Positions 1 through 64,000 of a stretch of 64,000 nt of DNA are shown here, one piece after another; within the stretch, counting starts at the first letter, position 1; each line of letters begins with the position of its first letter. A program made the translations under genes and the position numbers. The notes under the pieces are model-generated. The model did no database searches, had not been told where the DNA came from, and worked only from the letters and a program-made list of their open reading frames with translations. Origin of the DNA: Bacteroidales bacterium (lineage in GTDB: Bacteria > Bacteroidota > Bacteroidia > Bacteroidales > P3); the NCBI GenBank assembly GCA_017960475.1, contig JAGCZH010000017.1, positions 1-64,000 on the forward strand, in the 5' to 3' direction.

Positions 1-2
1 AC

Positions 3-125
3 AGCATGGAGTGCGAGGGTGGCTGCACGAAGAGCATTGAGGTCAGCGGTCTGGCACAGGGTGCTTACTTCGTCCGCGTCAGCGGCGACAGCCTCAACAT
101 GGTGAAGAAACTCATCGTTAAGTAA
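3..125 (+). CDS. C-terminal end of a T9SS-secreted protein (5' truncated)
   Basis: The window opens inside a gene whose last 40 codons are readable and end in TAA. The segment has the form of the final strands of a type A T9SS sorting domain: a Leu-x-x-Gly-x-Tyr-Phe-Val-Arg-Val core, then a short turn and a basic end, Lys-Lys-Leu-Ile-Val-Lys. Such domains send proteins through the outer membrane by the type IX system and are then removed. Nothing can be said about the function of the missing N-terminal part. A strong terminator follows. Confidence 0.75.
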   Translation, partial: SMECEGGCTKSIEVSGLAQGAYFVRVSGDSLNMVKKLIVK

Positions 126-170
126 CATAATCCTACCGGACTGATGTCCGGTTTGTAACTCCGATATCAA

Positions 171-206
171 GGGGCGGCGCCAATCAGCGCCGCCCCTATT
201 TTTTTA
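171..206 (+). terminator. Rho-independent terminator after the T9SS cargo gene
   Basis: A perfect 10-bp G+C stem (171-180 with 187-196) closes a six-base loop and is followed by a T-rich run. It lies 46 bases after the stop codon and before the tRNA promoter, so it ends the upstream transcript. Confidence 0.9.
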
Positions 207-215
207 TTAAAAAAA

Positions 216-246
216 TTTGTCAGAATAAAAAAACATCGTATCTTTG
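216..246 (+). promoter_or_regulatory. Bacteroidetes-type promoter for tRNA-Ser
   Basis: TTTG at 216-219 and TATCTTTG at 239-246 are separated by 19 bases, a full match to the Bacteroidetes housekeeping promoter (TTTG at -33, TAnnTTTG at -7). The predicted start is near 253, about 60 bases before the tRNA. This is the best promoter match found in the window and supports the Bacteroidetes assignment. Confidence 0.8.
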
Positions 247-311
247 CAAACAGAAACGGGACGATAATAATGCAGTGTTTTCAGTGCAACCTGTTTGTTT
301 TTAACTTCTTC

Positions 312-402
312 GGAAAGGTGCTCGAGTGGTTGAAGAGGCCCGCCTGGAAAGCGAGTAAGCGTTAAAAGCGCTTCAGGGGTTCGAATCCCCTCCTTTCCGC
401 CA
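312..402 (+). tRNA. tRNA-Ser (anticodon GGA)
   Basis: A class II tRNA with a long variable arm. The acceptor stem GGAAAGG (312-318) pairs with CCTTTCC (392-398), followed by the discriminator G and an encoded CCA. The anticodon loop CTGGAAA gives anticodon GGA, reading UCC and UCU. The T arm contains the usual GGTTCGAATCC. It is very similar in layout to other bacterial tRNA-Ser(GGA) genes. Confidence 0.97.
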
Positions 403-497
403 AAGTCAAAATGGCGAGAATTTGAAAGGTATTAATTGGATAGAGATCGATTGTGGAACACCCTCAAAAGGTGCGTGGCAATTGATTTTCTTTTTTA

Positions 498-524
498 ACG
501 ACTTCTGAAAGGGTCGTTTTTTTA
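498..524 (+). terminator. Terminator downstream of tRNA-Ser
   Basis: ACGAC (498-502) pairs with GTCGT (513-517) around a purine-rich loop and runs into seven T residues. It probably ends the tRNA transcript. The remaining 190 bases to pyrB hold no gene that I can see. Confidence 0.6.
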
Positions 525-629
525 TATCTTTTTGTCACCTCAAAAGATCTTTATATAATTATTAATAAACCTTAAATTAGCGGACTTACATCGGACTTAG
601 AGCGAAGCAATGTTAAAATAAAAAGCCAT

Positions 630-660
630 AGGATTGTTACCGCATGTTTTTAATAATCCT
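630..660 (+). promoter_or_regulatory. Hairpin in the pyrB leader
   Basis: A 10-bp stem with one G-T pair (630-639 with 651-660) closes an 11-base loop, 55 bases before the pyrB start. No T run follows, so it is not a typical terminator. It could be a leader element controlling pyrimidine genes or a remnant; I cannot tell which. Confidence 0.3.
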
Positions 661-715
661 TTAGCTGAAAAAAATGATACAACCCTTTATAACCTTTTAA
701 ATCTTTTCTTATACC

Positions 716-1633
716 ATGGGAAATCTTAAAGGCCGGAACCTCATCTCCATCACCGATTTCAGCCGCGAGGAATACATCCAGGTCCTCGACATCGCTGAAG
801 AATTTGAAAAGAACCCCAAGCAGCCGATCCTTAGCGACAAGGTCGTGGCAACCCTCTTCTTTGAGCCCTCAACCCGTACTCGTCTGAGTTTTGAAAGCGC
901 TGCCAACCAGCTGGGAGCCCGAATAATTGGTTTCAGCGACCCTGGCGGCACCAGTGTTCAGAAAGGTGAATCGCTACACGACACCATCGTTATGGTTGCA
1001 AGTTACGCCGACCTTATCGTTATGCGTAACCCCAAAGAGGGTAGCAGCCGCTATGCCAGCGAGGTCAGCGCGGTGCCTGTCATCAACGCCGGCGACGGCG
1101 CCAACCAGCACCCCACTCAATGTATGCTTGACCTTTATAGCATCCGCAAAACACAAGGCACGCTTGAGAATCTGCAGATAGCATGTGTTGGCGACCTCAA
1201 ATACGGACGCACAGTGCACTCCCTTGTCCAGGCCATGTGCAACTTCAACGCCACTTTCCATCTGGTGTCTCCTACCGAGTTGAAGCTGCCCTCCTCGGTG
1301 AAGGCCTCTATCAAGGATGCCGGTCTCAAATACTATCAGTACACCGATATCAACGACATTGTCAAGACCGCCGATATCATTTATATGACCCGTGTCCAGC
1401 GTGAGCGCTTCCCGGATCCCCTCGAGTATGAGCGCGTCAAGGACAGCTGTATACTTACAGCGAAAATGCTTGAAGGATGCAAGCCAACCATGAAGGTCCT
1501 CCATCCACTGCCTCGTGTCAACGAGATTACCGTCGATGTTGACAAAACTCCCTATGCCTATTATTTCCAGCAGGCACAGAATGGCGTATACGTGCGTCAG
1601 GCACTTATGGCCGCCATCCTTGGAGTAAGATAG
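716..1633 (+). CDS. pyrB: Aspartate carbamoyltransferase, catalytic chain
   Basis: Catalyses the committed step of pyrimidine synthesis, carbamoyl phosphate plus aspartate to N-carbamoyl-aspartate. The 305-residue length is normal for the family. The carbamoyl-phosphate loop Ser-Thr-Arg-Thr-Arg is at residues 52-56 and the HPTQ motif at 132-135; the C-terminal HPLPR substrate motif is also present. The pyrI regulatory chain follows 73 bases downstream, so the enzyme is likely the heterododecameric, allosterically regulated form. The codon use and G+C-rich third positions are typical of the flanking chromosome and unlike the T6SS cluster. Confidence 0.97.
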   Translation: MGNLKGRNLISITDFSREEYIQVLDIAEEFEKNPKQPILSDKVVATLFFEPSTRTRLSFESAANQLGARIIGFSDPGGTSVQKGESLHDTIVMVASYADLIVMRNPKEGSSRYASEVSAVPVINAGDGANQHPTQCMLDLYSIRKTQGTLENLQIACVGDLKYGRTVHSLVQAMCNFNATFHLVSPTELKLPSSVKASIKDAGLKYYQYTDINDIVKTADIIYMTRVQRERFPDPLEYERVKDSCILTAKMLEGCKPTMKVLHPLPRVNEITVDVDKTPYAYYFQQAQNGVYVRQALMAAILGVR

Positions 1634-1706
1634 ATTTTGAATTGTGAATATCGAAATTCGAAAACACAGTTCATAATTCATAATTCAACATTCAAATTTA
1701 ATCAAA

Positions 1707-2168
1707 ATGGAAGCAAAAAAAGAATTAGTTGTCTCTGCCATTGAGAATGGCACAGTCATCGACCATATTCCCACCGATGTCGTCTATCAGGTGATTCGTA
1801 TTCTCGGCCTTGAGAACTACAACGACGAAGTACTTATCGGCAATTATTTGCATAGCAAAAAATTCGGCCGTAAGGGTATCGTGAAAATCAAAAACAAATT
1901 TTTCGACAAAGATGAGATCAACAAGATAGCTCTTGTCGCTCCTATGGCAAGCATCATCACTATCCGAAACTATGCTGTCGAGGAAAAAATCAAGGCGGAG
2001 ATTCCTGACCATATCGACCATATCATCAAGTGCATGAATCCGAAATGTATAACCAATTTTGAGCATATTACCACTCGCTTTGACGTCGTCGATAAGGAGA
2101 ATCTCAAATTGCGTTGCCACTATTGCGAGAAGTTCACCACTAAGGAAACGATGAAGTTCATAGACTGA
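1707..2168 (+). CDS. pyrI: Aspartate carbamoyltransferase, regulatory chain
   Basis: Regulatory subunit that binds nucleotide effectors and links PyrB trimers. It is 153 residues, the usual size. The N-terminal nucleotide-binding domain has the expected sequence near its start (a Gly-Thr-Val-Ile-Asp-His-Ile stretch). The C-terminal zinc domain shows Cys-x4-Cys followed about 30 residues later by Cys-x2-Cys, the four zinc ligands. It lies directly behind pyrB and is presumably cotranscribed with it; the next gene starts two bases after its stop. Confidence 0.96.
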   Translation: MEAKKELVVSAIENGTVIDHIPTDVVYQVIRILGLENYNDEVLIGNYLHSKKFGRKGIVKIKNKFFDKDEINKIALVAPMASIITIRNYAVEEKIKAEIPDHIDHIIKCMNPKCITNFEHITTRFDVVDKENLKLRCHYCEKFTTKETMKFID

Positions 2169-2170
2169 TT

Positions 2171-2566
2171 ATGAAAGGTTATTACAAAGGGCTGGCGCTA
2201 CTCACAATATGCATGCTGCTTTTGGCTTTCGTGACCAAATGGACAAACATGGAGTTCTTCGCCCCTGTCCCCGCTTGGTTGCTGCCGGCATCGGTTATAT
2301 ATTTCGCTGTCGCCTACGGAGTGCAGTATTGGTATACTGTGATTAGCGTTAACAAACATCCCAAAGCGTTTGTGCAGTCATTCCTCGCTGTCACCGTGGC
2401 GGTGCTTTTCCTCCATGTGCTGGTGCTTATAGGCGGAATGTTTGTCAACATCGCCGGCGGTAAACGTTTCGCGGTGGGCTTCTTGATACTTTATGTCGTA
2501 TATACTGTTTATATGACTGTCGCTTTGGTTCGTTTTATGAAAAATCCCACAGGCAATGCCAAGTAG
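2171..2566 (+). CDS. Small four-helix membrane protein of unknown function
   Basis: A 131-residue protein with four hydrophobic segments (roughly residues 7-25, 35-55, 68-92 and 100-122) and short polar links. It starts two bases after pyrI, so it is probably cotranscribed and translationally coupled with it. I do not recognise the family; it has the size of small Bacteroidetes inner-membrane proteins of unknown role. A strong terminator closes the pyrB-pyrI operon 49 bases after its stop. Confidence 0.75.
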   Translation: MKGYYKGLALLTICMLLLAFVTKWTNMEFFAPVPAWLLPASVIYFAVAYGVQYWYTVISVNKHPKAFVQSFLAVTVAVLFLHVLVLIGGMFVNIAGGKRFAVGFLILYVVYTVYMTVALVRFMKNPTGNAK

Positions 2567-2614
2567 GTGCCTGGGTATTATCACCCAGCGCCATATCGGT
2601 ATTCTTGTAAGCTA

Positions 2615-2643
2615 AGCCCCGCCATCCGGCGGGGCTCTTTATT
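2615..2643 (+). terminator. Terminator of the pyrB-pyrI operon
   Basis: A perfect 9-bp stem, AGCCCCGCC with GGCGGGGCT, closes a four-base loop and is followed by CTTTATT. It ends the operon before exbB. Confidence 0.85.
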
Positions 2644-2804
2644 ACTATGGCATAGCAATAACAGATGTCCTGGTCTTTGCGACAAAAAACAAAAACGGTT
2701 TCTTAATTCACAAAATATTGTTGATACTTTTACGTTATCACTATCAAACGATTAGGTCGTTATTAGTATTTTTACAACAAAAATAAATATTAATACTAAT
2801 TTAT

Positions 2805-3491
2805 ATGTTTCTAATTAACAGTATTTTGCTTGATGTAGACGCCGCTCAGGCAGTCGAACAAATCAAAGAAAAAGAGAGTTTCCTCGAACTTGCCATCAAT
2901 GGTGGATGGGTAATGATAGTGCTTCTGTGCCTCCTGGCGCTCGCTATATACATCTCCATCGAGCGTTTCCTTGCCCTTAACCATGCTTTGAAGGATGACT
3001 CCACCCAGTTCATGAGTGAAATCCGCAACTATGTCCACAACGGGGATGTTGATGGCGCGAAAAAACTCGCCAATGGTACCGATACCGCCATTGGACGTAT
3101 GATAGCCAAGGGCCTTTCCCGTCTGGGACGTCCACTGAGTGACATTCAGACAGCTGTGGAAAATGAGGGTAAAATGGAGGTGGCTAAGTTGGAAAAACAT
3201 GTGTCGCTTGTCGCCACGGTGGCTTCCTTGGGACCCATGCTCGGTTTCCTCGGCACTGTCACTGGTATGGTTAGCGCTTTTCAGGCCATGGCGCATGCTG
3301 GCAACAATATCGACATCAGCAATCTTGCCGGCGGTATTTACCAAGCTATGGTTACCACAGTGGGAGGTCTCATTGTAGGTATCATCGCCTATTTTCTATA
3401 CAACCTGCTTGTCAACCGTATCAACAAGGTTGTCATGCAGCTCGAATCCCGTTCCATGGAGTTTATGGACCTACTCCACGAGCCCGCATGA
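2805..3491 (+). CDS. exbB: MotA/TolQ/ExbB proton channel family protein
   Basis: Inner-membrane subunit of the proton channel that energises TonB. The 228 residues have a short periplasmic N-terminus, a first membrane helix near residues 35-55, a cytoplasmic region, and two further helices near 135-160 and 180-205. The conserved ExbB section with LGPMLGFLGTVTGM is visible. It is followed by exbD (57-base gap) and a tonB-like gene, the standard Bacteroidetes order. The AT-rich stretch upstream (2740-2804) presumably holds the promoter, but I see no clean TAnnTTTG. Confidence 0.9.
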   Translation: MFLINSILLDVDAAQAVEQIKEKESFLELAINGGWVMIVLLCLLALAIYISIERFLALNHALKDDSTQFMSEIRNYVHNGDVDGAKKLANGTDTAIGRMIAKGLSRLGRPLSDIQTAVENEGKMEVAKLEKHVSLVATVASLGPMLGFLGTVTGMVSAFQAMAHAGNNIDISNLAGGIYQAMVTTVGGLIVGIIAYFLYNLLVNRINKVVMQLESRSMEFMDLLHEPA

Positions 3492-3548
3492 TAAAGTTTA
3501 GGATTATCGATTTATAGTTAAAACCCTTAAACTTTAAACCTTTTTTTC

Positions 3549-4028
3549 ATGATTAGAAGTCAAAACAAAATACAGATAGAGAGCGGGTCGTCGTCGATGT
3601 CCGACCTTGTGTTCCTGCTACTCATATTCTTTATGCTCACCTCCACGCTCATCAGCCCTAACGCTGTGAAGCTCTTCCTTCCTGAAAGCAACAACAAGAC
3701 AATGGCCAAGGAGAGTGTCACCATCTATATCTCCGACCTTGGTGGCACAGCGGAGGATGGCAGCACCTTGTCCCGATGCCAGTTTCAGATTGATGAAACG
3801 CCGTTGGTGGCCTCTTTAGGCAGCGACCTTGTTGATGAGATGAAGGGAGTACTTGTGACAGAACTTGAGACTCTGGCACCCGGTGATGACGAAGCGGGGG
3901 TCTTTGTCAGGGCCGATCAAACCGTGGATGTGCAATATATTGTCAATGTTATCGACGCTGTGAACCAAATCAACAAAGAGCGCAACACCAAGCACAAAGT
4001 TGTTTTGGGTACCAAACCGTCAAAATAG
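3549..4028 (+). CDS. exbD: ExbD/TolR family biopolymer transport protein
   Basis: Partner of ExbB in the TonB-energising proton channel. The 159-residue protein has a short cytoplasmic start, one membrane helix near residues 21-40 that includes the conserved acidic position of the family (Ser-Asp-Leu-Val-Phe), and a periplasmic domain. It sits between exbB and the tonB-like gene with 12 bases to the latter, so all three are likely one transcript. The short region of about 55 bases before it is AT-rich and holds no gene. Confidence 0.88.
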   Translation: MIRSQNKIQIESGSSSMSDLVFLLLIFFMLTSTLISPNAVKLFLPESNNKTMAKESVTIYISDLGGTAEDGSTLSRCQFQIDETPLVASLGSDLVDEMKGVLVTELETLAPGDDEAGVFVRADQTVDVQYIVNVIDAVNQINKERNTKHKVVLGTKPSK

Positions 4029-4040
4029 TATCATATAGCC

Positions 4041-4835
4041 ATGCGACAAGACACAAAAGATAGAACCATTTCGGCAGTGGGCACAGTACTTATACTCCTT
4101 GCCTGTATACTGCTCTGCTCTTGGCTTGGTTTCAAGATTCCCAATCCCCCCATAGAGGAGGAGGGTATGGGTGTCGCCGGCGAGGTCTTGGGCGAGATAG
4201 AGGGTTTTGGCAATAATGACGACGCGACACTTGACGACAACAGCGCCGCATCGTCGTCTTCTTCGACACCCCAAGAGAGCTATACCACAGGAGAGGAGCC
4301 TACCCCAGTGGCGAAAACCACAAAGACAGACAACACGCCCAAGCCCGAGCCCAAAAAAGAGCCTGTAAAGCCGTCGCCTGACAACAAAAGCAATACACAG
4401 AGCGAAACACCGCAGCCGACCACGAATCCTATGGCCACCTTCAGAGGCAACAAGAATGGCAAAGGAGGCGAGGGCAAAGGCACAGCTACCGGCAGTGGTC
4501 AGGCAGGGAATCCCGATGGTACCCCAGGCGGACAGGGAGGCAACGGCAAAGGCAATGGCTATGGAGTGAACCTGGGCGGTCGCACCCTTAAAGGCACCCT
4601 CCCAGTGCCAAACTATAACACCGACAAAGACGGTGACGTGGTGGTCCGTATCAAGGTTGACCGAGAGGGCAAGGTTGTCGATGTCGAAGCGCCTTTCAAG
4701 GGGTCCACAACTTCCGACAGAAACATGGTGGAGGCGGCAAAACAGGCCGCACGCAAGGCCCATTTCAATGCCAATCCCAATGCCACGGAATATCAATACG
4801 GCACAATAACATATAAATTCCGTAGACAAGGATGA
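4041..4835 (+). CDS. TonB-family energy transducer
   Basis: Couples the ExbBD proton channel to outer-membrane receptors. The 264-residue protein has an N-terminal membrane anchor (about residues 12-30), a long low-complexity periplasmic linker rich in Pro, Lys, Glu and Gly (about 35-175), and a C-terminal TonB-like domain (about 180-264) with a Gly-Asp-Val-Val-Val-Arg-Ile-Lys-Val strand and a closing Tyr-x-Tyr-Gly-Thr-Ile-Thr-Tyr strand. It completes the exbB-exbD-tonB operon. The customer receptor is unknown; a TonB-dependent receptor occurs at 45962-48535. Confidence 0.88.
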   Translation: MRQDTKDRTISAVGTVLILLACILLCSWLGFKIPNPPIEEEGMGVAGEVLGEIEGFGNNDDATLDDNSAASSSSSTPQESYTTGEEPTPVAKTTKTDNTPKPEPKKEPVKPSPDNKSNTQSETPQPTTNPMATFRGNKNGKGGEGKGTATGSGQAGNPDGTPGGQGGNGKGNGYGVNLGGRTLKGTLPVPNYNTDKDGDVVVRIKVDREGKVVDVEAPFKGSTTSDRNMVEAAKQAARKAHFNANPNATEYQYGTITYKFRRQG

Positions 4836-4967
4836 TAAGGAGGCAAAGGCTATATTATTATAGACTACCCATATTGTCGTGTTGAAACGTTATTGATCAC
4901 TGTTTTTGGATAATTTTCATTTTTTTTATTCTTTTTTGCAAGTTTTTCACCAAATCGATACTAATAG

Positions 4968-5510
4968 ATGTTGACCAACGAACAAGAGCAAGAGATTGTG
5001 CAGCGGATTCTCGCCGGTGACAAAGAGCAGTTTGCCGTCATCGTGAAGGAATATCAGTCCACTGTCGCCAACTTGTGCTACAAGCTCGTGGGCAACAAAT
5101 TGGATGTGGAAGAGGTGACACAACAGGTCTTTATAGCCCTTTATACTGCCCTGCCGCGTTTCCGCTATGCCTCAAGGCTGAGCACCTTCATTTACAGGAT
5201 TACTGTCAATGTGGTGTCGAAAATGCTGAAACACGACCAACGACATGTGAGTTATGACCTTGCCAAAGAAAAGAGAGACGACGATTTCCAACTTTCTCGC
5301 GAGGAACAACTCATCAAAGAGGAGCAAAGCCGTAAGCTCCACGAAGCCATAGGACAGTTGAAGCATGAACAAAGAACCGCATTGGTGCTGTACACTTTCA
5401 AGGACTTCTCGTACAACGATATCGCCGATGTTATGCAAGTGTCGCTCTCGAAAGTGGAATCCCTTATCTTCCGCGCCAAAAAGAACTTGCAAAAAATGAT
5501 GACACCATGA
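4968..5510 (+). CDS. ECF-type RNA polymerase sigma factor
   Basis: A 180-residue sigma-70 family protein of the extracytoplasmic-function class. Region 2 spans about residues 20-90 (helix with Glu-Glu-Val-Thr-Gln-Gln-Val-Phe), and region 4 about 120-175 with a helix-turn-helix ending Leu-Ser-Lys-Val-Glu-Ser-Leu-Ile-Phe-Arg-Ala. Its last four bases overlap the start of a membrane-anchored partner gene, which is the usual arrangement of a sigma and anti-sigma pair. It probably controls its own operon in response to an envelope signal. Confidence 0.92.
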   Translation: MLTNEQEQEIVQRILAGDKEQFAVIVKEYQSTVANLCYKLVGNKLDVEEVTQQVFIALYTALPRFRYASRLSTFIYRITVNVVSKMLKHDQRHVSYDLAKEKRDDDFQLSREEQLIKEEQSRKLHEAIGQLKHEQRTALVLYTFKDFSYNDIADVMQVSLSKVESLIFRAKKNLQKMMTP

Positions 5511-5899
5511 GATTATCACATAACATAGAATCTGCTCCCGACCTTTGGCTTGAACGACAAAGGGATGCCTTGAGCCGTATTGAACTCGCTCCGGAGCATA
5601 CTCCCGATGTATGTGACAAAGTCATGGATGCCATCGCCAAGATGCCTCAGCCTATGGCACTGCCTCCTAAACAAAAGAACCATTGGAGGATAGTGGGCAG
5701 TGCTGTCGCCGCTTGCTTGGTTGCCGCCGTAGTGGTGACAATATCTGTCTCTGGCAGCGGTGTGCAAGCCGCAACCCCTACCCAGGAGGATCTCTCTGCC
5801 CGCTTTATAGAGGTATATGACTACTGTAACGACTATGCCGACGAGGAATCTATCGAGAGCGCCGCATATTACGACAACCCAGTGTCGGAGTTGTTCTAA
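5507..5899 (+). CDS. Putative anti-sigma factor, single membrane span
   Basis: A 130-residue protein with a cytoplasmic N-terminal part (residues 1-60), one membrane helix (about 64-85) and a short acidic periplasmic tail. The start overlaps the stop of the ECF sigma gene by four bases, indicating translational coupling. No zinc-binding HxxxCxxC motif is visible, so if it is an anti-sigma factor it is of the zinc-free kind. The function is inferred from position and topology. Confidence 0.65.
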   Translation: MRLSHNIESAPDLWLERQRDALSRIELAPEHTPDVCDKVMDAIAKMPQPMALPPKQKNHWRIVGSAVAACLVAAVVVTISVSGSGVQAATPTQEDLSARFIEVYDYCNDYADEESIESAAYYDNPVSELF

Positions 5900-5953
5900 T
5901 AAGTTTTGCATTTTTTTGACTTTCAATAATAATAACTCTTCTCAAATCACACC

Positions 5954-6448
5954 ATGAAACATTTTCTCTTCACAATAGCTCTCGTTGCGCTTCCTTTGCT
6001 GCTTTCGGCACAGTCTGAAGGCAATCACCAAAAGCGTGAAGGGAAAGAGCATATGAAAATCGAGAATCTCGTCACAGACCTGACCTCCACACAACGCACG
6101 CGTATCGATATCATTACCCGTCGTTCACGCAAAACCGTGGAGCTGTATAGAAGTCAGCTTCATGCTGTGCGCGACAGCATACGCTCTTATATGAGCAGTC
6201 AAGAGGACCATAGCGCTGTATTGTTCCCTCTTTATGAGCGTGAAGGCATGCTCCAGACAGAGATTAGCAAGGAGTATTACCGCACCAAGGTCGCAATAGA
6301 CGATGTCCTTACGCCTGAGCAGTACCGCCAGGTCACGGAAAAAATGGAGCAGAACAGGCGTAACAAGGCCGGCAAGACACCGGCACACTCACCTTCATCG
6401 CAAAAAAAACAGGATAATCGTATACCTCAGACAAGGTCTGATAAATGA
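5954..6448 (+). CDS. Periplasmic Spy/CpxP-like helical protein
   Basis: A 164-residue protein with a signal peptide (residues 1-20, ending Leu-Leu-Ser-Ala-Gln). The mature part is highly charged and helical, with a Leu-Thr-x-x-Gln type motif near residue 36 and Leu-Thr-Pro-Glu-Gln-Tyr near 118, like the LTXXQ repeats of Spy/CpxP periplasmic chaperones. The tail is basic and low in complexity. It lies 54 bases after the anti-sigma gene and overlaps the next start by four bases, so it is probably a target or sensor of the same ECF pathway. Confidence 0.65.
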   Translation: MKHFLFTIALVALPLLLSAQSEGNHQKREGKEHMKIENLVTDLTSTQRTRIDIITRRSRKTVELYRSQLHAVRDSIRSYMSSQEDHSAVLFPLYEREGMLQTEISKEYYRTKVAIDDVLTPEQYRQVTEKMEQNRRNKAGKTPAHSPSSQKKQDNRIPQTRSDK

Positions 6449-7359
6449 AATCCTCGGTCCTCTCTCTCTTCTTTGTAATCCTCATTTCGCTGACAACTCC
6501 CGTGGCTTATGGTCAGAAGCCTCAAGCGGGTGACGTGCTTGTAAGCGAGATACTCTTCAATCCCGAACCAGGTGGCTCGGATTATGTCGAGCTATATAAC
6601 GCCACGGAAAGGGATTTGGAACTCAAAGATATTTTCTTGGCCAAGCTTGTCGACAATACCATTAAACGACTTTATGTTGTTTGCGACAGCGGTATTCTGC
6701 ATAGTCATCAGTGGGTCGTCGTCACCGGCGACGAGGTGTATGTCAGGAACCATTACAATGTGCGTTATCCCGAACGCTTGAAAGAGATGGCCTCTATGCC
6801 GTCCTATAACGATGCTTCGGGCAGTGTTGTGGTGTGTAATGGTGATACCGTCGTAATAGACCGCTTCGACTATGATGAGTCCATGCATAGCAGTATGCTT
6901 CGCAGCCGCGAGGGAGTGGCTTTGGAGCGGAGGTCTTACAATGCCCCCACCCAGGATGCCTCCAACTGGTATTCCGCGGCGTCAACAGCAGGTTTTGGCA
7001 CTCCGACCTATGCTAATTCGCAGAGCCATGAAATGATTTTTGTCGACGACGATTTTGCGGTTGGGGATGGTCTATTCTCGCCCGATGGCGATGGTTACAA
7101 CGATTTGCTGGACATCACCTATAATCTTCTTCAGTGTGATTTGAATGCCAATATCATGATTCTTGATTCCCGTGGCCACAAGGTGCGTAATATCGGACGG
7201 GGAGTCTCTCTGGGTTGTCAAGGAGTCCTCACATGGGACGGCACCGACGACAGAGGAAACAAGATGCCACGAGGTAGATATGTCGTTTATATCGAAGCCT
7301 ACAACGCCACAGGAGTTTCACAGACTTGCCGTCGATCTGTAGCTTTAGTGCGAGAATAG
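6445..7359 (+). CDS. Secreted lamin-tail-domain protein with FlgD-like C-terminal domain
   Basis: A 304-residue protein with a signal peptide (residues 1-24). A lamin-tail domain follows, recognised by the start Gly-Asp-Val-Leu-Val-Ser-Glu-Ile-Leu-Phe-Asn-Pro-Glu-Pro and a Tyr-Val-Glu-Leu-Tyr-Asn strand. The C-terminal 100 residues resemble the FlgD Ig-like domain: Phe-Ser-Pro-Asp-Gly-Asp-Gly, then Trp-Asp-Gly-Thr-Asp and a Gly-Arg-Tyr-Val-Val-Tyr strand. It is the last gene of the ECF operon, with a four-base overlap to the Spy-like gene. It is likely exported; the role is unknown. Confidence 0.75.
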   Translation: MKSSVLSLFFVILISLTTPVAYGQKPQAGDVLVSEILFNPEPGGSDYVELYNATERDLELKDIFLAKLVDNTIKRLYVVCDSGILHSHQWVVVTGDEVYVRNHYNVRYPERLKEMASMPSYNDASGSVVVCNGDTVVIDRFDYDESMHSSMLRSREGVALERRSYNAPTQDASNWYSAASTAGFGTPTYANSQSHEMIFVDDDFAVGDGLFSPDGDGYNDLLDITYNLLQCDLNANIMILDSRGHKVRNIGRGVSLGCQGVLTWDGTDDRGNKMPRGRYVVYIEAYNATGVSQTCRRSVALVRE

Positions 7360-7840
7360 CCGGGAAAATCCCCACTTGGTTATTGGTCCGACATTTCAAT
7401 CTATTCTATTATTTTTGTAGGTCTGTTAGTGATATCTTAACATTCCTTTATTTTCCATGACGTTATCTGGATTTTACAAAGGGGACTAACTATCTTAGCC
7501 CGTCCTTTTCGCAATGTTAATCCTTGATGCGGCCAATCAGCTCGAAACAAATACTAATCTGACAAATAGTCTAACGAGCGATTGGGGATAAATCAAAATG
7601 ACAGGGTTGTGAAAATACGAAGCATTTCAATTTCATATTGTCTATTTCTTGTTTCCATATTATAGTTTGGAAAATAACCAATTGAAAATGCCATGCTAAT
7701 AGCAGTATTTTCATTTTGTTATTATTAATCAATAGTGAAGAATTATAATGACATTTTTTTTAATTAAAAATTAATCCACTGATTGTTAGTTAAATACAAT
7801 AATACTAATTTTTTTTTTATATAATTATAAAAAAAATACT
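7360..7840. other. AT-rich intergenic region without recognisable genes
   Basis: Nothing that looks like a gene is visible here; open frames are under 30 codons. A promoter-like TATTTTTG lies at 7410-7417 with no good -33 box. The strand becomes strongly AT-rich from about 7600, marking the change from chromosome-like to T6SS-cluster composition. No inverted repeats, target-site duplications or integrase remnants were seen. Confidence 0.5.
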
Positions 7841-7848
7841 TATTTTTG
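7841..7848 (+). promoter_or_regulatory. Candidate -7 element driving the tssH leader
   Basis: TATTTTTG fits the Bacteroidetes TAnnTTTG box; transcription would start near 7855. The expected TTTG about 19 bases upstream is replaced by a poly-T stretch. It lies 340 bases before tssH, so a long structured leader or a separate small RNA would be made. Confidence 0.5.
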
Positions 7849-7928
7849 CAGTGGTTTTCTGTGGAGAAAATAGTATTTTGCTTTTTGAACCTCAGAAATA
7901 CGTTTTTTTGAAAGAAAGACGTTGACTT

Positions 7929-7998
7929 GACGTCTTATCGCGGATTGCTGAACTTCGCAACTTCTTATAATCCAAAGCGATAAGGCAGTGAAGACGTC
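7929..7998 (+). ncRNA. Large bulged hairpin in the tssH leader
   Basis: Outer stem GACGTCTT (7929-7936) pairs with AAGACGTC (7991-7998). A second stem ATCGC (7937-7941) pairs with GCGAT (7977-7981), leaving a 9-base bulge on the 3' side. Inside, GGATT (7942-7946) pairs with AATCC (7969-7973). This is too much pairing to be accidental in AT-rich DNA. It may be part of a regulatory leader or of an independent small RNA starting near 7855; I do not recognise a known RNA family. Confidence 0.5.
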
Positions 7999-8047
7999 TA
8001 CTGGCTATTATAGTTGTTGTCAATAATCTGGCGATACTAATTATCCA

Positions 8048-8136
8048 CGTGGGCTTCTGCATTGCTTATCCTTTGGAAAAGGCAATGCGAAGGCCAAGCA
8101 ATCGGGATAAGCAAGAGGTCAGATTCCCACGTTTTT
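8048..8136 (+). promoter_or_regulatory. Possible attenuator with two exclusive folds upstream of tssH
   Basis: Fold A pairs GCATTGC (8059-8065) with GCAATGC (8082-8088), extended by GGCTTC (8052-8057) with GAAGGCC (8089-8095). Fold B pairs CGTGGG (8048-8053) with CCCACG (8126-8131) and TTGCTTATCC (8062-8071) with GGATAAGCAA (8105-8114), and is followed directly by five T residues. The two folds share bases 8052-8053 and 8062-8065, so only one can form. This is the architecture of a terminator/antiterminator switch, 59 bases before tssH. Confidence 0.5.
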
Positions 8137-8194
8137 CATTGTTTTATTTGTTCGGCTAGAATCAAGGGAGTCATTCTGCCACCAGAAATCAGCA

Positions 8195-10618
8195 ATGATT
8201 AACGACATGCTTGACATAGCACGACGCTATGCTGAAGACAATTTGAATGCAGAAGTTGCCCCTGCGCATTTGATGAGAGCGTTGCTCCATCCGGATATGG
8301 GTATGGTTGACTTCATTGAGAGTGTGCTTGATAAGGATTACTACTATTTTGTGGAATGGGCAGATGCTCGGATCAAGTTGGAAGATAAGGCGAGTAGACC
8401 TGTTAGCGCAGAGGTGTCGGAGGCTGTTACATCTGTGATATCCGAAGCAGAGGAATATAAAACAAAGATTGGCAAAACAGATGTTGATGCCATATGTATT
8501 CTTGCGTCTTTAGTTACTCCGGGTGTTGGATTTACTTACGAGGAGCTGAAAAGCCTTCCAATTACAGTGCAGGAGGTTTTGATGGCGGCAGGGAATACAG
8601 GTTTGGGTATATCGAATCGTGCATCAGAGTCTCAGATAGTTGTGCAGAGTGGCTTAAAAGCGATTAGTAAATATTGTATTGATAAACTTGCGCAAGTTCG
8701 AAATAGCAAAGATAGTAAAGTTGTTGGTTTTGAGAGAGAAATAGGTGTAATTTATGAATCCTTGGGAAGGAAAACAAAGTCGAATTTGCTCATTACAGGA
8801 GAATCTGGTGTAGGGAAAACCGCATTGATTAGAGGTTTTGCTGAGAGTTTGGCTGGAAACAATGTTCCATCTAAGCTTGCTGGCAGTTTGCTTTTTGAAT
8901 TGGATTTGAGTGCATTGACAGCTGGTGCATCTTATAAGGGTGAAGTTGAGGACAGAGTTAAATCGCTATTTGGTGAGTTGAAGTCACTTGTGAGTCCTAT
9001 ATTGATAATAGAGTCAATAGACAAAGTTTTCGAGAAACAGGATTTACTGTATGGTGTTGCAAGCATGTTGAAGAGAGAGCTTGGATCAGGATCCTTTTCG
9101 CTATTGTGCACTTGTTCTACTAGCGGTTATACAAAGAATATCGAAACCGACAAGGAATTCACAAGAATGCTTGACCGGCTCGCACTAGAGCAGCCAGATG
9201 AAGAACAATGCCTTAGGATTCTTGAGGGTAGTATAGAAAACTACGAAACATATCACCAATTGAGGATTGGTCGAGAAGTTCTTGTAGAAGCAATTCGTTT
9301 GGCAAAACGTTATATGGCAGAGAAATCACTTCCAGACTCGGCTTTTGATTTGATAGACAGGACCATGTCACAGATTTCCACAATGAATTCGGTTTCTGCC
9401 AATGATATTGCATTGTTGCGCAGTGAACTTGAAGAAAAGCAGGGAAATAATCCGGAAGAGATACAAGAAGATTTGAATTGGCTGCATTACAAAATATTCA
9501 ACAAGTTAAGCTGCCTACTAACTGCTCAGATTGACGACGATACAGATTTTTTGAAACTTGAAGACACAGAGAAAAAAATATCCTATTTAAACGATGTCCT
9601 GACGAGGCTTGAAAAAATTGCAGCAACAAAAGTTGACGAGGTTCGTTCTGCAGACCTTTTTGCTGTTGTTGCTAAGTTGACAGGTATTCCGTTAGGCAAG
9701 GTTCAATCGAAAGAGCGTGAGAAACTTGTCTCTGGCGAGGAGGTTTTAAAACGTAGGGTTATTGGACAAGACCATGCTATCAAAGTCGTGTTGGATGCTA
9801 TTTACGAGTCGCGCTCAGGCCTCAACAAGAAAGGACAGCCAATGGGGTCGTTCTTTTTCCTAGGTCCAACGGGAACAGGAAAGACAGAGTTGTCGAAATC
9901 ACTTGTGGAATTTTTGTTTGGTGATGAGAGATCGCTGATACGATTTGATATGTCTGAATTTAAGGAGGAGCATTCTGTCGCATTGCTTTATGGAGCGCCT
10001 CCAGGATACGTTGGTTATGAAGAAGGTGGACTTTTGGTTAATAAAATCCGACAAAATCCCTATTCGGTAGTTCTTTTTGATGAAATAGAGAAAGCTCACA
10101 AGTCGGTATTCGATCTGTTTCTACAGATTCTTGACGAAGGTAAGTTGCACGATCGTTTAGGTCGTGTGGGCGATTTCTCCAATAGCCTGATACTTTTTAC
10201 ATCCAACATTGGAAGCCAATATATTGTCGATTCGTTTGGCAAGGGTATTATCCCATCGAACAATGACTTGATGGAGATAATGCAGGGGCATTTCCGTCCT
10301 GAGTTTCTTGGCCGATTGACAGAAATCGTGCCTTTTGCTCCCATTACTGAGCAGACAGTTGTTCGTATATTTGAGATTCATTTACGTAATCTTATGAAAC
10401 AACTTGAGGAACAGCACATATCGTTAGATATAGATGACGAAACAAAACGAGCTGTTGCCATGAGCGGTTTTAATCCGCAATATGGTGCTCGTCCAATAAT
10501 CGGCATAATCCGAAAAATGTTACGTCGTCCTCTGTCTACTCTAATCATTCAAGGTAAAGTGAAAAGTGGTGATAAGGTTGTTGCAACATGGAAAGAAGAC
10601 CATGTCGAATTTAATTAG
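8195..10618 (+). CDS. tssH: T6SS sheath-disassembly AAA+ ATPase TssH (ClpV-like)
   Basis: An 807-residue ClpB/ClpV-type ATPase that recycles contracted T6SS sheaths. It has an N-terminal Clp domain (residues 1-140), a first AAA module with Walker A Gly-Glu-Ser-Gly-Val-Gly-Lys-Thr at 202-209, a coiled middle region, and a second AAA module with Gly-Pro-Thr-Gly-Thr-Gly-Lys-Thr near 557 and an intact Asp-Glu Walker B near 628. The first module is odd: its Walker B position reads Ile-Ile-Glu-Ser-Ile-Asp rather than hhhDE, so D1 may bind but not hydrolyse ATP. It opens the T6SS cluster and follows the structured leader. Confidence 0.9.
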   Translation: MINDMLDIARRYAEDNLNAEVAPAHLMRALLHPDMGMVDFIESVLDKDYYYFVEWADARIKLEDKASRPVSAEVSEAVTSVISEAEEYKTKIGKTDVDAICILASLVTPGVGFTYEELKSLPITVQEVLMAAGNTGLGISNRASESQIVVQSGLKAISKYCIDKLAQVRNSKDSKVVGFEREIGVIYESLGRKTKSNLLITGESGVGKTALIRGFAESLAGNNVPSKLAGSLLFELDLSALTAGASYKGEVEDRVKSLFGELKSLVSPILIIESIDKVFEKQDLLYGVASMLKRELGSGSFSLLCTCSTSGYTKNIETDKEFTRMLDRLALEQPDEEQCLRILEGSIENYETYHQLRIGREVLVEAIRLAKRYMAEKSLPDSAFDLIDRTMSQISTMNSVSANDIALLRSELEEKQGNNPEEIQEDLNWLHYKIFNKLSCLLTAQIDDDTDFLKLEDTEKKISYLNDVLTRLEKIAATKVDEVRSADLFAVVAKLTGIPLGKVQSKEREKLVSGEEVLKRRVIGQDHAIKVVLDAIYESRSGLNKKGQPMGSFFFLGPTGTGKTELSKSLVEFLFGDERSLIRFDMSEFKEEHSVALLYGAPPGYVGYEEGGLLVNKIRQNPYSVVLFDEIEKAHKSVFDLFLQILDEGKLHDRLGRVGDFSNSLILFTSNIGSQYIVDSFGKGIIPSNNDLMEIMQGHFRPEFLGRLTEIVPFAPITEQTVVRIFEIHLRNLMKQLEEQHISLDIDDETKRAVAMSGFNPQYGARPIIGIIRKMLRRPLSTLIIQGKVKSGDKVVATWKEDHVEFN

Positions 10619-10726
10619 TTCTTTTTAATGTCCATGCAATTATTGGATATAAAGCAAAGAGAAAACAATTAAAAGCAAAATAGTCATGGTCGAGTATATA
10701 AATAATAATAAAAACTGTAATAAATC

Positions 10727-11149
10727 ATGAAAAAGTATCTTTTTTTGTTCGCAGTACTTATAGCTGCGGTTATTTTTGGGGGATGTGTTTCAACACATTC
10801 CACCATCACTAGTTCGACACCACAAATAGAGCTAAAACCAGAACATCTTGAAGTCACTGAACAGAGAGAGGCGACTGGAGTAACGACTCGTATTTTTGGT
10901 ATTGATTGGGAGAGGTTGATGAATAGTCGTTCAGCCTCTATGCGTGGCACGGTTTATAGTAGTATGATATCATTCGACAGAACAGAAGAGTATGCTATCT
11001 ATGGATTATTGAAGCAAAATGAAGGATATGACATGGTAATGTATCCAAAATTTACCAAAGTGGTTCGAAAGCCAGTTATGGGAATAGGGGCGATATGTAC
11101 TATTACTGAGGTTAAGGTCAGTGCCAGATTGGCAAAATTGAAATTTTAA
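10727..11149 (+). CDS. Lipoprotein, TssQ-like candidate
   Basis: A 140-residue protein with a lipoprotein signal: hydrophobic residues 5-18 and lipobox Phe-Gly-Gly-Cys with the modified Cys at 20. The mature part is short and shows no motif I know. Subtype-iii T6SS clusters encode a lipoprotein, TssQ, as part of the trans-envelope complex; position between tssH and tssB and the size make this the best candidate. The assignment is by context, not by sequence recognition. Confidence 0.6.
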   Translation: MKKYLFLFAVLIAAVIFGGCVSTHSTITSSTPQIELKPEHLEVTEQREATGVTTRIFGIDWERLMNSRSASMRGTVYSSMISFDRTEEYAIYGLLKQNEGYDMVMYPKFTKVVRKPVMGIGAICTITEVKVSARLAKLKF

Positions 11150-11169
11150 AAAATATAATACATAAAGAA

Positions 11170-11628
11170 ATGAAAGAAAATTTTATCTCACGTTTCGACG
11201 AGGAGGACAATGGCGCAAAAGTCAATCTTCTCGATGCCAACAAAACCCTTCTTATAGATCAGTTTACCTCAGAAGCCACAGAGGAGCCTGAGTTGTTTGA
11301 AGGAGCCAAAACGATGGCTGATGTATTTGAACACTTCAAACCATCGGTAGATGTAGACTTTCAGAATGAGAATGGAGAAACTGTCACTGAAACGCTTCAC
11401 TTCAACGAGATGAAAGACTTCGATGTCAATGGAGGTAAGGGTAACCTTGTAAGTAATAGCAAGATTTTATCGGACATCAAGTTGCATGCTGATAATGCCG
11501 CAAAGGTGAATAAACAGATAGAGCAAAATTCAAAGTTGAGAGCAATTCTGAAGGACAGTCAGTCTCGCGACGACTTGAAGGCACTTCTGCAGTCGATGCT
11601 TGATGAATTGGAACAGTCTCAGGAATAG
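11170..11628 (+). CDS. tssB: T6SS contractile sheath small subunit TssB
   Basis: A 152-residue protein with the TssB/VipA plan: a central Met-Ala-Asp-Val-Phe-Glu-His-Phe-Lys-Pro element, a Glu-Thr-Leu-His-Phe-x-x-Met-Lys-Asp-Phe-Asp strand, then two long helices ending in a Leu-Arg-Ala-Ile-Leu-Lys-Asp section. It forms the sheath with TssC, encoded 37 bases downstream. The usual N-terminal strand that intertwines with neighbouring subunits is present but divergent, as expected for subtype iii. Confidence 0.88.
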   Translation: MKENFISRFDEEDNGAKVNLLDANKTLLIDQFTSEATEEPELFEGAKTMADVFEHFKPSVDVDFQNENGETVTETLHFNEMKDFDVNGGKGNLVSNSKILSDIKLHADNAAKVNKQIEQNSKLRAILKDSQSRDDLKALLQSMLDELEQSQE

Positions 11629-11665
11629 ATTATAATTGTAAACGTGGAACTTAAAATGTTATCAT

Positions 11666-13024
11666 ATGGCAGATACACAAATGAAAGAAGCAATTGCTAA
11701 ACAAGAAACAGTACTGCAACAACAGAAGGCAAGGCCCTCAGGAGAGGCTCTTGAAAAACTGGGTGGATTTATGACAGTCAAAGGGTTTATTCCTGCGGCA
11801 GCAGACATGAATCCCGCTAAAGCTGCTACAAAAAAGATCTTCCTTACTGATAAGAAATACAAGGCAAAGCGAAAAGCTCTTGCCGATGAGCTTAGAGGAT
11901 GGATAGAGATATTGTCGACTAACAAAAACAATGCAGTGGAGTATAGTCAGACATGCAAGGAATGTGAAGAGAAATACCATAAATTGCTTGAGAAAAATGT
12001 AACCGAAGCATTGAATGCCACAAAGGAGATGGAGAAAACGTATCGTTCTCTTGATCTTTTTTTCAAGAATGCCAAAGAGGAAAAACTTTATAATCTACGC
12101 ATTGTCAACGTCAGCAGAGATGAGTTTGAGGATGACTCCTCAATGCTTAGTCAACAAATTAATGACTTGCTTCGTGATGGGTTTGACCGCTTAAGTCTTA
12201 AGGAAAGCTACAGTTTGTTAGTGATTCCAGGATACAAGATGCGTGACAAATCCACTCTGCTTAAATGGGCTCGTATCGCCAACAAATATAAGGTCATGCT
12301 TTTGACAGACCATGACCAAGAGAATAATTTTGACAGTTTGATGGAGAACACCACTGACTACAAAGATAGCGATTCTGTTCTACAAAATGTTATTATGACA
12401 GGCAACTGGATTGTGGGTCGTCAGAAAGAAACACTTTCCCTTTTGGAAAAGGAAAGTGATGAGAAGGCATTTTATATTCCATCCTCTGCGGCCCTTGCAG
12501 GAATGCTGTATGACGAGACGGCAAATATGGCACAGGGTGCTGCTGGCAAGATGCATGGAACACTTGCCGAGGTGAAGGGCGTAGAAGTAGATTTGCTTAA
12601 GTCGCAAATTGAAAAGCTCAACGATAATCAGATTATTCCAATGGTTTATTCAGAGGGACGTGTGATGGCTTTCAACAACAACACATTGTACAATGGCGAC
12701 AATAAGGCTATGACAGAATATCCTATCGTTAGAGTTTTTGACTGGGTGAAAAAGGTGCTGATGAATTTTGTTCATGATGTGGCAATGGAAAATTGGAATC
12801 CTTTTGAGACACCAGTGAAATTGCAGAATAAGATTAATACATTCCTAAATGAACAACAAAAAAACTTGAAGCTTTTCAAGGATTTTCAAGTGGACTTACC
12901 GGAACAGGATCCCAAAACGAAACGAATCAGCTTAAATGTGACGATAGAGCCATACTATGCAGCAAAGAGTTTTACAATAAAACTGTCAGCAGATAAATCT
13001 GAAAAGAATTGCGAAGATTTGTAA
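11666..13024 (+). CDS. tssC: T6SS contractile sheath large subunit TssC
   Basis: A 452-residue sheath protein. The C-terminal half carries the TssC core, with a Val-Lys-Gly-Val-Glu-Val-Asp segment and a Gly-Arg-Val-Met-Ala-Phe-Asn-Asn-Asn-Thr-Leu stretch corresponding to the conserved region of gp18-like sheath proteins. The helical N-terminal half (residues 1-130) carries coiled-coil-like charged segments. Paired with tssB, it assembles the contractile tube jacket that TssH later dismantles. Confidence 0.87.
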   Translation: MADTQMKEAIAKQETVLQQQKARPSGEALEKLGGFMTVKGFIPAAADMNPAKAATKKIFLTDKKYKAKRKALADELRGWIEILSTNKNNAVEYSQTCKECEEKYHKLLEKNVTEALNATKEMEKTYRSLDLFFKNAKEEKLYNLRIVNVSRDEFEDDSSMLSQQINDLLRDGFDRLSLKESYSLLVIPGYKMRDKSTLLKWARIANKYKVMLLTDHDQENNFDSLMENTTDYKDSDSVLQNVIMTGNWIVGRQKETLSLLEKESDEKAFYIPSSAALAGMLYDETANMAQGAAGKMHGTLAEVKGVEVDLLKSQIEKLNDNQIIPMVYSEGRVMAFNNNTLYNGDNKAMTEYPIVRVFDWVKKVLMNFVHDVAMENWNPFETPVKLQNKINTFLNEQQKNLKLFKDFQVDLPEQDPKTKRISLNVTIEPYYAAKSFTIKLSADKSEKNCEDL

Positions 13025-13076
13025 ATCAAATAATTGGTAAAAATAATCTCATTGTTTAATTTAAAAAAAAAGAGTT

Positions 13077-13529
13077 ATGGCAGAATTAGATCAAAACACA
13101 ACCCCTGTCGTATTCAGGATTACGGCTAACAAAACAGGTGATGAGGATCGTGAAGTGATGAAAGTCTCTTACGGCTTCAACCAGGCAACAGACAAAGAAG
13201 GTCAGATGACAGGTATCGTTCGTGGCGGTACCATCAATGTTCGTGTAAAAGCCTTGAATAACGGCAACACACACCTTCTCCGTTGGATGCTTGCACCAAA
13301 CATGCACAAGAACGGTGAAATTGAATTTGTCGAGACCAGAGATCGCAAGAACATGAAGACCATCTCATTCCGTGAGGCATACTGTGTTGACTACCACGAT
13401 GTGTGGGAGGACAAGACCCAAAGTGGAGAACTTGGTCACTATGAGGAATTCACCCTTTCTTGCAAGGAAATTGATGTCAAGGGTCGTGAAGAACCGACTC
13501 CTGCAAAATTCCAGAACAAATGGAAATAA
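13077..13529 (+). CDS. tssD: T6SS inner tube protein TssD (Hcp), copy 1
   Basis: A 150-residue protein of the Bacteroidetes Hcp family (TssD), the hexameric ring that stacks into the inner tube. Visible family traits are the beta-rich start, a Tyr-Gly-Phe-Asn-Gln strand, the Arg-Gly-Gly-Thr-Ile-Asn-Val turn and the Phe-Arg-Glu-Ala-Tyr-Cys-Val-Asp-Tyr strand. Codon use is cleaner and richer in G+C than in neighbouring cluster genes, as in a highly expressed gene. A strong terminator follows within 15 bases, which would allow a high level of this one subunit. Confidence 0.9.
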   Translation: MAELDQNTTPVVFRITANKTGDEDREVMKVSYGFNQATDKEGQMTGIVRGGTINVRVKALNNGNTHLLRWMLAPNMHKNGEIEFVETRDRKNMKTISFREAYCVDYHDVWEDKTQSGELGHYEEFTLSCKEIDVKGREEPTPAKFQNKWK

Positions 13530-13541
13530 GCATCATTCTAG

Positions 13542-13577
13542 ACATGGGGGCGGCAAACCGCCAGCCCCCATGTTTTT
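13542..13577 (+). terminator. Strong terminator after the first hcp
   Basis: ACATGGGGG (13542-13550) pairs with CCCCCATGT (13565-13573), with inner GGC/GCC pairing and a TTTTT run. It separates the tssH-to-hcp transcript from the hcp2-vgrG part of the cluster. Confidence 0.88.
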
Positions 13578-13666
13578 AAAGAAGTGGACTCATTATGCGT
13601 TCATATATCTTCTAAGTTGTGGAATGGACGTGTTAGTTTTTTAGTAAAGGTTAAAGGTTTGCTCCA

Positions 13667-13674
13667 TAGGTTTG
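13667..13674 (+). promoter_or_regulatory. Weak candidate promoter for the second half of the cluster
   Basis: TAGGTTTG fits TAnnTTTG; the -33 region is poor. Some promoter is needed here because of the terminator at 13542-13577, and the 236 bases from the terminator to the second hcp hold no gene. Confidence 0.35.
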
Positions 13675-13813
13675 TAAGCCTTCGAAACAGGCATAAAGTC
13701 TAGATATTTTTCTTATTCAAAGTTAATATAATAATCAATTAGATCGTATCAGCTTATTTTTAATCATTGCTTAATTTATCATTTATCACATTAAATCAAA
13801 ATATAAACAAACA

Positions 13814-14224
13814 ATGGCACTAGAAGCAACATTAGTTTTTGACGAAAAAAAAGGGACGGAGTATAGATTATTGGAATGCAGCTATGAGTTCTCTCAGTCA
13901 TTGGATATTACTGGACGACCGTCAGACCGTCCCCGTGGAGGCATAATCAAGGTCGCCATAGTAGCCCCTGATGACAGTGACTTGATCTTTCATGAATGGA
14001 TGTTTGCTAAAGACCTTGTAAAAGATGGGGTGATACGATTTGATGTAAACAAAAACAGTGTTTTTGCGCCCAAAAAAATAAGGTTCAAAAATGCATATTG
14101 CGTTGGATTGAGGGAATACTTCAATGATGGCAATGCCCTGCCAATGTATACGGAAATAACAATAGCAGCGGGACAATTATTGTTTGGAGAAGGAGATGAT
14201 TGTGTTTTTAGAATGATTGACTGA
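13814..14224 (+). CDS. tssD: T6SS TssD (Hcp) paralogue, copy 2
   Basis: A 136-residue, clearly related but divergent Hcp-like protein. It keeps the layout of copy 1: a Tyr-Glu-Phe-Ser-Gln strand, Arg-Gly-Gly-Ile-Ile-Lys-Val turn, and Ile-Arg-Phe-Lys-Asn-Ala-Tyr-Cys-Val. It begins a new transcript and lies 11 bases before vgrG, so it may be a specialised ring at the tube tip, or an adaptor between the main tube and the spike, rather than the bulk tube protein. Confidence 0.82.
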   Translation: MALEATLVFDEKKGTEYRLLECSYEFSQSLDITGRPSDRPRGGIIKVAIVAPDDSDLIFHEWMFAKDLVKDGVIRFDVNKNSVFAPKKIRFKNAYCVGLREYFNDGNALPMYTEITIAAGQLLFGEGDDCVFRMID

Positions 14225-14235
14225 TAGTAATATAT

Positions 14236-16239
14236 ATGGCAGTACTAACACAAACAATACCACAAATATCTATCGAGGGGTTCTCCCTTGATGGGTATGT
14301 TGTGGCAGACATCACTTTGCACAAGGAATTGCTTCAACCGTCGAGACTGGAGTTTGATATTCGAAGAAAGCCTCTTTTGCGCAATAATGAGGATGTACGT
14401 TTCGATATAGCTTCAAGGCTGTTGGGCGCTGAAGTGAATTTGAAGATTGAAACTTTGCGCCGGGATGCTGGAATGGAGAACAAAAGTGAAACCTTGGCTT
14501 TTGCAGGGATCATTTTTGGAATACAAAACACGCGTGCCAATATTGGAAATGTGGCTTATTATCATGTTACAGCCTACAGTCCAGACTATCTCCTAGTAGA
14601 TAATCCTCATTGTTCTTCTTATGCAGATATGTCTCTCTCAGAGATTATTATGCAAAGCATGTCGGACTATCGAGGCAGGATACAAGCAACATTAATTCCT
14701 CGTCTTACAGCCAGGTTACCATACACTGTGCAGTACAACGAAACAACATATCAGTTTATATCACGTTTGGCTCAGAGGTTCGGTGAGTATCTTTTTTTTG
14801 ACAACAACACCTTTTATTTTGGACAAACCCCAGAGGGTAAAAATATAACTCTTCACCCAGACACCGAAGTGTTGGGATTCAGCTATAGTTTGAATATGGA
14901 GCATACCGAACTTAGGCATGCTCAGCATGACTATCGCAAATATGAGAACACAGTGCAAGACGGTTATGAAAATGCACGTGATGCTATTCATGATCTCACA
15001 GACGTTGTGTTTAATCATTCTCATTCCGCATATCGAAAGAAAACACTTCAGGATATGCACTCCACATCACAGGAATATTCCAGTTTTGTGCAAAATCAAT
15101 TAAGCTCTACAGTAGAGGGATGGGAGCAGAAAAGCCGCATGATGACATGTACCCTCAAAACAAACCGAGCAGACATTTGCATAGGCGACAACATAGTAAT
15201 ACAAGAGACAACAGATGAGGGTAAACCTACACTTGTTGATCACAAAAGACTGATGGCTGTGGCAGTCGATTACCATGCCACTATCGACGGCCATTTTGAA
15301 AATCACGTTAAGGCGATACCTGCAGATTCTCCTTATCCGCCATATGGTATGAATGACTTATATCCCATATGTGAAAGCCAGAGGGCGATAGTGGTAGACA
15401 ACAGTGATCCAGAGAGCCTTGGTCGTATTAGGGTTCGTTTTCTATGGCAGGAACTACAGTCTGGTATGTGTGTCACCCCCTGGCTACGTATCACACAACC
15501 ACATGGAGGAGACGACAAGGGTTTCTATTTTATTCCCGAGATAGGAGAGGAAGTTATGGTTGCTTTTGAAAATGGCAATGGAGAGAAGCCCTACGTTGTA
15601 GGTACACTTTATCATGGTCGTCAGCATCCTGGCATGCCGTGGCCAAACAGTTCAAATGACATCAAAGCAATTCGTACTAGGAATGGTCACACCGTTGAAA
15701 TTCATGATTTGGATCGAGGAGGATATATCAAAATCTATGATTACGATAGAAACGGTCAGAAAGAGAATTATATACTAACTTTCTCCACCGACGAGAAACT
15801 TATTAAATTAGAGTCTAAAGGTAATATTGAACTATATGCCAATAACGACATAATCATGCATGCAAAACATGATATTATCATGACAGCTGACAACAATGAA
15901 AATATTACTGTTGGATCTAATCGTAGTGCTAGAATAGGTAAAAATGATTCGGAATCAATAGGTGAAAATAAAATATGCAATGTAAAAGGGGACCAAACAG
16001 TTGTAATAGAAAATAATGACAATCTAACTGTAAATGCTGACCAAACTATAAATGTTAGAGGTGATAGGTCATCTTCAATAAGGAATACTGATAAGCTATA
16101 TGCTCATGACAGAGAAGAAATAATACAAGATGAGTCGTATCGTGAAGCCAGAAATGTAAAAGAAAAAGCTAACCAAAACACACAATTGGAAGCTGCGAAC
16201 AACATAAATCTTCAAGCTCTGAAAGTGAAGTTTAATTAA
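14236..16239 (+). CDS. tssI: T6SS spike protein TssI (VgrG)
   Basis: A 667-residue VgrG. The N-terminal 350 residues are gp27-like, followed by a gp5 OB-fold region (Gly-Arg-Ile-Arg-Val-Arg-Phe, then Gly-Glu-Glu-Val-Met-Val-Ala-Phe-Glu-Asn-Gly) near residues 385-460. After about residue 490 comes a long beta-helix needle of short repeats (Ile-x-x-x-Ala-x-Asn-Asp style). There is no extra C-terminal enzyme domain, so effector loading must rely on the PAAR-like protein or on separate cargo. The PAAR-like gene begins 13 bases downstream. Confidence 0.92.
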   Translation: MAVLTQTIPQISIEGFSLDGYVVADITLHKELLQPSRLEFDIRRKPLLRNNEDVRFDIASRLLGAEVNLKIETLRRDAGMENKSETLAFAGIIFGIQNTRANIGNVAYYHVTAYSPDYLLVDNPHCSSYADMSLSEIIMQSMSDYRGRIQATLIPRLTARLPYTVQYNETTYQFISRLAQRFGEYLFFDNNTFYFGQTPEGKNITLHPDTEVLGFSYSLNMEHTELRHAQHDYRKYENTVQDGYENARDAIHDLTDVVFNHSHSAYRKKTLQDMHSTSQEYSSFVQNQLSSTVEGWEQKSRMMTCTLKTNRADICIGDNIVIQETTDEGKPTLVDHKRLMAVAVDYHATIDGHFENHVKAIPADSPYPPYGMNDLYPICESQRAIVVDNSDPESLGRIRVRFLWQELQSGMCVTPWLRITQPHGGDDKGFYFIPEIGEEVMVAFENGNGEKPYVVGTLYHGRQHPGMPWPNSSNDIKAIRTRNGHTVEIHDLDRGGYIKIYDYDRNGQKENYILTFSTDEKLIKLESKGNIELYANNDIIMHAKHDIIMTADNNENITVGSNRSARIGKNDSESIGENKICNVKGDQTVVIENNDNLTVNADQTINVRGDRSSSIRNTDKLYAHDREEIIQDESYREARNVKEKANQNTQLEAANNINLQALKVKFN

Positions 16240-16252
16240 TAGGTTGGTTATT

Positions 16253-16912
16253 ATGGGAGAAGAAAAATACATACGCAATGGAGCTACACTGAGGTGTTCG
16301 ATGGGGGATCAAATGTCGCAACTCGTGGTATTGCCAGAACGACGAGTAATCATAGAGGGTAGTCCAATGGCTAATATTGGAGACCATAAGTCAATGGTTA
16401 ATATAAAGCCGTTTGGTAAATGTCGTTCTTTGGCCAATCCCACTGTCGCCGCTGCAACAGCTGCCCATCATGGTACTCTTACGCCCATGCCATGTGTACC
16501 GAATACTCCGAGCAATTGGTTACATGGAAAAACCGATGTTGATGTCCAAGGTCTGAATGGTTTATTACAATCGAGTTGTCTTAATTGTTTATGGGCTGGT
16601 GTAATCAAGGTCGCAAAACATGGACAGACAGGTTCAAGCGAATCTCCCAAGATTGCACATGAAACCGCATCATGTGAGATTTCTCGTGTTGAATTGTGTA
16701 TCGGTAAAGGAGAGAAGAAAAAGAAAATGCTGGTTTATGATAATGGTGGATCTAAAAGAAACACACCAGAAGAAAGTGGAGGTTCGCAGTTTGTAGTGAC
16801 GGAAGCGGAAAAGATAGAACATGAATCGTACACTTGTGAGATAACTCGTGTTGATTTATGTATTGGTAAAAAAGGGAAGATGAAATCAGTGAGGGTTTAC
16901 GAAAAAAAATAA
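16253..16912 (+). CDS. PAAR-like DUF4280 spike-tip protein with duplicated C-terminal motif
   Basis: DUF4280 proteins are PAAR-like caps of the VgrG spike. I use the ATG at 16253 rather than the upstream TTG. The first 125 residues show the family pattern: Gly-Ala-x-Leu-x-Cys-Ser-Met-Gly, Asn-Ile-x-x-Phe-Gly-Lys-Cys, Met-Pro-Cys-Val-Pro and a Cys-x-x-Cys-Leu-Trp-x-Gly-Val-Ile-Lys end. The rest is unusual: a Cys-Glu-Ile-(Ser/Thr)-Arg-Val-(Glu/Asp)-Leu-Cys-Ile-Gly-Lys unit occurs twice (residues about 141-162 and 195-216), joined by a low-complexity link. The repeats could be docking arms for cargo. Confidence 0.85.
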   Translation: MGEEKYIRNGATLRCSMGDQMSQLVVLPERRVIIEGSPMANIGDHKSMVNIKPFGKCRSLANPTVAAATAAHHGTLTPMPCVPNTPSNWLHGKTDVDVQGLNGLLQSSCLNCLWAGVIKVAKHGQTGSSESPKIAHETASCEISRVELCIGKGEKKKKMLVYDNGGSKRNTPEESGGSQFVVTEAEKIEHESYTCEITRVDLCIGKKGKMKSVRVYEKK

Positions 16913-16913
16913 T

Positions 16914-18743
16914 ATGGCGGATAATAACAATCAAAATAGCTTAAATAGACAGTATACACCTATTCCATCGAAAAATGAGGGTGGTAGTGGCTCAGTCGGC
17001 AGCCAGGGGGTATCCTATATCCATATGCCACAGCCTCCAAATCAAAATGGTGACAATTTTATTATTAAACCAATTGGAGAACAAGGAATGGGAGTGAATG
17101 CAAATGGACAAGGCAATGTTGCCTCACCTACTATTATAGCGACAGGTATTGAGACTGTTGTTTTCCCAGAGGGAACCATTTATGTTATTGCAGACTATGA
17201 TGGAGAGGATGCCTCTTTAAACGTTGCCCAGAGCAAAAACAAATGTAAATGTGCTGACCACGATTATATAGAAGTGAATCACACATGCAGGGACACTGGG
17301 AATACTGTAAAAGAAAAATTACCGATTAAAGGCAATAATTTTAGAATCTATTACTATGATTTAAATAGAAGAGCACGGGATTTGGCATTAGCAAGTGGAG
17401 TGGTAATGTCTACTATAGATCCAATGGCGGTACCCATGTCAGCAGTTGGGGGTGCAATTACTGGTGGTATTATCGACTTTTGTATAGCTCTCAGATTTTT
17501 TGGTCTGCCGATTATTACACCATATGATACGGATTTTTTGTATTTTACAAATATTAAATTTCACAGTTGTCCTAATAGCCCGGTTCCTCAAGATATTTTT
17601 ATTGTTAGCTATCCAGACATTTCTTTTGCAATAGAAGTTGGATATAGCAGTAGTTCTGAAACATCGGAAGTAACGGACAGAAGGAAGAGTGCTGAAATAT
17701 CACAAAAGAGGAAATGGTTCGGTAAATTTAATATTAAATATGGTGGTGTTACAAAAGAGTTGTCTTTTGAACACACCATAAAATCTGATAAAAATGAAAA
17801 GTTAAAAAAAGGTTCGTTTTTATACAACGAAATACATGGACTAGCTGATGACCTAAAAAGGTTATCAGAGTTTTCCAGGCAATTAAAGGAAGGTACAAAA
17901 AATAATAATAAGTTTTCGAAGAGTTTAAAAAAAGAATCGCTGGTTGAAGGAGAATTATCTTTTGAACCCAAACTGAAACTACAATGGAAATATGCAACCA
18001 GTGATGATAATACCAAGATAGGCAAGAATTTTGGATTGTCTTTATCTTTTAAGGTAGAGGGAATGCTAAAGGTAGATATTTTAAGATCTTTAGTCACGGG
18101 GCTTCTTCCAGGAATTGGAACTTCGATTCTTGAAGTGATTGATTTTCTTAAGATGGCTGCAGAATGGATAGCCTCACGTTCGAACAGTAAAGAATTTGAA
18201 GCGGATATCTTCTTTGATTTAATTATCACTAGTTCAATAACAGTAAGCATAGATGCAAATTACAATACGGTGGCTAATAAAAAGTTAACCGTAAGTAGTC
18301 CCAAGGTTGTAATTCCAATAGAATTTGAAGTCAAAGTTGGATTTGAATTTATGACAACGATCTGTATTCAAGTTGATGTAAAGGGTTCAGCAGGTTGTAA
18401 ATTTGGTATTACAAATACTTTTGACTTTGTTTATAATGACGACCTCTTCCTTAGATATAAATTTAAGACAGATGGATTCGATTTGTATGTCGACGCATCA
18501 GCTGCGGCATCATACTCAAAAAAGTCTAAAACCAAATCAAATGGTAAAGACGCAACAGAAACTTATAAAGCGAAAGGCGGTTTAAAATATAAAAACAACT
18601 GGACTTTTTGTGAAAAAGAACTAAACCCAGTCTATCATAATATTACTGGAGAAAGAAAGTATTCCGAAGTAACGAATGTTCAACAACAAGGCGCCAGGAT
18701 AAGTCGTGAAGGTCATGGCGGAGGAGGAGGTGGTGGACTATAG
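16914..18743 (+). CDS. Large unknown protein behind the spike tip, candidate T6SS effector
   Basis: A 609-residue protein starting one base after the PAAR-like gene. The start (residues 1-80) is low-complexity Gly/Asn/Gln/Pro. A Cys-Lys-Cys and further Cys lie near 105-125. A hydrophobic stretch at about 162-205 could be one or two membrane helices, and the second half is a long beta-rich region with alternating strands. It ends in a run of glycines. No secretion signal or enzyme motif was recognised. Position right after the spike tip is typical for effectors; a pore-forming or structural role is possible. Function unknown. Confidence 0.6.
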   Translation: MADNNNQNSLNRQYTPIPSKNEGGSGSVGSQGVSYIHMPQPPNQNGDNFIIKPIGEQGMGVNANGQGNVASPTIIATGIETVVFPEGTIYVIADYDGEDASLNVAQSKNKCKCADHDYIEVNHTCRDTGNTVKEKLPIKGNNFRIYYYDLNRRARDLALASGVVMSTIDPMAVPMSAVGGAITGGIIDFCIALRFFGLPIITPYDTDFLYFTNIKFHSCPNSPVPQDIFIVSYPDISFAIEVGYSSSSETSEVTDRRKSAEISQKRKWFGKFNIKYGGVTKELSFEHTIKSDKNEKLKKGSFLYNEIHGLADDLKRLSEFSRQLKEGTKNNNKFSKSLKKESLVEGELSFEPKLKLQWKYATSDDNTKIGKNFGLSLSFKVEGMLKVDILRSLVTGLLPGIGTSILEVIDFLKMAAEWIASRSNSKEFEADIFFDLIITSSITVSIDANYNTVANKKLTVSSPKVVIPIEFEVKVGFEFMTTICIQVDVKGSAGCKFGITNTFDFVYNDDLFLRYKFKTDGFDLYVDASAAASYSKKSKTKSNGKDATETYKAKGGLKYKNNWTFCEKELNPVYHNITGERKYSEVTNVQQQGARISREGHGGGGGGGL

Positions 18744-18814
18744 AATAGTCATAACAATGCGGTTGTTCTCGCTCAACGGGCTGTCAATTATTCGTTTATC
18801 TTAAGAACTTGAAA

Positions 18815-19576
18815 ATGTTTAATTATTACGTAGCACATATAGGAATCACTTCTTGTGTAGCAGACATTAGTCTGAATGATGTGCCATTGTTTTTTGGCTG
18901 TGTGGATGGTTATCATGCTTTTTCATTGCCGATAAATCCATTCATTAGTTTTCAAGGGTTGCAGACTCTGATGGTAAAAATGCTTCCATCTACTACAAAC
19001 ATGAAACCAACCTCAGGGAAAATATGGATTGAGATATCTCTTTATGATGGTAGTGGAGCGAGACTTGAAAAGGTTGATACTGTTTCAGAGATAGTTATGC
19101 GTACGGACGGCTCGTCTATTCTTTCATCTATAAAGATGGAAAGTAAGCATTTTGAAGCCTCCATATCAAATCCAGTAAAGCGATGGGAAGAATGTCAGAA
19201 AATAGATGAGGGTCGAGATTTGAGAAGTTCTGTAATGACCTATTATAATCGAATACAGAAGATATTGCAGAGAAAAGAGTATAACGTATACACATCATTA
19301 ATTGCTGACAGAGAAAAACAAGTGGTACAGTCTCTCGGTTTGGGACAGAATGAGATTGATAAAAGGCAAAGGATGCTAGAAAATGAATTAAGTGATATGA
19401 AACCAGTGCAACTCCAAGGTAACGAAGTATTGCATTATTTTTGCGGTGGTAAAATAATGGCTCTTTACACACCGACAATGGAGCCAGCCTTACGTTTTGA
19501 GAATGATGAAGATTACTTGTCAATAGACTTATTTGTAGGAATAAAAAAGGGTGAATCAACATTTTCGATAATATGA
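18815..19576 (+). CDS. Unknown protein with beta-sandwich-like N-terminus, possible immunity or adaptor protein
   Basis: I choose ATG 18815 over the TTG two codons upstream. The protein has 253 residues and no signal peptide. Residues 1-85 alternate strands with a Leu-Pro-Ile-Asn-Pro-Phe-Ile segment followed by Val-Lys-Met-Leu-Pro, a pattern I associate with C2-like beta-sandwich proteins near secretion systems. Residues 110-190 are helical and charged. The next gene overlaps its stop by four bases, so the two are coupled. Immunity or effector-adaptor roles are inferred only from the neighbourhood. Confidence 0.55.
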   Translation: MFNYYVAHIGITSCVADISLNDVPLFFGCVDGYHAFSLPINPFISFQGLQTLMVKMLPSTTNMKPTSGKIWIEISLYDGSGARLEKVDTVSEIVMRTDGSSILSSIKMESKHFEASISNPVKRWEECQKIDEGRDLRSSVMTYYNRIQKILQRKEYNVYTSLIADREKQVVQSLGLGQNEIDKRQRMLENELSDMKPVQLQGNEVLHYFCGGKIMALYTPTMEPALRFENDEDYLSIDLFVGIKKGESTFSII

Positions 19577-20709
19577 TTAAACCTTTTAAATCAAATATCA
19601 CAATACCGAAGGAGCGTTTTAACCTGATGGATTTCTTTCCAATCTTGAAGGAAAAGAATTCCAAATCCGAAAGGCTATTTCATAAGTATGTTCCTGTAGA
19701 GGTTTTCCGTGGGAAGATGAAGAGTGCCATTATGGATGCGTTACAGTATGCATATCCCATATCTGTGGACTGGGATTTGGATAATGGACCAATGTATATG
19801 GACAATAGTGATGATCATAATTTTTTTGATATCAAGAAAAAAGGTTATGGGGAAGGCTTAAAGGAGGGTGATTCATATATCAATACAAAGGATGGGGTTG
19901 TTACCAGCCGGAACAGAAATGGCATGTTGGAAAGGAAAAGACATCTTTTGGCTTCTTTTCGCAATATTCTGATTGATAATATCAAATCAACAAAGTGGGA
20001 TATGGTTTATTCTGACAAGAATAAAAGCGTTGACTCATACAGTTCTGAAGAAATCCGAAAAACAGCAAATAGTTATAGAAATGCTGTACTGTTAAAAATC
20101 GCTACATCAGCCGTTGGTTATGGAATTGGCAAGGCATTAGAGAGGAACAGTATCGCAAAAATAGACATAAAGTCAAATAATAAAGGAGTAATGTCAATGC
20201 TTCAGAAAAAAAGATTATTGAGTGACAATATCAATTTTATTGATTTGGGTTTAGATTTTGCGAGTGACAAAGTGACGCCCAAGGGCGTGGTTCAGGTTGG
20301 AGTGATAGATAATCAATGGGTTAGAAGCTGTTACAACAATGTGAAAGAGTTCACGGTGGATCAAATTAGAAAAGTAAGAGGTGGGAATCAAGTTGCAGGT
20401 TACGTAGATAGAAAAATAAGCGATACCATTGACAGCACTTTGGAAAATAAAGAATTGTTATTAGGCGCCATGTCTCCACATTATTCAATTGCATCCACGG
20501 TAGTGAATGTTGGACTAAATGCTGATCTTTATTATAGATATGACAAAGTTGCAAAAAAGGCAGAACAAGGAGAAGAAGAATCGGATGAGGCATGGAGAAA
20601 GACCTGGTGCGATTATATTCAGAGAGATATTGAAAAGATGTCAGGCAATGATTTTTACAATGTGTGCAATTTATTAAATATTAGTGGGTGTGATTGGTTA
20701 AAAGATTGA
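19573..20709 (+). CDS. Unknown protein in the effector cassette
   Basis: A 378-residue protein whose ATG overlaps the preceding stop by four bases. It is lysine- and asparagine-rich, with no signal peptide and one weakly hydrophobic region near residues 175-190 (Val-Leu-Leu-Lys-Ile-Ala-Thr-Ser-Ala-Val-Gly-Tyr-Gly-Ile-Gly). The C-terminal part from about 290 contains two moderately hydrophobic helices. I see no catalytic motif. It could be an effector whose immunity gene is the upstream coupled gene, or the reverse. AT-rich like the rest of the cluster. Confidence 0.55.
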   Translation: MIKPFKSNITIPKERFNLMDFFPILKEKNSKSERLFHKYVPVEVFRGKMKSAIMDALQYAYPISVDWDLDNGPMYMDNSDDHNFFDIKKKGYGEGLKEGDSYINTKDGVVTSRNRNGMLERKRHLLASFRNILIDNIKSTKWDMVYSDKNKSVDSYSSEEIRKTANSYRNAVLLKIATSAVGYGIGKALERNSIAKIDIKSNNKGVMSMLQKKRLLSDNINFIDLGLDFASDKVTPKGVVQVGVIDNQWVRSCYNNVKEFTVDQIRKVRGGNQVAGYVDRKISDTIDSTLENKELLLGAMSPHYSIASTVVNVGLNADLYYRYDKVAKKAEQGEEESDEAWRKTWCDYIQRDIEKMSGNDFYNVCNLLNISGCDWLKD

Positions 20710-20801
20710 AATATATGTATTTATAGTAAAGGGCTGAAACATATTTAGTAATATAATAAAATCTACTATTATTATTGATTTTTTCATTATTGACAGTAAG
20801 T

Positions 20802-22271
20802 ATGGATTCAAATCTCAAAGATTCCTTTGAGACTGTTTGTATGGATGTTGGAATAGATATGGAAAAAGCTGTTAATATATTTGCAAATGCTGTTGTAGAT
20901 CAGCATCGTATTCCTTTTGAAATAGAGATGGATGATGTTTGTCAGAAGATAGAGGAATCGTATGAAAAAGGCAAAGGTGAATTTGAAAAAAGTAACTATG
21001 AAAAAGCTTTTGGATATTGGTCTTATGCCGCCAATCATAATCATGTTTTTTCGCAGGACAAGCTTGGTTATATGTATAAGAATGGATTAGGTGTTGATTC
21101 TGATATTATTAAAGCCTTAAAATGGTATCGTAAAGCTGCCGATCAGGGATATGCTCCTTCTCAATATTCGTTGGGATTAATGTTCGAGAATGCTGATGGA
21201 GTCTCTCAGAATTATTCTGAGGCCATGAAATGGTATAGAAAAGCTGCCGATGACGGATATGCGCAAGCGCAGCTACACATAGGAAAGATGTTTTATTATG
21301 GAAACGGAGTGGGAAAGGATGATGCTGAGGCTTTTGGATGGTTTCGGTTGGCTGCAGAAAAGGATTTGGCTGAAGCTCAGAATCTTTTGGGAATAATGTA
21401 TGACAATGGATATGTTGTGTCTCAAGATTTTGTAAAAGCTGTTGAATGGTATAGTTTGGCGGTGGGTCAAGGTGATATTTATGCGCAGGGTAATCTTGGA
21501 CTTAAATACCAATATGGACAAGGTGTAGAACAGAACTATGCCGAAGCTATCAGATTATATCGATTGGCATCGGAGAAAGGAAACTGTTATGCCCAGTATA
21601 ACCTTGGTGTCATGTATCAATATGGTTATGGTGTTAATCCGAATTATACTGAAGCTGCCCAATTGTATAGATTGTCCGCGGAACAGGGGTATTGTTATGC
21701 CCAATCACAGTTGGCCTTTTTGTACCAAAAAGGCTTGGGTGTTGATAAAAACTATGACGAAGCTGTAGAATGGTATAGAAGAGCGGCAGAGCAAGGAGAT
21801 GCTACTGCTCAATATGAACTTGGAATAATGTATGAACTTGGTGATGAAGTGCCGATAGATTCCGTAGAGGCATTGTGTTGGATTAGAGAGGCAGCGAATC
21901 AGGGGAATGTTTATGCACAGGAAACATTAGCTGATGCATATTGTAATGGCAGATTTGGACTACAAGTAAACTATAATGAAACATTCCGATGGTTTGAAAA
22001 GGCCGCCCATAATGGAAGCGCACAATCAGAATGGAATCTTGGCTATATGTATGAAAATGGTTTTGGTGTGGAGAAGGATGATCTCGAGTCATACACTTGG
22101 TATTATTTGGCGGCAGAGCATGGCTATTCCCAAGCTCAAAATGATGTGGGATTATGTTATTATTTTGGTCGCGGTGTCACTCAAGACGAGTCAGAAGCTA
22201 GAAAATGGCTTCAAAAAGCAGCAGACAGTGGATTGGAACTTGCAAAAGAAAATCTGAGAAAATTATTTTGA
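20802..22271 (+). CDS. Sel1-repeat protein
   Basis: I use the ATG at 20802 instead of an upstream TTG. The 489-residue protein has a 70-residue N-terminal segment and then about eleven tandem Sel1 repeats of 36 residues, each with Ala-x-x-x-Tyr/Trp-Tyr-x-x-Ala-Ala-x-x-Gly and Ala-Gln-x-x-Leu-Gly-x-Met-Tyr. Sel1 repeats form alpha-solenoids for protein binding. There is no signal peptide, so it should be cytoplasmic. Sel1 proteins are known as immunity proteins or adaptors near secretion systems, which fits its place after the possible effector genes, but this is inference. Confidence 0.85.
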   Translation: MDSNLKDSFETVCMDVGIDMEKAVNIFANAVVDQHRIPFEIEMDDVCQKIEESYEKGKGEFEKSNYEKAFGYWSYAANHNHVFSQDKLGYMYKNGLGVDSDIIKALKWYRKAADQGYAPSQYSLGLMFENADGVSQNYSEAMKWYRKAADDGYAQAQLHIGKMFYYGNGVGKDDAEAFGWFRLAAEKDLAEAQNLLGIMYDNGYVVSQDFVKAVEWYSLAVGQGDIYAQGNLGLKYQYGQGVEQNYAEAIRLYRLASEKGNCYAQYNLGVMYQYGYGVNPNYTEAAQLYRLSAEQGYCYAQSQLAFLYQKGLGVDKNYDEAVEWYRRAAEQGDATAQYELGIMYELGDEVPIDSVEALCWIREAANQGNVYAQETLADAYCNGRFGLQVNYNETFRWFEKAAHNGSAQSEWNLGYMYENGFGVEKDDLESYTWYYLAAEHGYSQAQNDVGLCYYFGRGVTQDESEARKWLQKAADSGLELAKENLRKLF

Positions 22272-22413
22272 TGAAGATTAGAAAACAAAAAACATATTAT
22301 AAATTAGTAGCCGTTCATAATTAGTTGACATTGATAATGATATAATAAGTATTTTGTTATTAGAGAACAATTCAATAGTAAAACAGATCAACAATTAAAC
22401 ATACATACTTACT

Positions 22414-25083
22414 ATGAAGAAAATTACATTTTTGTATTTTTTGTTTGCTTTAATGGTTATGCCTGCAATGGCAATCCATAGTTATCCGGCGGAGCATATA
22501 AAGAGATGCAGCGGGGACACAGCTACATTGCGAGTTCCATCAGAATTGGTGGTTGCTGGGAATTACTATCAATGGTTTGAATTGGGAGTATCAACTCCTA
22601 AAGGAATCGAGGATTCGTTGGTATACAACGTGACAGCCTCGAAGTCGTTTTGTTTGTACATTTTTAATTCTTCAGACGACACATTGGCGATGAAATACTT
22701 TTTCGTGTCGCCAATGCAAGTTTATCATGAGACTTTGAATGTGGTAGAATGTGGGCGGTATTTCTGGGACGAGGTAAGTTGGACATACTATTCATCGATA
22801 GATACGACAGTAAGTTACAAAAGTGTGGACAATTGTGACAGTACTATATCATTGCATCTTGTGATTAAAAAGAAATCGAATGTGATAGATAATGTGGTGG
22901 TATGTGACAGTCTTATTTGGATTGATGGCAACACTTATAAGGCAAGCACCACAAGTCCGACATACAAATTGACCAATGTCGCGGGATGTGACAGCACTGT
23001 GAATCTAAATTTGACAATCAAACATAGTACATCATCGTTGGATAGCAAAGTGGCATGTGACAGTTTCACATGGATTGACGGCAACACATACACAGCCTCG
23101 AATAATTATTCCCAATTTATAATGCCCAACTCGCAGGGCTGCGACAGCGTAATCAGCCTTTCACTTACTGTGAACTACAGAAATTCGGGAGACACCATCG
23201 CAGTGGTATGTGACAATTTTGACTGGTATGAGTATCATATGACCGCAACAGGTGTTGCCACACATACATTTCCGTTAGGTAATGCCAAAGGTTGTGACAG
23301 CACTCTGACATTGCACTTGACGGTGAATCACAGTAGTAATGGAGTGGATGTTAGGCTGGCATGCGACAGCCTTAGCTGGATTAACGGAAACACATATACA
23401 GCAAGCACTACAAGTCCGACGTACATATTAACCAATGTCGCGGGATGTGACAGCACGTTAACCCTAAATCTGACTGTATATCCTTCAACATCATTTGATG
23501 ACCAGCAACAGGCTTGTGACAGTTATGTATGGTCACGAAATGGCAGATTTTATTCCGAGAGCAATAATACTGACTGGGTATATGGAGGCAAAGATGTGCA
23601 TCAATGTGACAGTATTATCCATCTTGTACTTACACTCAATAACAGTAATCGTACCGACTCATACAATACTGTATGTGATGGTATGAGCTGGTATGGTCAA
23701 ATGCTTGGTACTTCTGGTGAATATGTTCACACACAAAGCGGCGCTGGTGTTTGTACTGATTCTGTTGTGCTTCATCTTACTGTTAACCAGTCGACAACGG
23801 GCGTAGAGTTCGTTACAGCCTGTGATAGTATTATCTGGCATGGTACAAAATACTATTCCAGTACTGATACGCCACAATACACAATGTTAGGTGGCAATAG
23901 TAAAGGTTGCGATAGTACGACAACATTGCACTTGAATTTGCAACGTGGCCAGCACCAAAGATTTAATGCTGTAGCGTGTGACTCATACATATGGGACAGA
24001 ACAGGTGACACTTATACAAATTCAGGAGTTTATACATACTCATACATATCGCAAGATGGATGCAACAGTAAAGACACACTTCATTTGACAGTAAATACCA
24101 GCACGTCTTCAATTGATGCGCATTCGGCTTGTGACAATTATTTATGGATTGATGGTAACACATACACGACTTCTAATAACACAGCTCAATATACTATCAA
24201 TAATGCTAAAGGTTGTGACAGTACAATTACTCTAAATCTGACGGTTCATTATTCTGACTATAGCAGTCAGACAGAAAATGTTTGTGATGAATATGTCTGG
24301 TCTGCAAACGGAATCCTTTACAATCAATCAGGTCAATACGTATACCAAACAACTGATGCTTATGGTTGTGATGTCGTTAAGACTCTGAATCTAACCATAA
24401 GGGAGAGCAGTCATGAGGTTATTCATGAGACTGTATGTGAGAGTTATGTTTGGGATAAGGGGAGTGGTAGCAGATTATTCACATCTTCCACTGTAGAGGA
24501 GTTGACATATGTCAACGAAGTAGGCTGTCCAAGCTCAGACTCTCTGTATTTGACTGTTTATGGATTGGAAGTTCCCAAAGTTCGTAATCTTGTAGAGAAG
24601 AAGCATAAGGGTGCCGCTAATCCATGGATGCTTATCTATCCGCGAAACAGCGGCGAGGAGGAATACTACTATCAGTGGTACCGCAATGGAGAACCTATAA
24701 CAGGGGCAAACAAGCAATATTTTCAACTACCTACAGAGAATGTTGGCGATAGCATTGTTTACAGTGTTTGGGTGGCTTCAGGTAATGTGGCGATGTGTTC
24801 AAGTTACTCCTATGACACTATTTATTTCACAAAGCAGAGTAAAGTAGTTATGACAACATATCCCAATCCAGCAGTGGAACAATTTGATTTGTCGATACAG
24901 TCGGATGATTTTGACGCAGTTCTATTGGACGTCTATTCAGAGTCAGGACAATGCGTAATGTCAATACCAATGCATGGTAATACAGTGTCGGTTGATACGA
25001 AGTTGCCATCAGGTGTTTATTTTTTGAAAGTCACTTCCTCCAATGGCAAAAGTGCCAATGGCAAAATTGTGATAAGTGAATAA
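22414..25083 (+). CDS. Repetitive secreted surface protein with T9SS sorting domain
   Basis: An 889-residue protein with a signal peptide (residues 1-20). From about residue 108 to 715 it has about twelve copies of a 40-55 residue unit: Ala-Cys-Asp-Ser-x-x-Trp-x-x-Gly-Asn-Thr-Tyr near the start, Gly-Cys-Asp-Ser-Thr near the end, and a Leu-Asn-Leu-Thr-Val strand, so each unit could hold one disulfide. An Ig-like region follows (about 735-800), then a type A T9SS sorting domain starting at Tyr-Pro-Asn-Pro-Ala near 813. Likely an adhesin or surface-layer protein. It is unexpected within a T6SS cluster. Confidence 0.85.
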   Translation: MKKITFLYFLFALMVMPAMAIHSYPAEHIKRCSGDTATLRVPSELVVAGNYYQWFELGVSTPKGIEDSLVYNVTASKSFCLYIFNSSDDTLAMKYFFVSPMQVYHETLNVVECGRYFWDEVSWTYYSSIDTTVSYKSVDNCDSTISLHLVIKKKSNVIDNVVVCDSLIWIDGNTYKASTTSPTYKLTNVAGCDSTVNLNLTIKHSTSSLDSKVACDSFTWIDGNTYTASNNYSQFIMPNSQGCDSVISLSLTVNYRNSGDTIAVVCDNFDWYEYHMTATGVATHTFPLGNAKGCDSTLTLHLTVNHSSNGVDVRLACDSLSWINGNTYTASTTSPTYILTNVAGCDSTLTLNLTVYPSTSFDDQQQACDSYVWSRNGRFYSESNNTDWVYGGKDVHQCDSIIHLVLTLNNSNRTDSYNTVCDGMSWYGQMLGTSGEYVHTQSGAGVCTDSVVLHLTVNQSTTGVEFVTACDSIIWHGTKYYSSTDTPQYTMLGGNSKGCDSTTTLHLNLQRGQHQRFNAVACDSYIWDRTGDTYTNSGVYTYSYISQDGCNSKDTLHLTVNTSTSSIDAHSACDNYLWIDGNTYTTSNNTAQYTINNAKGCDSTITLNLTVHYSDYSSQTENVCDEYVWSANGILYNQSGQYVYQTTDAYGCDVVKTLNLTIRESSHEVIHETVCESYVWDKGSGSRLFTSSTVEELTYVNEVGCPSSDSLYLTVYGLEVPKVRNLVEKKHKGAANPWMLIYPRNSGEEEYYYQWYRNGEPITGANKQYFQLPTENVGDSIVYSVWVASGNVAMCSSYSYDTIYFTKQSKVVMTTYPNPAVEQFDLSIQSDDFDAVLLDVYSESGQCVMSIPMHGNTVSVDTKLPSGVYFLKVTSSNGKSANGKIVISE
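22942..22997 (+). repeat. DNA-level repeat within the surface-protein gene (copy 1 of 2)
   Basis: The 56 bases at 22942-22997 recur at 23401-23456 with four mismatches, much closer than the other repeat units. This points to a recent duplication or recombination between repeat units of the gene. Confidence 0.85.
23401..23456 (+). repeat. DNA-level repeat within the surface-protein gene (copy 2 of 2)
   Basis: Matches 22942-22997 at 52 of 56 positions; see that entry. Homologous exchange between the two would delete or add about 459 bases, which is exactly 153 codons and keeps the frame. Confidence 0.85.
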
Positions 25084-25153
25084 GGAGTGTTCCGTGTTTT
25101 CATATCGCATTTTTTGAATAAAGACAATAATAATTAACTAAAAAAAACAAATA

Positions 25154-25459
25154 ATGGACGAAGATTTTTTTCTCTTTTTAACCTATCAAGGCAAGACCCT
25201 GAAATTTAAGATTAATACACCTACCGACTCTTTGGGTACACTGATGGAGAAGGTGAAAGAAACCAATATGTTTGATATGCCATCGATGGATCCATCAGGA
25301 GCGCCATTGGAATACTACTTTGGTAAATCGGATGAAACAGGTCAGCCAATTATACTAAACCCCAAAATTGGCAAGACGGAGATGTATCTTATAGATTATA
25401 ATGTAGAAAGCGGTGATGCTCTGCAGATTGTATACAACCCTATACCTGGTGCAAAATAA
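25154..25459 (+). CDS. Ubiquitin-like beta-grasp protein (modifier candidate)
   Basis: A 101-residue protein. The first hairpin (Phe-Leu-Phe-Leu-Thr-Tyr-Gln-Gly-Lys-Thr-Leu-Lys-Phe-Lys-Ile, residues 6-20), a helix with Thr-Leu-Met-Glu-Lys-Val (about 25-37), and a final part with Tyr-Leu-Ile-Asp-Tyr-Asn-Val-x-x-Gly-Asp-Ala-Leu-Gln-Ile-Val (78-93) match the ubiquitin fold, where the last strand follows a Gly-Asp turn. The tail is Pro-Ile-Pro-Gly-Ala-Lys: Gly99 would become the conjugating C-terminus after removal of two residues, as JAB peptidases do for ubiquitin-like precursors. E2, E1 and JAMM genes follow in the same cluster. Confidence 0.78.
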   Translation: MDEDFFLFLTYQGKTLKFKINTPTDSLGTLMEKVKETNMFDMPSMDPSGAPLEYYFGKSDETGQPIILNPKIGKTEMYLIDYNVESGDALQIVYNPIPGAK

Positions 25460-25478
25460 AGAGGTGAATTGTGATTAG

Positions 25479-25514
25479 TGACCGGTGATACAAATTTGTT
25501 CGTATCACTGGTCA
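25479..25514 (+). promoter_or_regulatory. Hairpin between the ubiquitin-like and E2 genes
   Basis: TGACCGGTGATAC (25479-25491) pairs with GTATCACTGGTCA (25502-25514), 13 bp with one G-U pair and a ten-base loop. No T run follows at once. It may partly terminate or protect the transcript so that more modifier than E2 is made. The remaining 211 bases before E2 are AT-rich without a gene. Confidence 0.65.
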
Positions 25515-25725
25515 TTGACCAAAATAATACTCTTTCGCTAATTGTGATTGATTATTGGGAAGAGTGCATTTCATTTAGGCGCTTTTACAATTGATTATAG
25601 TAAATCCAATACGAAAGGACAATGTAAATTCATACTCTTTGAGTTTGTATTAAAACAGTCTTTTATATAATATACTGAAAAGAAATTCTGAATGTATAAT
25701 CTTAAGTATTAATAAGTAACATGCT

Positions 25726-26427
25726 ATGGGCTTGTTTAACTATCTGCTACGAGGTGGGAGTGACAGTGTGACGAAAGAGGAGCCTGAAAACAATGAATTC
25801 TTACTACCAACAGATATTGATGAGGAAACATTTATGAGCGATATAGACGATTACAGAGACAGAAAATTTAAGGGACGTGATGCGCGTCTATTGAAAGAGT
25901 GGGACTCAATTGACAGTAAATATAATGGGCGTGGTGATGTTTTCTATCTTGTTAGAAAACGCAATGCCGCTGGATTACCTGTTGTCTATGAGGTCGTGTA
26001 TAAAATACACTCGTTCTGTGGTGTCGAAGAGGCCGATGGCGATGGTCTTCGTCACCCAAAGTTTGCTGACCGGTTTGTGATGCGTATCAACATACCTAAC
26101 AATTATCCCAGTGTTGATGCAAAATTAGAGTTCAAATTTGCTGTCAAGAATGTACTAGGACAAGAAATTCCACATCCGTGGCATCCTAATATCCGATATT
26201 ATGGAGATTTCGCGGGTCGTGTGTGCCTAAACGTTGACGCTTGTGGTGCCTATACAGACTTGTCTTGGTATATAGACCGAGTTGCGCACTATTTACGGTA
26301 TGATAACTATCATGCAAAGATTGGTGTTCCTCCATTCCCCGAGGACGATGCGGTGGCGGAATGGATTACTAATGAGGGCGAGCCGCAAGGATGGGTTGAG
26401 GAATTGCAAAATTATCATAATACGTAA
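25726..26427 (+). CDS. E2-like ubiquitin-conjugating enzyme (UBC fold)
   Basis: A 233-residue protein. After an acidic N-terminal extension (residues 1-60), the UBC core shows, in order, the Ile-Pro-Asn-Asn-Tyr-Pro strand and turn (122-128), Phe-Lys-Phe-Ala-Val, the diagnostic His-Pro-Asn motif at 153-155, and the catalytic Cys167 in Val-Cys-Leu-Asn-Val. The spacing between HPN and Cys is close to that of eukaryotic E2 enzymes. A Trp at 181 and a C-terminal helix follow. It would accept the modifier from the E1 at 34233 and pass it on. Cytoplasmic; no membrane segment. Confidence 0.88.
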   Translation: MGLFNYLLRGGSDSVTKEEPENNEFLLPTDIDEETFMSDIDDYRDRKFKGRDARLLKEWDSIDSKYNGRGDVFYLVRKRNAAGLPVVYEVVYKIHSFCGVEEADGDGLRHPKFADRFVMRINIPNNYPSVDAKLEFKFAVKNVLGQEIPHPWHPNIRYYGDFAGRVCLNVDACGAYTDLSWYIDRVAHYLRYDNYHAKIGVPPFPEDDAVAEWITNEGEPQGWVEELQNYHNT

Positions 26428-26592
26428 TAATCAACCTACAACAACAGACTAGTCAAATGCAATTAGTCAGAGTATTATAACATTAAATATATAAACGACA
26501 AATATGCTGTTACAATATGCATGGCAATAATTTTGATTACTGATTCTGAGATATTTGAAAAATGAATTTTTAAAAACTATATTACTAAGACA

Positions 26593-27777
26593 ATGAGAAA
26601 AAAAATATTCTTTTTTATTATATCATTGATTCTCCTTTATTCTGAAGGAGTTGAGGCTCAGATGAGACAGAAACTTGAGTTTGAACCCGGTCACACAGCT
26701 CTAAAGAGTGATATACAATTACGGTCATCGTATATGGATGGAGAGTATATCAATACCGAAGTGTCATTATTTTATGAAATGTCGTCTCGTGAACTGATAT
26801 TGAGTATAACCCCCAAGTGGGGATCATACGATAGGGTGTTTATGCCCATGAAAGTTTATGGGGAAAATGAGTTGAAGTCAGGTGTTCGTCGCGATCTTAA
26901 TGGCAAGCCAAGTATGACAAGTCAATTTAAGAGAGGATTATATTTCGGTATAGGACCTAGTGTCAGGTATGATGGAGCAACAGCTACAGATGTAATAGCT
27001 GTAGGCATGAAAAACGAGATGTTCTCTGTGGGTCAATCGTTAATGCTGCATTTAAGGGTAGATGACCCAGAAAAGGCAGTGTTAATAAAACTGTCAGGAA
27101 TATCAGCAGTGCAGTTACAAGAGACTGCAAGCGGGAAAATTAAATACAGATTCCTTTACATCTGTGACGAGATGCAGTTGGAAGTGAAAGTGCCGGTAGA
27201 CCCATGTAAGTCTGATGAGGTGAGTAGAATAGCGTCAGAAGCCAATCGTCTTTATAACGAGGTCTTGGATACTCATCGAAGGTATGCTAAAGCAGCAGGG
27301 TTGAAAAGTTATGATGAATGTATCAGCTGCAAGGAAAAATTTGAAAAGGGTTTCCGTGAGCAATTGTCGGAATTGAAACGCCAATACAATAGATTGAATG
27401 CTAGTTGTCCAAGAGTTGATAAAATATTGGATGAGATAGATGTTGTGTTTCATGATGCATCCACCCTAGACTGTCAGAAGAGAAAGTCAACTCCTCCTAT
27501 AAACACAGATAGGCCTGGTGGAGTGGCACCCACCCCCAATATACCTAATCTATCTATAACTTTGGCTAATGATGTTAAAAAACTAGAAGGTCTCGTCAAT
27601 AAAGTTATAGGGAATAGAAACGATGCCAATTTACGGAAGTCGTGTAATGAACTTATTTTGGAGTTTGAGGAGCGTGTGCATCAAATGGATGAGAAGAGCA
27701 AAAATAGACCTGATATAAGGAAAACACTCAATTCTTTTGATAACATAAAGAAACTATTTTTGGAAGTTACAAAATAA
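26593..27777 (+). CDS. Periplasmic protein of the ubiquitin/T6SS cluster, unknown
   Basis: A 394-residue protein with a signal peptide (residues 1-22, cut near Val-Glu-Ala-Gln). Residues 30-195 are beta-rich; residues 205-300 are helical with four Cys and many charged residues; a Pro/Asn-rich link at about 302-318 leads to a final helical section. No family recognised. It sits 165 bases after E2 and 7 bases before the next gene. In a standard subtype-iii cluster a periplasmic component of the envelope complex would be expected in this place, which is the likely role. Confidence 0.65.
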   Translation: MRKKIFFFIISLILLYSEGVEAQMRQKLEFEPGHTALKSDIQLRSSYMDGEYINTEVSLFYEMSSRELILSITPKWGSYDRVFMPMKVYGENELKSGVRRDLNGKPSMTSQFKRGLYFGIGPSVRYDGATATDVIAVGMKNEMFSVGQSLMLHLRVDDPEKAVLIKLSGISAVQLQETASGKIKYRFLYICDEMQLEVKVPVDPCKSDEVSRIASEANRLYNEVLDTHRRYAKAAGLKSYDECISCKEKFEKGFREQLSELKRQYNRLNASCPRVDKILDEIDVVFHDASTLDCQKRKSTPPINTDRPGGVAPTPNIPNLSITLANDVKKLEGLVNKVIGNRNDANLRKSCNELILEFEERVHQMDEKSKNRPDIRKTLNSFDNIKKLFLEVTK

Positions 27778-27784
27778 TGTAATT

Positions 27785-28495
27785 ATGAAAAAGCTGTATG
27801 CCGCTATAATACTGATAATGCTTATTGTGCCACTGCCAACAATGGCAGAGATTCCAGATTCCTTAGATGTAGTGAAGGTCAAACTAAGTGAACTACTGAA
27901 GGGTATTGAAATGTGTGAAAAGAGCATAGTCACCTCTGTTGACCTAGACTTTTACAATTCAAGGTTAGAGCAGTTGCGTGACAGCCGAAAGAGATTGCAG
28001 TCGACATATCCCCTAAGCGACTACGACGAGTTGTGGAATCTTGTTGCTCGGTTTGATAATTGCGACAGGCGTATATCAGAACGAGTGGCTGAATGGGAAC
28101 GAAAACGTCAGTGTATCATATTGATAGAAAAGATGAATGGATATTCTCATTCTATGGATTCGCTTTTAGAGGCAGGGAAAGAATACGCTTCACGGAAGTC
28201 GGCAGATTCGGTGATAAGTATCAAACGTCGTGCTGATGATTTGTGGAGCAATTTAGTTAGTCTGCGAGCATCGGCGGAGAAAGAGTTTGAGGGAGATACA
28301 TTGAAGGCATTATATAAGCATGTGGAGGATGTCAGAGGGGAAATACAAGATTTGTCAGAAAAAGAGAAGATAAAGGTCCGAGATATCCTTTTAGTTGTTG
28401 CTGCAGTAGTGGCGGCCGTAGCTATGCTTCTGACTCTAGTGAGAAGTTTTTCCATTACAAAGAAATCAAAAGAGACGCCATCGATTGAAATATAG
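27785..28495 (+). CDS. Periplasmic helical protein with C-terminal membrane anchor
   Basis: A 236-residue protein with a signal peptide (about residues 1-21, ending Met-Ala-Glu), a long charged helical region with coiled-coil character (about 25-195), one membrane helix (about 199-220) and a short basic cytoplasmic tail. It starts 7 bases after the previous stop and ends 6 bases before the JAMM protein, so these are one operon. The topology suits a strut between the inner membrane and periplasmic T6SS parts, similar in plan to TssO/TssP, but no sequence family was recognised. Confidence 0.65.
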   Translation: MKKLYAAIILIMLIVPLPTMAEIPDSLDVVKVKLSELLKGIEMCEKSIVTSVDLDFYNSRLEQLRDSRKRLQSTYPLSDYDELWNLVARFDNCDRRISERVAEWERKRQCIILIEKMNGYSHSMDSLLEAGKEYASRKSADSVISIKRRADDLWSNLVSLRASAEKEFEGDTLKALYKHVEDVRGEIQDLSEKEKIKVRDILLVVAAVVAAVAMLLTLVRSFSITKKSKETPSIEI

Positions 28496-28501
28496 AGAAA
28501 T

Positions 28502-30256
28502 ATGAAACAATATAGAAAACTATTTATTGTGGTGTTAATGTTGCTGGTCACAACAACCACGTTGGCAAGTCCTAAAGGAGGAAACAAAATATTCTTTTCG
28601 TATAACGAAGCGAAATCAGAGCTGACCATGTGGACGTCAGACCTTTCTGGTAATTATGTCTTCTTTATGCCGAATCAGAGTGAATTTTGTACATGGTTAT
28701 TTAATGAGGGTAAAAAAGAAGGTTTTTTGACAGGAGATTATAGCTCGGGCGCATTTATTCCGAAATCATCTCCACAAACTTTCAAGAATGTAACCAAGTT
28801 TGACACTATAGAGTGTCTAAAAATGCGGGCTAATCTATATGGCGAAGAAGTTATAGAGAGCGAGCTGTTTACGTGTGTAATAGCAGAGTATATTTCAAAG
28901 ACAGATGTTGCGGATACTGCTAACGCTGAGACTATAGTGGTTTCACAGAACGATAAAGATTCTAACGTGATGTTAATCTCCTTAGTTGTTGTAGTTGCGG
29001 TACTGATAATTGTCGTTGTAGCGGCAATAATGATACGGTATAGAAAGAAAAAACAACAGGAGGAGTCTAAAAAGCCGCATATAAAGACCAATTCTCTCGA
29101 GGTCGTCGAAGTCGTTAAAAACGAGCAACTGAAGGGTTTGGATTTTATTAAAAAATCTCCTGATGAATATTATAGATTCAACTTGAATGAGGATTATACA
29201 GACTCTGCGGTTCATTATGTTTACATACACCATACTGTGGTAAAAAAGATGTACGATTTCTTCAAACGTTCACTTGAAAGTGGAGAAGTAACAAACGAAA
29301 CAGGTTGTTATTTTGTTGGCTGCTGGGAGTATGATTCTCCAGAACATACAACATATAATATCAGTATGGAGGATATCGTTGAGCCTGGTGATGACCTTGA
29401 GCCCGGTGAATTTTCATTCAACTTTGGTCTTAAGATTGGAGTGAAACTTAATGCCGCCATAGAAAAGCTATCGCATGATACAGGACGAGACTATGTGCAT
29501 ACTGTATGGATGCACTCTCACCCAGGCTTGGGTCTGTTCCTCTCTTCTCATGACTTGTTGGTGCAGCGTCAATTGGCGTATTCCGACGCAAAAAGTCGTT
29601 TGGTGGCATTCGTTGTTGATACTAATACACCGAACCTTGATTTAGCTGTGTTCAGCGCAAAGTCGGACGGATCTATGAACAACAAGGAAGAGTTAACTCG
29701 TTTATACTCACTTGAGGAACTCTATCTTTGGAGCCGTAAGGCACATGCTGCATCTGCAGGATCCCACGATGCGGTTGAAGAAACGGTTGCACCTCCACCT
29801 GTTGATTTGGAGAAATACCATGCATTGCAGGTAAATCATCAGGGTAATAGTCGTATACTAAATGTTTATCTGGGAAGCAGTGTTATCAATGCCATTGATG
29901 ATTTGCTATATGAAAATGAAGGGAAACACACTTTGGTTGGATATCTATTCGGCACTCAGGATTCTCGAGGGAATGTAGTTGTCAACGAATGCCAACCATG
30001 TAAGGATAACGAGCAACTCCCCGAGGATACTTTAGGTCTTTTTGTTGTTGATGATGATAAAAATTTCGACAACTTAAAAAAGAAGTATTTATCTCAAACC
30101 AAGGTCGCATGCGTGTTTATTGGTCGTGGTGAAGACGAATTGGCCATCTTTACCAGAACAGATGCAAATCAACCATTCCCATCGCTTTCAGATGCAGCAA
30201 CATGCTCGATGAAACCCATGAAAGAATGGCTACGCCGTAGAAGAGTATATAAATAG
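28502..30256 (+). CDS. Membrane-anchored JAB/JAMM isopeptidase with second MPN-like domain
   Basis: A 584-residue protein. Signal peptide 1-22, a periplasmic domain 25-150, a membrane helix 155-180, then a cytoplasmic JAB domain. The metal-binding motif is complete: Glu266, His338-x-His340, seven residues, Ser348, two residues, Asp351. JAMM enzymes cut ubiquitin-like precursors or conjugates. Residues about 435-584 look like a second, inactive MPN domain (Val-Gly-Tyr-Leu-Phe-Gly core without the His pair), recalling the MPN-plus/MPN-minus pairs of the proteasome lid. A membrane-bound JAMM with an external domain is unusual. It lies between periplasmic components and the VWA-RING protein. Confidence 0.88.
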   Translation: MKQYRKLFIVVLMLLVTTTTLASPKGGNKIFFSYNEAKSELTMWTSDLSGNYVFFMPNQSEFCTWLFNEGKKEGFLTGDYSSGAFIPKSSPQTFKNVTKFDTIECLKMRANLYGEEVIESELFTCVIAEYISKTDVADTANAETIVVSQNDKDSNVMLISLVVVVAVLIIVVVAAIMIRYRKKKQQEESKKPHIKTNSLEVVEVVKNEQLKGLDFIKKSPDEYYRFNLNEDYTDSAVHYVYIHHTVVKKMYDFFKRSLESGEVTNETGCYFVGCWEYDSPEHTTYNISMEDIVEPGDDLEPGEFSFNFGLKIGVKLNAAIEKLSHDTGRDYVHTVWMHSHPGLGLFLSSHDLLVQRQLAYSDAKSRLVAFVVDTNTPNLDLAVFSAKSDGSMNNKEELTRLYSLEELYLWSRKAHAASAGSHDAVEETVAPPPVDLEKYHALQVNHQGNSRILNVYLGSSVINAIDDLLYENEGKHTLVGYLFGTQDSRGNVVVNECQPCKDNEQLPEDTLGLFVVDDDKNFDNLKKKYLSQTKVACVFIGRGEDELAIFTRTDANQPFPSLSDAATCSMKPMKEWLRRRRVYK

Positions 30257-30322
30257 AGAATTACGATATAGAACCAAACGTTTTTCAATTCCGAATAGCT
30301 TAAAATAATAAAACAATACAAT

Positions 30323-32776
30323 ATGATAATTGATAACAACAGAAACCATCTAGGGGCAACAATAAAATTGTTTTTGCTCTTTGCTCTTTTGCCATTATCA
30401 ATATCGGCTCAGGTTGGCAAGGATGAGATAAAAATCAGCCGAATCAAGACATCGGAGCGGTGTGATACTTTGCGTGTGGATTTTAAACTACTGCGAGGTG
30501 GCAATAAGATATTCAGATCGGATATTCTGAAAAAAAAAGCAGCGGATATTTTCCATGTTAAGGAGGCGGGTGTAAGTGCCGATTATCTTCCTATAGTGGA
30601 TAGTTTGATTGATATCAGCAATCGCAAAAGTCGAATGGACAACTTGGATATTATGCTGATTATCGACCATAGTGAAACTGTAAGCGAAGAGCTGCTTGCA
30701 CGTCAACGCGATATAACAGAGCGTATCGTCAACGCATACGGTAAAGAGGCAAGAGTCTTTATCTCTGTTATGTATAATGAAAAAGTATCCAAGTCTATCA
30801 TTGTCGATTCTGCAGAGTTTACTAGCTATAAATATTATTTAGGTGGTAAAGAAGAAAAATTGGATCCTTATGGCAAACATGAGTTTGGATATGGAGGCGG
30901 CAAATTGCTTTTTAAATCTGTTTTGTCGAAACTTCAAGAGATGGCAGGTATGCAGCAAACATATTATCCGAATGTTGAGGAATCTTATACTTTCAAGAAC
31001 GACAATGGTCGAGAGAAGATTATTTTTGTTTTTACCGATGGAGTGGTAAAAGACCGTAATGACGAGTTCTATGGTGGATTTGAAGATTACTCCCGATGCT
31101 ACCTCGACTATATGGACTGGATGACAAACAGCAAAGCAGGCATCCCCGTTTATTGCATTTATGTTGGAGAGGATGAAGCCTTGAGTGAGGAAAACAACGA
31201 TCGTTTGAACGCTTTCAGTATGATAGGTAGTGGCTCATCAAAGAGTTTTTTCAAGAAGGCTTTTACTCCTGAGGCTTTGCAACAACTCACCATGGGTGTT
31301 ATTGACTCGGTGGCTCCTGATTACCAACTTGTGCTTGTTAATCCCGAAGGGAAACGTTACGACGGAACGGAAACAATGTTATATTTGGCATTGATCGATG
31401 GATCAGACACTACAGCAGCAGGTTCCCGAATATATATGGCAGGCAGCAAGGAGTCGCCCATTATAGTGCACTATCGCGACAGCGGAAGCTGGACTACATT
31501 GTTGATAGGTTTTCTTGTGGGTTTGGCTATTCTTATTGTCACTTATATCGTCATGCAACTATTGGTTCCCAAAATCAGATACATAACCTTCACAAAGAAA
31601 TATGTCGTTCCATTCTCCAAATCCAAATTTGGTGTTGTGGATTTGAACTGCTATTATTGTAAGGAGCCCATTGAAGAAGGAGAGCTTGTGGTCAAGAAAT
31701 GTGAGCACATAGTCCATAAGGATTGCTGGGATGAGAATGGAGGTCGTTGTCCTGAATATGGTCGTCACAAATGCAAGACTGGTATTCATTATTATAATAA
31801 AGAAAAACTCAGTGACCCCAAGAATGCCAGTCATCTATTACCTTGGATTCTCGCTGGATTTTTTTCAGGATTGTTGGCATGGGTACTCTTTTTCGTTATT
31901 AGCAAGGGAGGTTTCATGGAGGGCGTTATGACTTCATTGGTGCATGCTCTCAACCCATGGAGTGACATGGCCGACCAAAGTCAGAGAGAGTTGTTGTCTG
32001 CGGCAATGGCAACTAAAACTGCGGCATGGATGCAGAAAGGTCTTGCGTTGGGATTTTTCCTTGTTCTCTTTTTCAGTTATGTTATAGAGTTCCGAAAAAT
32101 CGATTCAAAAATTATTGGTTTCATATTCCTTCGTTCTCTTGTAGGAGCGGTTGCTGGCATGCTGGCGATGCTGATTGGTTCGATTGTCGTTATACTTACA
32201 GGCAAGGCTAGTACATCAGGTTTGGTGGATTGGATTCCATACCTACTTTTTGCCCTTGCTGAGGCTACGGTATTGTGGTTTAAAACCGAGATTAAGTTGA
32301 AGAGTGCACTTATAGGTGGGTGTATTTCTGTATTTTTCAGTTTTTTGGTGATTTATTTTGCTAGTGGTCAGTTTGCCCCAGTTATCGGATATAAGCTTTA
32401 TGCTGCTGGCTTCGGTGGCTCAATAGCGGTAGTCCACTATGCCTCTGAGAAATATTTTCTACGCATAGACGGGTGTGTTAAGGAACGTGATATCGCCATT
32501 TACAAGTGGATGAGTGTTACAGGAGGTTTCAACAAGGTGTCGATCGGAAAATCGTCAAGTTGTGTTCTTCAGATGAACTGGGATAAATCGGAACATATTA
32601 GTGACCGTGCCGTTGAACTTTACCTAGAGAAGTCGAGGCCCTTCATGAGAGTTCTTGATGACGGTGTAACACGTCAAGGACGAACCCTCCCGAAAGGTAC
32701 GGAGTTACCACTCTCTCATGGCAATGAATTCAACATTGGACAGACTCATTTTACTTATATCGAAAAAGATGTATGA
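30323..32776 (+). CDS. VWA / RING-H2-like / polytopic / FHA-like membrane protein
   Basis: An 817-residue protein. A signal-like helix (12-29) is followed by a periplasmic VWA domain (about 107-335; MIDAS-like Asp115-His-Ser117-Glu-Thr119, later Thr-Asp-Gly at 238-240) and a membrane helix (388-411). A cytoplasmic RING-H2-like finger has ligands Cys443, Cys446, Cys460, His462, His465, Cys468, Cys476 and Cys484. Six more helices lie at about 505-705. The C-terminal FHA-like domain (730-817) has Ser-Ile-Gly-Lys-Ser-Ser and a final Phe-Asn-Ile-Gly-Gln-Thr. Topology puts RING and FHA on the same, cytoplasmic side. It may combine roles of TssR and TssN with an E3-like finger. Confidence 0.82.
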   Translation: MIIDNNRNHLGATIKLFLLFALLPLSISAQVGKDEIKISRIKTSERCDTLRVDFKLLRGGNKIFRSDILKKKAADIFHVKEAGVSADYLPIVDSLIDISNRKSRMDNLDIMLIIDHSETVSEELLARQRDITERIVNAYGKEARVFISVMYNEKVSKSIIVDSAEFTSYKYYLGGKEEKLDPYGKHEFGYGGGKLLFKSVLSKLQEMAGMQQTYYPNVEESYTFKNDNGREKIIFVFTDGVVKDRNDEFYGGFEDYSRCYLDYMDWMTNSKAGIPVYCIYVGEDEALSEENNDRLNAFSMIGSGSSKSFFKKAFTPEALQQLTMGVIDSVAPDYQLVLVNPEGKRYDGTETMLYLALIDGSDTTAAGSRIYMAGSKESPIIVHYRDSGSWTTLLIGFLVGLAILIVTYIVMQLLVPKIRYITFTKKYVVPFSKSKFGVVDLNCYYCKEPIEEGELVVKKCEHIVHKDCWDENGGRCPEYGRHKCKTGIHYYNKEKLSDPKNASHLLPWILAGFFSGLLAWVLFFVISKGGFMEGVMTSLVHALNPWSDMADQSQRELLSAAMATKTAAWMQKGLALGFFLVLFFSYVIEFRKIDSKIIGFIFLRSLVGAVAGMLAMLIGSIVVILTGKASTSGLVDWIPYLLFALAEATVLWFKTEIKLKSALIGGCISVFFSFLVIYFASGQFAPVIGYKLYAAGFGGSIAVVHYASEKYFLRIDGCVKERDIAIYKWMSVTGGFNKVSIGKSSSCVLQMNWDKSEHISDRAVELYLEKSRPFMRVLDDGVTRQGRTLPKGTELPLSHGNEFNIGQTHFTYIEKDV

Positions 32777-32852
32777 TATTGAATCTCGAATGAAGTATTA
32801 TGAATTGTTAAAGCAATACAAAAACAGATAACAACGTAAAACAATATTACTG

Positions 32853-34157
32853 ATGAAAAAAATAGTTATAATATTATTCATCCTCTGTTTTAATACAGTA
32901 ATATGGTCGCAAACGCTCGACTTGAATGGAACTTATAAAGGCCAAACAGTCAAAGCAAAGGGACGTTATAGACCCAACGGAACTGCTGAGATTACATATT
33001 TCTACTACCAAGCATACGACAAATTAGAGCGTGAGGTAAAGACTCTTAAAAGTCAGAAAAAAACACTTGAAGATGAAAAAGAGGCCCTAGAAAGAAAAGT
33101 GAAAGGAGGTAATCCGTCTACCAAGGATAATGGTGGTGCGACAAAAAAAGATGTGGCCCGATTAAATAAAAGAATAGATTCCATTACTGGCATATTAAAC
33201 ACCCGTGTAGCAGAGCTGGAGCGAACAAAAACAGAGCTCGCCTCTTTGCAAAGCCAAATTCAAGATTCAGCAGCAGCCCATAGCAAAGCTTTGGGACGGT
33301 ATAAGATAGAACTTGAAAACAAAGTTAATGAGATGGCCAAAAAAGATGAGCGTATTGCTGAACTTGAACTTATAGTTACGGGCAAAGGCTTGAACAAGAG
33401 CACTATTGGATTAGAAATGTCATATGGCTCATCGTCCATCAAAAATGATCTGACAAAAATGGATTATTGGAAAAAAACGTTCTCGCCAGCGATACAGTTA
33501 ATGGTTGCATATACTCATTATTTCTCCGAATACTCTCCGCTGGCTATCAGAGTTGGTATTGGATATGGATCATATAATGGAAAAATTTCGTCGGACCTTA
33601 TCATGGATACCATCAAAGGCCTTATCGATGATGATGGTGACAATTATGATGCTCGCTATAGATATAGTGGCATAGAAGAATCATTAACATTGAAATATTT
33701 AGAAATCCCCATATTGCTTCATTTGGGTAATTCCTACAACACTAGTGGGGTTCAAGCATGGATAGATGCTGGCTTGAAGGCAGCTATTAATATAGGAAGC
33801 AGTTTCCAAGGCAAAGGATTGTACACATCCGAGGGCTATTACCCGGAGTGGAATCTTACCATGCGCGATATTTCCATGCTTGGTTTTGTCACAGATGCAG
33901 ATCTATATTCCAATGTCACTGAAGTTGAGCCGAACAGTTTTATACTTTGGGGAACGGTAGCTTTAGGAATGAACATTCCTCTAGGTAAAAGGTTGGCAAT
34001 GCTTGTCGGTGCCCAATGTGGTTATACACTAACACCTGTGGCCACAAACCAACCTATGTCAAGTCGTTATCTGCAAGGAAATGCCAATATTCTCTCGGGT
34101 GAATCAACACGAATTTTTAATTTAGGTGCAAAAATTGGACTAACCATAAATTTGTAA
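32853..34157 (+). CDS. Coiled-coil plus outer-membrane beta-barrel protein
   Basis: A 434-residue protein with a signal peptide (1-20), a short basic segment, a heptad-rich coiled coil (about 50-165, with a Gly/Asn break near 88-100), and a C-terminal domain (about 175-434) of amphipathic strands with Tyr-Gly-Ser-Ser, Arg-Val-Gly-Ile-Gly-Tyr-Gly-Ser and a final Ile-Gly-Leu-Thr-Ile-Asn-Leu strand, typical of PorT-like Bacteroidetes outer-membrane barrels. It could tie the T6SS envelope complex to the outer membrane, with the coiled coil spanning the periplasm. This role is inferred. Confidence 0.75.
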   Translation: MKKIVIILFILCFNTVIWSQTLDLNGTYKGQTVKAKGRYRPNGTAEITYFYYQAYDKLEREVKTLKSQKKTLEDEKEALERKVKGGNPSTKDNGGATKKDVARLNKRIDSITGILNTRVAELERTKTELASLQSQIQDSAAAHSKALGRYKIELENKVNEMAKKDERIAELELIVTGKGLNKSTIGLEMSYGSSSIKNDLTKMDYWKKTFSPAIQLMVAYTHYFSEYSPLAIRVGIGYGSYNGKISSDLIMDTIKGLIDDDGDNYDARYRYSGIEESLTLKYLEIPILLHLGNSYNTSGVQAWIDAGLKAAINIGSSFQGKGLYTSEGYYPEWNLTMRDISMLGFVTDADLYSNVTEVEPNSFILWGTVALGMNIPLGKRLAMLVGAQCGYTLTPVATNQPMSSRYLQGNANILSGESTRIFNLGAKIGLTINL

Positions 34158-34232
34158 AACGTAAGTTTCACAAACGTGTCAAGGCTCCTAAGGCCTTCTG
34201 TGTTTGTGATACAGAAAAACCAAAGTCACTAT

Positions 34233-35435
34233 ATGTCAACAGAAAAAAATAATTGGGGGGAAGGTGTTTTCGACTTGTTATCATGGTTTAGAATGGATCG
34301 AGTCCATGATGCGCGAGTTATGGTTGTTGGAAGCGGAGCCTTAGGCAATGAGGCTCTCAAGAATCTTGCCCTTTTTGGAATTGGTCATATTTATGTTGTA
34401 GACTTTGATACGATAGAGTATTCAAACCTTACAAGGTCGATTCTCTTTCGTGAAGAGGATGCAGATAAAGGCTATTATAAGGCAGATGTGGCAGCAGCAA
34501 GAGTGCGGGAAATAAATAAGAATGTCGAAATCCACCCTATCATAGGTCGTCTTGACGCCGAGGTCGGTTTGGGTCTTTACCGTAGTGTCGATGTTGTTTT
34601 GGGTTGTCTCGACAGCCAGATTGCCCGTATGCAGTTAAACCGTCAGTGCATACGTGCTGGAGTGCCGTGGGTTGATGGTGGCATTGACAATCTTGTTGGT
34701 ATGGCGAGGGTGTTCAAAAAAGGTGTCAATTGTTATGAATGTGAGCTTTCGGAATCCTCAAAGATTCAGATATACAATAAACTCTCATGTTCTGATGTTG
34801 CCAGACGCAATACAGAGCACGGACGTGTTCCAACTACTCCAGTTATCGCTTCCATCATTGGTGCTGTTCAGGTGCAAGAAGCCATGAAGCTGTTGCATGA
34901 GGGCTATGTAAAGGATGGAACTTTCACATCCTTATGTGGAAGATGGTTTAATTATGAAGGCTCGCATATGACTACGCGTGTATATAAATCAGCTGTTTGG
35001 TCAGACGACTGCATGGCCCATGAAGATTGGGAGCCTGTGATAGCAGTTGACAATCTCGGTGCAGGTATGACTGTGGCATCTGCGTTGCAATGTATCTCCG
35101 AAAAATTGGGTACAAGTAATGTTGAAATCAATCTTCGTAACACACGTTTTGTTGACAAGCTCGTTACCCGTGGTGATAATAAAGTTTTCAATGTAATGTG
35201 TCCAGAGTTTAGAGTAGCTGACTCAATTGATGCTGATAGAAGGCTATATACGCGTTTGAACTCAGACATCAACCAAAACGCCTTTGAAAATATAGACTCT
35301 ACATTCCCATATCAAGATTTGACCCTTAATCAGGTTGGTATTCCATATTGGGATGTATTGCAAGTTTCGACCGATAAGGGCATGTATTTCTTAGAAATGG
35401 CTGCCGATCGCAATTATTATGATTCTCGAATATGA
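34233..35435 (+). CDS. E1-like ubiquitin-activating enzyme with C-terminal ubiquitin-fold-like domain
   Basis: I use ATG 34233 rather than GTG 34176. Of 400 residues, the first 230 form a ThiF/E1 adenylation domain: Gly-Ser-Gly-Ala-Leu-Gly (33-38), Asp57, Asn65 and Arg68, Lys83, and Asp127 followed by Arg132. A Cys-x-x-Cys is at 167-170, but the second zinc pair of MoeB/ThiF is absent. Cys186, followed by Val-Pro-Thr-Thr-Pro-Val-Ile-Ala-Ser (199-207), is the best catalytic candidate. The last 150 residues end with Thr-Leu-Asn-Gln-Val-Gly-Ile-Pro near 363-371 and a closing strand, like the E2-binding ubiquitin-fold domain of eukaryotic E1s. Its stop overlaps tssG by four bases. Confidence 0.85.
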   Translation: MSTEKNNWGEGVFDLLSWFRMDRVHDARVMVVGSGALGNEALKNLALFGIGHIYVVDFDTIEYSNLTRSILFREEDADKGYYKADVAAARVREINKNVEIHPIIGRLDAEVGLGLYRSVDVVLGCLDSQIARMQLNRQCIRAGVPWVDGGIDNLVGMARVFKKGVNCYECELSESSKIQIYNKLSCSDVARRNTEHGRVPTTPVIASIIGAVQVQEAMKLLHEGYVKDGTFTSLCGRWFNYEGSHMTTRVYKSAVWSDDCMAHEDWEPVIAVDNLGAGMTVASALQCISEKLGTSNVEINLRNTRFVDKLVTRGDNKVFNVMCPEFRVADSIDADRRLYTRLNSDINQNAFENIDSTFPYQDLTLNQVGIPYWDVLQVSTDKGMYFLEMAADRNYYDSRI

Positions 35436-36220
35436 ATAAAAAGATGGACAATACTCTTGCCGAAATGCAGATTATCCAGTCGGGACAAGATATCCACGAT
35501 TATGTAGCGAGGTATAAAGGTTGTTTTTATCGTGGTTATAATGCTGATTTGATAAAAATCAATAGGGTCGAAAAAGCGATAGAGCTTTCTCGTGATGGAA
35601 TCATGCGTAATTTGCCAGAGTCATTGTTCTTCAATGAACAGTATTTGCGAGATTCATCGGATGAAGAGGTTCTAAAAGAACGCGAATCAGAGTTAGAAGT
35701 GCAGAGGGAACAATTATCGGTCTTCTTTGAGGCATTCGATACCATTTTAGAACGTGGGCTTTTAGAACTTCATAAATGTGTGGATTCTATTGAGTGTGGA
35801 AAAGAAGAGTTTGTGCTGAAAGAAATGTATGATATTGACATTCATCGTTTTCACAATCCGTATGTGTGTAAATTGGCACGTTTGTTACTTGATGGAGACA
35901 GATTGAAAGGCAATATACATCTCATACCTTTCTTTGTAAAGTCAATTCTTGATGAGAACATTTCGTGCCGACGAGTTTCCCGTGTGGTAGATGAATTGAA
36001 ATCAATATATTACATAGAACCTCAATTCGTTATTTATATTGAAGGTCTATCCACTGAAGAATATAGGCAGCGTATGGATGAGTACGACGAATTCTTCTGG
36101 TACCTCGAACAGTGGTTTATGCCGTTTGATTGTGAAGTGGATTACTGTATCAAGGATATTAATCAGACTTTCGTTCTTGGACATCAGATGACTCTTGATT
36201 ATAATGTTCGTTTTCAATAA
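35432..36220 (+). CDS. tssG: T6SS baseplate protein TssG, subtype-iii-like
   Basis: A 262-residue cytoplasmic protein. The ATG overlaps the E1 stop (ATGA). The first half is helical and charged; the second half has Leu-Ile-Pro-Phe-Phe-Val-Lys-Ser-Ile-Leu, and the last 60 residues are beta-rich, ending Leu-Gly-His-Gln-Met-Thr-Leu-Asp-Tyr-Asn-Val-Arg, which resembles the C-terminal part of TssG. Position next to tssK, tssE and tssF supports this. Sequence similarity alone is weak. Confidence 0.6.
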   Translation: MNKKMDNTLAEMQIIQSGQDIHDYVARYKGCFYRGYNADLIKINRVEKAIELSRDGIMRNLPESLFFNEQYLRDSSDEEVLKERESELEVQREQLSVFFEAFDTILERGLLELHKCVDSIECGKEEFVLKEMYDIDIHRFHNPYVCKLARLLLDGDRLKGNIHLIPFFVKSILDENISCRRVSRVVDELKSIYYIEPQFVIYIEGLSTEEYRQRMDEYDEFFWYLEQWFMPFDCEVDYCIKDINQTFVLGHQMTLDYNVRFQ

Positions 36221-36234
36221 AACATTTAGCTATC

Positions 36235-37116
36235 ATGCCTTTTTTTAGGAAAATAAAATGGCGTCGGGGTATGGAAATAACCCCTGCCACATTTGAAGCA
36301 GTTGACAGATACAATGAATCATTGGCATCCATTTCTCGAAGAATGTCAATTATGAGATGTCATGGTCTTTTACATGATTCGCCCATCAATTTTCCGATAA
36401 CAGTTATTGACGGCAATATTTCGGTTCAGGTTTATTCTTTGGAGGCGGTATCGCGATCGGGCATACTCTTCCAGATATCAGGTGAATCAATATCACTCAA
36501 ACAGCCTCACGCAAGTGGACGAGAATGCTATGTCGTAGTCCATACGGATGGTGAAATAGAACAGGAGGTAAACGATGTTCCCTATGCAAAGCCGCGATTC
36601 TTGTATGACTATAGCCGTCTTGATGATATTGGTCCAGATAGCATTCCTATTGCTAAGCTTATTCTACTTAACGACACATGGAATGTTCAGGAGCTCTATA
36701 TTCCGCCTTGTATGACTGTAGGGTCACATCCTGAGCTTCTTAAGATTGTCAATAATAGTAAGGCACTCTTGGATTCTATATTGTCAAAATATGTTGATAA
36801 GATAGATTCGGCAAGATTGTTACAAATAAGGATGCTGAGTGTTGAGCTTGATACATATAATGGGTACGAAACGCCCAAAGAGTTGTATGTCTTGTTGAGA
36901 AAAATTGTTGTTGCAATAGATACTTCCATCAATTCTGGTATCAGTATGCCAGAAATTCCAGCCTTTAATAACGACGATATTCTACTTTCCATATCGATTA
37001 TTACCGATTATCTTGAGACAATTGATACTTCTGCCATCATACATGAAGTTAGGCCCGAACAGAAACGTCAAGTTCCAAAGTATGAGGGAGCAGTTTATGA
37101 TGCTGAAACTCGATGA
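36235..37116 (+). CDS. tssK: T6SS baseplate protein TssK
   Basis: TssK links the T6SS baseplate to the membrane complex. The 293-residue protein begins with the family signature Lys-Ile-Lys-Trp-Arg-Arg-Gly-Met-Glu-Ile-Thr-Pro-Ala-Thr-Phe (residues 7-21), equivalent to the W-x-x-G-M-x-x-x-P-x-x-F of TssK, followed by a beta-rich shell domain and a helical middle part. It is shorter than proteobacterial TssK (about 440 residues), in particular at the C-terminal neck and head that contact the membrane complex, in line with a different membrane complex here. Confidence 0.78.
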   Translation: MPFFRKIKWRRGMEITPATFEAVDRYNESLASISRRMSIMRCHGLLHDSPINFPITVIDGNISVQVYSLEAVSRSGILFQISGESISLKQPHASGRECYVVVHTDGEIEQEVNDVPYAKPRFLYDYSRLDDIGPDSIPIAKLILLNDTWNVQELYIPPCMTVGSHPELLKIVNNSKALLDSILSKYVDKIDSARLLQIRMLSVELDTYNGYETPKELYVLLRKIVVAIDTSINSGISMPEIPAFNNDDILLSISIITDYLETIDTSAIIHEVRPEQKRQVPKYEGAVYDAETR

Positions 37117-37131
37117 TTAATTGAATATATT

Positions 37132-37569
37132 ATGTATTATACTTCCTTACCGCTAAAAATAGAAAAAGGGAAAGGTTTTTGTCGACAGTTGAGTGTGACT
37201 GATTCCATAAAGGCCTTCATTGACATTATCGTCAGTACACCTGTAGGCATTTTTTCCGCTGATCCTGATTTTGGGTTCGTTTTCAGAAATTTTAGATTTC
37301 AAAATTTCAATGAGGAGAAGGGTGTTCTATATTCTGTTGAGCCAGATAAAGAAGTCTCAGAATTTTATAAGTATAAGATACAAGGACAGGGTGTTAATTT
37401 CAATACATTTGCCCATGAGCTGAAGATTAGCATTGAAAAATATGAACCTCGTCTTAGAGATGTAAAAGTGAGCATGGAATACTCATCTGTCAACAGGGTG
37501 ATTGACATTATTGTTACGGGGAAAGCTTCCGATGATTTTGAACATAAGATTAATATACATGTTTGGTAA
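37132..37569 (+). CDS. tssE: T6SS baseplate wedge protein TssE (gp25-like)
   Basis: A 145-residue gp25-fold protein. The core features are a Ser-Ile-Lys-Ala-Phe-Ile-Asp-Ile-Ile-Val-Ser-Thr-Pro-Val-Gly helix-turn (residues 25-39), the Asp-Pro-Asp-Phe-Gly-Phe motif (45-50) and the hallmark Tyr-Glu-Pro-Arg-Leu (105-109) near the C-terminus, part of the sheath-initiating strand. It lies 15 bases after tssK and two bases before tssF. Confidence 0.92.
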   Translation: MYYTSLPLKIEKGKGFCRQLSVTDSIKAFIDIIVSTPVGIFSADPDFGFVFRNFRFQNFNEEKGVLYSVEPDKEVSEFYKYKIQGQGVNFNTFAHELKISIEKYEPRLRDVKVSMEYSSVNRVIDIIVTGKASDDFEHKINIHVW

Positions 37570-37571
37570 TT

Positions 37572-39278
37572 ATGGCAAATAAAAAAACAACTGAGGAATT
37601 AATCAAAGAGGCTGTTGCGGTGTGGCATAATGAAGGTATGGACAGCACAGACAGCGATAGTCCTCTTTATAATTTACACGATGACCCTATTTCGAAATTG
37701 ATAATTGGGGCTGTCAATCATCAATCGAATTCAATATTTGATGATATAGCGACATTCCGTGATGATTTGGCAGAGGAATGTTTAGATTTGGCTTCACCTG
37801 TTTATCTTTTTTCTCCCATACCGTCAATAGGGATGCTTCAGACGGCAAAAGGACATTCCATTGGATTGAACAATAATGAAAAAACAAAGCTTGATGGAAA
37901 TATGTCATTCGTTATCACCAAAGATGTTGGTACAAAAAGGTTGACATTTCCATTTATGCCATTACTTTCAATAGTAGTAATGGACCTTTCAGTACGTTCA
38001 GTCACTAAAGTGAGTCGAAATAGGTGGCGGATGGAAATTGAAGACATGGAAGGTGTAAAGGACTTGCAAGGTCTCTCATTCTTTTTGCCAAATATTGAAC
38101 ATGTTACAGCAAGTAATTATATACATCGCAGAGCCGATGAATATGACGACAAGATAAAGTTGTATGTCGATGATTACCAATTGCCAGTTTGTAATATTTC
38201 TGATTTTGACAAACTTCCTTTTGTCCAACAATTTGGGCGTGGAATGGTTTATTCGAAAAACACTTTGCAATGCAATGTTTTGCAAAATATCCAGGATACC
38301 TTTTGTTGCCATGTTAACAATTATTGTATTATCGACCGAATAAATGAAGATATAGACATTCCTCGGCGAGACGGGTGTATACTGATAGATATAGAACTGC
38401 CATTAGTTGATGACGATATTGATATTCAACCGAAAGATGTTCTATTGAATTGTGTGCCTATAATCAATGTTGACCAACATACAATAAATCTCACACAATA
38501 TAATCCGATACAACCGGTAGAAGTAGACAATGGCTTTTTCCTAACGAATCTAGCTGTTGACGACTCGTGCAATGGAGATACGGTTGCTTTGCGTCGAGTT
38601 GCCACAAGTCGTATGTCTCCAGAGCTGTGGATTGAAAGGATGGGGAAGCTCCTTGATTATTATAATTCCCAGCATATTGTCATGGAACATCTGTTGGATG
38701 AAAAAATGACCAAGTCATTGCCCCAATTCATTGCTTTATTAAAACAGAGCATTCCAAATCAAAAAAAACAAGATGAGGGCCTTTATCTTGTGTTGAAAAA
38801 TAAAATGTTGTCGTCTGTTTCTGTGCCATGGCTTTCCACTTCAGGCGAGATGGCTAATGATTTTGGAATAGATTCTAAGCTACAATGTACGTCGGCAGAA
38901 TTGGATTCAGATAGGACAAAGCTAGTTACAAAAACAGTAGGCGGTAGAAACCCAATGACAGATGCTACAAAGCGACAGAGAGCAGTGCAATATTATCAGA
39001 TATCTCGAGACAGAATAATTTCAAAATCTGATATTGTCGCTTTTTGTCGTTACAAACTCTCAAACATGTTCTCTGTCGCATCATCCAATATTGAAGAAAT
39101 CCGTATTTATAATATTGTGCGCAATTCATTAGAGGGTTTTTATGAGAGAATTCTCGTTGTTGATATAAAAGTTTGTAAAGGTTGTGTAGATCCAATTTAC
39201 GTATCCTATGCTCTCGAGCGCATGATTAGGTATAGAACATCATCATTAACACCGGTGAGAGTTGTTATTAACGACTAA
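37572..39278 (+). CDS. tssF: T6SS baseplate wedge protein TssF
   Basis: I use ATG 37572, two bases after the tssE stop, rather than a TTG further upstream. The 568-residue protein starts like TssF: Asp-Pro-Ile-Ser-Lys-Leu-Ile-Ile-Gly-Ala-Val-Asn-His-Gln (about 39-52), then a helix of acidic residues and Leu-Phe-Ser-Pro-Ile-Pro-Ser-Ile-Gly-Met-Leu-Gln, matching the L-x-P-x-x-x-x-P-x-P-S element. The rest is beta-rich. Length is close to other TssF proteins. Two copies pair with one TssG in known wedges. Confidence 0.82.
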   Translation: MANKKTTEELIKEAVAVWHNEGMDSTDSDSPLYNLHDDPISKLIIGAVNHQSNSIFDDIATFRDDLAEECLDLASPVYLFSPIPSIGMLQTAKGHSIGLNNNEKTKLDGNMSFVITKDVGTKRLTFPFMPLLSIVVMDLSVRSVTKVSRNRWRMEIEDMEGVKDLQGLSFFLPNIEHVTASNYIHRRADEYDDKIKLYVDDYQLPVCNISDFDKLPFVQQFGRGMVYSKNTLQCNVLQNIQDTFCCHVNNYCIIDRINEDIDIPRRDGCILIDIELPLVDDDIDIQPKDVLLNCVPIINVDQHTINLTQYNPIQPVEVDNGFFLTNLAVDDSCNGDTVALRRVATSRMSPELWIERMGKLLDYYNSQHIVMEHLLDEKMTKSLPQFIALLKQSIPNQKKQDEGLYLVLKNKMLSSVSVPWLSTSGEMANDFGIDSKLQCTSAELDSDRTKLVTKTVGGRNPMTDATKRQRAVQYYQISRDRIISKSDIVAFCRYKLSNMFSVASSNIEEIRIYNIVRNSLEGFYERILVVDIKVCKGCVDPIYVSYALERMIRYRTSSLTPVRVVIND

Positions 39279-39289
39279 TTATACTTAAA

Positions 39290-39823
39290 ATGAAAGCATT
39301 CCATAATAATATTATCAAATTACTAAAAACCTTATTTCTTGCGGCTTTTATACCCACTTTGCAACCATATGTACAAGCCCAAGAAGAAATGGACAGCCTT
39401 GATTGCGTTTTTACCGTCGATCGTATGATTCGTTTCGCTGAACGTTTTCAAGGAGTTCCATATGTTTGGGCTGCAAATGGACCAGACAGCTTTGATTGTT
39501 CCGGTTTTGTACATTATGTATATACTCATGCAGGATTCAAAGTCAAACGAAATTCTAAGCAATTGTCCATGGAAGGCAGGGAGATTTCAATTGTAGAAGT
39601 CAAAAAAGGGGATTTGATTTTCTTTGCATCAGGTGAACCTCCTGAGAGAGATATTACTCATGTAGGGATTGCAATTTCCAACTACGATCCTAAAACATGT
39701 AGTTTCCAATTTATACATGCAAATAAAAGGGATAATTGCGTTGCCATTAGCAACTATAACGAACGTCGTTTCCGTAATACACATGGTGGTGCCCGTCGTG
39801 TAATACCATGTCTTGACAATTGA
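39290..39823 (+). CDS. NlpC/P60 cell-wall peptidase
   Basis: A 177-residue secreted cysteine peptidase with a signal peptide (1-30, ending Val-Gln-Ala). The catalytic domain has Cys70 in Asp-Cys-Ser-Gly-Phe, His124 in Thr-His-Val-Gly-Ile, and a third polar residue His143, with Gly-Asp-Leu-Ile-Phe-Phe between. Such enzymes cut peptidoglycan stem peptides. It lies 11 bases after tssF and ends the cluster, so it likely opens the producer's own wall for T6SS assembly; a Sec-exported form argues against it being the fired toxin. Confidence 0.88.
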   Translation: MKAFHNNIIKLLKTLFLAAFIPTLQPYVQAQEEMDSLDCVFTVDRMIRFAERFQGVPYVWAANGPDSFDCSGFVHYVYTHAGFKVKRNSKQLSMEGREISIVEVKKGDLIFFASGEPPERDITHVGIAISNYDPKTCSFQFIHANKRDNCVAISNYNERRFRNTHGGARRVIPCLDN

Positions 39824-40076
39824 TTATTGCTGTATTATATAGGTGTTGAATACATGTCTTTATGCTAATGATATTGTTAATGGACCTATTAATATGACAA
39901 AAGCTATTATTAAGGTATTGTTTAGCATAATCCATCCATAATCCTTTGTTTTGTTCGACTAAATGATAGGCGTATATAATTAAGGTTATAGTAATAAATG
40001 GGTGTTCTGGTGATTAGCACAAAGTCCTTCTGAAACAATTGCCACATATAGAAATTGTCAACAAATTACAATAATA
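39824..40076. other. Non-coding AT-rich stretch at the end of the T6SS cluster
   Basis: No gene-like open frame, tRNA or insertion-sequence remnant is visible. This is where the base composition returns to that of the flanking chromosome. It and the following hairpin separate convergent transcripts. Confidence 0.5.
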
Positions 40077-40131
40077 AACCCTCTTAATCTGGTTCGTAGG
40101 GTTACAGCCTACGGCAGCATTAAGAGGGTTT
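40077..40131 (-). terminator. Long hairpin terminator between convergent genes
   Basis: AACCCTCTTAAT (40077-40088) pairs with ATTAAGAGGGTT (40119-40130), and an inner CGTAGG (40095-40100) pairs with CCTACG (40108-40113). It lies 23 bases beyond the stop of the C10 peptidase on the minus strand and could also stop transcripts from the T6SS side. Confidence 0.75.
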
Positions 40132-40153
40132 GAATATTGTGATACTGTTGTCT

Positions 40154-41695
40154 TTATCGAACGATGAATTTTTTGCTATAGCCTTGCATACGGCAGAAAT
40201 AGACACCAGGACAAAGGTCGCTCACAGAGATGCTTACCATGTTGGACACAGGAGACACTGTGGTTTGCTTGACAATACGTCCTGTGGCATCGAAAATCTG
40301 TAATGTCTGGTTGCTGTTGCCGCTAATATTGAGAGAGACAGTAATCTGTTCATTTGCAGGGTTGGGGTATATCTCCGCTGAGAAGGGGTTGTCGACGGGT
40401 CTGATGGCTACCTGGGTGGTGATGCTGTCGACAGGAGGAGTGATACCTATTACAGCGCGGTGAGAATCGCGGAAGTTGTAAGTTGAGAGGGAGCCACTTT
40501 TGGGGATAAGTTTGGATAGGTATACGTTGCACCAGCAGTCGCCTGAGCCACCCCAACCCCAGTTGAAGTGCATGGTTTTGGTGTTTGGGTTCCATCCGTC
40601 GCATACAAAGGCATGACCAGCATGGACAGAGCCGTCGTCATCAGGAGAGTGTCCAGCATAATAAACGGGACGGCCTTTCAAAATATGGTATTTGATATCG
40701 TTGACCCAGTTGGTGTCCTTTTCGTTGGATACGGCATCTTCAAGACCATTGCTCAGAGTGTTTCTGTATCTAGCATCGTCACGGCTAATAAAAGTCATGC
40801 TGTCTTTTACATATTTGAAATACATGCGAAGAGCTTTAGGAACCTCTGTTGATTGGGTTCCGCTGCCGTCAACGCCGTAATCCATTTTTACAGAGACGCC
40901 GCAATGGTAGCTGAGCAATGCGACGGCGTCAATTTGACTTTGAGGCGAGCTGGAGCTAATGCTGTTGGGCATATTATCGTAGTCGTAGTAGGTTTGAGCA
41001 TAGTTGGCTGACAATATTGTGCCGTTGTTCCAGTTGTAGGCGCTTTCGCTTTTGCCTACATAGGGGAATTTCCAATATCGAAGAATTTGAGCCATAGCTG
41101 TTGCAACGCAACCTGTGTAGCAACGGCCGTGAGTTTCGGAGGGGCCGCCGGACATTTGAGGGCACTGGGCATTGTAGGGCCAGGGCTGATTCCAAGTGGT
41201 GGTGAGTAGGCGTACGATTTCATCATCCTTGGTTCCGGCATGGGGGATACGCTCTTCTTCGAGCACTCTCCATTGCTCGGCGCTCTCTTTCGAGGCTGTG
41301 AGCTCATTATTCTGGGCGTAAACAATATCTGCGGCCTCGCCGTTAAGCCACCACATCATATTGGGAGGGATATTGTTGGGGTCGAATGCACCATCGGTGC
41401 TATAGGCAACGATGGGAGTCACGCAGTCGCTACCAGCGACGATGACAAAGCCACGTTTGTCGGCGGTGTTGAACACATATAAGGCTGGAATATGATTGAC
41501 CATGTTCTGCAGAGTGTAGACTTGGTCAAGATTATCGGAGGAGATGTCTTTGCTGCCAAATTGTGTAGCCATAAAATAGGCACCTACCTGGCGTGCTTTT
41601 CTTGCGTCAATATTGTCCGCATCGGTTTTATTGACAGGTGCTATAACGCTAATGCATAGTGTTATAGCCAATGATAACTTATTTATGAATTTCAT
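40154..41695 (-). CDS. Secreted C10-family cysteine peptidase with T9SS sorting domain
   Basis: A streptopain-like (SpeB) peptidase. I prefer the start at 41695 (513 residues), which gives a clean signal peptide and a reasonable leader from the promoter at 41730-41737; 41713 is also possible. A propeptide of Spi type (about residues 30-140) precedes the mature enzyme. The catalytic Cys lies in Thr-Gly-Cys-Val-Ala-Thr-Ala-Met-Ala-Gln (Cys196), and the His is in Ala-Gly-His-Ala-Phe-Val (His361), followed by Phe-Asn-Trp-Gly-Trp-Gly-Gly. The C-terminal 80 residues are a type A T9SS sorting domain starting Tyr-Pro-Asn-Pro-Ala. It is exported to the cell surface or medium. Confidence 0.92.
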   Translation of the reverse strand: MKFINKLSLAITLCISVIAPVNKTDADNIDARKARQVGAYFMATQFGSKDISSDNLDQVYTLQNMVNHIPALYVFNTADKRGFVIVAGSDCVTPIVAYSTDGAFDPNNIPPNMMWWLNGEAADIVYAQNNELTASKESAEQWRVLEEERIPHAGTKDDEIVRLLTTTWNQPWPYNAQCPQMSGGPSETHGRCYTGCVATAMAQILRYWKFPYVGKSESAYNWNNGTILSANYAQTYYDYDNMPNSISSSSPQSQIDAVALLSYHCGVSVKMDYGVDGSGTQSTEVPKALRMYFKYVKDSMTFISRDDARYRNTLSNGLEDAVSNEKDTNWVNDIKYHILKGRPVYYAGHSPDDDGSVHAGHAFVCDGWNPNTKTMHFNWGWGGSGDCWCNVYLSKLIPKSGSLSTYNFRDSHRAVIGITPPVDSITTQVAIRPVDNPFSAEIYPNPANEQITVSLNISGNSNQTLQIFDATGRIVKQTTVSPVSNMVSISVSDLCPGVYFCRMQGYSKKFIVR

Positions 41696-41729
41696 TTTTT
41701 TGATATTTTTCAATTGGTTATTTAGACTG

Positions 41730-41737
41730 CAAAAATA
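41730..41737 (-). promoter_or_regulatory. Candidate promoter (-7 box) of the C10 peptidase
   Basis: On the minus strand this reads TATTTTTG, matching TAnnTTTG, about 35 bases before the preferred start codon. The -33 box is not recognisable. Confidence 0.5.
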
Positions 41738-41815
41738 CGTTTTTTTTTGCTATTCTGTGGCTGTGGTTCTCAAATTAAGTTTTTTTATTATTTGTTAAAC
41801 GGCGTTGAGGAAAGC

Positions 41816-43249
41816 TTATTCTTTCTGAAGGAAATGCTCCGCAGTTTCGAGCATCTCTTTGTCGCACTGCATGATAGATGCAATACGCAGGGCTTCGTGC
41901 GGCACCTCGTCACTATTGTCGGGGAGTAGGGAATAGTCGATAAAACTGTTGATGTTGGCGGGTGTGACAATGGCGTCGGAGAGGCTTTCCACAAAACCTT
42001 TGACACGAAGTCTACGGCAGGAGAGTCCCAGCTGGCTGTAGTGGGTGGTAATGATTGTCTGTGATGACTCTTTGTCAAGCAGAGTCGCAACGGCCTGTAC
42101 CAATGCTTTGCCTTCAACGGGATTGGTTGTTCGCGCTGGTTCGTCAATGAGTATCAGCAGGCGTTCTTTCTTGGCGCGTGTAAGAACGGAGCTGATTTTG
42201 GTTATCTCGGAGGCGAACGAAGAGAGCCCGTTCATCTCGTTTTGTTCGTCGCCTATGCAGAAAGCCACATCGCCGACAATAGATATCTGTGCCTTCTCAG
42301 CGGGCACGTAAAAACCGTACTGTGCCATAAGTTGAGCTATGCCCACGCTTTTCAGCAGTACTGTCTTGCCCGCCATATTGGCGCCGGTAACCAGGCATGT
42401 GCCTTTGTGTATCTCGATGTCGACAGGTTGGTATCGTTGGTGAAGTTCCTCGTTACGGTGTCTCAGACGAGGGTTCCAAAGGGAAAGATATCGAGTGGAG
42501 CCATCCGAGCTCAAGGAGGGTCGCGACAGTTGCCATCTTTTAGCCATTGTGGCTTTGGCGAGAAGGAAGTCGCCATAGGCCATCTGGTTATGTGCCAATG
42601 TCAGGAGTTGAAGGTGTGAATGCAGTTTTTCGGAGAGTTGCTCCAAGACAAGCCTCTGGATGTCGTTCTGTTTGTCGAGCAAGTCGTTTATTTTTAACTG
42701 CATTTCTTTTTTTTCGTCGTTGTCGTCGGCTATTGTGTCGAGGTGAATCTGCAGCGCTTTGAGTTGCCGTCTGATGTCGGGCAGTTGAGGGTGGTAGCTG
42801 TCGTAGATGTAGAAGTGCGGAATATTGGTGCTGTCTGGGTCTAGAAGGCTAAACACGGATTTGGTGTCGGGTAGTCTAAGTATGTCGGCGATGCCTAGTT
42901 CGGCGGCGGACTTTGCTGCGATAGTGCAGATATGAGAAAGATTTTTTATCTCGTAAAGCTCAATCTCGTCGAGAACGGAATGACGTGAGATGTTGGCAAG
43001 AGTCCCTGTAAGGTCATGAAGTTGCATGAACTGATGGCGTAGAGTGTCGAGTGCGGGCTTGCGTTCCTCATCGCCTATGACGGCTACCATGCGTTCAATG
43101 TTGTCGTATTCACTGAGGAGCGCTTCGGCGTCGGTGAAAAGGTTCTGGTGTAGCATGAGCTGTCTTCCTGATGTCGACATCAGTTCCATATTGTCTATCA
43201 CATATTGAAAGCCAGGCTCTGTCGATATTTTCTCTTTAAGGGGGATCAT
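41816..43249 (-). CDS. kamC: MutS-related ATPase, KamC-like reactivase subunit
   Basis: A 477-residue protein with the MutS ATPase domain at its C-terminus: Walker A Thr-Gly-Ala-Asn-Met-Ala-Gly-Lys-Thr (about 286-294), a Gly-Asp-Glu-Gln-Asn-Glu-Met segment, Walker B Ile-Leu-Ile-Asp-Glu-Pro and Thr-Thr-His-Tyr. The N-terminal helical lever domain replaces the mismatch-recognition domains of MutS, and there is no Smr nuclease domain of MutS2. Together with the upstream P-loop gene this fits KamB/KamC, thought to reactivate lysine 5,6-aminomutase in lysine fermentation. The mutase itself is not in the window. Confidence 0.65.
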   Translation of the reverse strand: MIPLKEKISTEPGFQYVIDNMELMSTSGRQLMLHQNLFTDAEALLSEYDNIERMVAVIGDEERKPALDTLRHQFMQLHDLTGTLANISRHSVLDEIELYEIKNLSHICTIAAKSAAELGIADILRLPDTKSVFSLLDPDSTNIPHFYIYDSYHPQLPDIRRQLKALQIHLDTIADDNDEKKEMQLKINDLLDKQNDIQRLVLEQLSEKLHSHLQLLTLAHNQMAYGDFLLAKATMAKRWQLSRPSLSSDGSTRYLSLWNPRLRHRNEELHQRYQPVDIEIHKGTCLVTGANMAGKTVLLKSVGIAQLMAQYGFYVPAEKAQISIVGDVAFCIGDEQNEMNGLSSFASEITKISSVLTRAKKERLLILIDEPARTTNPVEGKALVQAVATLLDKESSQTIITTHYSQLGLSCRRLRVKGFVESLSDAIVTPANINSFIDYSLLPDNSDEVPHEALRIASIMQCDKEMLETAEHFLQKE

Positions 43250-43291
43250 GTGATTATCTGTGGTTCTTGAGGATGAAATTTTTTTTTGAGG

Positions 43292-44311
43292 CTATCCTTG
43301 ATAGTTGACTTTCATAACGTCGTATACGGGGAGTTCCAGAGCTTCCGAAAGGGCTTTGCAGGCCTCTTCGGAATTGAGGCGGAAGCCTTGAGGTGAAGTC
43401 GGGTTCAGGCACACGGCAAGCAGATTGGAGCGTTGCAACACACTTATCCTTCCGCCACGGCGTATGTAATCATTGTAAACCTCAGGAGAGACAAAGAATT
43501 TGGTGAAGTCACGCACAATAAGGTGGGTATGCTCAATGGTACGTTGTCCGGCAAAATATTTCAGCAGCTTGTCACTCACGGCGCCAGCGGCGAAAAAGGT
43601 GGCTCCATATTCGAAGATGTCGGTATTGTTCTTTCCCAACAAGAAAACAGAGCTGATGTTGAGGTCGTGTAATTGGTTCTCTTTATCGATAGCCCATAGA
43701 CCGTTGGCAATGGGGTTTAGCTTTTGTCGTAGGTTGTCGTCAACCTCATTGAGAGAGATGAGGCGACAAACAAAGCGAGTGCGTGATATAAGATGGGCAA
43801 TATTTGTGGACACTGCCGCTCCGGTGGCAAGAATCATGGAGTCTGTCACTGTCGGTGACGCCAGCGACAGTCGTGACAAGGCGCCGTCGACAATTGTCAA
43901 GGGCACACCTTGCTGGCGGAAACAGTCAATTTGTTCGCGCAACAACCCTGTTGTCGCCGCTCCGCTTATCAGTATTTTGCCTCTGCAAAGCACTAGACCT
44001 GTCACCAGCCTTCCCAGCGAGGTGCTGCGTTGGTCCACATCAATAATCTCAGACACCAGACGTCGCTGGCGGTAGTGCTTCTCAGAGGTTATGAAAAGAG
44101 TTTGCTCGTAGAGAGTGATCTCTGGTTTTGCGCTGCCATATACGGCATCGGTCTGCTCGCCGTCGACACCTATCGATGTTACAGCACATCTATGACCGAT
44201 TTGATTTAGCCGCTTAAGTATATAGTTGAGACACACTGTCTTGCCGGTGTTTTTCTCCAATCCTACGATTGAGAGGCTTCGGTGTCGTGTTATCTCCTCT
44301 ATAAATGGCAT
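43292..44311 (-). CDS. kamB: P-loop protein, KamB-like reactivase subunit
   Basis: A 339-residue protein starting with a P-loop, Gly-Leu-Glu-Lys-Asn-Thr-Gly-Lys-Thr (residues 17-25). A glycine-rich Ser-Gly-Ala-Ala-Thr-Thr-Gly segment lies in the middle. There is no other enzyme motif I know. It lies 42 bases upstream of the MutS-like gene, and a phosphotransbutyrylase gene is transcribed away from it. From this pairing I assign it as KamB of the lysine 5,6-aminomutase reactivase. The assignment rests on memory of the gene pair and its context. Confidence 0.6.
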   Translation of the reverse strand: MPFIEEITRHRSLSIVGLEKNTGKTVCLNYILKRLNQIGHRCAVTSIGVDGEQTDAVYGSAKPEITLYEQTLFITSEKHYRQRRLVSEIIDVDQRSTSLGRLVTGLVLCRGKILISGAATTGLLREQIDCFRQQGVPLTIVDGALSRLSLASPTVTDSMILATGAAVSTNIAHLISRTRFVCRLISLNEVDDNLRQKLNPIANGLWAIDKENQLHDLNISSVFLLGKNNTDIFEYGATFFAAGAVSDKLLKYFAGQRTIEHTHLIVRDFTKFFVSPEVYNDYIRRGGRISVLQRSNLLAVCLNPTSPQGFRLNSEEACKALSEALELPVYDVMKVNYQG

Positions 44312-44450
44312 TTCTGTGTGACTTTGTGTGAAGTGGAAGTTGAAGGATTAGTTTTTTTTGCTTAGGGACGCAATGATAAGAAAATGTAAATTGTTGATAT
44401 GTCAGTACCTGACTATGCTTGATGCTCTTTTTTGAGTCCATTGAGGAATG

Positions 44451-44458
44451 CAAAAGTA
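44451..44458 (-). promoter_or_regulatory. Candidate promoter of the kamB-kamC operon
   Basis: Minus-strand TACTTTTG (TAnnTTTG), about 140 bases before the kamB start. It lies 31 bases from the opposing ptb promoter box, so the two promoters overlap and may share one control site. Confidence 0.5.
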
Positions 44459-44489
44459 CAAAAAAAACGTAGATGTCACTCTTTTTTTG

Positions 44490-44497
44490 TATCTTTG
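44490..44497 (+). promoter_or_regulatory. Candidate promoter of ptb
   Basis: TATCTTTG, the same -7 sequence as the tRNA promoter, 46 bases before the ptb start. Upstream is a poly-T stretch rather than a clean TTTG. Confidence 0.6.
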
Positions 44498-44543
44498 TAA
44501 GTCTTAAAAATATAGATTTATTAATTAAAAAAATAATACTCAT

Positions 44544-45452
44544 ATGGTTACAAAGTTAGAACAACTCCTCGAACTGGTGAAAACCAAAGGTAAAAAACGT
44601 CTTGCCGTAGCTTATGCAAACGATGCCCATACCATCGGCGCCGTTAGTTTGGCAATAGACAATGGTATTGTTGACGCCACCTTGGTCGGTGACATTGACA
44701 CTATCAAGAAGGTTTGTGCCGAGGAGGGTATTAACCCTGACAAATTCAAACTGGTACAGGAAGCCGACGACAACAAGGCCGGTGCCAAGGCTGTGGAACT
44801 CGTCAACAGCGGCGAGGCTGATTTCCTTATGAAGGGTCTCCTCAGCACTGACAAGTACATGCGCGCCATCCTTAACAAGGAGAAAGGCCTTATGCCTGGC
44901 AAGAAGAATGACATGCTTACCCACATCGCAGTGTTCCAAGTTCCCAAGTATCACAAACTGCTAGTCTGCTCCGATGTCGCCATCATTCCTGATCCCGATT
45001 TCAAACAGAAACAGGCTATGCTTAACTACATTATCAGCACAGCTAAGAGCCTCGAGATTGCCAAACCTAAGGTTGCCATCATCGCTGCCACCGAACAGGT
45101 CAGTGTTGGTATGCGTGCCTGCTCAGAGGGCGCCTGGTTGGGTATGATGAGCCAGCGTGGTCAGATCAAGGGAGCTATTGTCGATGGTCCTCTCTCGTTG
45201 GACTGCTCTATCGACATGGAAAGCGCTCAGACCAAGAAACTCACCAGCGAAGTCGCCGGTGACGCTGACGGTCTTCTCTTCCCCAATATCGAGAGCGGTA
45301 ACGTGTTCTACAAAGCTTGCACTAAATTTGCCGGTGCAGAATTGGCATGCATGGTTGTAGGAGCCAAGGTTCCTTGTGTGCTCACCAGCCGTGGTGACAG
45401 CATCCAGTCGAAGCTTTACAGCATTGCCCTTGCAGCATTGAATACTAAATAA
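44544..45452 (+). CDS. ptb: Phosphate butyryltransferase (phosphotransacylase family)
   Basis: A 302-residue enzyme of the phosphate acetyl/butyryltransferase family. Butyryl-CoA plus phosphate gives butyryl phosphate, a terminal step of butyrate formation. Family features include Gly-Leu-Leu-Ser-Thr-Asp-Lys-Tyr-Met-Arg-Ala-Ile-Leu (residues 97-109), Ala-Ile-Val-Asp-Gly-Pro-Leu-Ser-Leu-Asp and Leu-Leu-Phe-Pro-Asn-Ile-Glu-Ser-Gly-Asn. Length and the Gly-rich ends fit Ptb better than Pta. Codon use is strongly biased, as in highly expressed genes. It is divergent from the KamB-like gene, which together suggest lysine or amino acid fermentation to butyrate. Confidence 0.85.
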   Translation: MVTKLEQLLELVKTKGKKRLAVAYANDAHTIGAVSLAIDNGIVDATLVGDIDTIKKVCAEEGINPDKFKLVQEADDNKAGAKAVELVNSGEADFLMKGLLSTDKYMRAILNKEKGLMPGKKNDMLTHIAVFQVPKYHKLLVCSDVAIIPDPDFKQKQAMLNYIISTAKSLEIAKPKVAIIAATEQVSVGMRACSEGAWLGMMSQRGQIKGAIVDGPLSLDCSIDMESAQTKKLTSEVAGDADGLLFPNIESGNVFYKACTKFAGAELACMVVGAKVPCVLTSRGDSIQSKLYSIALAALNTK

Positions 45453-45476
45453 TTTGTATTCGTTCAAGATGTAATA

Positions 45477-45533
45477 AAAGGTTTAAAAGGTGTCGGTTAC
45501 CCAATAGTTTCAGCACCTTTTAAACCTTTGTTT
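45477..45533 (+). terminator. Terminator of ptb
   Basis: A perfect 16-bp stem (45477-45492 with 45514-45529) with a 21-base loop, followed by GTTTATTT. Its symmetry allows it to work in both directions. Confidence 0.85.
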
Positions 45534-45562
45534 ATTTAAATAGCAAACCATATTTTTTAGTA

Positions 45563-45928
45563 ATGGACATTTTTTTTGAAGGATTAAAGAATATAGCTAT
45601 CACCGTGTGCGACGTTGATGGCAATATCCTTGACATGAACCAGCATAGTGCTGATGTTAATAGCCATGGCAAGAAAATTGTCGGCTACAATTTGATGAAT
45701 TGTCATCCTGAACCGGCTAAGACCAAACTGAAAGGATTACTTGAGCACCAGGAATTGAACGCATATACTATTGAGAAGACTCTTGCCGATGGAAGCAAGG
45801 TTAAGAAACTTATCTATCAGACTCCATGGTATAATGAAGATGGATCTTTCGGCGGTCTTATAGAATATTCGATTGAGATTCCCTTTGAGATGCCTCATTT
45901 TGTCCGTCAACCTAAGGGCCAACAATAG
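45563..45928 (+). CDS. Single PAS-domain protein
   Basis: A 121-residue protein consisting of one PAS domain: Val-Cys-Asp-Val-Asp-Gly-Asn-Ile-Leu-Asp-Met-Asn (about 15-26), a Gly-x-Asn-Leu-Met-Asn-Cys-His-Pro segment and a five-strand end with Gly-Ser-Phe-Gly-Gly-Leu-Ile-Glu-Tyr. There is no attached kinase or output domain, so it may bind a small molecule and another protein. It lies behind the ptb terminator and 33 bases before the TonB-dependent receptor. Confidence 0.82.
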   Translation: MDIFFEGLKNIAITVCDVDGNILDMNQHSADVNSHGKKIVGYNLMNCHPEPAKTKLKGLLEHQELNAYTIEKTLADGSKVKKLIYQTPWYNEDGSFGGLIEYSIEIPFEMPHFVRQPKGQQ

Positions 45929-45961
45929 TGACGTCATAAATAATTATCGTTCTGATTGAAA

Positions 45962-48535
45962 ATGAGATTTAGATTATTGATACTGATTGCCGTGATGGCA
46001 TTCTTTTCCAATGTCGCTATGAGTCAAAAAGGCAGAATCAGCGGCAGGGTTTTTGACAAACAGAGTTCCAAAGCAGTGGAGTATGCCTCGGTGGTTCTTC
46101 TCAATCCCCAAGACAGCAGTATGATACACGGTGTTGGCGCAGTGACAGCCTCTAACGGCACTTTCAGCCTTAACGCACCCTATGGTACTTATCTTGTCAG
46201 GGTAACATTTATGGGTTACGCCCCCTATGTGCATAACACAAAAGTCATTCTGTCGGAGAAGAACAATCATATTTCTCTCGGCAAGATAGTTATTACGCCA
46301 AGTTCAGCCACTCTTGACGCCGTTGTTGTCAAGGCGGAACGTACTATGGTAGAATACCAGCTGGACAAACGTGTTATCAATGTCGACAAGAACCTTGTCG
46401 CCAACGGCGGCACCGCGACGGACGTGTTGCAGAATGTTCCCAGTGTATCTGTCGACAATGATGGCAATGTCAGCCTTCGAGGCTCTTCCAATGTAAAGGT
46501 TTTAATCAACGGCCGTCCTTATGAGTTGATGGGTAATGATTTGGAGAGTCTCCTGGAACAGACTCCGGCGAGCAGTGTGGAAAGTGTAGAGGTTATCACT
46601 AACCCATCGGCGAAATATGACCCGGAAGGTATGTCGGGCATAATAAACATAAAACTCAAAGACAAGGCCTCGTCGGCCATGGGCCTGAACGGTTCGGCAT
46701 CGCTTAATCTCGGAACCCCCCTTGCATTCCTCGGCAGGAATTATCCGTCGCAAATGGACAAAATCATTCCTACTGCGATGGCTACTCTGAATCTTAACTA
46801 CACAACAGAAAAATACAACCTGTTTTTCGCTCTCGACGGTGGTAGACGCAGTCACGGCCATATAGAACACAGCAACATTGAGCGTCTGAGAAACGGAGTG
46901 GCATGGTCGCACGACACCAACGACCAATACAGTATAGGGGGCAACACTATGGGTAGTGTGAAATTTGGTGGCGAGTATTTTTTCAACGCCAAAAACAGTT
47001 TGTTGGCCAGCTATCAGCTGCGTGGCGGCAATCGTCATCATTGGAACGATATGTATTCCACCGATTTGCTGACCAATGGGCTTCTGAATTACAACCAGAA
47101 AGGTCTAAGTGACAATCGTAATGTAAACCACAGTGTTAATATGCATTATACTCACAAGTTTGACAATGATGACCATACGCTTACAGCAGATGCGACTTTC
47201 AGCCATCGTCATGTGACAGGAGAGGGCAGTCAGGAACAAATATATAATGTCGGACCCGCAGGTGACAGCACCGCCATATGGAACAATTACTATCTGCGTG
47301 AGTCGGAGTCGGAGAACCATCATAATGCCTTAAATCTCAAATTGGACTATGCTCATCCTTTTGAGTCAGGATGGAAACTGGAGACGGGATATGAAGGTCG
47401 TATGGATTGGCCCGACCAAGACGCAAAATATTATCGCACAGACTTCGATACGTCGCATAAACTTGATGTGCACCGTTTCGATGCCCTTTCGTCCACACAT
47501 TTCAACTATACGCAACAGGTGCATGCCGTTTACGCCACCTTTGGCGGCAAATTGGGAAGCCAGTTGTCGCTTCAGCTGGGGTTACGTGGAGAATATGCCA
47601 TGACAGATGGCTATGATATCAATCATGAGCAGACAAAAGTGGAGAAAGAGTATTGGAAACTATATCCAACGCTGCATCTCTCGTATGAAATCAACAAAAT
47701 GCAGAGTCTGCAGTTCAGCTATAGCCGTCGTGTACGCCGCCCCCACATGTGGGACCTGAATCCATACATGAATGTCAGGGAGGGGCAGGAACTCGGCTTT
47801 GGCAATCCCAACCTTGATCCTGAGTTCACCAATGCTTTTGAGCTGAGTTATAATCTTGGGTTTGAAAAGGTTAATTTTTACACATCGGCATATTTCCGCC
47901 AAACAAACAATATGATGACCCGTTATGGCTATGTTTGGGACTCGGCGAGTGCCGCACACTATTCGCCATGGGAACCTTACAACAGTGAATATGATGGCTA
48001 TTGGGCCTCCACATGGCAGAATCTCAGTCGTGGCTTGAACTATGGTTTAGAATTAATAGTCGACTGGCAAGTGACTAAATGGTGGAAGGTCAACGTCAGT
48101 GTTAATCTTTACGAAAACAGGATAGAAGGTACTGAACTTCTTGACAATAAGAGTACCGAGGCGTTCCAAGCCAGTGGTAAGTTCAACAGTTTTATGATGT
48201 TGCCTAATGACTGGACCGTTCAGTTCTCAGGTCAATACTGGGCCCCATGGCTGGACTTGCAAACGGAGATGTATTCAAACTATTGGTTTGATTTGGCTGT
48301 TAAGAAAGATGTTCTCAAGAAACGCGCCACTGTCAACCTCCGAATCGGGGATATTTTCTGTACAGGGGGCTGGGGTCATGAGACCTTCACAGACCAGCTG
48401 AACAGAGTATTACGCTCGAAACGTCTTTCACCATCGGTGACTATCGGATTCACATACAAAATCAACAATGGTTTGCGACAGCAACGTTCTGACAACGACA
48501 TGGAAGAAGAGTCGGACAATGAGATGCAGTTGTAA
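45962..48535 (+). CDS. TonB-dependent receptor with carboxypeptidase-like N-domain
   Basis: An 857-residue outer-membrane protein from ATG 45962. It has a signal peptide (1-21), a CarboxypepD_reg-like domain (about 25-110), a plug domain (about 125-220, with the Val-Leu-Gln-Asn-Val-Pro-Ser-Val motif), and a 22-strand-type barrel to the end. It belongs to the outer-membrane beta-barrel family common in Bacteroidetes. No SusD-like partner is next to it, so it is not a classical polysaccharide locus; the substrate is unknown. Energy could come from the ExbBD-TonB set at 2805-4835. Confidence 0.9.
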   Translation: MRFRLLILIAVMAFFSNVAMSQKGRISGRVFDKQSSKAVEYASVVLLNPQDSSMIHGVGAVTASNGTFSLNAPYGTYLVRVTFMGYAPYVHNTKVILSEKNNHISLGKIVITPSSATLDAVVVKAERTMVEYQLDKRVINVDKNLVANGGTATDVLQNVPSVSVDNDGNVSLRGSSNVKVLINGRPYELMGNDLESLLEQTPASSVESVEVITNPSAKYDPEGMSGIINIKLKDKASSAMGLNGSASLNLGTPLAFLGRNYPSQMDKIIPTAMATLNLNYTTEKYNLFFALDGGRRSHGHIEHSNIERLRNGVAWSHDTNDQYSIGGNTMGSVKFGGEYFFNAKNSLLASYQLRGGNRHHWNDMYSTDLLTNGLLNYNQKGLSDNRNVNHSVNMHYTHKFDNDDHTLTADATFSHRHVTGEGSQEQIYNVGPAGDSTAIWNNYYLRESESENHHNALNLKLDYAHPFESGWKLETGYEGRMDWPDQDAKYYRTDFDTSHKLDVHRFDALSSTHFNYTQQVHAVYATFGGKLGSQLSLQLGLRGEYAMTDGYDINHEQTKVEKEYWKLYPTLHLSYEINKMQSLQFSYSRRVRRPHMWDLNPYMNVREGQELGFGNPNLDPEFTNAFELSYNLGFEKVNFYTSAYFRQTNNMMTRYGYVWDSASAAHYSPWEPYNSEYDGYWASTWQNLSRGLNYGLELIVDWQVTKWWKVNVSVNLYENRIEGTELLDNKSTEAFQASGKFNSFMMLPNDWTVQFSGQYWAPWLDLQTEMYSNYWFDLAVKKDVLKKRATVNLRIGDIFCTGGWGHETFTDQLNRVLRSKRLSPSVTIGFTYKINNGLRQQRSDNDMEEESDNEMQL

Positions 48536-48552
48536 AAAACACCCTTAGAGCT

Positions 48553-48975
48553 GTGCTTCAGATCAGAGAAAATAGTGACGGTAGTAAGGATGTCTTCGAC
48601 ATTGTGCGTCACCGGTGGGTTGCATGCAGTCCGGAGGAATTGGTGCGTCAGCATGTCATTATGGCGTTGCACAATGATTTCGGTTATCCCTTGGAACTTA
48701 TGCAAGTAGAGGCTAAGATAACCCTCAACGGTATGACTCGACGTTGCGACATTGTGGTTTACGACAGGAAGGTACAGCCGTGGATGATTGTGGAGTGCAA
48801 GAAACAGGGCGTGGCGTTGTCGCAGCGTGTTGTGGACCAGGCATGCAGGTATAATCTTGTGCTGCGTGTGCCATTCCTATTGCTTGCCAATGGCGTCAAT
48901 AGCATCTGTTTGAAGGTGGATTCAGACGCAGGCGTTTTGCAGCGTACTGGTATTCCCGAATTCCCTCAGTTGTGA
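48553..48975 (+). CDS. Orphan HsdR N-terminal-like (PD-(D/E)xK) domain protein
   Basis: A 140-residue protein, starting at GTG 48553, like the type I restriction enzyme R-protein N-terminal domain found alone in many Bacteroidetes. The nuclease-like core shows Arg-Cys-Asp-Ile-Val-Val-Tyr-Asp (about 54-61) and Ile-Val-Glu-Cys-Lys-Lys (about 71-76), the D and ExK of the fold. No helicase, methylase or specificity subunit is nearby, so it is not a restriction system; its role is unclear. It follows the TonB receptor after 17 bases. Confidence 0.8.
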   Translation: MLQIRENSDGSKDVFDIVRHRWVACSPEELVRQHVIMALHNDFGYPLELMQVEAKITLNGMTRRCDIVVYDRKVQPWMIVECKKQGVALSQRVVDQACRYNLVLRVPFLLLANGVNSICLKVDSDAGVLQRTGIPEFPQL

Positions 48976-48983
48976 TGTTATTT

Positions 48984-49526
48984 CTATGGCGATAATATGT
49001 TTAGCCTTTCCAGCTCTTCCATTATGTCATCAACATGGAGATGTAGGGCAGGAATCGCTATGTGTGCTTGAGTATAGTATGGGAGCCGCTCCTCCATCTG
49101 ACGGCATATAAATGCCCGCTTCTCTTCTATGCTCATACCCGACATTGATGGACGTCCTTTGTGGGCCTTGGATATGCGTTCCATGATGTCGTCAACACTC
49201 ATGGTGAGATGGATGGCGGTACCATGTTTGACAATGAAATCGATGTTCTCGTCGTTGCAAGGCAGTCCACCTCCCGTGGCCACGACCACATGATCCATAT
49301 CGGCGGTGCTGAACAGTATCTGACGTTCGATGATACGAAAAGCCTTTTCACCATAGCGATTGAAAAACATAGGTATGGAGGTGTGGTATTTCTCCTCTAT
49401 GGCTCGATCTGTATCGAAAAGGCTGTATCCAATTTTCTCGGATAGTTGCCTTCCCATAGTGCTTTTGCCACTATAGCTGTAGCCTATAAGGTAGATTCGA
49501 GAGGTCAGGGTTTTAGTACTTTCCAT
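48984..49526 (-). CDS. aroK: Shikimate kinase
   Basis: A 180-residue kinase phosphorylating shikimate in aromatic amino acid synthesis. The P-loop Gly-Tyr-Ser-Tyr-Ser-Gly-Lys-Ser (15-22), the Phe-Asp-Thr-Asp motif (37-40) that binds shikimate, a Gly-Gly-Gly-Leu-Pro turn and the lid Arg-Pro-Ser-Met are present. The start overlaps the end of the upstream M23 gene by 22 bases. It closes a minus-strand operon with sufS, recN and the M23 gene. Another shikimate pathway gene, aroQ, lies at 56907. Confidence 0.92.
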   Translation of the reverse strand: MESTKTLTSRIYLIGYSYSGKSTMGRQLSEKIGYSLFDTDRAIEEKYHTSIPMFFNRYGEKAFRIIERQILFSTADMDHVVVATGGGLPCNDENIDFIVKHGTAIHLTMSVDDIMERISKAHKGRPSMSGMSIEEKRAFICRQMEERLPYYTQAHIAIPALHLHVDDIMEELERLNILSP

Positions 49527-51286
49527 GTTTTTTCGGTGGTGTTGCCTACCGCGTCGGTAAGTGAAAAGGTGACGGTGTTGGCGCCTTTATGCATTGTTTT
49601 GGCACTTACACATAGAGAAGAGGTCTTGCCGTCGTGCTCGGCGACTTGCCATTCTCCATTGATGTAGCAATTATAATTGGCCACGCCAGACAGGTTGTCG
49701 CTAATCTTAATGACGAGTTTGTTCGTTTTACATGGCTTACCGTCTGTGAAATTGACCTCTTTGATTGTTGGAGCAGTAGTGTCGAGACTAATGGCGAATC
49801 CGCCGAAAGAGTGGCTTTTGGCTTTTAGCCACCCATCTTCTTCTTTTGTCGGACATGCGCTTTTGTTCTTGCCATTGATGCAGACTATGGTCAGTTTGTC
49901 TCTTAAAGCGTCAGGTATTCCTTGGGGTATAGCAAGGGCGACATCTATGCTCTGGTGTGGAGGCAAGGCATTGTTGCGCAACCCTGTCCAATGGACAGAT
50001 GTAAGAACGTTGGATGCTGTTGTTGTGCGATAGATGAGTTCGTCGTTATCGTAAATGTTGTAAGGCTCGATATCGAGTGTAAAATCTTCGCGGTCAAGGT
50101 GGAAACGTTTGAAGTAGGTGATGGGTATGCCGTTGCTGCGCAGATTGTCGGAATTGGTCGTCAACTTCGCTGTGGTGTCGGAAATGACAGTGATGGAGCG
50201 TGTTGTTGTGTTACCTTTATAGTCGCTGACACGATATTCAAGTTTATGTCTTTGGTTGTCATTAAACTCAATATAGCCGTTGTCTTTGAAGGCAATATTG
50301 AAGTTGTTGCGGTCGCCACGTAGATGTCGGCTAAGGATATAGTATTCGCGGTTGCGCTGGTATTGGGCGTAGTCGATAAGAACATTGACAGTGCGAGTCT
50401 CTTCGAACATAAAAGTGGGTACTTGGTAGCGATGCAGCAGCTCACCGTCGACATAGAGCTCTATTCGCTCTATTCCGTTTTTGTTGCGTGACCCACTTTC
50501 CATTTGGTCGTAAGTGTATATGCCTGTGTAGAATCGTCCCGCCACAATGATCTCTTTTGTTCCCTTGTTTTCGGGGAAGACCTTTAGCTCTGAATTCTTG
50601 CCGTTGATAGTTGCCTGTTTGTTGGCGGGATATAATTTGATTCCAGCAATAGTAGGAGCTATAGGGTCGGAGTAGGTGAGACCGAAATAGAGAGGGTTGA
50701 TAGTCTGGTCGTTCTCCGCCAAACGTATCTCATAGTGTAGGTGAGGGCCTGCCGAACCACCGGTGTTGCCAGTGAGAGCCACCAACTGCCCTTTTTTCAC
50801 TTTGATTGAGTCTTTAGGCAAGTCGATATCAAAAGCATAGACGTGGTTGCTGTACTGATAGTCCTCAACGAAACGGCCTATGGCGCCGCAGAATTGGCTC
50901 AGGTGCATATAGACGGTGCGATAGCCGTCGGGGTGGGTTATGTAGAGCACTTTGCCACCTCCCCATGCGGAGATGTTGATACGACTAACATACCCGTCGT
51001 TGGGGGCATAGACTTTCTCGCCTTCTTTCCCGTTGGTGCGCAGGTCTAATCCTGAATGGAAGTGGTTGGGACGTATCTCAGCGAAGCATCCAGCAAGCGA
51101 CATGGGAAGAGATATGGGCATGGCAGTATAGTTGCTGTTGCTCAACGTCGCGCTTATGTTTTTTTGTCCGTTAGCAGCGTTGGTCAAAAAGGAGTCTATC
51201 TGAGCTTTGACAGAACAAAGAGCTGTAATAGATAAGAACAGGCATAGAGTTTTTATAATAGAGGATTTCATTGGATCAAGTCTCAT
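49505..51286 (-). CDS. M23-family peptidase, exported
   Basis: A 593-residue exported protein. The start at 51286 overlaps the recN stop by four bases; a start five codons later would give the same signal peptide. The LytM/M23 domain (about residues 60-190) has His-x-x-x-Asp (His-Ser-Gly-Leu-Asp-Leu) and Gly-Pro-His-Leu-His-Tyr, the zinc ligands of an active enzyme that cuts peptidoglycan cross-links. The remaining 400 residues are beta-sandwich-like modules, with a last Ig-like domain. Likely acts at the cell wall during growth or division. Confidence 0.85.
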   Translation of the reverse strand: MRLDPMKSSIIKTLCLFLSITALCSVKAQIDSFLTNAANGQKNISATLSNSNYTAMPISLPMSLAGCFAEIRPNHFHSGLDLRTNGKEGEKVYAPNDGYVSRINISAWGGGKVLYITHPDGYRTVYMHLSQFCGAIGRFVEDYQYSNHVYAFDIDLPKDSIKVKKGQLVALTGNTGGSAGPHLHYEIRLAENDQTINPLYFGLTYSDPIAPTIAGIKLYPANKQATINGKNSELKVFPENKGTKEIIVAGRFYTGIYTYDQMESGSRNKNGIERIELYVDGELLHRYQVPTFMFEETRTVNVLIDYAQYQRNREYYILSRHLRGDRNNFNIAFKDNGYIEFNDNQRHKLEYRVSDYKGNTTTRSITVISDTTAKLTTNSDNLRSNGIPITYFKRFHLDREDFTLDIEPYNIYDNDELIYRTTTASNVLTSVHWTGLRNNALPPHQSIDVALAIPQGIPDALRDKLTIVCINGKNKSACPTKEEDGWLKAKSHSFGGFAISLDTTAPTIKEVNFTDGKPCKTNKLVIKISDNLSGVANYNCYINGEWQVAEHDGKTSSLCVSAKTMHKGANTVTFSLTDAVGNTTEKTWKVLKP

Positions 51287-52950
51287 TTTGCACCTTTCAT
51301 CAATTCCTCGGCGGTTTTGAGAGCGGCTTGCGATGGAGGTTCGGAAGAGAGCATTGTAGCGATCTCCTTTCTGCGCTCGTCGTGGGTAAGCAAACGGATG
51401 TTGGATGCTGTTGTTTCGTCGCTGACGTCTTTGTAAACTTTGTAATGTCGTTTGGCGTGGGCTGCTATTTGAGGCAAATGAGTGATGACTATTACCTGCA
51501 TGCTTTCAGCCATCAGCTGCATTATTCCACCCACTTTGACAGATATATCACCAGAGATGCCGGAGTCTATTTCGTCAAATATCACTGTTGGTAGTAGTCC
51601 ACTGCGGGCTGTAAGGGCCTTTATGGCCAACATCAGCCGTGACATCTCGCCGCCAGAGGCTACTTTGTCGAGTTCTCGCAGTTGTCCGCCTTTGTTGGCG
51701 TTGAAAAGCAGTTTGACATTGTCGCCACCAGAGGAACTATAGTTGGCACTTGGCTCTATGTCGGCTTTCAGAGTCGCGTTGCCCATGCCCAGGTCGCCTA
51801 GTAGAGGGATGATATCCTTTTCCAGATTTTTAGCGGCCTCTTTGCGTGCCGAGGTTAGTTTGGAGGCTTGACGCTGCAGTATTTTGTATGCTTTGTCGAC
51901 GGCCTCCATGGTCTTTTGTATCTCACGGTCGTTGTCGCAGGCTTGGTTCAACAGGTCGTCGAGATGTTGCTGCAAAGCAATAAGAGATTCAATATCGCTG
52001 ACGTTATGTTTCTTCTCGAGTCTGTATATGAGATCCAGACGCTCGTCGACTTCCTGTTGACGCAAAGGAGAGAAAGAGATTCCCTGATTGGCGCTGTCGA
52101 GAGTTGCCACGATGTCGTTTAGTTCGATGATAGCCGATTCAAGTCTTTCGTGCAAGGAATCCAGCTGAGGGTCGTATGGGGCTATTTTGCCAAGGGAAGT
52201 CTTGGCGGCATTAAGACGCGCCAGCGCCGAGTCTTCATCGCCGTCGCAGATATTCACCACTTGGGATAGAGATTGTTTTATCTCTTCCGCATTTGCCAGC
52301 AGAGAGGATTCCTGCTCCAATTTTCCTTGCTCATCGGAGACCAGGGAGGCTGCGGACAACTCGTCGAAGAGAAATTTGTTATAGTCGTAGTCTTTTCGGT
52401 TCTGTTGATCTTGGATGGTGAGTTGCTCCAGCTTCTGTTTCAGTGTTGTGTATTCTTGATAGGCCTCCTTGTATTCTGATAATGCTTTTTTGTCGTTTGA
52501 AAGGCTGTCGAGGAGAGAGGTCTGATAGCCGCTTTCGCCAAGAAGCAGAGTGGCGTGCTGAGAGTGAATGTCTATGATTCTTGCTCCAAGTTGTCGGAGA
52601 AATGTCACTTGCACAGGGGTGTCGTTCACAAAGGCACGGCTTTTGGCGGAGGGCAGTATCTCACGACGAATGATGATGGTGCCGTCTTCGTTATAGTCGA
52701 CATCGTTGGCGTCGAATAAGTCTTTCATCCTTTTCGATGTCACTTTAAACTGAGCCTCGACAATGCATTTGTGTTCAGGGTCGTGCAACACTTTGACATC
52801 GGCTCTTTGACCTAGCAATAGCGACAGAGCACCGAGCATGATAGATTTGCCGGCTCCGGTTTCGCCAGTAATGGCGACAAAGCCATCGCTGAAGTCAATA
52901 TCGCTGTGTTTTATGAGCGCATAATTCTCTATATGCAGGTGGTGTAACAT
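51283..52950 (-). CDS. recN: DNA repair protein RecN
   Basis: A 555-residue SMC-like ATPase for double-strand break repair. The N-terminal head has Walker A Gly-Glu-Thr-Gly-Ala-Gly-Lys-Ser (about 29-36), two coiled-coil arms lie in the middle (about 150-380), and the C-terminal head has the signature Ser-Gly-Gly-Glu-Met-Ser-Arg and Walker B Val-Ile-Phe-Asp-Glu-Ile-Asp-Ser-Gly. Length is normal. It lies 39 bases after sufS and overlaps the M23 gene by four bases. Confidence 0.95.
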   Translation of the reverse strand: MLHHLHIENYALIKHSDIDFSDGFVAITGETGAGKSIMLGALSLLLGQRADVKVLHDPEHKCIVEAQFKVTSKRMKDLFDANDVDYNEDGTIIIRREILPSAKSRAFVNDTPVQVTFLRQLGARIIDIHSQHATLLLGESGYQTSLLDSLSNDKKALSEYKEAYQEYTTLKQKLEQLTIQDQQNRKDYDYNKFLFDELSAASLVSDEQGKLEQESSLLANAEEIKQSLSQVVNICDGDEDSALARLNAAKTSLGKIAPYDPQLDSLHERLESAIIELNDIVATLDSANQGISFSPLRQQEVDERLDLIYRLEKKHNVSDIESLIALQQHLDDLLNQACDNDREIQKTMEAVDKAYKILQRQASKLTSARKEAAKNLEKDIIPLLGDLGMGNATLKADIEPSANYSSSGGDNVKLLFNANKGGQLRELDKVASGGEMSRLMLAIKALTARSGLLPTVIFDEIDSGISGDISVKVGGIMQLMAESMQVIVITHLPQIAAHAKRHYKVYKDVSDETTASNIRLLTHDERRKEIATMLSSEPPSQAALKTAEELMKGAK

Positions 52951-52989
52951 TGTTATTACTAGTTGGAATATGATGATCCTTATACAAGG

Positions 52990-54195
52990 TTATTGTAACA
53001 TGGGTGCTATGCGTTGGAGAGCCTGGATGAACAGGTCGATTTCCTCGCGAGTGTTGTAAACAGCAAAGGAGGCACGAACTGTGCCGGGTATCTTGTATCG
53101 GTCCATTATGGGTTGGGTGCAATGGTGCCCTGTGCGGACGGCAATGCCCAGTTTGTCAAGCAGAGTGCCTACGTCATAAGGATGTGTGTCACCGATAAGG
53201 AAGGAAATCACTGATGTTTTGTGCGGAGCGACGCCGAAAAAGCGAATGCCTTCTATTTCCCGCAGTTGTTGTGAAGCATAGTCGGTAAGCATTTTCTCAT
53301 GTGCCGCAATGTTGTCTATGCCGCACAGGTTCATAAAGTCGATGGCGGCTTTAAGTCCAAGAACATCCCCCACCGAAGGTGTGCCAGCTTCGAACTTGAA
53401 AGGCAATTCATTGTATGTTGTTTTTTCGAAGGTAACCTCTTTTATCATCTCGCCGCCGCCTTGATAGGGAGGCATTTCATTGAGCAGCTCTTCTTTGCCG
53501 TACATCACGCCGACACCCATAGGGGCGTACATCTTGTGCCCTGAGAAGCAGTAGAAGTCGCACCCGAGGGATTGCACGTCGACGGCCATGTGCGAAATAG
53601 ACTGGGCTCCATCGACAAGAACCGGAATATTGTGGCTATGGGCTATTTTTACTATCTCCGCTATGGGATTTATGGTACCCAGAGTGTTGCTTACATGGTT
53701 TACCGCAATAAGACGTGTCTTGGCGTTAATGAGATTTTCCAATGCGTTGAGGTCAAGAATGCCCTCGTCACTGAAGGGAATGACACGGAGGTGTCCTCCG
53801 AGCCTCTCGCATGCCAGCTGCCATGGCACGATGTTGCTATGGTGCTCCATCCCGGAGACAATTATCTCGTCGCCATTGTTTAGAAAACGCTGACAGAAAG
53901 AGGCTGCGACGAGGTTGATACTCTCTGTTGTGCCTCTGGTAAAAACAATCTCATGACTGTGTTTCGCGTTGATGAAAAGCCTGACAGCTTCACGGGTCTG
54001 CTCATAACAATCTGTTGCCTTGGCGGCAAGATAGTGAGCTCCGCGGTGAATGTTGCTGTTGAGAGTGGTATAGTAGCTATTCAGAGCGTCTATGACACTT
54101 TGAGGCTTCTGTGTTGTGGCGGCGTTGTCGAAATAAATGAGAGGCTTGCCGTACACGGTTTGGTCTAGTATAGGGAAAAGAGATCGGATATCCAC
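52990..54195 (-). CDS. sufS: Cysteine desulfurase SufS
   Basis: A 401-residue PLP enzyme that releases sulfur from cysteine for iron-sulfur clusters. The PLP lysine lies in Cys-Phe-Ser-Gly-His-Lys (about 221-226), and the catalytic Cys in Arg-Thr-Gly-His-His-Cys (about 359-364). Class II (SufS) features such as the Asn-His-Val-Ser-Asn-Thr-Leu-Gly motif and the short loop around the Cys distinguish it from IscS. Other suf genes are not adjacent. The gene precedes recN in a minus-strand operon. Confidence 0.93.
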   Translation of the reverse strand: MDIRSLFPILDQTVYGKPLIYFDNAATTQKPQSVIDALNSYYTTLNSNIHRGAHYLAAKATDCYEQTREAVRLFINAKHSHEIVFTRGTTESINLVAASFCQRFLNNGDEIIVSGMEHHSNIVPWQLACERLGGHLRVIPFSDEGILDLNALENLINAKTRLIAVNHVSNTLGTINPIAEIVKIAHSHNIPVLVDGAQSISHMAVDVQSLGCDFYCFSGHKMYAPMGVGVMYGKEELLNEMPPYQGGGEMIKEVTFEKTTYNELPFKFEAGTPSVGDVLGLKAAIDFMNLCGIDNIAAHEKMLTDYASQQLREIEGIRFFGVAPHKTSVISFLIGDTHPYDVGTLLDKLGIAVRTGHHCTQPIMDRYKIPGTVRASFAVYNTREEIDLFIQALQRIAPMLQ

Positions 54196-54228
54196 GTTTG
54201 TTATTGTTTAGAGATAGTGTTTTGAAAA

Positions 54229-54390
54229 TCAGATCTGTTTGTATTTGAAAAACATAAGAACCAAATAGATTATCATGGCCAGCAATAAAAGGTAGAAAGC
54301 CCAACTGCATCCAGCTTTGGGAAGGGGTCTGTCTTTACGCAGGAACATTCGTTTCCACTCAAACTGTCCTTTATTGTTGTCGTTGTCCAT
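54229..54390 (-). CDS. 53-residue single-span membrane peptide between dedA and sufS
   Basis: A short gene fits the 222-base gap between dedA and sufS with 27 and 33 bases to its neighbours. The peptide has a charged N-terminus (residues 1-26 with Gln-Phe-Glu-Trp-Lys-Arg-Met-Phe-Leu-Arg), a Cys at 28, a hydrophobic helix (about 29-47) and a basic end (Lys-Tyr-Lys-Gln-Ile). Spacing, strand and a sensible topology argue for a real gene. No family recognised. Confidence 0.65.
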   Translation of the reverse strand: MDNDNNKGQFEWKRMFLRKDRPLPKAGCSWAFYLLLLAMIIYLVLMFFKYKQI

Positions 54391-54417
54391 GATGGTGCTC
54401 TGTCCGTTGTTTTTTTG

Positions 54418-55344
54418 TTATTGCTGATTGATGGCTTTAGTTTTTCTTTTTTTAATAATGGCACGTATGACAATGAAGGCAACCGCGACGACAAAAACGA
54501 TGATGATGATTTTTGAAAGTAGGCTGCTATATTTGTATATAAATTCCATACCTCCTGCTTTGACGGCGAGGAAACCCAACAGGCCTAGGATGCAGTTCCA
54601 TATTCCAGCTCCGATGAAGGTGAAAAGGGTAAATGTGCCGAAATTCATACGCGACAGACCTGCGGGGATTGAGATAAGCTGGCGGATGACAGGAATAAGA
54701 CGTCCGACAAGAGTGCTCACCACGCCATGTTCGTTGAAATACTTTTCGGCTCTTTCCATTTTTTCACCCGAAAGTCTGAGGAGATGACCCAGTTTGCTGT
54801 CGGCGAACTTGTATATTATGGGGCGTCCAAGCCACAATGACAGGAAATAGTTGATGTATGCTCCTAACAAAGCGCCCAGAGTACCCACTAACACAATAAG
54901 CCATATTTTCATGTCGTTGGGCGTGGCAGGATCGGCGGCGACCATGGCTGCGGGAGGGATTACTATCTCTGATGGGAAGGGGACGAAAGAACTCTCTATT
55001 GCCATCAAAGTGCCAACGGCGAGATAACTGACGTTATTGCCGTACCATTGTACCACTTTGGCGACCCATCCATGATAGTGTGTGTCGGCGGTAGTGAATT
55101 CTTCTTCCGTCAAATCGGATTTGCCTATTTGATGCTCTCCATCCTGATTGCTATTTCCAATAACGCCCATATTGATGGCTGTCAACGCAGCTTCAGCCTC
55201 GGCGACTTCAGTACTGTCCATCTCTTGGGCAATGAACGGTTGCTCCTCGATTTCAAATTGGCGGAGTTTCTCTTCGTCATTCTGTGCGAACACACAGGGC
55301 AGAAATACCCATAAGAGAAGAATTGTGGCAAATATTTTTTTCAT
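54418..55344 (-). CDS. DedA-family membrane protein with N-terminal extension
   Basis: DedA/VTT proteins are inner-membrane transporters or scramblases, several of which move undecaprenyl phosphate. The 308-residue protein has the family region from about residue 95, with Glu-Ser-Ser-Phe-Val-Pro-Phe-Pro-Ser-Glu, a Gly-Arg-Leu-Ile-Pro-Val-Ile-Arg-Gln segment and several membrane helices. Unusually it begins with a signal peptide (1-20) and an 70-residue acidic extracytoplasmic segment. It lies 18 bases after the TPR gene. Confidence 0.88.
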   Translation of the reverse strand: MKKIFATILLLWVFLPCVFAQNDEEKLRQFEIEEQPFIAQEMDSTEVAEAEAALTAINMGVIGNSNQDGEHQIGKSDLTEEEFTTADTHYHGWVAKVVQWYGNNVSYLAVGTLMAIESSFVPFPSEIVIPPAAMVAADPATPNDMKIWLIVLVGTLGALLGAYINYFLSLWLGRPIIYKFADSKLGHLLRLSGEKMERAEKYFNEHGVVSTLVGRLIPVIRQLISIPAGLSRMNFGTFTLFTFIGAGIWNCILGLLGFLAVKAGGMEFIYKYSSLLSKIIIIVFVVAVAFIVIRAIIKKRKTKAINQQ

Positions 55345-55362
55345 AGGGATACTCGTTCCTTG

Positions 55363-56778
55363 TTATTTGTTTTTTTCTTGAATGTGTGAGTTGATAATGC
55401 TCAATACGTCAATGTCGTAACCCAACGCAGGACAATAGCCCAGCAGGTCGAAGGCGCCATTCTCGTTGTCGTATATACAGGCTCTCACCGCATTGAACAA
55501 CATATTGCGACGACCGGTGTGGTAGTAGCAAAGCGCCAACCGTTTGTTGAATTCCAGTACCAACTCGCAGTTCAACAAACCTTTGTTGAGGATATCGATG
55601 GCATCGTCGTATTTCTCGAGCATGATTTTATAGTCGGCGAGAGCCAGCCATCCTTGTTCAAAGTCGGTATAGAAAGGTATGGCAAGATTGAAGAACCTGT
55701 CGGCATTCTCGTGATCGCCAATTTCGGCATAAATAAGTGCCAAAGTGGTAAGGTAGGATGGTGACTCGGGGTCTATCCTTAGTGCTCGTTTGGAGCAGTC
55801 AATAGCAGTTGAGTAGTCTTGCATTATGCCGTAGCATGAGGCCAATGCGTTCCATGCCTCGGCAAAGAAAGAGTCTTCATTTATCGCTTTCCTGTAATAG
55901 GTGGCGGCAGTTTGAACGTTGTTTTGGGATCTGAAAATCTCGCCAATCTGAAAATAGACTGTGGCTTTATCTTCGGTGTGGTTGCAGGCTTCGTGCATCG
56001 CTGCCACGGCTTCGTCGGGTTTGTTCAATGCCATCTGACATGATGCCATCTGTGTGTAGGCGTAATAGTATTCCGCATCGATGGCTATGGCGTATTGATA
56101 GGCGTCGATAGCTCGTTCATAGAGCTCTTCGGCGACGAATGCCTCACCCAAGCAGAACCATCCTGTTTTGGAATAGGGGTTGTCTTCGATAAAGCGTTGG
56201 AAATATTTAATCCATTGCTCTACTAATCCATCTGCCTCGTAGCAGTTGGCAAGTTGATATATTGAGTGTTCGTCGTTTGGGTTGATGCGCAGAGCTTTGC
56301 GGTAATAGTTGCGAGCCTCGGCGCGTTGGTCCATTTTGACATATTCGTCGGCGATGTTGCTGTAAACAATGCCAAGTTCAAACCCATCGACGGTGGCTTT
56401 ATGATAATATTGTATTGCTTTGCGAGGTTGGTCAAGAGCGCTGTACACCATACCAAGAGCATAAAGCACATCGGTGTCGTCGGGCTCTAATTGTTCCAGC
56501 TGTTTAAGTATGCTGAGTGCCTCGTCGTAACGTTCCTGGAGATGAAGCAAATGTACGCGACGCAGTTTTATCTCGGTGGAGTCTGGGAATAGTTTTTCGC
56601 TGTATTGAACCGACTTTTCCAGCATGTCGTGGTCTGCTGTCTCAAGATAGAAGTCGATGATTGTCTCCAGTTGGTCGACGTCGTAATAGCGGCTGTCGCC
56701 CTTTTTGTCCATTGCTTCAAAGTTAAGGACAAGACTTTTTACTTCTCTTCGTTGGTTTTTAAATCGGTCTTTTTTCAT
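55363..56778 (-). CDS. Tetratricopeptide-repeat protein
   Basis: A 471-residue cytoplasmic protein built from about eleven TPR units (from residue 40 on, each with the Ala-x-x-x-Tyr/Phe and Pro spacing), probably a scaffold. I place the start at 56778 (Met-Lys-Lys-Asp) rather than 56847: the promoter box at 56845-56852 would lie over the upstream start, leaving no room for a leader. The gene is followed by dedA after 18 bases. Confidence 0.85.
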   Translation of the reverse strand: MKKDRFKNQRREVKSLVLNFEAMDKKGDSRYYDVDQLETIIDFYLETADHDMLEKSVQYSEKLFPDSTEIKLRRVHLLHLQERYDEALSILKQLEQLEPDDTDVLYALGMVYSALDQPRKAIQYYHKATVDGFELGIVYSNIADEYVKMDQRAEARNYYRKALRINPNDEHSIYQLANCYEADGLVEQWIKYFQRFIEDNPYSKTGWFCLGEAFVAEELYERAIDAYQYAIAIDAEYYYAYTQMASCQMALNKPDEAVAAMHEACNHTEDKATVYFQIGEIFRSQNNVQTAATYYRKAINEDSFFAEAWNALASCYGIMQDYSTAIDCSKRALRIDPESPSYLTTLALIYAEIGDHENADRFFNLAIPFYTDFEQGWLALADYKIMLEKYDDAIDILNKGLLNCELVLEFNKRLALCYYHTGRRNMLFNAVRACIYDNENGAFDLLGYCPALGYDIDVLSIINSHIQEKNK

Positions 56779-56844
56779 TTTCTTATGTGTAGTTGTTTGT
56801 ATATCATGGGCTTGAGTGTTGGTATGCCACTGATGTACGAAATA

Positions 56845-56852
56845 CAAATGTA
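56845..56852 (-). promoter_or_regulatory. Candidate promoter of the TPR-dedA-sufS-recN operon
   Basis: Minus-strand TACATTTG, a TAnnTTTG match. Transcription would begin near 56838, 60 bases before the chosen TPR start. Its position supports the shorter TPR gene. Confidence 0.55.
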
Positions 56853-56906
56853 CACATTATTATTCAACGCTTTTGTGTCTTTGTAAAAGATTTATTAGCA
56901 GTGTTT

Positions 56907-57335
56907 TCAACAATTTTTGTTGAGCGAATACTCCACAGCGAGCTTATAGCCTGCCAGTCCCAAGCCGCAAATCATTCCTTGGCAGGCGGAAGTGATATAG
57001 GAGTGGTGGCGATATTCTTCTCGGGCAAAGATGTTGCTGAGGTGGACCTCAATTTTTTGTGCAGGAACGCTGAGCAGAGCGTCGCGAAGCGCTATGGATG
57101 TGTGGCTATAGCCACCCATATTGACGATGAGAGTGTCACAGTTAAAACCCGCATGTTGAATCTCGTTGATGAGTTCGCCCTCCACGTTGCTTTGGAAGTA
57201 GTTGATTGTGATATCGGGGAACTGTTTTCTCAAAGTGTCAATAGCCTCGTTCATTGTTGTGGAGCCATACACCTCAGGCTCGCGACCCCCGATAAGGTTA
57301 AGATTGGGTCCGTTGATGATTTCGATGGTTTTCAA
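56907..57335 (-). CDS. aroQ: Type II 3-dehydroquinate dehydratase
   Basis: Converts 3-dehydroquinate to 3-dehydroshikimate. The protein opens with the family start Ile-Ile-Asn-Gly-Pro-Asn-Leu-Asn-Leu, and has Asn-Met-Gly-Gly-Tyr-Ser-His-Thr-Ser (catalytic region) and Glu-Val-His-Leu-Ser-Asn. No ATG is available; I choose the TTG at 57335 (142 residues), which gives the usual Met-Lys-x-Ile-x-Ile-Ile-Asn beginning, over the TTG at 57347. It follows gdhA but is separated by a terminator. Confidence 0.92.
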   Translation of the reverse strand: MKTIEIINGPNLNLIGGREPEVYGSTTMNEAIDTLRKQFPDITINYFQSNVEGELINEIQHAGFNCDTLIVNMGGYSHTSIALRDALLSVPAQKIEVHLSNIFAREEYRHHSYITSACQGMICGLGLAGYKLAVEYSLNKNC

Positions 57336-57365
57336 GATACAGAACAATTAATTATAATTAAAAAT

Positions 57366-57394
57366 GAAAGACCGTCCAAGGAGGACGGTCTTTC
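57366..57394 (-). terminator. Terminator of gdhA
   Basis: On the minus strand a perfect 12-bp stem, GAAAGACCGTCC with GGACGGTCTTTC and a five-base loop, is followed by ATTTTTAATT. It ends gdhA transcription between gdhA and aroQ. Confidence 0.85.
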
Positions 57395-57422
57395 TATTGG
57401 ATTATGTTTTGACCCAAGAGTA

Positions 57423-58766
57423 TTAGATGATACCCTGAGCAACCATAGCCTTAGCAACGCGCATGAAGCCAGCGATGTTGGCACCCTTAACGTAGTTGAT
57501 GGTACCGTTTTTCTCCTTGCCATGCTCAACGCACATGTCATAGATGTTGTTCATGATGGTGTGGAGATTCTTGTCGACCTCTTCAGCAGTCCAGTTGCGG
57601 TGTTCAGCGTTCTGGCAGATTTCGAGACCAGAGGTGGCAACACCACCAGCGTTGACAGCCTTACCAGGACCGAAGGGTATTTTAGCCTTCTGGATGGCAG
57701 CGATAGCGGCGGGCTGGCAACCCATGTTGGAAACCTCAGCAACGTATTTTACGCCGTTCTTGATAAGCATCTTGGCATCCTTCTCGTCGAGTTCGTTCTG
57801 GAATGCGCAAGGCATAGCGATGTCGCACTTCACGCTCCAAGCTTTCTTGCCTGCGGTGAACTTGGCGAGTTTCGGGAACTTCTTGGCCATATCCTCAACT
57901 TTGTTGCGGTTGCTGGCGCGCATGTCGAGCATGTAGTCGATCATCTTCTTGTTGATACCGTCGGGAATCTCGCAGACACCGTCGGGACCAGAGATGGCGA
58001 CAACCTTGGCACCAAGCTCGGTGGCCTTGATGGCAGCACCCCAAGCAACGTTACCGAAGCCAGAGAGAGCAATCTTCTTGCCCTTCATGGTGTCTTTCTG
58101 CTGTTTCACCATGCGCTCGACAAAGTAGATGGCGCCGAAGCCAGTAGCCTCGGGACGGATGAGGGAACCACCCCAGCCGTAGCTCTTGCCGGTGAGAGCA
58201 CCAGTGGAGTGCTCGCGAGCAAGTTTCTTGTAGGCACCGTACATGTAGCCAATCTCACGGCCGCCAACTCCGACGTCACCGGCAGGGCTGTCCTGATCGG
58301 GACCGATGTTGCGCCACAGCTCATACATGAAGGCCTGGCAGAAACGCATGATTTCGGCGTCGCTCTTTCCGACGGGGTCGAAATCGGAACCACCCTTACC
58401 ACCGCCGAGAGGCAGCATGGTGAGGCTGTTCTTGAAGATCTGCTCGAAACCGAGGAATTTCAACATTGAAACGTTGACAGCTTTGTGGAAGCGGAGACCG
58501 CCTTTGTATGCGCCGAGAGCGGCGTTGAACTGAACGCGGTAGCCAAGGTTGGTGCAAACTTCACCCTTGTCGTTTACCCAAGTCACGCGGAAAGTGAAGA
58601 TACGGTCGGGCTCAACAATACGCTCGACGATCTTAGCAGCCTCGAATTCGGGGTGCTTGTTGTATTCTTCCTCGATGGTCTCCAAGACCTCGCGTACAGC
58701 CTGTAAGTACTCATTTTCGCCCGGATGTTTGGCTTCCAGGTTAGCCATAATTTCTTTTACTTTCAT
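57423..58766 (-). CDS. gdhA: Glutamate dehydrogenase, hexameric type
   Basis: Interconverts glutamate with 2-oxoglutarate and ammonia. The 447 residues match the bacterial 50-kDa type, probably NADP-dependent. The catalytic lysine region Pro-Leu-Gly-Gly-Gly-Lys-Gly-Gly (about 119-126) and the nucleotide motif Gly-Phe-Gly-Asn-Val-Ala-Trp-Gly are visible. Strong codon bias suggests high expression. It has its own promoter box (58812-58819) and terminator (57366-57394), so it is a single-gene unit. In an amino-acid fermenter it can work in the catabolic direction. Confidence 0.96.
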   Translation of the reverse strand: MKVKEIMANLEAKHPGENEYLQAVREVLETIEEEYNKHPEFEAAKIVERIVEPDRIFTFRVTWVNDKGEVCTNLGYRVQFNAALGAYKGGLRFHKAVNVSMLKFLGFEQIFKNSLTMLPLGGGKGGSDFDPVGKSDAEIMRFCQAFMYELWRNIGPDQDSPAGDVGVGGREIGYMYGAYKKLAREHSTGALTGKSYGWGGSLIRPEATGFGAIYFVERMVKQQKDTMKGKKIALSGFGNVAWGAAIKATELGAKVVAISGPDGVCEIPDGINKKMIDYMLDMRASNRNKVEDMAKKFPKLAKFTAGKKAWSVKCDIAMPCAFQNELDEKDAKMLIKNGVKYVAEVSNMGCQPAAIAAIQKAKIPFGPGKAVNAGGVATSGLEICQNAEHRNWTAEEVDKNLHTIMNNIYDMCVEHGKEKNGTINYVKGANIAGFMRVAKAMVAQGII

Positions 58767-58811
58767 GGTATTTAGTTATTTATAATAAAATTTTATTTTG
58801 ATTTGTGGCAA

Positions 58812-58819
58812 CAAATGTA
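58812..58819 (-). promoter_or_regulatory. Candidate promoter of gdhA
   Basis: Minus-strand TACATTTG (TAnnTTTG), 46 bases before the gdhA start; the upstream region is AT-rich without a clear TTTG. Confidence 0.55.
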
Positions 58820-58868
58820 CTAATTTTTATTAAAATAAAAATATTTTTTTAGAAATAATTATGTCAAA

Positions 58869-59678
58869 TTACATATGACACTGATGTACAAAACTTTGTA
58901 TTCTGTTTTTTACATATTCCCTTTCTTCAATGAAAGACATGTGTGCAACCCCGTCTAAAAGCAATAGTTCGGCCTTGTGAGGCAATGTGGCTTGAGAGAG
59001 GCCTAATTCGAGAGGTATGCGGCTGTCGTTCTTGCCATAAATGAAGAGCACAGGAGAGGTGAGATTACATAGAGTCTGAAGCCGGGATGTGCGTACTTTC
59101 ATGCCTCTCTGGGCCGCAATTATTCCCTCTTCGCGAGTCTCTAAGCATTGGTCACGCAACTCTTTGATATCAGAGGCTAGGTATTCTTTTTTAGAATCGT
59201 CAAAGAGATTGGTTATGAAGTCTACAATGAAGCCTGCCCGATTTTGGTGCACCTGTCTGCAGACTTCGTCACGTTGGCGCCGTTTGTCTTCATTGTCGGC
59301 CATGGCATGGGAATGAAGCAGGATTAATCCGTTGAGCATGTAGCTGTAATGGGATGCGAATGCTAACGCCACATATCCGCCTAATGAATGGCCTGCCATA
59401 GTGCAACGTTCTACTCCGGCCTCATCAAGTACGGCTTTTACCGCATTGGCCATGAAGTCCATAGTGTGAACATCGGAGAAGGTGTCGCTGTAGCCATGTC
59501 CAGGCAAATCAATAGTGATTACTCTCATGTGACGCATATATGACAACGTCAAAGAGCTCCACACAGCTAAATTTTGCAGAAAGCCATGTAGAAGTACTAG
59601 AGTCTCGGTATTGCCGCGACCTTCGTCACGATAATGTAACTCTCGGTTTTCGAATGAGATAACTTTGTGTCTCTCCAT
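58869..59678 (-). CDS. Alpha/beta hydrolase
   Basis: I use the start at 59678 (269 residues), since the promoter box at 59702-59709 lies inside the longer frame that starts at 59744. The fold is clear: oxyanion region Leu-Leu-His-Gly-Phe (about 28-32), nucleophile elbow Gly-His-Ser-Leu-Gly-Gly (Ser near 97), the acid near Gly-Lys-Asn-Asp-Ser-Arg, and a late His in Val-Ala-His-Met. It resembles general esterase/lipase members; the substrate is not predictable. Cytoplasmic. Confidence 0.88.
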   Translation of the reverse strand: MERHKVISFENRELHYRDEGRGNTETLVLLHGFLQNLAVWSSLTLSYMRHMRVITIDLPGHGYSDTFSDVHTMDFMANAVKAVLDEAGVERCTMAGHSLGGYVALAFASHYSYMLNGLILLHSHAMADNEDKRRQRDEVCRQVHQNRAGFIVDFITNLFDDSKKEYLASDIKELRDQCLETREEGIIAAQRGMKVRTSRLQTLCNLTSPVLFIYGKNDSRIPLELGLSQATLPHKAELLLLDGVAHMSFIEEREYVKNRIQSFVHQCHM

Positions 59679-59701
59679 TGTGCGATTGGTTTTAACGACT
59701 A

Positions 59702-59709
59702 CAAAAATA
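59702..59709 (-). promoter_or_regulatory. Candidate promoter of the alpha/beta hydrolase
   Basis: Minus-strand TATTTTTG, a TAnnTTTG match, 24 bases before the chosen start codon. Confidence 0.5.
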
Positions 59710-59862
59710 CATCTTATTTTGTGGAGAATAGTCGTTGACAACAAAAAGAAATCCGCAACCGATTGTTAATAAAAGCGAAAGAGAAAAGAAGACCCTCTCC
59801 CATTTTTTTGTCAAGCCAGAAGGGGTTATAAGGATATTGTAATCCGTTTGACCCGGGAGAGT

Positions 59863-62637
59863 CTATCTAAACATAAGGTTGATTGACGACGAGATTCCGC
59901 CATTCTTTGTATTGCTGTTGCCGTAAGGCGAGACGGTGATGTTGTCGCTGTTGACGCCGCGAAGAATCAACTGTTTTTTTATCTCGTCGCCGCGAGACTG
60001 CGAGAGATTATAGCAAAATGTGTCATTATTGCCGTCGACATGCACGATTATTTCTAGTGAGAGGCTGGCATTGTTTTTTAAAAATTGAGCCAGGTTGTCG
60101 ATCTCTATCATAGAGACTGAAAGCAGGTTGGCGCGGTTGTTTTCGAAGACGATGCCATCATTATTCAGACTTTGTGAGTTTTTGGAGAGTTGAGTAAGCA
60201 TGTTGGGAGTGTATGCTTTGGGTGTAATGATGTGTTGGTTGCCCGGGGTGAAGGCTATGGCAGGGAGATATAGTCCTTCGCAGCGTGGGTAGATGATATA
60301 ATGTTTATCGCTGTAAAGAGATGTGCTCCATTCCTCTTGGCGTTTTATGCTTTGATTGTGATTGATGCTTCGTTGGTTTTCGAGCTCAACAATGTCGAAA
60401 ACTATGCCTATCTCGCCTGGAGAGACGGTGACTTTGGTCATTGAGCTGTTGAGTAGGTGATAGGCTGGCACATTGTAGCATCCGTAATGACCGCCGACAT
60501 CGCTACATAGGGTTAGTGTCGCATCGTCGTTGGATATTGTCAAAGAAATTTCATTCTTGCCGCTGTTGACCTCTTTGCCGTAATTGACAGGTTTGGCCCA
60601 ATGACTCCAGTCGGATGTGTTGTCTCTTGTTGTGTAGTAGATGTCGCCATAGCCCAGGCCACCGCGGCCGTCGGTGATGAAATAAAGGGTCTTTAGATCG
60701 TTGCTTACAACAGGGCTGCATTCCATGTATGGGCTGTTGACGTCGAAGCCTAGATTAATCGCCTTTTTGCCCCATCCTTTGTCGGTGCGAGGAATGAAAT
60801 ACAGGTCGGAGGCCAATGCTGTGTCGCCATGAAAATAGCTGCCAGAGGGTTGCAGGTTCTGTCCTCCCGGGCGATCGGAGGCTATCAGTATGCCGCTGCC
60901 GTCGGGGACCATGAAGGCGTCGTAGTCGCGGTAAGGACTGTTGACAGGATAGGGGAGGGTCTCGGTGACCGTCCAACCGCTGTCGCTGGCTTGTGCGACC
61001 ATGATGTCGCCATTGCGACCTAAAAGCATGTGGCTGTCGTTGTCGTAAAGACTGTATATTTCGATGCCGGAATTGTCGATATTTGTGAAATGAATGTCGC
61101 CGCTACTGCGCCATACGACATTTTTCTTGGTGACGGTTCGGTGGGCTGCCTGAATGTGGCTGATGCCGCCGACTATTCTATTGAAATAGATTAGTTTGCC
61201 ATTGGAATGCATTACGGGGTGCATAAAGTCGTAAGGGGGTCGTACCACGGTAGTGAGAGTCAGCTGTTTGTCGATGGGTTTCTCCAAAATTTGTCGCAAT
61301 TCGGCGACTTCCTCGACGCAGTTGTCTTCGAAGCTAAGAGTGAAAAACTCAAGGCGTTCCGGTACTTTATTCCATTGCTTGGAGGCTATGATTCCCTGAA
61401 GGGTGCGTTGCAGGGCGACAAATGACTCTTTTTTGCCTGTGAGGTGGTATATTTTTGATGCCCATTGTTTGAATTCTTTTTCATCGAAAGGCATCATGAT
61501 GTTGATGGAGTCGAATTTCTCTGCTGCTTTGAGTGCGTCGTCCACGGCCATTTTGTATGGGAAGTCGGGATTTAGCTTGCTGAATTGCTCGACAGGTGCT
61601 TTGTTACCCTCTTCAGTGTGCCAGTTGAAATATTTGAGGTAGATGTCGTTGTAGCTGACATCCAATTTGAATTCGTCGAGGTATATGGAGACGGCTTCCA
61701 TATCGCGGCGTTCGGTGATAAGCTTTTTCAGTTTTTCTATGGCTTGTTCAGCCAAAGGACTCTCAGGGTTGTCGTTGGCGAAGTCGGCAAGTTGTCGTGG
61801 CGATGTGAGCTCATTGAATTCCTGTTGCAGCAAACCGTCAATCAATTCCTGAACTTTAGCATGTTGGTCGCTGCCGGGATAGCGTGATAGGAAGTCGCGG
61901 TATCCTTTAGGCGATGGATTCTCCATCAGTTTTTTGTATGCTATGGCACTTTTGCGGTTTGTGGCCACGTGACGTACTTGGTTGACATCGAGATGGCCAG
62001 CCAACAGGGAATCGACCTGGCTTTCACGGGTGGCATGAGCTATGCGTTTCTCAGCCAGCAATGCCATGTTTTTGGCGGCATCCTCACCTTCAAGTGTTGT
62101 GGGATAACTGTTCAGAAAAGTGTGGTATGATTCGAGAGTGTTGGCTTGTTTGGCAGCGTAATATTTTGTCTGCATACGTTTGCTTTCAACCAGCTGGAGA
62201 GTGACAGGGTCGTTTTTGAAAGCCTGGGCGTAGTTGTCGAGTGTCGCGTCGGAAGGATAGCTCGTATTGTCAAGGTGTCGGCGCGCCTGGCTGGCGATAC
62301 GGTGCTTTGTCTGTCGTACCAGAACTATTGTTATCTTTTTCTTTATCAAACGGCTGGCCTCTTTGTATTTCTCTCTATCTTCCAAGACTTCGATATAGCG
62401 TGTCTCAGCCGCAGTGATATAATTCATGGCAGTGGGGTAGTCGAGCATGGGGTTGAGAGTGTCGGAATAGAAAAGCGCCATTTCCAACATTGTGGCCACA
62501 TTGGTGGGCTCCTTGAGATAGGATTTATACAATTTGTTGTATTGGTGAGTGTATTCTTCTTTGTCTTTGCTGTCGTTTTGTGCTGACAAGGCAAAAGTCA
62601 AGGACAAAAACACCAATAATAATGTATATCGTTTCAT
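59863..62637 (-). CDS. PD40/OmpA-domain outer-membrane-associated protein
   Basis: A 924-residue exported protein (signal peptide 1-19). The first half is helical with TPR-like stretches. Residues about 470-700 have beta-propeller PD40/WD40-like units (Tyr-Phe-Asn-Arg, Ile-Leu-Ile-Ala-Ser-Asp-Arg-Pro-Gly-Gly; Leu-Tyr-Phe-Ile-Thr-Asp-Gly-Arg-Gly-Gly). The last 110 residues are OmpA-like (Ser-Gln-Ser-Arg-Gly-Asp-Glu-Ile and a His-Val-Asp-Gly-Asn-Asn in place of the usual Gly-His-Thr-Asp). The architecture is like gliding/T9SS accessory proteins such as PorE. Probably ties outer-membrane parts to peptidoglycan. Confidence 0.8.
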   Translation of the reverse strand: MKRYTLLLVFLSLTFALSAQNDSKDKEEYTHQYNKLYKSYLKEPTNVATMLEMALFYSDTLNPMLDYPTAMNYITAAETRYIEVLEDREKYKEASRLIKKKITIVLVRQTKHRIASQARRHLDNTSYPSDATLDNYAQAFKNDPVTLQLVESKRMQTKYYAAKQANTLESYHTFLNSYPTTLEGEDAAKNMALLAEKRIAHATRESQVDSLLAGHLDVNQVRHVATNRKSAIAYKKLMENPSPKGYRDFLSRYPGSDQHAKVQELIDGLLQQEFNELTSPRQLADFANDNPESPLAEQAIEKLKKLITERRDMEAVSIYLDEFKLDVSYNDIYLKYFNWHTEEGNKAPVEQFSKLNPDFPYKMAVDDALKAAEKFDSINIMMPFDEKEFKQWASKIYHLTGKKESFVALQRTLQGIIASKQWNKVPERLEFFTLSFEDNCVEEVAELRQILEKPIDKQLTLTTVVRPPYDFMHPVMHSNGKLIYFNRIVGGISHIQAAHRTVTKKNVVWRSSGDIHFTNIDNSGIEIYSLYDNDSHMLLGRNGDIMVAQASDSGWTVTETLPYPVNSPYRDYDAFMVPDGSGILIASDRPGGQNLQPSGSYFHGDTALASDLYFIPRTDKGWGKKAINLGFDVNSPYMECSPVVSNDLKTLYFITDGRGGLGYGDIYYTTRDNTSDWSHWAKPVNYGKEVNSGKNEISLTISNDDATLTLCSDVGGHYGCYNVPAYHLLNSSMTKVTVSPGEIGIVFDIVELENQRSINHNQSIKRQEEWSTSLYSDKHYIIYPRCEGLYLPAIAFTPGNQHIITPKAYTPNMLTQLSKNSQSLNNDGIVFENNRANLLSVSMIEIDNLAQFLKNNASLSLEIIVHVDGNNDTFCYNLSQSRGDEIKKQLILRGVNSDNITVSPYGNSNTKNGGISSSINLMFR

Positions 62638-62720
62638 TGATAGGAGGTCGCTAGTGTTTCGTGTTCGTGGAATCGTCGTCGTTTGTGTTGAAAAACCACA
62701 TTATTGTCTTGCAAGAAATG

Positions 62721-63233
62721 TTATTTAGTCACTTTGATGGACTCTAGAATAGACTGGAACTCTTTGTCGAAATCATCAAAGCGGTCTAATGTGGTTTCTA
62801 ACCGAATCTCCAGCATTATGTTGCGGTCTTTGATGTAGACCATACGAAATTCATAGTCTTTACCATCACCGTCGTTGGTATAGGCTCCGAGATAACCTAG
62901 ACCGTCAAGGAAAGGATATTCCTGAAGGGCCTGGAATCCTTGAACCATGAAACGGCTATAAGCCATATCAAAGACTGTTCCTGTGTAGTTTTTGCGGACG
63001 TATATGCGCATGAAAGGAATAACAGTGTCGCCGGCATTGTCTACGACATAGTCTTTGGAATAGGAGTAGAGGTAGACATTGGTATTGTCGTTTATTTTGC
63101 TTGTCTCTAGATATTTCCATCCACCGTTTGGAAAAGCGAAACTAACTTTTGTTTCGGGGATTTTTATTTGAGCCGACGCCATTGTGCAGGCGGCAAGCAT
63201 AACGATGATGGCGAGATTTTTTATTGCTTTCAT
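62721..63233 (-). CDS. Small secreted protein, PsbP-like
   Basis: A 170-residue protein with a signal peptide (1-21, ending Ala-Ser-Ala-Gln). The mature part begins Val-Ser-Phe-Ala-Phe-Pro-Asn-Gly-Gly-Trp-Lys, followed by alternating strands and a final helix, Phe-Gln-Ser-Ile-Leu-Glu-Ser-Ile, as in PsbP/DUF1795-like periplasmic proteins. It lies between the glycosyltransferase (16 bases upstream) and the PD40/OmpA gene. Function unknown. Confidence 0.65.
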   Translation of the reverse strand: MKAIKNLAIIVMLAACTMASAQIKIPETKVSFAFPNGGWKYLETSKINDNTNVYLYSYSKDYVVDNAGDTVIPFMRIYVRKNYTGTVFDMAYSRFMVQGFQALQEYPFLDGLGYLGAYTNDGDGKDYEFRMVYIKDRNIMLEIRLETTLDRFDDFDKEFQSILESIKVTK

Positions 63234-63249
63234 TGTCGGAGTTTTTGTT

Positions 63250-64000
63250 TCAACTCACTATTAACGACTTTTCAATTATTTTATTGTAGAAGTCGACAAG
63301 TCGTAGGGAAAGTGTGTTGTTGTCGTATTCTTTCATGGCCAGACAATGCGCTTTATCGCCGATCTGTTCCATGAGGCCTGGTGTATTGACACAGCGATTT
63401 ATTTGATTGAGGAACTCTTCCGGTGTGTTGGCTATGAGAATATCCTCTCCGTCGGAGAATTTAATACCTTCCGCACCTATAGATGTGGATATTACCGGTT
63501 TGCCAACAGACATGGCCTCTATTATTTTTACCCTAATTCCACTGCCTGCCAGGAGAGGCACAATGTTGATCTGTTTGGAGGACATGAACTCGAAAGCGTC
63601 AGGTACTTCTCCTACTACATGGACACCCTCTTGTTTGAGAGAGAGTAGTGTCTCGGGCATTTTGCGTCCTGCGAGGTAGAGATTGACTTGTGGCAGCTTG
63701 CTGTGTATTAGAGGCCATACCTTGTCGAGAAACCAGTTTATGCCGTCGAGGTTGGGTTGCCAGTCCATGGCTGCGATATGGAAAAGGCTGTAGGGTTCCA
63801 CATTGGTGTTATTGGCGGGTTTGGGGTCAATGCCGAAGGGACGGACCATTATGGGACGGCGGCATCCTTCACGACGGAATATGTCGGCGTCGATATCAGT
63901 GACACACACAATGCCGTCAAAGTCATTGACATGCTCCAATTCGTAGGCTCGTAGCGTCAACGCCAGTTTTTTTATATACCAACGTTTTAGAGGGTTTGAG
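63250..64000 (-). CDS. GT4-like glycosyltransferase (5' end outside the window)
   Basis: The frame stays open to the window edge, so the gene is cut at its start; 250 codons are visible. The C-terminal GT-B domain is typical of family 4: Val-Arg-Pro-Phe-Gly-Ile-Asp, Leu-Tyr-Leu-Ala-Gly-Arg-Lys-Met, and Ile-Val-Pro-Leu-Leu-Ala-Gly-Ser-Gly-Ile-Arg-Val-Lys-Ile-Ile-Glu-Ala-Met-Ser, the donor-binding EX7E-like region, followed by Gly-Lys-Pro-Val-Ile-Ser-Thr. It probably adds a sugar in envelope polysaccharide synthesis. Confidence 0.88.
   Translation of the reverse strand, partial: SNPLKRWYIKKLALTLRAYELEHVNDFDGIVCVTDIDADIFRREGCRRPIMVRPFGIDPKPANNTNVEPYSLFHIAAMDWQPNLDGINWFLDKVWPLIHSKLPQVNLYLAGRKMPETLLSLKQEGVHVVGEVPDAFEFMSSKQINIVPLLAGSGIRVKIIEAMSVGKPVISTSIGAEGIKFSDGEDILIANTPEEFLNQINRCVNTPGLMEQIGDKAHCLAMKEYDNNTLSLRLVDFYNKIIEKSLIVS

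Follow-up and report, generated by a model that had tools for sequence, protein, structure and literature searches.

A putative membrane-tethered ubiquitin-like conjugation module in subtype iii T6SS clusters of Bacteroidales

The locus described here, found in a 64,000-nt stretch of Bacteroidales DNA (all of which is referred to as the window), raises the question of whether a ubiquitin-like conjugation pathway can be part of a secretion machine. Most of what is known about ubiquitin-like conjugation in bacteria concerns defence and cofactor pathways, and a defensive role is established for the E1-E2-JAB-Ubl operons described there. A preliminary description of the window had listed genes for a ubiquitin-like protein (Ubl), an E2, a membrane JAMM peptidase, a VWA-RING-FHA membrane protein, and an E1, in that order and with T6SS genes on both sides on the same strand. 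Gene positions, strand, and Pfam matches bear this out: all five conjugation genes are in place on one strand, and the genes that start at 26593, 27785, and 32853 are further members of the set. The cluster consists of the following genes.

8195..10618, + strand: ClpV/TssH ATPase (Pfam AAA_2 3.4e-58, ClpB_D2-small)
10727..11149, + strand: small lipoprotein-like protein in the tssH-tssB interval (lipobox-like GGC in the translation; no Pfam match, no family)
11170..11628, + strand: TssB sheath protein (from its position and from homologues likewise beside tssC; no significant Pfam match)
11666..13024, + strand: TssC sheath protein, T6SSiii family (PF17541 4.2e-103)
13077..13529, + strand: TssD/Hcp (PF17642 6e-28)
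13814..14224, + strand: second TssD/Hcp (PF17642 3e-29)
14236..16239, + strand: VgrG/TssI (Phage_base_V 4.4e-22, Phage_GPD 1.3e-16)
16244..16912, + strand: PAAR-like DUF4280 spike/cargo protein (DUF4280 5.8e-29)
25154..25459, + strand: Ubl modifier, C terminus ...NPIPG-AK (AF2 model and Foldseek; Gly99 alignment)
25726..26427, + strand: E2-like conjugating enzyme (HPN 153-155, Cys167; conserved part from about 25834)
26593..27777, + strand: SPb, a secreted periplasmic protein with a beta N-terminal part and a helical part (signal peptide in the translation)
27785..28495, + strand: CCTM, with a signal peptide, periplasmic coiled coil, and C-terminal TM helix (family at the same place, 78 rows)
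28502..30256, + strand: membrane JAMM peptidase with a signal peptide, periplasmic domain, TM 155-187, and cytoplasmic JAMM domain (JAB 1.3e-5)
30323..32776, + strand: VWA-TM-RING-6 TM-FHA membrane protein (AF2 model, Foldseek VWA/FHA, RING ligands)
32853..34157, + strand: outer-membrane beta-barrel protein with a periplasmic coiled coil (OMP_b-brl_2 1.1e-7)
34233..35435, + strand: E1-like activating enzyme (ThiF 3e-48; candidate catalytic C186; zinc C167/C170/C260/H263)
35432..36220, + strand: TssG, 4-base overlap with E1 (homology to TssG of TssN-type loci)
36235..37116, + strand: TssK (T6SS_VasE 4.7e-4)
37132..37569, + strand: TssE (GPW_gp25 4.7e-6)
37563..39278, + strand: TssF (homology to TssF of TssN-type loci)
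39290..39823, + strand: secreted NlpC/P60 peptidoglycan hydrolase at the cluster end, a possible accessory (NLPC_P60 6.2e-21)

The T6SS genes meet the criteria for subtype iii: TssC of PF17541, TssD of PF17642, a TssK/E/F/G baseplate, and a VgrG spike. The TssF and TssG of the window were identified only through relatives that are themselves weak Pfam matches (the TssG of one TssN-type locus matches PF06996 at 0.0037, and the TssF of one matches PF05947 at 1.5e-4). SPb aligns with the family found at the same position in other loci (hhalign 95%, 1.7e-8).

The enzyme motifs and folds of the preliminary description also held, on the evidence of profiles, relatives, and structural models of the Ubl and the VWA-RING-FHA protein. 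The E1 assignment is unambiguous: among solved structures, ubiquitin-type E1s come closest (e.g., UBA7, 7e-35), BubCD is also among its solved relatives, and the GxGxxG ATP-binding motif, the Asp and Lys residues, the zinc ligands, and the candidate thiol are invariant in 78-79 sequences. The role of C186 as the catalytic cysteine is a possibility that rests on position only. A second ubiquitin fold in the E1 C-terminal domain was considered and rejected, with no match in hhalign. Two gene starts call for correction. The open reading frame of E1 starts with GTG 34176, but its conservation sets in only near ATG 34233, and E2 conservation begins only at about residue 37 (ATG at 25834), so that 25726 is possibly too far upstream.

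The modifier has both a beta-grasp fold (AlphaFold2 model with pLDDT 83, matched to ubiquitin structures by Foldseek with probability 1.0) and the expected glycine. The window Ubl alone matched no family; its relatives match Rad60-SLD, ubiquitin, and YukD. Gly is aligned in the Gly99 column in 83 of 83 rows and is the last residue in 82 of them, ...DPFPG being the common C-terminal sequence; the window modifier carries a two-residue tail and ends in the non-glycine ...PIPG-AK. The E2 alone gives a weak match to UQ_con (E=0.006), which is matched by 22 of its 33 relatives examined (best, 1.6e-5); the best solved relative is UBE2K (9e-4), and the HPN motif and Cys are invariant in all 83 alignment rows. 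Its assignment as a UBC-type E2, based on these residues and UQ_con, is inferred from sequence alone, with no structure predicted.

The putative E3 is the VWA-RING-FHA protein, whose model (pLDDT 78) confirmed the VWA and FHA folds in Foldseek searches and which places VWA outside, in the periplasm, and RING and FHA inside, in the cytoplasm. The eight zinc ligands of the RING (C443, C446, C460, H462, H465, C468, C476, and C484) follow the cross-brace order, with a C7-C8 spacing longer than the classical one, and are invariant in 80 of 80 sequences. This protein could serve as both E3 and scaffold, ligase activity being inferred. A phosphothreonine reader function of FHA was rejected upon inspection of the alignment, where the usual Arg and Ser-Arg-x-His are replaced. 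The YscD-type fold, to which this domain is closer, also came up in the Foldseek search.

The JAMM peptidase matches RPN11 at 4e-8 with the family profile, and its E...HxH...D motif (H338-S-H340-P...D351) is invariant in 11 sequences; isopeptidase function is inferred from this motif. The peptidase is missing from most of the module family, and the outer-membrane barrel is found only in JAMM-bearing loci; both are clade-specific additions to a core of Ubl, E1, E2, and RING. The claim of a “complete” conjugation pathway therefore holds only in part and needs a qualifier: Ubl-E1-E2-RING is kept, and JAMM is mostly absent. Processing of the Ubl precursor was rejected as the main function of JAMM and cannot be its sole role, as Gly is already the last residue of the encoded Ubl in most loci that have JAMM. 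C-terminal Ubl tails are confined to cases with JAMM, with 5 of 22 there against 0 of about 63 without it (Fisher p = 8e-4, uncorrected for kinship), consistent with a possible additional trimming role.

An E2 profile recovered 80 named Bacteroidales loci, giving 81 distinct loci with the window, many of them from rumen and gut samples. T6SS genes lie within 20 kb in all 81. A 4-base overlap joins E1 and tssG in 36 of the 79 loci; in the other gene order, TssF is followed by Ubl with a median gap of 13 bases. Cargo genes differ among loci, and the module and baseplate genes remain adjacent. In comparisons of the window with the others, conservation is higher for E1, E2, and Ubl (median identity, 47, 48, and 44%) than for the baseplate proteins TssG, TssK, and TssF (25, 23, and 22%). 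The module occupies a place at which the customary membrane-anchor genes appear to be absent. The outcome that would have refuted a link to T6SS, i.e., homologues without it, was never seen among close homologues; distant ones do occur without T6SS genes. Distant operon relatives have as their neighbor an eCIS (G641 and G735) or a TssN-type T6SS, or else lack a nearby injection system (G205 and G871, whose flanks, as far as examined, carry no injection genes). Their Ubl is a YukD-family protein (1e-7), and the RING domains examined outside the order lack the first CxxC. A search for viral contigs carrying the module gave a single weak candidate of unrelated context, which was dismissed.

Bacteroidota T6SS of subtype iii come in architectures GA1-GA3 with a TssN-Q-O-P-R membrane complex (PMC10781749, PMC4714493). 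A profile search for TssN (PF17555) found none in the window genome and hits above the cut-off in 8 of 393 genomes of the order; no genome of this 393-genome sample was positive for both E2 and TssN. None of the module genes (E1, E2, Ubl, and RING) was found in seven TssN-type loci, and in the TssC tree all TssN-type systems fall into a single clade of 10 that contains no module-bearing system. No window cluster protein had a Pfam match to TssO, TssP, TssQ, or TssR, for which no dedicated profile search was made. The idea of a diverged TssN hiding behind the VWA-RING protein or the Ubl was rejected (hhalign probabilities under 1%). The module and TssN are strictly exclusive in the order sample, a rule broken by G1128, a genome from outside the order where TssN and a module relative share one cluster; the module therefore cannot be regarded in all cases as a plain substitute for TssN. 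G445, whose T6SS is sister to that of G573, has neither the module nor detectable TssN, so such a T6SS may persist without the module.

The gene set, the folds, the invariance of the catalytic residues, the constant T6SS linkage, and the absence of overlap with TssN in the order sample are established. Taken together, linkage in 81 of 81 loci, invariant residues, interleaving with baseplate genes, and the TssN non-overlap support the functional link to T6SS proposed in the preliminary description. Its suggested targets of modification (a T6SS part, an effector, or a target-cell protein) remain inferences. The conclusion is that the module-bearing clusters form a separate lineage of T6SSiii, equipped with a membrane-tethered module for ubiquitin-like conjugation whose activity is inferred.

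How such a module could work is far less certain, and the preferred explanation, in which Ubl conjugation is a core part of this lineage and licenses or holds the baseplate at the membrane, is about as likely as not, with activity, substrate, and assembly role all inferred. In this view, E1 would adenylate the C-terminal glycine of Ubl and pass it, probably via Cys186, to Cys167 of E2. The inner-membrane VWA-RING-FHA protein, with its cytoplasmic RING, would recruit the charged E2, and conjugation would thus be sited at the envelope, the necessary docking place of the baseplate. The most likely substrate would be a baseplate or membrane-complex subunit; its conjugation would license the baseplate or hold it on a platform of VWA-RING-FHA, CCTM, and SPb that would replace the TssN-TssR complex, apparently missing in this lineage. 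In the window clade, the membrane JAMM may remove Ubl again, making a reversible switch, and may also trim the AK tail of the modifier. A bolder reading is slightly less likely than not: here a dedicated Ubl pathway, instead of TssN-R, would build or license both the envelope anchor and the docking of the baseplate.

The alternative that survives best is that Ubl tags cargo, with effectors, Hcp, or VgrG/PAAR being loaded, folded, or quality-checked before firing. This remains possible: the window Ubl and E2 come after the VgrG-PAAR-cargo block, PAAR genes are near E1 in most loci, and operon relatives adjoin PAAR or eCIS cargo genes. However, the cargo genes vary while the module-baseplate adjacency is constant, and the RING is membrane-bound at the envelope rather than on a soluble cargo adaptor. 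It is unlikely that the module is a Bil-, Bub-, or CBASS-like system for anti-phage or stress responses and has no more than its location in common with T6SS. This reading is favored by the defensive nature of known operons, by the G205 and G871 relatives, and by PADLOC, where only generic, distant E1-E2 models match, over the E1 adenylation domain (3e-14). However, PADLOC models did not match Ubl, E2, or JAMM, no E1, E2, JAB, or Ubl model specific to the Bil, Bub, or CBASS families matched, neither PADLOC nor NCBIfam had a specific name for the module proteins, the neighborhoods are unlike those of Bil and CBASS, and in all 81 close loci the module lies in a T6SS cluster, its genes interspersed among those of the baseplate. 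It is likewise doubtful that Ubl acts noncovalently, with the E1/E2-like proteins making a sulfur carrier or serving as structural docking parts. Baseplate docking by a ubiquitin-like cytoplasmic domain has indeed been reported for TssN of GA3 systems (PMC10781749), but a structural role would not require the invariant HPN/Cys of E2, thiol of E1, and Gly of Ubl, and JAMM accompanies the set in one clade. Injection of the enzymes or Ubl to modify target-cell proteins, e.g., those of rumen protists, agrees with the rumen and gut origin of many loci, where eukaryotic prey is available, but is very unlikely, given that the E3 candidate and JAMM are producer membrane proteins with signal peptides and TM helices and that E1, E2, and Ubl are, unlike effectors, among the best-conserved genes.

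In each of at least 81 loci, genes for ubiquitin-like conjugation belong to the gene cluster of a secretion machine. Some of these loci are in cultured commensals (carriers include Xylanibacter ruminicola D31d, Prevotella sp. ne3005, Bacteroides mediterraneensis An793, and Caecibacteroides pullorum AN421), which offers countable, testable outputs (Hcp secretion, sheath assembly, and killing). Should the baseplate-licensing reading prove true, ubiquitin-like tagging would be seen to control or assemble a contractile machine, Bacteroidota T6SS would have a second way of anchoring to the membrane, and one cluster would combine a membrane RING E3 with E1, E2, and modifier, a layout close to the eukaryotic pathway. 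Under the bolder reading, a bacterial secretion machine would have a dedicated, obligate ubiquitin system, as part of a wider association of the module with contractile injection systems in Bacteroidota.

No published description of a T6SS with a ubiquitin-like or E1/E2 set was found in the open-access literature searched. Bil, Bub, and type II CBASS share the E1, E2, Ubl, and JAMM chemistry, but the window set has a membrane-bound RING and JAMM within a T6SS cluster, and the neighborhoods differ. In the Crinalium plasmid pCRI9333.03, an E1-Ubl-Ubl-E2-JAB operon encodes an E1 46% identical over the adenylation domain, with E2 and JAB alongside; it lies beside a conjugation coupling protein and has no RING and no T6SS. 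Prokaryotic RING-E1-E2-JAB systems with a YukD-like Ubl were reportedly described by Burroughs, Iyer and Aravind in 2011 (related systems are found in PMC7159879). They share RING, E1, E2, JAB, and a YukD-type Ubl with the module and differ in T6SS linkage (although a T6SS neighborhood is not excluded for them), in the VWA-TM-RING-TM-FHA architecture, and in the module mostly having no JAMM. The G641 and G735 relatives have the order E1-Ubl-E2-JAMM-VWA/FHA membrane protein near a contractile injection system, but this system is of the extracellular type and the RING ligands are partly lost. The GA1-GA3 systems of T6SSiii differ in that TssN was not detected in the window genome, their TssN-type loci lack E1/E2/Ubl/RING, and the TssC lineages are separate; they share with the window the same TssB/C/D, VgrG, TssK/G/E/F, and ClpV families and, in both systems, an envelope-spanning set that includes a VWA protein next to tssG/tssK.

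The window comes from a genome of 2.45 Mb (completeness, 98%), assigned to Bacteroidales through its relatives, and its cluster genes lie on the + strand, with those for ubiquitin-like protein (Ubl) conjugation set between two groups of type VI secretion system (T6SS) genes:

8195 to 39823, +, all cluster genes, in the order of the three blocks below
First block, +, tssH, a small lipoprotein gene, tssB, tssC, two tssD genes, vgrG, a PAAR-like DUF4280 gene, and cargo genes
Middle block, +, Ubl, E2, a secreted periplasmic protein (SPb), a coiled-coil membrane protein (CCTM), a membrane JAMM peptidase, a VWA-RING-FHA membrane protein, an outer-membrane barrel protein (OMP), and E1
Last block, +, tssG, tssK, tssE, tssF, and an NlpC hydrolase gene

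TssF and TssG were named through relatives: they match genes of TssN-type loci (those carrying TssN), whose own matches to the Pfam models of these two proteins are weak. Three genes 3' of the PAAR-like gene (16914-20709; 609, 255, and 378 aa) matched no Pfam family, had no counterpart in the other loci compared, and are likely effector and immunity cargo. Immediately 5' of the Ubl gene, a repeat protein (22414-25083) carries a Por_Secre_tail, the sorting tail of type IX secretion; such a protein is also found in most loci of the JAMM-containing clade (L012-L025), where the presence of type IX cargo is unexplained.

The protein identities proposed in the preliminary description all held, to different degrees. 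Those of E1 (best solved relative, UBA7) and JAMM are certain, and that of E2 holds at the family level, the window protein alone giving a weak match. The window Ubl had no family match on its own; its relatives match the Rad60-SLD, ubiquitin, and YukD models, and its predicted structure matches ubiquitin. In distant relatives of the operon, the modifiers are plain YukD-family proteins. The model of the 817-residue VWA-RING-FHA protein shows VWA and FHA folds, and its eight RING ligands are invariant; from the topology, based on helices predicted by the model, the VWA domain is inferred to face the periplasm and the RING and FHA domains the cytoplasm.

A single E2-alignment scan of named genomes gave 98 relatives, 80 of which were kept; adding the window and two relatives from its genus gives 83 rows but 81 distinct loci, as G024 and G054 duplicate the contigs of L061 and L079, judging by their identical lengths. 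Ubl and E2 were found in 83/83 rows, the VWA-RING protein in 81, and E1 in 79. Every row had at least one T6SS gene within the stretch, so the proposed co-occurrence with T6SS held for close homologues. The scan relied on short E2 motifs and so picks up close relatives; searches of sampled genomes are a less biased test. Gene order A, that of the window, runs Ubl-E2-SPb-CCTM-JAMM-VWA-RING-OMP-E1-TssG-TssK; gene order B, without JAMM and OMP, runs E1-TssG-TssK-TssE-TssF-Ubl-E2-SPb-CCTM-VWA-RING. The HPN motif and Cys of E2 (83/83), the key residues of E1 (78-79/79), and all RING ligands (80/80) are invariant; the Ubl glycine aligns in 83/83 rows and is the final residue in 82. Conservation is higher in E1, E2, and Ubl than in TssG, TssK, and TssF, and E1 and tssG overlap by four bases in 36/79 rows. 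In L008 (12698-14053 and 14092-14817) and most JAMM-less loci, a pair of conserved genes without known function, encoding a secreted repeat protein and a protein of ∼240 residues, recurs between the PAAR gene and E1. In the same-genus genome G076 (C24, L010/L011, about 159591-160256), all that is left of the VWA-RING protein is a C-terminal fragment, a sign of recent loss.

In known Bacteroidota T6SSs, the anchor is TssN-Q-O-P-R, adjoining tssG/tssK (PMC10781749, PMC4714493). Among 393 genomes in a single sample from the order, E2 was found in 6, TssN above the cutoff in 8, and TssC in 18; no genome had both E2 and TssN (0/393). TssC was present in 5/6 E2 genomes, the sixth being G205, and no module genes were found in the seven TssN-type loci examined. 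In the TssC tree, all TssN-type systems and four without a TssN match form a single, fully supported clade of ten; all module-bearing systems fall outside it, together with a sole module-less one, G445. Because G434 and G517 belong to the TssN clade yet gave no TssN match despite long contigs, the lack of a match alone does not prove absence. By inspection, protein kinase-like and FHA-like genes lie beside the T6SS of G445 (L119, C1) instead of the module, as they do at the G434 locus (L118/L116), which has neither module nor TssN match; one posttranslational control may have been swapped for another.

Outside the order, in class- and phylum-wide genome samples, the VWA-RING family was found at full strength in only two genera. 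In G641 (C65; L131, L132, L139) and G735 (C11), E1-Ubl-E2-JAMM-VWA/FHA operons share a contig with a full eCIS ∼20 kb away, with PAAR and eCIS_core cargo genes in between. In G1128 (C38; L172, L168, L169), a relative of the module lies ∼9 kb from a TssN-type T6SS of subtype iii (T6SSiii), separated by a PAAR-like Rhs gene; both are in one cluster, and the two can therefore coexist. In G871, of the same genus, the operon is present without TssC. Within the order, G205 (C685; L108, L126) carries E1-Ubl-E2-JAMM-VWA-RING beside SrfB and Virul_Fac genes, without T6SS; its modifier ends in IIAG-YLVV, and the locus holds another JAMM farther on. Regular occurrence of homologues without T6SS genes was named in the preliminary description as what would point to chance insertion; such homologues do exist among distant relatives (G205; G871, as to TssC). 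The first RING cysteine pair is lost in G641, G871, and G1128 but retained in G205 and the T6SS lineage. Given these eCIS, TssN-type, and SrfB/Virul_Fac contexts, the module probably predates its residence in T6SS clusters and has come together with injection systems repeatedly. On the mobilizable Crinalium epipsammum plasmid pCRI9333.03 (L005), an E1-Ubl-Ubl-E2-JAB operon adjoins a conjugation coupling protein gene.

Enzyme activity, substrate, and assembly role are all inferred. E1 would load Ubl, E2 would carry it, and the membrane RING protein would direct conjugation at the envelope; in the window's clade, the membrane JAMM could reverse conjugation, and trimming would also be required for the window's modifier, which has an AK tail. 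The module is interleaved with baseplate genes, shows stricter conservation than they do, and is found where TssN is not; read most simply, this means that baseplate docking on a membrane platform of the module's own envelope proteins is licensed or held by conjugation, a reading that could as easily prove wrong as right.

NCBIfam has no specific name for the module proteins, and no description of a link between T6SS and Ubl conjugation was found in the open-licence literature searched. A 2011 paper on prokaryotic RING fingers reportedly predicted systems that combine RING, E1, E2, and JAB with YukD-like modifiers. T6SSiii and bacterial Ubl conjugation, each known, are joined here in a way likely to surprise specialists, and, counting the eCIS of G641 and G735, two types of contractile injection system have the module or a relative of it as a neighbor.
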